Shown here piece after piece: positions 1 through 12,475 of a stretch of DNA of 12,475 bases. The first letter of the stretch is position 1; each line of letters begins with the position of its first letter. Source of the stretch: Enterococcus wangshanyuanii (GTDB lineage: Bacteria > Bacillota > Bacilli > Lactobacillales > Enterococcaceae). Location of the stretch: positions 1 to 12,475 of the forward strand of contig NZ_CP021877.1 in assembly GCF_002197645.1 (NCBI RefSeq), read 5' to 3'. Made by a program: the position numbers and the translations under genes. The notes below the pieces were generated by a model, which did not search any database, was not told the origin of the DNA, and worked only from the letters and a program-made list of their open reading frames with translations.

Positions 1-2
1 TT

Positions 3-167
3 GCCTTGCGACATCAGGCAGAGCAGTTACTAGTTGTTCAATATCGTTCAGAACCAATTAAGCAACTAACTCCTATTGACATTGCTTTTGCCCAAAGCCT
101 AAAAGAAATATGCGGTTGTGTAGACATAAACGTACTTGATTTCATTATTCGTGAAAGGCGCTGTTGA
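3..167 (+). CDS. 3' end of a RadC/JAB-domain-like protein (partial)
   Basis: An open frame runs from the window edge to a TGA at 165-167 and gives 54 residues ending in REERRC-like sequence (actual end FIIRERRC). The stretch TPIDIAFAQSLKEICGCVDI followed by NVLDFIIRER resembles the C-terminal end of RadC-type JAB/MPN domains, where a 'P...D...t..Lkea....gi.vlDhiIig' pattern is usual. The catalytic HxH...D part would lie upstream, outside the window. RadC-like proteins are common accessory genes on conjugative plasmids and integrative elements; their function there is unsettled. No start is visible. A GC-rich hairpin (156-174) overlaps the stop. Assignment rests on a short tail, so it is only moderately sure. 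Confidence 0.55.
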   Translation, partial: ALRHQAEQLLVVQYRSEPIKQLTPIDIAFAQSLKEICGCVDINVLDFIIRERRC

Positions 168-174
168 AGCGCCT
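156..174 (+). terminator. Hairpin at the end of the RadC-like gene
   Basis: AGGCGC, loop TGTTGAA, GCGCCT form a perfect 6-bp GC-rich stem overlapping the stop codon of the RadC-like frame. No run of T follows, so this is a weak candidate for a factor-independent terminator. It may instead protect the 3' end or attenuate read-through into the gene that starts at 223. Confidence 0.4.
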
Positions 175-222
175 CTCACAAGTGATTCCTTCCCCAAATA
201 AAAATATGAATAGGAGAATATC

Positions 223-767
223 ATGGAAAAAACATTTACATTTGAAGACTTCACTATAAAAAAAGGAATGGAGACTAATGGAACCCCCAATCATTTTTTA
301 TTGGTGAAGATATTGCTAGCGTTCATACAGATAAACATGAACTTCAAGTTTTTGCTTACAAATACAAAGAAAGTGAAACTGCTGAATACTTTGAAATGAA
401 CTTTGGAAAAAAAGAGCCGTATGATAATGAAGATTCTTATGATTTCGAACTCATTGAATCAGACGAGTTCTCTCCCACAGAAGCGAATTTGAATGACTAT
501 CATGAAATAATTGAATATCTCTGTAATAATTTTGTTTCAAATTTTATTAAAGCACCCCTTTGTTTTCCCTATATCAAATATATTGACCAAACGAATACAG
601 ATTCTCTTTGCTTACTATTTGTTGAACGTGACGACTTCAAACTCTATTCAGAAACTGACATACCACAAGAAAATTACAACTCTGAATTGACTTGGGAACT
701 CATTAACACTTTAGAAAAAGAAAAGAAAGTTTACTACACTGTGGAAATCATCAAAGATTATCATTAA
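223..767 (+). pseudogene. Hypothetical acidic protein, frameshifted near its start
   Basis: ATG at 223 follows a good ribosome binding site (TAGGAG, 211-216). The frame begins MEKTFTFEDFTIKKGMETNG and then breaks. A second frame opening at the C run 284-288 continues with PQSFFIGEDIASVHTDKHEL and runs through the open frame beginning at ATG 396 to the stop at 765-767. Adding one C to the five-C run joins both parts into one protein of about 181 residues, so a single-base loss is the simplest reading. The protein is rich in Asp, Glu and Tyr, with no signal peptide, membrane segment or motif I recognise. It ends 14 bp before the next start and so probably shared an operon with the gene at 782. 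If the break is real, the only fragment likely to be translated in the second frame starts at 396 (123 aa), without an obvious ribosome binding site. Confidence 0.7.
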
Positions 768-781
768 AGGAGAAATTCAAA

Positions 782-1221
782 ATGAACACTAATGAACAAA
801 TCAAAAATGAAGCAATTAAAAGAATGCGCCAATTAGATTTGTATGAGGAAGCTATAAACAAATTTATTCAATCAGGAACGGTCTGCAAATCTGAACCGAC
901 AAACCTTTCAATATTAGGGATTGGTTCCAGCGTTATCGGTACTATCTATGAGTTAACCAAAGAACAAAAGAAATTATTTCTGACTTCGAAAAAGAATACG
1001 ATTCTATGGTCTATCATGTGATCGAAACTAACACCGAATTTGGTTTAGTAAACGACCTTTTGTATGTTTCTAATAATACCGATCAGTGGGAAATGGAACA
1101 GGAAGACCTTTCCTATAAAACCCCATGTGTCTATTGTGTAAATACAACTTATCCGGACTATTCCGAATTTGGGTCAATTGGAATTCAATCTAGCGGTGGC
1201 GGATTAATCAGAGTAGGTTAA
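782..1221 (+). pseudogene. Hypothetical protein, paralogue of the 1834-2295 gene, frameshifted
   Basis: ATG 782 follows AAAGGAGAA at a good distance. The first frame (MNTNEQIKNEAIKRMRQLDL onward) reads to a TGA at 1019-1021. The rest of the protein lies in another frame (KEIISDFEKEYDSMVYHVIE onward) up to the stop ending at 1221. Inserting one A in the run 966-969 joins them into 146 residues. The reconstruction aligns along its length with the intact protein at 1834-2295: shared features are EAI.RM near the N-terminus, DFEKEY, VYH.I.T.T..G, LYV.....W, and a C-terminal FG.I......GGL. From memory it matches a family of small uncharacterised proteins found on Firmicutes mobile elements; I cannot give a function. 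A hairpin (1231-1263) follows. Confidence 0.75.
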
Positions 1222-1230
1222 TATCATTTA

Positions 1231-1263
1231 TCAGAGCCTTTGTAATGATTAAAGAGGCTCTGA
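1231..1263 (+). terminator. Hairpin after the 782-1221 gene, before structured element copy 1
   Basis: TCAGAGCC (1231-1238) pairs with GGCTCTGA (1256-1263), with a further TTT/AAA match inside. The following bases ATTCTTCTT are T-rich but not a clean T run, so terminator activity is plausible but not certain. It occupies the same relative place as the hairpin at 3826-3853 ahead of the second structured element. Confidence 0.55.
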
Positions 1264-1278
1264 ATTCTTCTTAATGAT

Positions 1279-1802
1279 AAAACACGATCACTCCCTTCAA
1301 GTCGTTAACGATCGAGTTTAGGCGTGCTTGCAGCTCGCCCTTATTATAGTCGCCGTGCGTTCCGCAAGTCGACAAGAGCCCACTCCGTGGTATGCATTCG
1401 CCCTGGGGCTCATGCTGCGCTTGAAACAACTCTAGATTCAGTCGTTCTCTCGGTTCGCTTCGCCTTCGTTCTCTTCCTTTGACGCTTCGCTATCTAGACT
1501 TCTTTCATCACCTGGTTACACCAGCTGACCGCTCTTTAGTTATGAGGGCCGCCTGCAGCGTCCCTCACCCCACTTGGCTGCGCCAATCGGGGGCCCTTTC
1601 AAACCACAGACAGTGTTTATTTTTTGTTCGACCTTTTCGGCAACTTCGTTGCCTATACCATAGGCTCCGCTCACATTTGCAAGGGAAAATGCATCTACAC
1701 CTGCAGCCAATTAAAATTGGTGCGGCTGTGTACGCCCTTGCAAATCGCTTCTCCTATGGTATTTGCCGGTCAAATCAAACAAAAAATAAAACATGTCTGA
1801 AG
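1279..1802 (+). repeat. Large structured direct repeat, copy 1 (candidate ncRNA or leader)
   Basis: This 524-bp non-coding block is repeated almost exactly at 3867-4388, in the same orientation. It is visibly richer in G and C than its neighbours and packed with inverted repeats: TGCG/CGCA (1356-1366), CCAC/GTGG (1380-1390), TCTAGAT/ATCTAGA (1431-1437 with 1492-1498), CTGGT/ACCAG (1512-1524), AGGGCC/GGCCCT (1545-1550 with 1592-1597) enclosing CCCC/GGGG and TTGG/CCAA, and GGCAAC/GTTGCC (1639-1653). The 3' part folds as a long rod: CAGACA and TTTATTTTTTGTT (1607-1628) with AACAAAAAATAAA and TGTCTG (1778-1799); ATACCATAGG (1655-1664) with CCTATGGTAT (1753-1762); ATTTGCAAGGG (1675-1685) with CCCTTGCAAAT (1735-1745); and CCAATT/AATTGG at the tip. 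Short ORFs here are not credible genes. A large structured RNA is the best reading; a MITE is the alternative. Which strand is transcribed is not certain; the + strand fits the ribosome binding site that follows. Confidence 0.8.
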
Positions 1803-1833
1803 TAACACCTCTCAGGCGCATAGGAGGAATTTT
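1751..1833 (+). promoter_or_regulatory. Possible Shine-Dalgarno sequestering switch, copy 1
   Basis: CTCCTATG (1751-1758), the 3' arm of a rod stem in the structured element, is exactly complementary to CATAGGAG (1819-1826), which contains the ribosome binding site of the gene starting at 1834. The same arm can instead pair upstream with ATACCATAGG (1655-1664). The two pairings exclude each other, as in translational switches. This is inferred from complementarity only. Confidence 0.4.
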
Positions 1834-2295
1834 ATGGATTACTTAGAAATTTTAAACGAATCTGAGTTAGAAATTGAAGCAATTAACCGAATGACTATTC
1901 TAGACATACAAAAAGAATTGATTTCTGATTTTCTTTTACATCGAACTGTATTTTGCTCTGAACTTGCAAGCGTAGGAATTCTTAATCCCTGTCCATTTGT
2001 AAAAAAATATGAATTAGAAGAAGACACCCCAAAAATGATAGAAGATTTTGAAAAAGAATATAAATGTCTTGTGTACCATACAATCAAAACTCTCACAGAT
2101 ACTGGAACTATTTATAATCTATTCTATGTTCGCGAAAACAAGGAAGATTGGGAAACCCAACAAGACGATATTTATGCTTCGCTTCCTTTTGTAGCAACTA
2201 TCAACTTTTCGTCACCGGAAAATGTTAAGTTCGGTCAGATCCAAGTCGGACATCTCACTGGTGGACTATATAACAGATTTTATGAGGAGAGATAA
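1834..2295 (+). CDS. Hypothetical small protein, intact paralogue of the 782-1221 gene
   Basis: The protein has 153 residues. ATG 1834 follows TAGGAGGA (1821-1828), a strong ribosome binding site directly after structured element copy 1. It is acidic and apparently cytoplasmic, with no membrane segment or known catalytic motif. Alignment by eye with the broken gene at 782-1221 shows the same order of blocks: E.EAI.RM...D near residues 13-25, DFEKEY near 70, VYH.IKT.T..G..Y.L.YV near 78-97, and FGQIQVGHLTGGL near 134-146. The function is unknown. The stop (2293-2295) is immediately followed by the next ATG at 2297, and the end of this gene contains the GAGGAGAG ribosome binding site of that gene, so the two are very probably co-transcribed and translationally coupled. 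This copy is open while its paralogue is broken, so it may be the functional one. Confidence 0.8.
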   Translation: MDYLEILNESELEIEAINRMTILDIQKELISDFLLHRTVFCSELASVGILNPCPFVKKYELEEDTPKMIEDFEKEYKCLVYHTIKTLTDTGTIYNLFYVRENKEDWETQQDDIYASLPFVATINFSSPENVKFGQIQVGHLTGGLYNRFYEER

Positions 2296-2296
2296 C

Positions 2297-3820
2297 ATGC
2301 TAAAAGATAGACTAAAAAGAGAACGGTACAAAGACCCAAACCCTGTATTTGATTTACTTTGCAATGATCTAAAACACTTAAACTCTGGTAGCAACAAAGT
2401 TTTGATACCCGACGCCGATTTAGGTGAACTTGCTCTTAGTTCCATGAAATTTCGATATGGAGTGAAGGAAGAATATGCCCTATTAGAAAAAGACTTTGAG
2501 AAATCAAACAACCTTGAAAATCAAGGATTCGAAGTAGTCGGTACTGATTTCTTAACGTTTGCCACACATATTGAATTTGACATTATTCTTTTAGATCCAC
2601 CCGTAGAAAAAAGTGAAGACTACTTGTTAAAAGCATTCGAACTCGCTCAAAAGCAAGTAGACAAAAGTTGCTACATTTCAGCGCTCATACGCGCTGACAT
2701 CATTCAAAATCCAAGCACAGCATTACAAGCAGCACTTGAAAACAACGAAACAGAAATAACCTTTCATAAAAATGTTAAGCCTGAATCAAAAGAAGAGGTC
2801 GCCCTAGTTCGCGTATCAGTCACTAAAGCGACAGATAATGTCCACAAGATTTATGACAGACTTTTAGCTACTAAAGGCTTTGAACCTGCTCAGACAGCAC
2901 TAGAAAGAGGTCTAAGCACCATTGTTTCTGATCGTGATCTTGAAGAGCGTTTTAAAAGATATCCGCTTTCTTATTAGTTCTTACAATGAACATATTTCTT
3001 TACTTAAGAAAAAATATCTGTTTGACAATTCACTCAATATGTTTGAGTCGATTATGAAACAAAAGCATAAATTTGGATCGTTTAGTTATAGACGAAATGA
3101 CCTAACTCTTAATCAGAAATAAAAAGCATTCGCAGTCAGTATTGGGAGAAAATCCTAAAAACTGACGAGTTCCGCAAAAAATTAACACGGCATGGATCAA
3201 GTTTGATCACTGATAAAATTGATTCCGCCACTAAACTTGAAATCACGGAAGAAAATGTTCTTTTATTGCTCACTGCTTTAATGTCAAATGGATATGAGGT
3301 AATTCTTGATAGTTGTGTAGAATGGTTCAAAAAAATGACCGGCAATCACCAAAATGAATACAGCAAAAACATTCACTACTACAATGGATTCAAGACAAAT
3401 GACGCCTTCAAGGTAAATTCAAAAATAATAATTCCTGCTTACCAAGCTTCATCTTATTATGAAACAGTATCATTCGGCTATGGTCATCCTTTAGAAGAAA
3501 ACTTTAAGCATATAACACACGGAATGCAAGACTACATGAACGATCTAATAACCATGTTTAAACTGATCAAACCAGATATTCCAACAACTTTTACTGCGAA
3601 TGACTACGGCGATTTAGAAAACGAATTTCTTCGTTTTAAAGTGTTCAAAAAAGGAACTATTCACATTTGGTTTAAAGACCTAGAAACACTTGATAAATTC
3701 AATCTAATATGTGGGCAAAAATTTGGTTGGGTTCCTTCATCTGAGGAAATGAAGCAAGATCCCGAAGCATTACGCTTTGCCAAAAATGAATTTCCAAATA
3801 TTCAAAACTTGCTGAATTAA
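2297..3820 (+). pseudogene. Methyltransferase-like / DUF4942-type protein, two frameshifts
   Basis: ATG 2297 is chosen because GAGGAGAG lies just upstream; an earlier in-frame start at 2222 would overlap the previous gene. Three frames join into about 507 residues. Part 1 (2297 to about 2953) looks like a class I SAM-dependent methyltransferase fold, with DFLTFATHIEFDIILLDPPV around residues 84-103. Part 2 (to about 3119) contains SSYNEHISLLKKKYLFDN. Part 3 (about 3120-3820) contains IRSQYWEKILKTDEFRKKLT and SKNIHYYNGFKTNDAFKVNS, typical of DUF4942 regions in mobile-element methyltransferases. Frames join if one base is removed at TTTTAAAA (2950-2957) and one A is added at 3117-3119. Motif I lacks the glycine loop (PDADLG instead of a PSAGTG-like loop) and motif IV is DPPV rather than [DN]PP[YFW], so even the repaired protein may not methylate. 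The family identification is from memory and fairly confident. Confidence 0.75.
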
Positions 3821-3825
3821 AACAA

Positions 3826-3853
3826 GAGTCTCTTTGCAAATGCAAAGAGACTC
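3826..3853 (+). terminator. Perfect hairpin after the methyltransferase-like gene
   Basis: GAGTCTCTTTGCA (3826-3838) and TGCAAAGAGACTC (3841-3853) are 13-base perfect inverted repeats only 2 bases apart, giving a strong stem. The following CCTCCTTACGG has no T run, so it is not a textbook intrinsic terminator. It sits just before structured element copy 2, matching the arrangement at 1231-1263. Confidence 0.6.
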
Positions 3854-3866
3854 CCTCCTTACGGAG

Positions 3867-4388
3867 AAAACACGATCACTCCCTTCAGGTCGTCAACGAT
3901 CGAGTTTAGCGTGCTTGCAGCTCGCCCTTATCATAGTCGCCGTGCGTTACGCAAGTCGACAAGAGCCCACTTCGTGGTATGCATTCGCCCTGGGGCTCAT
4001 GCTGCGCTTGAAACAACTCTAGATTCAGTCGTTCTCTCGGTTCGCTTCGCCTTCGTTCTCTTCCTTTGACGCTTCGCTATCTAGACTTCTTTCATCATCT
4101 GGTTACACCAGCTGACCGCTCTTTAGTTATGAGGGCCGCCTGCGTCGTCCCTCACCCCACTTGGCTGCGCCAATCGGGGGCCCTTTTAAACCACAGACAG
4201 TGTTTATTTTTTGTTCGACCTTTTTCGGCAACTTCGTTGCCTATACCATAGGCTCCGCTCACATTTGCAAGGGAAGATACACCTACACCTGCAGCCATTA
4301 TAAATTGGTGCAGCTGTACGCCCTTGCAAATTGCTTCTCCTATGGTATTTGCCGGTCAAATCAAACAAAAAATAAAACATGTCTGAAG
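3867..4388 (+). repeat. Large structured direct repeat, copy 2 (candidate ncRNA or leader)
   Basis: This is the second copy of the block at 1279-1802. I count roughly twenty differences over 522 bp. The main stems are kept: GGCAAC/GTTGCC, ATACCATAGG (4243-4252) with CCTATGGTAT (4339-4348), TTTGCAAGGG with CCCTTGCAAA, and the TTTATTTTTTGTT/AACAAAAAATAAA rod base. Several differences fall in loops: TGCG-TTC-CGCA becomes TGCG-TTA-CGCA, and CCAC-TCC-GTGG becomes CCAC-TTC-GTGG, while the stems do not change. That pattern favours selection on the fold. Unlike gene duplicates, the neighbours of the two copies are unrelated upstream, and downstream only the ribosome-binding region is similar. No coding potential is supported. 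Confidence 0.8.
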
Positions 4389-4422
4389 GGAAGGTCTCAT
4401 GCATGACTTAGGAGGAATTCTT
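4337..4422 (+). promoter_or_regulatory. Possible Shine-Dalgarno sequestering switch, copy 2
   Basis: CTCCTA (4337-4342) in the rod arm is complementary to TAGGAG (4409-4414), the ribosome binding site of the gene starting at 4423. The pairing is shorter than in copy 1 (6 against 8 bases) and any element ending in CTCC could do this by chance, but the arrangement is the same in both copies. Confidence 0.3.
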
Positions 4423-4751
4423 ATGGAACCAGGTAAACTAATAGTCGCAAAAAAAGTAAATGGTGAAGTACAAACTGAATTACTACTCTTTTGAGCCCCT
4501 TGACCGACATTAGTATGCTTCTGGTACAAACAAATTTATTTTCAATGGATCTTAGTAAAACACTCACTGTCTTTCACGGATTGTATCTTCCTGATCAAGC
4601 AAAAGAAACCATCACTATTCGCTGGGAAGATCGCATTGAAACATTTACCGGCAGCATTATATTTGCTGGTCGTGATTTACTAAAAAATGTTCTCAGCTTG
4701 GACCCGATTGCTGTAGAGGAAGTCAGAATAAAATTAAAGGAGATCAAGTAG
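4423..4751 (+). pseudogene. Hypothetical protein, frameshifted
   Basis: ATG 4423 follows TAGGAGGA (4409-4416). The first frame reads MEPGKLIVAKKVNGEVQTEL then LLF and stops at TGA 4492-4494. A second frame open from 4491 reads SPLTDISMLLVQTNLFSMDL and continues to the stop ending at 4751. Adding one T to the run 4489-4492 gives a single protein of about 109 residues. Charged and hydrophobic residues alternate as in a small beta-rich protein, for example TITIRWEDRIETFTGSIIFA. I do not recognise a family. The stop is one base before the next ATG (4753), and the end of this gene supplies that gene's AAGGAGA ribosome binding site, so the two form a coupled pair. Confidence 0.65.
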
Positions 4752-4752
4752 C

Positions 4753-4948
4753 ATGAAAAAAACTGATCATCTTGCTTTTTATGCACCATCTAGTACGCGC
4801 AGCAAAGGGTATTCTGGTCCTATTTTCAATAGGAATCATACTATTGAGCATCCAAACCTATCAAGCTCAAACCCACTCGTATCAATCAAATGTAATTGTT
4901 TTTACCGGCATTCTATCGTTAATTTTTCTTTTTTGCTGGAGAGATTGA
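4753..4948 (+). pseudogene. Small two-segment membrane protein, frameshifted at its start
   Basis: ATG 4753 is preceded by AAGGAGATC. Read directly from this ATG the frame gives a non-descript 70-residue product. If the seven-A run 4756-4762 is shortened by one A, the frame becomes MKKLIILLFMHHLVRAAKGI and continues to TGA 4946-4948, for 64 residues. That version has two clear hydrophobic segments, GILVLFSIGIILLSI and VIVFTGILSLIFLFCW, separated by a polar stretch, and a positively charged N-terminus. This is far more protein-like, so I take a one-base insertion as the explanation. An internal ATG in this frame could give a shorter product. Function unknown; it is coupled to the upstream gene. 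Confidence 0.6.
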
Positions 4949-5021
4949 GTAAAATGCTGATTTAATTGGGCTAATTGTGTAAAATGAATGAGAGCAACTA
5001 TTCTGAAGGAGGAAATACATT

Positions 5022-5492
5022 ATGGAAAATGCAACATGCAAATACTGCGGAACGGATCTAGATCAACACTTGACCTGCTCATACTGCAGCATAACTTTTT
5101 CTCCGGAAGAAGTATGTTTCAATCAGGAACGCCCACATCAAATGGTCGATAGCATTCCAATTATCGACGACTTCGAAACAATGATTTTTGAGCTTATGTC
5201 GCGACCAACTGAGACATTGCTTAAAGAGAAAACGATCACTCTTTACTATCTTTTGCGTGCAGCAAGAAAAGCAAAAGATAAATACTTCAGAGCAAAAGAC
5301 CAGGAACGTCTGACGTTCTTCCAAAAGAAAGTATATACCATCGAAAATATTCTACTGGAGAGAGAAGGAACATTCCCGTTGTCGATCTCTGATAACTTGC
5401 TGAAGAAAAAAAGTATTCAGGTCAACAAGTTTGAGCAGTCACTTGCTGAGAACAACAGAGATAAAATGACTAGACTCATTATCCGAATGTAA
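5022..5492 (+). CDS. Zinc-ribbon hypothetical protein
   Basis: The protein has 156 residues. ATG 5022 follows AAGGAGG at optimal spacing. The N-terminus carries Cys6-x2-Cys9 and Cys19-x2-Cys22 (CKYCGTDLDQHLTCSYC), a compact zinc-ribbon knuckle pair. The remainder is rich in Lys, Glu, Leu and Arg and predicted helical, with a basic stretch around YYLLRAARKAKDKYFRAKDQ (about residues 75-94). It could bind nucleic acid or a protein partner; I cannot name a family. It is the last gene of the left array and ends just before a bidirectional terminator (5518-5567). It is intact, unlike its four upstream neighbours at 223, 782, 2297 and 4423 and the small membrane gene at 4753. It has a 73-bp upstream gap in which I could not identify a convincing promoter. 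Confidence 0.8.
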   Translation: MENATCKYCGTDLDQHLTCSYCSITFSPEEVCFNQERPHQMVDSIPIIDDFETMIFELMSRPTETLLKEKTITLYYLLRAARKAKDKYFRAKDQERLTFFQKKVYTIENILLEREGTFPLSISDNLLKKKSIQVNKFEQSLAENNRDKMTRLIIRM

Positions 5493-5517
5493 CAAACAAC
5501 TAATAATAAAAATGAAA

Positions 5518-5567
5518 AAAAGAGTTAAAAACATGTCATAAGTGCTTTTAACTCTTTTGATTTTTTT
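5518..5567. terminator. Bidirectional intrinsic terminator
   Basis: AAAAGAGTTAAAA (5518-5530) and TTTTAACTCTTTT (5546-5558) form a 13-bp perfect stem with a 15-base loop, followed on the + strand by GATTTTTTT and on the - strand by a T-rich complement. It lies between the zinc-ribbon gene (+) and the abiH remnant (-), which converge here. Confidence 0.85.
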
Positions 5568-5921
5568 CATTGTATCGACTTTATCAGATTGGTTTCTTCG
5601 TCATACTCAATCTGGATCTCTTTTACTTTTAGCCTGCATTCAAGACTAAGCTTATGCAACAAGTTTTTTCCATGATCCTTATTATCTAGCGTTTCTCCAT
5701 ACCTTTTGATCAATTTCGTAATCGCCTCTAAACACTGAGGAAAAGCATTCTTTGAATAATTTACGTAATAGAAAATAAGATCCACATCACTATCATAGAT
5801 ATTGTAGTAGTCAAAGATTGATTGAAAATAGGAATAATCAGCAACACTTAATGAGTGACCAAAAAATATGATTTGCTCAATATTTTTTGGCATTTTTAAC
5901 GTCACTTTTTGCCAATGAATC
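5567..5921 (-). pseudogene. abiH: abiH-like abortive infection gene, 5' end lost at transposon junction
   Basis: On the - strand an open frame runs from the transposon border at 5921 to TGA at 5567-5569. It encodes a C-terminal fragment of about 117 residues beginning IHWQKVTLKMPKNIEQIIFF. The block IIFFGHSLSVADYSYFQSIF followed by DYYNIYDSDVDLIFYYVNY is characteristic of the C-terminal part of AbiH-family phage-resistance proteins, where a GHSL..D motif is conserved. Family members are usually about 300 residues or more, so most of the gene is missing. The frame is in phase right up to the inverted repeat and reaches a stop (TGA) within it, which shows that the transposon edge truncates the gene. 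The missing 5' part is not on the other side of the transposon. A GTG at 5905 is the only in-frame start, without a convincing ribosome binding site. Confidence 0.8.
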
Positions 5922-5959
5922 GGGGTTCACGTATCAATGGAACGAAATTTTACTCTAAG
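5922..5959 (+). repeat. Left terminal inverted repeat (IRL) of the Tn3-family transposon
   Basis: The 38-bp end starts GGGGTTCACGTATCA, contains TGGAACGAAATTTTAC and ends TCTAAG. It has the Tn3-family signature (GGGG start, central TGGAACGAAA, TAAG end). It matches the right end with four mismatches in the first 32 positions or fewer by my reading. Confidence 0.9.
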
Positions 5960-6051
5960 ATTTCTTACATGAATTTGTAAACCCTATAAAATCAACGTTT
6001 CTAAATTTAATTATGAGAACTTACTCATTTTACAGAGGTTTTCTCTCGGAA

Positions 6052-6073
6052 CAATGGAACGAAATTTTACGGT
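6052..6073 (+). repeat. Internal extra copy of the inner half of the inverted repeat
   Basis: CAATGGAACGAAATTTTAC (6052-6070) is an exact 19-base direct repeat of 5935-5953 inside IRL. The next bases GGTA match the corresponding inner bases of the right end instead of the left. The outer part of the repeat (GGGG through GTAT) is not present here. In Tn3-family ends the inner part is the main transposase-binding domain, so this may be an extra binding site or a relic of an end rearrangement. Confidence 0.75.
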
Positions 6074-6090
6074 AGGGGTTAAAACACGAA

Positions 6091-6129
6091 CAATAAAAAG
6101 AGCTATCTATCTTTTTTAGATAAATAGCT
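6091..6129 (-). terminator. Intrinsic terminator of tnpA
   Basis: On the - strand AGCTATTTATCT, loop AAAAAA, AGATAGATAGCT form a 12-bp stem with one G-T wobble, followed by CTTTTTATTG. It starts a few bases after the tnpA stop codon at 6136-6138. Confidence 0.8.
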
Positions 6130-6135
6130 GTGTGA

Positions 6136-9129
6136 TTATTGTCCTAAGGGACGAAATTCTCCTTCGTTTAATTGCTCATTATATTTGAAAGAATATTTCC
6201 CCATGAAATTAATGTGTTCTGATACTAGAGGGGAAGAGAATTGAAGAACTTCTTCTTGTATTTGGTTCTCTGAATTAGCTTCCTGAAGTTGTTCTATAGC
6301 TTTTTCCATATAAAGCGTGTTCCAATAAATAATTATATTTGCAACAAGTCCTAAAGCGTTTAATTGGTTTTCCATACCATCAAAATAGCTTTGATAGATT
6401 CGTCCATTTTTACCATAGCATATTTTTCTATACAAGCTATGGCGAGATTCTCCTTTATTCAGTTGTTCTAGAATATTTCGTGCGTATTCTTCATCAGATA
6501 GATATCTGAGTTGATGTTTTGTTTTAAATATTTTTCCAACTTCAATTAATGCACGCCCCAATGGAGTAGGATTTCCTTGATGTTGGAGAGCACGAATAAG
6601 ATAGCTGGCTTGGACGGTTCCTGATTTTAGAGAACCTGCAATTCGTAAGATATCATCCCACTCTTGCTCTATAATTGTTGTATTTATAGTATTTTTTGAA
6701 TGTTCGTTCAGAATTTTGTAATTAGCATTTTTGTCTATTCTCCATATTTTTGTTTCGTTTGCTTTAGCTATTCGGGGGCTAAATTGAAAACCTAGTATTC
6801 CAAATAATCCAAATACAAGATCACTGTATCCAGCAGTATCAGTCATTATCTGACTAGGTGTTAATGTACTTGTTTGATTTAACAGTCCTTCAAGCAAATA
6901 GACTGAATCTCTAATCGTCCCAGAAATAACCATACCATGAAATCCAACATAGGAATCAGATAGAAAGTTATAGTATGTGATCCCTTTACCTCGACCAAAA
7001 TATTTAGGGTTCCGTCCTGAATGTAGAGATTTCTTTGGTGTAGTAAAGCGTATACCGTCCGCTGAAGCCATATCTCCTGTTCCCCATATATAAGGTAAAG
7101 CAAGTTTCTGATAGGCGTCTACGACCTTATTATTGGCTGCTGTTAAAGTATCTAATCGTATATAGTTTTGATTGACGTAGGATAAGCGGTCATTTTTTAA
7201 ACTTTCTGTACTCTTCTTAGCAACGGGTGACAGCCCTATATTGCACGCTTCAGCTAATAACACTGCTAAGATACTTATATCCAGCTCTTTCATACGCGAT
7301 CGATTTTCATTTAAATGTGAAAAACACTCTGTAAGCCTTAGTCGCTGATTTACCTCTAATAATATTTCAGGAAGGTCAACAATGGGAAGATTTCTATGAA
7401 TTTCCTCAATAAGACGTGGTTTAGATAAACTTTGTCTTTTTAGCGGACTAATAATCAATTCTGTTTGTCCATTTTTTTCCTCTATCCTAGCCATGTTGCT
7501 ATTATTCCAGTTTTTTAGTGTTTCTCTATAAGACATTTCTAAACTGATTTTAAAATCTTCTACAGCAATAGCTCCGTCCTCTGCAAGACCTAACTGATTT
7601 ACAAAGGATTTTCTTTGCTCATTCCATACATTTTTAGGTATTAGATTTTGCAATGGATCATTATATCTATGACTATAAGGGACATAAACAGTATGTGTCT
7701 TTATGCCTTTTATAAAAAGTTCCATAGCAGCAATTATGATTCCTTTATTAGCATATGCTTGATTTTTATCGATAAAATTATGCCACTTGGTTGGCAGATA
7801 GTCTTGTATTTTTTCAAAATCTTGATATCGAAGAAATAGATCTCCTTTATCTCTTAAAAAAGACCAAATATAAGCTACTGGACTATCTTTATCACTAACT
7901 AAAAAAGGAATATGAGCAAGAATATCCGGAAGTAACCTTTTAAATTTTGAAAATGAGTTTAATAATTCTTTGATTGCCACAGGTTCTTTATCCGAACTCA
8001 CAATACGTTTTACTTTTGACACAGCTGCTACTATCTCTTGTTTCTCGCGTAGCTCTAAAACATAATCTAACAGCTTCTCAGGTGGAGTTTGTTCGTCAAT
8101 CAGATCCTCTACAATATGAGACAGCATGGCTGCTGCATTGTCCAAATCTTTTAGTGATCGGAGTCGTTCTTGCTGTTCCTTTTTCTTTGCAAGGTTGATA
8201 ATACTAGTAAAATACTTTTCTAATGCTAATAATAATTCGTCCATAGCAACTGATCGATACTCTGCAATAAATGAAACTAGGTAAGCTAAACGTCTACTTT
8301 CAGGCATACGCTGAATACTTTGCGATTTGGCTTTAGCTGTATACTCAGCATATAATTTTATCTTCCCTTTAGGAATCTGGCTGAAATCCCAAAAATCAAC
8401 TGAAAAAGAAGCAAATTCTTTTATTCTTTGAAATCCACGTTTAATCTCATAATAAGACGGTTCTTTTAGAGGTTCTCTTAAAGCGTCCAACTTTACTGTA
8501 AACAAAGACGTTTTTCCTTCCATAAAAAACAGCGTCAATTGATTGATTCGTTCAATTTCCTTCTTACTAGGAATATTTACAATTGCTTGCTCTATATCTT
8601 TGGTTACAGCGTCTATAATGCGCGATATAAACCGTTCGAATGTAGTAAGACCTGGGAGAATTATTTTTTCGTTTATACACTTATTCAAGAAACGATCAGC
8701 AAGAAGAGTTGTTTGCTCTGTAGAATACCAAGCACCTTCATATATCCACTGCTCTAAATAATCTAAAACGGCTTGGTCATGGAACTGCCTGTAAGAGTAT
8801 AGTTCCTGAATCATGAGTGCATGCTGCTTGATTGTAGGAATTCTTGTATAGTAAGAGAACATACGACTTTCAATAGACAACTGCTCTGCCATGTACTCTA
8901 TTACTTCATTAGGAACATTTGTTAAATCAGAAAGAAATGTTCCTAAAAATCGTACAGTCCCTAACTGTACTGCAAAACCAATTTTAGTACTATCGTTTCG
9001 CAAAGTTTTAATAATTGATTTGTCATAATCGTCCAAATGAAAGTATTTCACTAATTGTTCATCGGAAGGAAGGCCCGCATAAGATCCAAAAGACTGTTTT
9101 TGTTCTTTACTCATTATCTGTACAGGCAT
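6136..9129 (-). CDS. tnpA: Tn3-family transposase TnpA
   Basis: The protein has 997 residues, the normal length for Tn3-family transposases, which cut both transposon ends and drive replicative transposition through a cointegrate. The N-terminal start MPVQIMSKEQKQSFGSYAGL and the following HLDDYDKSIIKTLRND region match the DUF4158-type DNA-binding domain. The C-terminal half carries the DDE-type catalytic core: I place the acidic residues at about D691 (ASADGIRF), D764 (IMTDTAGYSD) and E894 (NKGESRHSL), each in a well-conserved block. The frame is intact. The ATG is directly adjacent to the tnpR stop (TAA then ATG), with AGGTGA upstream inside tnpR, so translation is coupled to tnpR. A terminator follows at 6091-6129. 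The enzyme should recognise the 38-bp ends at 5922 and 9966. Confidence 0.95.
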   Translation of the reverse strand: MPVQIMSKEQKQSFGSYAGLPSDEQLVKYFHLDDYDKSIIKTLRNDSTKIGFAVQLGTVRFLGTFLSDLTNVPNEVIEYMAEQLSIESRMFSYYTRIPTIKQHALMIQELYSYRQFHDQAVLDYLEQWIYEGAWYSTEQTTLLADRFLNKCINEKIILPGLTTFERFISRIIDAVTKDIEQAIVNIPSKKEIERINQLTLFFMEGKTSLFTVKLDALREPLKEPSYYEIKRGFQRIKEFASFSVDFWDFSQIPKGKIKLYAEYTAKAKSQSIQRMPESRRLAYLVSFIAEYRSVAMDELLLALEKYFTSIINLAKKKEQQERLRSLKDLDNAAAMLSHIVEDLIDEQTPPEKLLDYVLELREKQEIVAAVSKVKRIVSSDKEPVAIKELLNSFSKFKRLLPDILAHIPFLVSDKDSPVAYIWSFLRDKGDLFLRYQDFEKIQDYLPTKWHNFIDKNQAYANKGIIIAAMELFIKGIKTHTVYVPYSHRYNDPLQNLIPKNVWNEQRKSFVNQLGLAEDGAIAVEDFKISLEMSYRETLKNWNNSNMARIEEKNGQTELIISPLKRQSLSKPRLIEEIHRNLPIVDLPEILLEVNQRLRLTECFSHLNENRSRMKELDISILAVLLAEACNIGLSPVAKKSTESLKNDRLSYVNQNYIRLDTLTAANNKVVDAYQKLALPYIWGTGDMASADGIRFTTPKKSLHSGRNPKYFGRGKGITYYNFLSDSYVGFHGMVISGTIRDSVYLLEGLLNQTSTLTPSQIMTDTAGYSDLVFGLFGILGFQFSPRIAKANETKIWRIDKNANYKILNEHSKNTINTTIIEQEWDDILRIAGSLKSGTVQASYLIRALQHQGNPTPLGRALIEVGKIFKTKHQLRYLSDEEYARNILEQLNKGESRHSLYRKICYGKNGRIYQSYFDGMENQLNALGLVANIIIYWNTLYMEKAIEQLQEANSENQIQEEVLQFSSPLVSEHINFMGKYSFKYNEQLNEGEFRPLGQ

Positions 9130-9744
9130 TTAGTCACCTGCCATTTCTTGTTCGAACTCTTTTACTCGACGATAAAATGTGCTTGGGGACAATTCTAGTT
9201 TATTTATAGTATCAGTTGCTGTTTGCTCCCCATTTTTCCAACTAAAATACTGTCTTTTGAATTCTTCTGTTATTGCCAATTTAGGTCTACCAAAGACCGT
9301 ACCAGCAGATTTTGCAATTTCAATCCCTTCAGTTTGACGCAGTTTGCTCTTCTTTCGTTCCTGATCTGCTACATAAGAAAGCATGCTCAAAAACTGATCT
9401 TCTAATAAAAGACCAATGTCCCCCATAGTTTTAAACTTTCTACTATCAAATAATTCTGAATTTTCTAGAACAATAATATCTGCTTTTATCTTTCTTGTAA
9501 TATACTTCCATTCTTCAATTACACCAGAATAGTTTCTCCCTAAACGATCTAAAGAGTCTAAGTAAACAATATCTCCAGAACGAAGCATATGAAGTAATAG
9601 TTGATACTGTGGACGATCAAACTCAGCACCTGATTGTTTATCGACAAATATATAACGAGATTCAATACCTAAATCATTAAACTTCTGTATTTGTCGATCT
9701 AAATTTTGTTCTTTAGTGGAAACTCTAGCATAGCCAAAAAGCAT
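9130..9744 (-). CDS. tnpR: Serine resolvase TnpR
   Basis: This 204-residue small serine recombinase resolves cointegrates at res and usually represses its own operon. The N-terminal catalytic domain starts MLFGYARVSTKEQNLDRQI with the nucleophile Ser9; downstream LDSLDRLGRN (about residues 62-71) holds the conserved arginines, and EDQFLSMLSYVADQERKKSK leads into the long E helix. The C-terminal domain contains GRPKLAITEEFKRQYF and a helix-turn-helix (NKLELSPSTFYRRVKEF). The ATG at 9744 follows AAAGGAGAA. Length and motifs are complete. The res-like palindromes lie just upstream between the gene and the right transposon end, and tnpA follows immediately in the same operon. Confidence 0.95.
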   Translation of the reverse strand: MLFGYARVSTKEQNLDRQIQKFNDLGIESRYIFVDKQSGAEFDRPQYQLLLHMLRSGDIVYLDSLDRLGRNYSGVIEEWKYITRKIKADIIVLENSELFDSRKFKTMGDIGLLLEDQFLSMLSYVADQERKKSKLRQTEGIEIAKSAGTVFGRPKLAITEEFKRQYFSWKNGEQTATDTINKLELSPSTFYRRVKEFEQEMAGD

Positions 9745-9764
9745 GTTTATTTTCTCCTTTCATA

Positions 9765-9876
9765 TATCAAAATGTCATTAATAATTATGACACATATCAA
9801 AAGTGAAAAACATAGGTTTTGACACATGGTTTTGCATAAGAAAAGACTTTATCAAAAAGTATACTTTTTGACAGAC
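9765..9876 (-). other. res site with resolvase-binding subsites
   Basis: TCAAAAAGTATACTTTTTGA (9852-9871) is a perfect 20-bp palindrome flanked by more resolvase half-site sequence (TTTTTGACAG), and is the likely crossover site I, farthest from tnpR. Nearer tnpR, TGTCATTAATAATTATGACA (9773-9792) is a dyad with TGTCAT/ATGACA ends, and further half-sites (TTTTGACAC at 9817-9825, TATCAAAAGTG around 9795) make up the other subsites. The tnpR promoter is expected to overlap these sites, giving autoregulation. Exact subsite borders are my estimate. Confidence 0.7.
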
Positions 9877-9928
9877 CAAATTTAGAAAAACAAACATTAT
9901 TATAGAGAAGAACCAAAACATTCGACTT

Positions 9929-9966
9929 TATACCGTAAAGTTTCGTTCCACTGATACCTGAACCCC
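9929..9966 (-). repeat. Right terminal inverted repeat (IRR) of the Tn3-family transposon
   Basis: Read on the - strand it begins GGGGTTCAGGTATCA, then GTGGAACGAAACTTTAC and GGTATA. It pairs with IRL at 5922-5959; the innermost six bases differ from IRL. Confidence 0.9.
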
Positions 9967-9970
9967 GTTC

Positions 9971-10042
9971 TTACCAACGTCCTGAAGCTCCATTCCCAGA
10001 GGAATGGCCACCACCAAAATTCCACCACCAAAAAAATAGCAT
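9971..10042 (-). CDS. Trp/Gly-rich 23-residue micro-protein
   Basis: An ATG at 10042 is preceded on the - strand by GGAGGTG (10048-10054), a near-perfect ribosome binding site 5 bases upstream. The frame gives MLFFWWWNFGGG followed by HSSGNGASGRW and a TAA at 9971-9973. The composition is striking: a hydrophobic N-terminus with three consecutive tryptophans, then a Gly/Ser-rich tail ending in Arg-Trp. A plausible promoter lies upstream (TTGATT at 10116-10121, TATCTT at 10092-10097, 18-bp spacer). The stop is four bases from the transposon edge, so the gene just escaped truncation. I have no family for it; it might be a small membrane-associated peptide. The reading frame is too short for standard gene callers. 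Confidence rests on the ribosome binding site and composition. Confidence 0.5.
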   Translation of the reverse strand: MLFFWWWNFGGGHSSGNGASGRW

Positions 10043-10091
10043 GATATACACCTCCATTCTAATTTGTTTAAAAAAATCTTTTTTGCTGTAA

Positions 10092-10121
10092 AAGATAATT
10101 CACTATTCGTTTGCAAATCAA
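10092..10121 (-). promoter_or_regulatory. Possible promoter for the micro-ORF
   Basis: On the - strand TTGATT (10116-10121) and TATCTT (10092-10097) are separated by 18 bases. The resulting leader would be about 40 nt to the ATG at 10042. The match to consensus is moderate and such boxes are easy to find in AT-rich DNA. Confidence 0.3.
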
Positions 10122-10231
10122 GCGTAACACAAATAGTGGGTTAATTCTATTAAATATGACAAAAAATATTCGTAAAGAGGCTGTATACGTTCTAATAACA
10201 TGACCACTAAAATTTATAGTGCCCATTTATA

Positions 10232-10257
10232 CCCACCTTTTGAAAAGGTGGGATTTT
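10232..10257. terminator. Terminator-like hairpin downstream of the replication operon
   Basis: CCCACCTTTT (10232-10241) and AAAAGGTGGG (10243-10252) are a perfect inverted repeat, with ATTTT after it on the + strand. It lies about 40 bases past the stop of the 10293-10754 gene and is the natural end of the rep operon, although the T tail is on the + side. Confidence 0.5.
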
Positions 10258-10292
10258 GCATGCAACGGCTTCCCATCAATCAAACTCAAAAA

Positions 10293-10754
10293 TCACGAAT
10301 CTCTCCGAAGAAAATGCCACCACTTTTTGTCCGGCACTGGATCAGGAACTGGTTGTTCTTCAGCTGAAGATTGTTTTTCTTCAGGAGTTTCAGATCCAAT
10401 TTGTAATTGAGCTTCCAGCTGCTCAATTCTCTTGTTCGACTGAAGGGTGAGTTGTTGTTGTTGATCGAGCAGCCTCTGCATTGTATTCATTTCTTCATTT
10501 TTTACTCGTAATTGTTCACGTAAAAAATCAACTTCAGTGTGCGAATTGGTTGTTGAATTAGTATGCGATTTAGTTGTTGTTTTATCAGTAGAAAGCTTTG
10601 ATTTTATAAGGTTTTCTTGCTTTTTGGAAATCACATACTTATTGCCTACTTTATTAAGTTTTGTATTCAATTTTAGTGTGCGAATTATTTTATCAACGTA
10701 TGATTTACTTATTCCTAATTCATCAGCAAGTTCTTTTATGGTTTTATCAGCCAT
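10293..10754 (-). CDS. Replication-associated HTH/coiled-coil protein (DUF536-like)
   Basis: The protein has 153 residues. It is encoded directly after rep and overlaps its last 8 bases (ATGGCTGA holds this start and the rep stop). ATG 10754 is preferred over the in-frame GTG at 10763 because GAAGG lies at proper distance from it. The N-terminus (ADKTIKELADELGISKSYVD) is a helix-turn-helix. A Ser/Thr-rich linker follows, then a long coiled coil (about residues 75-120, including DFLREQLRVKNEEMNTMQRL) with a glutamine run, and a basic aromatic tail KKWWHFLRRDS. This architecture is typical of the second gene of Rep_3-type plasmids in Lactobacillales, thought to affect copy number or stability; its precise role is not established. 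It probably binds DNA near the origin. Confidence 0.85.
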   Translation of the reverse strand: MADKTIKELADELGISKSYVDKIIRTLKLNTKLNKVGNKYVISKKQENLIKSKLSTDKTTTKSHTNSTTNSHTEVDFLREQLRVKNEEMNTMQRLLDQQQQLTLQSNKRIEQLEAQLQIGSETPEEKQSSAEEQPVPDPVPDKKWWHFLRRDS

Positions 10755-11748
10755 TATTCTCACCTTCAGACGTGGAATCGCTAAGAACTTGATCCCAATA
10801 TTTTTCTAAATCAAAATTCATAAGGGTAGCTAAGGTATCTAAAAATTGTGTAGCATTAGGCATTCTGTAAGTATCAATTTCTCTAGCTTCAGAGAACAAC
10901 TCTGCTTGTACTTCAAAAGAGCGATCACGGAACTTCATTGCTTTTTGGAAAAACTCTTCTTGAAGTTTTTTCTTTCTTTCTTGGTCATCTTTTTCAGCTG
11001 CAAGAATATCTTCAGGAACTATTTCAGAGCGGATAGGAATTTTTTTCTTTTTAGCTTCATCAAAGTTTATCCATTCTCCTGTTTTTTCGGCTTGCCAAGT
11101 AAAACAATAACCTATAATAGGATTCCCTCTGGTTTTTGCCTTTTTTAGAGTGACTTTCAACCCTTTAAAATAATTTATCAGTTCATCTTGAATAGGTTTC
11201 AACACTCGTTTATTAATATCGGATTGTGCATAAGACTTGGGAATGTCTAATAGTTCATGAAACTCTTCTTTTTTAAATTCTTTAATACCTTGAGTTCGCC
11301 ATTGCTTTAGTATTCTATAAGTAGTTTTTGCATATGTAGAGCGGATTTGAGTGAATTCTTCCAATTCAAAACTAGTAAAATTAGCGTTGAGTTGATTCAA
11401 TATATATTCAAATTCATCGGAAATAGATATTGTTACATTTTGACTTTCAAAGTCTACTTCAAACTTCTTAAATAATGTCATGACAACTTTCTTTTTAGTT
11501 GTGCGTTCTTTATAGATTAGTTGCGCTACCTTATCAGTTACTCGATCCATGATATCATTCCAACGCTGGTTATAGTCACCAGAAAAATGAGTCAATTCTT
11601 TCAGTTCTGCTGACTCAAACTTCAATATATTTGTTTGGTTCTCCCTAGCTTTGGCTATTATAGCAAAGAAAAAATTCATTTCCTCTTTACTCCATCGTCT
11701 CATAACTACGGTATTTAAGTCGTTGTGATATTTAGTAACCTCGTTCAA
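10747..11748 (-). CDS. rep: Plasmid replication initiator, Rep_3/RepB family
   Basis: I choose the TTG at 11748 as start (333 residues), because GGAGGG sits 7 bases upstream and the product then begins NEVTKYHNDLNTVVMRRWSK, as related initiators do. The longer frame from 11790 would place 14 odd residues ahead of it and use no good ribosome binding site. RRWSKEEMNFFFAIIAKARE (from about residue 16) is the family signature of the first winged-helix domain; the second winged helix covers about residues 115-215 (for example FTQIRSTYAKTTYRILKQWR). The C-terminus is charged. The protein should bind the iterons at 11809-11914, melt the origin and recruit host helicase. The gene is followed by an overlapping partner gene. 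Expression is probably limited by Rep binding to iterons that adjoin the promoter. Confidence 0.92.
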   Translation of the reverse strand: MNEVTKYHNDLNTVVMRRWSKEEMNFFFAIIAKARENQTNILKFESAELKELTHFSGDYNQRWNDIMDRVTDKVAQLIYKERTTKKKVVMTLFKKFEVDFESQNVTISISDEFEYILNQLNANFTSFELEEFTQIRSTYAKTTYRILKQWRTQGIKEFKKEEFHELLDIPKSYAQSDINKRVLKPIQDELINYFKGLKVTLKKAKTRGNPIIGYCFTWQAEKTGEWINFDEAKKKKIPIRSEIVPEDILAAEKDDQERKKKLQEEFFQKAMKFRDRSFEVQAELFSEAREIDTYRMPNATQFLDTLATLMNFDLEKYWDQVLSDSTSEGENNG

Positions 11749-11773
11749 TAATAGTCCCTCCAATTCAAGAAAT

Positions 11774-11803
11774 AGAGTACTACATAACAATATTAAAAGT
11801 CAA
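11774..11803 (-). promoter_or_regulatory. Likely rep promoter
   Basis: On the - strand TTGACT (11798-11803) and TACTCT (11774-11779) are 18 bases apart, just downstream of the iteron array and 25 bases before the TTG start. The short distance to the iterons fits autoregulation by Rep, which is inferred. Confidence 0.5.
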
Positions 11804-11808
11804 TATAT

Positions 11809-11914
11809 CGAATGACCTTTATAACACCGCAAAATGACCTTTGTAACACCGCAAAATGACCTTTATAACACCGCAAAATGACCTTTATAACACCGCAAAA
11901 TGACCTTTATAACA
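11809..11914 (+). repeat. Iteron array of the replication origin (5 x 22 bp)
   Basis: Five tandem 22-bp units with core TGACCTTTATAACACCGC begin at 11809, 11831, 11853, 11875 and 11897. Unit 2 has TTTGTAAC in place of TTTATAAC, unit 1 begins CGAA instead of AAAA, and unit 5 diverges after TATAACA. The spacing of 22 bp (two helical turns) is typical of Rep_3-type plasmids, in which Rep binds each unit. The array is directly upstream of rep. Confidence 0.95.
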
Positions 11915-12085
11915 GGCTTTAAGTCTTGTGAGAGTAAGCCTCAAGCGATCGCTAAACATATATTTAAACATCTTTTAAACATTTAGTAAACAGTTCAAGG
12001 ACAAAATCTCCCGCCCGAATTCCCCTCTTTTTTTTTCAAACAGGTTCGCGAATTTTGATGGATAAAAAATAATCAACAAAAAGGA

Positions 12086-12112
12086 GTGGGAGAAAAACAC
12101 TCCCACATTTTA
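12086..12112 (+). terminator. Terminator-like hairpin
   Basis: GTGGGAG (12086-12092), loop AAAAACA, CTCCCAC (12100-12106), followed by ATTTTA on the + strand. No upstream gene on + is visible, so it may be a replication-related structure instead. Confidence 0.35.
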
Positions 12113-12372
12113 CTTGCAGCGGTCGCCAGGGGCTCCCTTGCTAAAATCAAAGAGAATTTAAACAGTTCAGGGTAAGGCTCTGAACGATAGTTTAAGTTGT
12201 TTTAACTTACTGCCTTAGTTCTGATCGTTTTTCTTGTTACGGCGCCTTACAGGCGGTCAGGGCAAGCCCTAACAACCCTTGAAACCTAAAAGCTTAACTA
12301 TTTACGATCATTTATTGCCCATATCTGAAATGAATAAAGAGCATGGCTATAGAATGCGCTAAAACCTCCTTG

Positions 12373-12449
12373 AAATTCGATTTAAGCGATTTTGCTTATC
12401 AAATCGGGTTTCTCTTAGGTTGGCTCACAAAACCTCTTAAATCGAATTT
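12373..12449. repeat. 14-bp inverted repeat with inner dyad
   Basis: AAATTCGATTTAAG (12373-12386) and CTTAAATCGAATTT (12436-12449) are exact inverted repeats 49 bases apart. Between them CGATTT/AAATCG (about 12387-12406) is a smaller related dyad. AAAACCTC occurs as a direct repeat at 12361 and 12429. Several copies of one ATTCGATTT-like word suggest a protein-binding locus. Confidence 0.6.
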
Positions 12450-12475
12450 TAAGTGTATTTTACAAAGATTATCGT

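Follow-up and report, generated by a model that had tools for sequence, protein, structure and literature searches.

The question raised by the 12,475-nucleotide stretch of Enterococcus wangshanyuanii DNA analysed here (contig NZ_CP021877.1, positions 1 to 12,475; the window) is what a duplicated, highly structured non-coding element does in front of two reading frames, and on which of its strands it acts. We propose, at a probability of about 0.6, that the element is a leader of plasmid establishment genes activated by single-stranded DNA (ssDNA), a Gram-positive counterpart of Frpo of plasmid F and of the same functional kind as the establishment gene regulatory sequence type 1 (EGeRS1) of pLS20-family Bacillus plasmids (Val-Calvo 2021, PMC8708921). 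An earlier note on this DNA had listed a leader as one possibility, and it is the reading reached here.

The two copies, at positions 1279–1802 and 3867–4388, lie in the same orientation and are identical at 504 of 525 alignment columns, with 17 mismatches and 4 gap columns. The earlier note had described a duplicated, structured, non-coding element of about 96% identity, enriched in GC and differing between copies in ways that leave its stems intact, and this description holds (GC of 0.50 in copy 1 and 0.49 in copy 2, against 0.356 for the window). It is the minus strand that the conserved fold favours; this strand serves as template for the gene at 1834 (copy 1) and for the reading frame from 4423 (copy 2). 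Neither this strand preference nor the ribosome-binding site after each copy had been remarked on in that note.

Closest to the gene on the minus strand is a rod of about 190 nt with an A/T-rich base, spanning 1607–1799 in copy 1 (inverted repeat I2 and folds) and 4194–4385 in copy 2 (inverted repeat I11 and fold); the 13-, 10- and 11-bp arms previously noted in it were located by eye in copy 1 at 1616–1628/1778–1790, 1655–1664/1753–1762 and 1675–1685/1735–1745. Within the rod, on the template strand, is the sequence CAAGGG[CG][TG]TAC[AG] (1729–1740 and 4315–4326, positions by eye), which is common to the EGeRS1 copies of pLS20 and pBS72. The most conserved block, also on the minus strand, comprises positions 1419–1530 and 4006–4117, matched at E values of 1.2e-18 and 2.2e-18 by covariance model R1, which was built from 11 sequences with copy 1 among them. 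This block contains a d(GCGNAGC) DNA mini-hairpin motif, identified in copy 1 (GCGAAGC, 1484–1490, minus strand) from an alignment of 11 copies, across which N alone varies, and in copy 2 (4071–4077, minus strand) from the sequence. Mini-hairpins of the d(GCGNAGC) type are extraordinarily stable in DNA (PMC4686876).

Downstream of each copy, on the plus strand, is a Shine-Dalgarno sequence AGGAGG with an ATG (1822–1836 and 4410–4425). Immediately 5′ of copy 1 is an inverted repeat (1232–1262), missed by the terminator scan, that is perhaps the end of the preceding operon; the one 5′ of copy 2 (3824–3855) is terminator-like on the minus strand only. Adjoining copy 1 is a 153-residue open reading frame of no known family (1834–2295, plus strand), followed by a methyltransferase-like/DUF4942 gene region (2222–3820, plus strand), whose methyltransferase similarity is weak (E 0.0072) and which is split into two frames in the window (2222–2977 and 3203–3820) and is a single 532-residue frame on contig C2.

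A search for homologues found eight copies in the source genome (contigs C2, C3 and C4, the last being the window), three in a second species of the genus Enterococcus, and diverged copies on other Enterococcus plasmids. The elements form an unannotated family on Enterococcus plasmids, with occurrences in that genus and one further Lactobacillales family; a relative is present on 512 plasmid records, mostly of E. faecium among those listed. A Shine-Dalgarno sequence and an ATG in the same direction follow all 24 copies examined (18–19 of them clearly distinct); in five of these (Ef1, Ef4, LX2, Eg1 and M1) an additional spacer, by eye some tens of bases long, is present. Plasmids carry two to four copies, and those of the relatives also carry a MobP2 relaxase and pLS20-type transfer genes. 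A MobP2-like relaxase is matched on 1,074 plasmid records. The genes downstream, which in the relatives include MazEF, an N-6 methylase and DUF4942, are putative establishment genes.

Folding energies, gains of G·T over A·C pairs and GNA triloops all show the conserved fold favouring the strand that is template for the downstream gene. Folding and loop statistics cover 18 of the 24 copies (near-identical C3b, C3c, C2a, C2b and C2c and divergent Eg1 left out), and the strand-energy comparison covers 16 of the 18, omitting Ef1 and M1. The template strand of a 489-nt aligned stretch of copy 1 (about 1358–1846, extending 44 nt beyond the element) folds at -93.7 kcal/mol, compared with a mean of -61.6 for 25 dinucleotide shuffles (z -7.3). 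In 16 of 16 Enterococcus copies the template strand is the more stable one under both RNA and DNA parameters; this bias exceeds all 25 dinucleotide shuffles in six of the eight copies tested and lies within them in two, and part of it is explained by composition.

Independent gains at strand-neutral pairs comprise, on the template strand, 38 G·T and 17 A·C (p 0.006), and 35 and 16 when pairs are derived from the other strand (p 0.011). The corresponding cell count for pairs varying on both sides (G·T minus A·C = 26) is well inside the tree null (sd 36), and this weaker cell test and the event test about balance. Unpaired C is scarce on the folded strand, and strand-biased mutation of C to T on that strand could mimic the G·T excess.

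Covariation among diverged homologues, which the earlier note had made the touchstone of a conserved structure, is present in aggregate: 61 pairs are doubly compensated where 21.6 are expected (at most 31 in any of 300 tree simulations), and 0.861 of cells are Watson-Crick against 0.560 expected (maximum 0.617). A tree-aware per-pair test on 18 sequences gave no base pair at E<0.05, and we therefore claim covariation only in aggregate. When the template-strand fold of one copy is moved to other clades, 0.68–0.89 of cells are standard pairs, compared with at most 0.47 in slid controls; coding-strand folds carry over almost equally well (0.59–0.87), so this transfer shows structure and not strand.

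The loops are of a DNA type. Among 48 distinct hairpins from the 18 copies, GNA triloops number 27 on the template strand and one on the coding strand, and among 35 distinct hairpins G..A tetraloops number nine and two, both sets including homologous hairpins of related copies, so that the counts are non-independent. None of the nine template-strand tetraloops is GNRA; all are GNYA. In 191 kb of control sequence, GNA triloops number 19 and 18 of 296 and G..A tetraloops 24 and 13 of 296. Each of the 18 copies has two to seven such loops on the template strand and none or one on the coding strand, and the 24-kb locus of pEK4S alone has 23 template and no coding GNA loops. Outside this family, one template-side hairpin recurs in B. 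pumilus (six of seven BLAST-defined copies at L028, two of seven at L027), and B. licheniformis loci have a mixed strand pattern. GNA clusters are absent from EGeRS1 of pLS20 and pBS72 (stems of 6 or more) and from the loci of pFac74, L. paracasei, Listeria, Priestia and B. velezensis; these cluster-free loci rule out a signature general to MobP2 plasmids. The GNA-loop strand bias may offer a means of finding other ssDNA-acting elements.

The strand bearing the conserved nic core CTTATGCTCTT is the template strand in 11 of the 12 replicons that have both elements and core, including E. faecium, where oriT and the element operon are both inverted. On this orientation the template strand should be the transferred strand; the nick of pLS20 mapped by run-off sequencing to the opposite strand (PMC5313138) contradicts this assignment. 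The element is about 6–14 kb downstream of the core on six Enterococcus replicons and about 14–37 kb downstream on four Bacillus plasmids. In E. faecium the distance from oriT, followed along the strand inferred to be transferred, is about 39.5 kb, and the element is thus not ‘leading’ there. On contig C3 of the source genome, whose copies share 99% and 97% identity with window copy 1, the core is in the wrong orientation and 118–125 kb from the elements. Neither contig C2 nor C4 (the window) carries an oriT core or matches any of the three relaxase families searched, so the two window copies may be passengers on a small plasmid. The 10-mer TTATGCTCTT occurs one further time in each of L014, L022 and L039, at a distance from the relaxase.

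In an established host, where the element is duplex, the downstream genes would be silent. A plasmid would enter the recipient as ssDNA, its transferred strand being the template strand of these genes, and this strand would fold into the rod and several GNA-triloop hairpins. Host RNA polymerase would be recruited at or near the A/T-rich base of the rod and would transcribe the genes downstream, until second-strand synthesis erased the fold and switched them off. That transcript could in addition be the primer for second-strand synthesis; Masai and Arai reportedly name such RNA priming in the title of their Frpo paper. We infer the strand transferred, the recruitment of RNA polymerase, the start at the rod base, the transient expression and the promoter activity itself. 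Alignments (by eye) and a consensus scan revealed no conserved -35/-10 or sigma-A promoter in the rod, and the scan placed no plus-strand sigma-70-like site inside either window copy.

Strand-biased, DNA-type folding would also fit a single-strand origin and nothing more, in which RNA polymerase or primase is brought to the folded transferred strand to begin second-strand synthesis and the placement of the element in front of genes is a coincidence, a reading modelled on ssoA, of which the RSB is a feature, or on sso1 of ICEBs1. In its favour, the most conserved block contains TAGCGA (1487–1492), and TAGCGA/T is the published CS-6 hexamer of single-strand origins (PMC10378824). This likeness to ssoA-type origins is a match of only six bases and overlaps the mini-hairpin motif of copy 1, and the elements differ from such origins in being multi-copy and pre-genic. 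A single origin has no need of up to four copies per plasmid, nor of a Shine-Dalgarno sequence behind 24 of 24 copies, and we consider this explanation unlikely.

Rather less probable is an action of the other strand or of the duplex, the element being a leader of the plus-strand mRNA, riboswitch-like or an attenuator, or else an insulator that blocks readthrough purely as duplex DNA. The near-equal transfer of coding-strand folds between clades (0.59–0.87) is compatible with this, as is the block to upstream transcription exerted by EGeRS1-B of pLS20 in its native orientation only (PMC8708921). The plus strand, however, has the less stable fold in every one of the 16 copies, gains A·C mismatches where the minus strand gains G·T, and is not the strand of the GNA loops; such a leader or insulator would also leave the expression of the genes unexplained.

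Doubt weighs slightly more on an ornate large RNA, structured and acting in antisense or in trans, that would be made from the minus strand; the conserved fold with its compensatory changes and the G·T gains would fit this as well. The earlier note had likened the element to ROOL and GOLLD, large RNAs of comparable size and structural density. Neither is among the Rfam matches, the loops are DNA-type GNA and GNYA and not RNA-type GNRA (0 of 9 tetraloops), and the strand favoured by the fold is the template of the next gene; the likeness was dropped. Rfam searches of the whole window (E≤1) and of copy 1 (E≤10) returned only weak unrelated matches, none at gathering score, among them Enterococcus-1 RNA against the conserved block (13.3 bits, E 5.8), which we treat as chance; at the gathering threshold the only matches in four plasmid loci were unrelated sRNAs lying outside the elements, the EGeRS1 and Frpo loci likewise gave only unrelated matches, and a phage search with copy 1 gave no match. 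A minus-strand promoter-like site at 1856–1829 (9/12 matches) points into copy 1, but the scan total is 10 sites against 14.1 in shuffles and copy 2 has none at the matching place. The identity between the copies extends no further than the base of the rod, about 20 bases short of the Shine-Dalgarno sequence, and such an RNA would therefore have no shared promoter; the coupling of orientation to the oriT core also argues against it. Scarcely credible is a transposable, MITE-like repeat spread between operons, another of the earlier guesses: replicons do carry several near-identical copies, but the best terminal inverted repeats are 5 and 9 nt, the flanking direct repeat is 3 nt, there are no target duplications, and the orientation before genes is fixed.

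Should the element be an ssDNA-activated leader, what is at stake is the expression of anti-defence and maintenance genes immediately after a plasmid enters a Gram-positive cell, and a published question on gene expression right after entry in Gram-positive conjugation would be settled. EGeRS1-B has no constitutive promoter, and its authors rejected ssDNA promoters for EGeRS1 on the grounds of the published nick strand and of no visible promoter, leaving its mechanism unexplained (PMC8708921). The odds are about even that MobP2/pLS20-type Gram-positive conjugative plasmids carry a large, unrecognised class of ssDNA promoters and that this rejection rests on a mis-assigned nick strand. The class would comprise the Enterococcus elements, whose building blocks would be DNA-specific GNA mini-hairpins of the transferred strand, the E. 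faecium relative and Bacillus EGeRS1. As 512 plasmid records carry the relative, the switch may be widespread among plasmids found clinically. A broad 2024 survey of leading regions reportedly dropped MOBP2 elements (PMC11541004). The bias to the template strand, the loops of DNA type and the orientation of the oriT core make the question directly testable in laboratory B. subtilis with pLS20.

Frpo, shown by others to be an ssDNA promoter driving early expression of leading genes, has much in common with the element. Frpo1 and Frpo2 are duplicated GC-rich repeats of about 555 bp before leading-region genes, with one template-strand GNA hairpin each; folded as a positive control, both have the more stable template strand, beyond all 25 shuffles. 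They differ in that model R1 does not match them at E≤1, and in the -35/-10 boxes that Frpo is reported to reconstitute (PMC9849209), none of which were found in the elements.

The likeness to EGeRS1 is one of architecture. EGeRS1 is described in bacilli, the copies of pLS20 and pBS72 are devoid of GNA-loop clusters, and the element falls short of the >60% sequence identity to pLS20 EGeRS1 that marks members of that class. Model R1 has no Bacillus match at E≤1, and reciprocal nhmmer scores to Bacillus reach about 1 bit at best. Homology is unsupported beyond the one shared 12-nt motif, which was chosen after the sequences had been seen and is absent from all 11 B. pumilus windows and from the B. 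licheniformis windows. Among 24 Bacillus windows folded, the template strand is more stable in all 20 BLAST-confirmed EGeRS1 or EGeRS1-like copies (pLS20, pBS72 and B. pumilus); of the other four, one overlapping a B. licheniformis copy also favours the template, and three missing an element are coding or mixed. EGeRS1 and the element have in common a length of 420–750 bp, a GC content of about 50% although the plasmid is GC-poor, closely packed inverted repeats and a template strand that folds better. Both occur several times per plasmid, with every copy immediately 5′ of the ribosome-binding site for an operon of putative establishment genes, and relatives of the element lie on plasmids with a MobP2 relaxase and pLS20-type transfer genes.

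The two copies of the element (1279–1802 and 3867–4388) lie on contig C4, the 12,475-base window, in a genome of 4.16 Mb and five contigs. They share one orientation and are identical at 504 of 525 alignment columns, and their GC content is 0.50 and 0.49 against 0.356 for the window, in agreement with the ~96% duplication and GC enrichment claimed in an earlier note. The genome holds eight element matches in total, with near-identical copies on contigs C2 and C3; a stretch of C3 is 99.8% identical to window 1–9966, and C2 is equally similar to 9.98 kb of it. This common stretch stops at the right end of a Tn3-family transposon (5921–9967; transposase 6136–9129, resolvase 9130–9744; 33-nt inverted repeats at its ends, 91%), which suggests a plasmid rearrangement driven by the transposon. 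At 10747–11920 is a Rep3-type replication initiator gene beside 22-bp direct repeats (iterons), and the window is, by its sequence, probably a small theta-replicating plasmid.

Each window copy has an inverted repeat on its 5′ side (sequence and terminator scan), and after each of the 24 copies examined come a Shine–Dalgarno (SD) and then an ATG in the same direction, with an additional spacer of some tens of bases, judged by eye, in five. Both copies contain minus-strand promoter-like sites (1343–1372, TCGACT-18-TATAAT; 3930–3959, TCGACT-18-TATGAT) that face outwards, to the gene upstream of the element; overall, the promoter scan gave fewer sites than in shuffles. Genes downstream of the window copies yielded weak methyltransferase similarity and DUF4942, with no further function found. 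Neither an oriT core (scan allowing one mismatch) nor a relaxase (three families searched) was found in the window plasmid, and the window copies may be inert passengers. Frames split in the window at 2222–3820, 782–1221 and 4401–4754 are single intact frames on C2 (532, 146 and 117 aa; window copy 99.8% identical), and the split genes are either pseudogenes or assembly errors.

A second species of the genus (genome G014, taken as Enterococcus rivorum) has three copies of 78–79% identity, all on a single contig, and a pattern scan of genome contigs located the conserved-block pattern on an 85,487-bp contig of E. rivorum LMG 25899. Diverged copies are carried by E. faecalis pEK4S (four), E. gallinarum pEG001 (four), Enterococcus sp. 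LX10 (two) and M190262 (three). Within the genus, the covariance model R1, built from the most conserved block, matches 2 of 22 genomes (this one and G014), and within the order 3 of 395, the third belonging to another family and holding four copies (E 3e-10 to 0.007). Four diverged copies at 41–11601 of locus L058 (G178:C2) adjoin a DUF4942 gene on a plasmid whose relaxase is of the MobA/MobL family, not MobP2, with a UmuC-like polymerase gene nearby on L057. By profile search, an E. faecium MobP2 plasmid carries a relative of the element's rod (E 2e-9), a stretch present in 512 plasmid records (Enterococcus in 511). Copy 1 had no match in a phage collection, and the block pattern occurs twice on one IMG/VR contig.

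A MITE, one of the options in the earlier note, is very unlikely, as terminal repeats and target duplications are both absent. Membership of a known RNA class is not supported: relaxed Rfam thresholds gave weak, unrelated matches only, and at gathering thresholds no family matched the elements of pEK4S, E. gallinarum and E. faecium, or the fetched regions of EGeRS1 (establishment-gene leaders of Bacillus plasmid pLS20) and Frpo (the single-stranded-DNA promoter of plasmid F). Window 1411–1540, minus strand, very weakly resembles Enterococcus-1 RNA (13.3 bits, E 5.8), a family that may be worth examining as possible ssDNA instead of RNA. On B. pumilus pSHB9 (L028), a Pistol ribozyme match (26917–26985, 69.1 bits) directly follows the end of the ssb gene (26430–26915).

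The element probably acts as DNA, not RNA. Structured RNAs prefer GNRA loops, and RNA counterparts of GNA and GNNA mini-hairpins are less favoured. Among distinct hairpins with stems of at least 5 Watson–Crick pairs in 18 copies, the 48 triloops include 27 GNA on the template strand (that read as template by the gene after the element) and one on the coding strand; the 35 tetraloops include nine and two G..A, respectively, all nine on the template being GNYA and none GNRA. For 191 kb of element-free sequence from the same plasmids and their relatives, the corresponding counts are 19 versus 18 of 296 triloops and 24 versus 13 of 296 tetraloops. Across the 24-kb pEK4S locus (stems of at least 6), GNA triloops number 23 versus 0, all within the four elements. 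Within the most conserved block is GCGNAGC, N being its sole variable position among 11 copies. DNA mini-hairpins with GNA or GNNA loops are reported to be extraordinarily stable, with a melting temperature near 78 °C for GCGAAGC (PMC4686876).

The fold's covariation holds in aggregate but not at single pairs. Against a tree simulation keeping the per-column number of changes, the 69 strand-neutral pairs varying on both sides are Watson–Crick in 0.861 of cells (null mean 0.560, maximum 0.617), with double compensation in 61 (null 21.6, maximum 31); a stricter per-pair test gave no pair at E<0.05. Because the structure was derived from the same alignment, one-copy folds were transferred to other clades as a further test. 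Template-strand folds gave 0.68–0.89 (Watson–Crick 0.58–0.85 plus G.T 0.04–0.10), and slid controls at most 0.47; coding-strand folds transferred almost as well (0.59–0.87), so this test shows structure, not strand.

At strand-neutral pairs the template strand has 79 G.T cells versus 32 A.C, from 38 versus 17 independent gains on the tree (p 0.006; 35 versus 16, p 0.011, when the pairs are taken from the opposite strand). Among pairs that vary on both sides, the cell difference of 26 is unremarkable for a tree null with an s.d. of 36. Mutation bias on the folded strand may be the source of this signal. Stability favours the template strand in all 16 Enterococcus copies compared, in all 20 confirmed windows of pLS20, pBS72 and B. 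pumilus (EGeRS1-B, DNA parameters: −165.7 versus −136.2 kcal/mol) and in the E. faecium rod relative (−102.1 versus −90.1). Composition explains part of this bias; the strand difference exceeds all 25 dinucleotide shuffles in six of eight cases (both window copies, G014, pLS20, B. pumilus and pBS72) and falls within them for Ef2 and Eg3.

In O'Brien 2015 the pWBG749 nic is narrowed down to a site inside CCTTATGCTCTTACGG, hairpins lie 5′ of the core, and four other plasmids are reported to have the core CTTATGCTCTT upstream of their relaxase genes (PMC4652767). We find TTATGCTCTT upstream of the relaxase in all 16 MobP2 loci with the interval fetched. Inverted repeats with arms that differ in sequence lie on its 5′ side, and not every locus has a 3′ repeat as well. 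Of 12 replicons having both elements and core, 11 carry the core on the strand that serves as template for the element genes (pEK4S, E. faecalis ES-11, LX10, pEG001, M190262, E. rivorum, pLS20, pBS72, B. licheniformis SRCM103529, B. velezensis V3.14 and E. faecium AUSMDU00004028), the exception being C3 of the present genome; as several of the 11 are close relatives, there are perhaps seven independent cases. On AUSMDU00004028, both oriT and the element operon have the reverse orientation with respect to the transfer genes. On E. faecium NZ_CP027514.1 (L041), the oriT core (18773–18782) is inverted relative to the transfer operon, unlike at other MobP2 loci checked. Relaxases with a 5′ hairpin usually direct transfer downstream of the core, and if it runs this way the folded strand would be the transferred one. 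This core-based assignment is in direct conflict with the pLS20 nick result of PMC5313138, in which run-off sequencing put the nick on the opposite strand; on that ground, and for want of a visible promoter, PMC8708921 argued against single-stranded-DNA promoters for EGeRS1.

The simplest model uniting these facts is a Frpo-like switch activated by single-stranded DNA: the element would be silent as a duplex and active once the incoming template strand folds, and the same RNA may also prime second-strand synthesis. Its conserved block holds TAGCGA, the CS-6 hexamer of single-strand origins as given in PMC10378824. A conserved promoter, the missing link of the model, was found neither in alignments by eye nor in a consensus scan. 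According to the leading-region survey PMC11541004, MOBP2 was left out since its assigned leading regions had no anti-defence enrichment, so this class of element falls outside that survey.

Plasmid F, the positive control, has, at the reported sites of Frpo1 and Frpo2, two ~555-bp repeats, 89% identical and 5.4 kb apart; early reporter expression in transconjugants is lost on deleting Frpo1 or Frpo2 (PMC9849209). Like the element, the F stretches folded (8165–8643 and 13500–14032 of F locus L029) have the lower energy on the template strand (DNA parameters, −119.1 versus −111.6 and −137.7 versus −122.2), both beyond all 25 shuffles, and each carries a GNA hairpin on that strand, GCGACCG-GAA-CGGTCGC. 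Frpo repeats of this length and fold weaken the argument that a single-stranded-DNA promoter would not be as long as EGeRS1. EGeRS1, for which PMC8708921 is the only paper on plasmids among the search matches listed, is described there as 420–750 bp with dense inverted repeats and 51% GC on a 38% GC plasmid, directly before the RBS of each establishment operon of pLS20-family plasmids; it has no constitutive promoter and stops readthrough in its native orientation, by a mechanism given as unknown. The sequences are unlike apart from CAAGGG[CG][TG]TAC[AG], a motif picked after inspection, which is missing in all 11 B. pumilus windows. It occurs in 16 of 18 Enterococcus copies and 8 of 9 pLS20 and pBS72 elements, always on the template strand and never on the coding strand. 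In anatomy, that is, position before SD and ATG, GC content and inverted repeats, the element matches EGeRS1.
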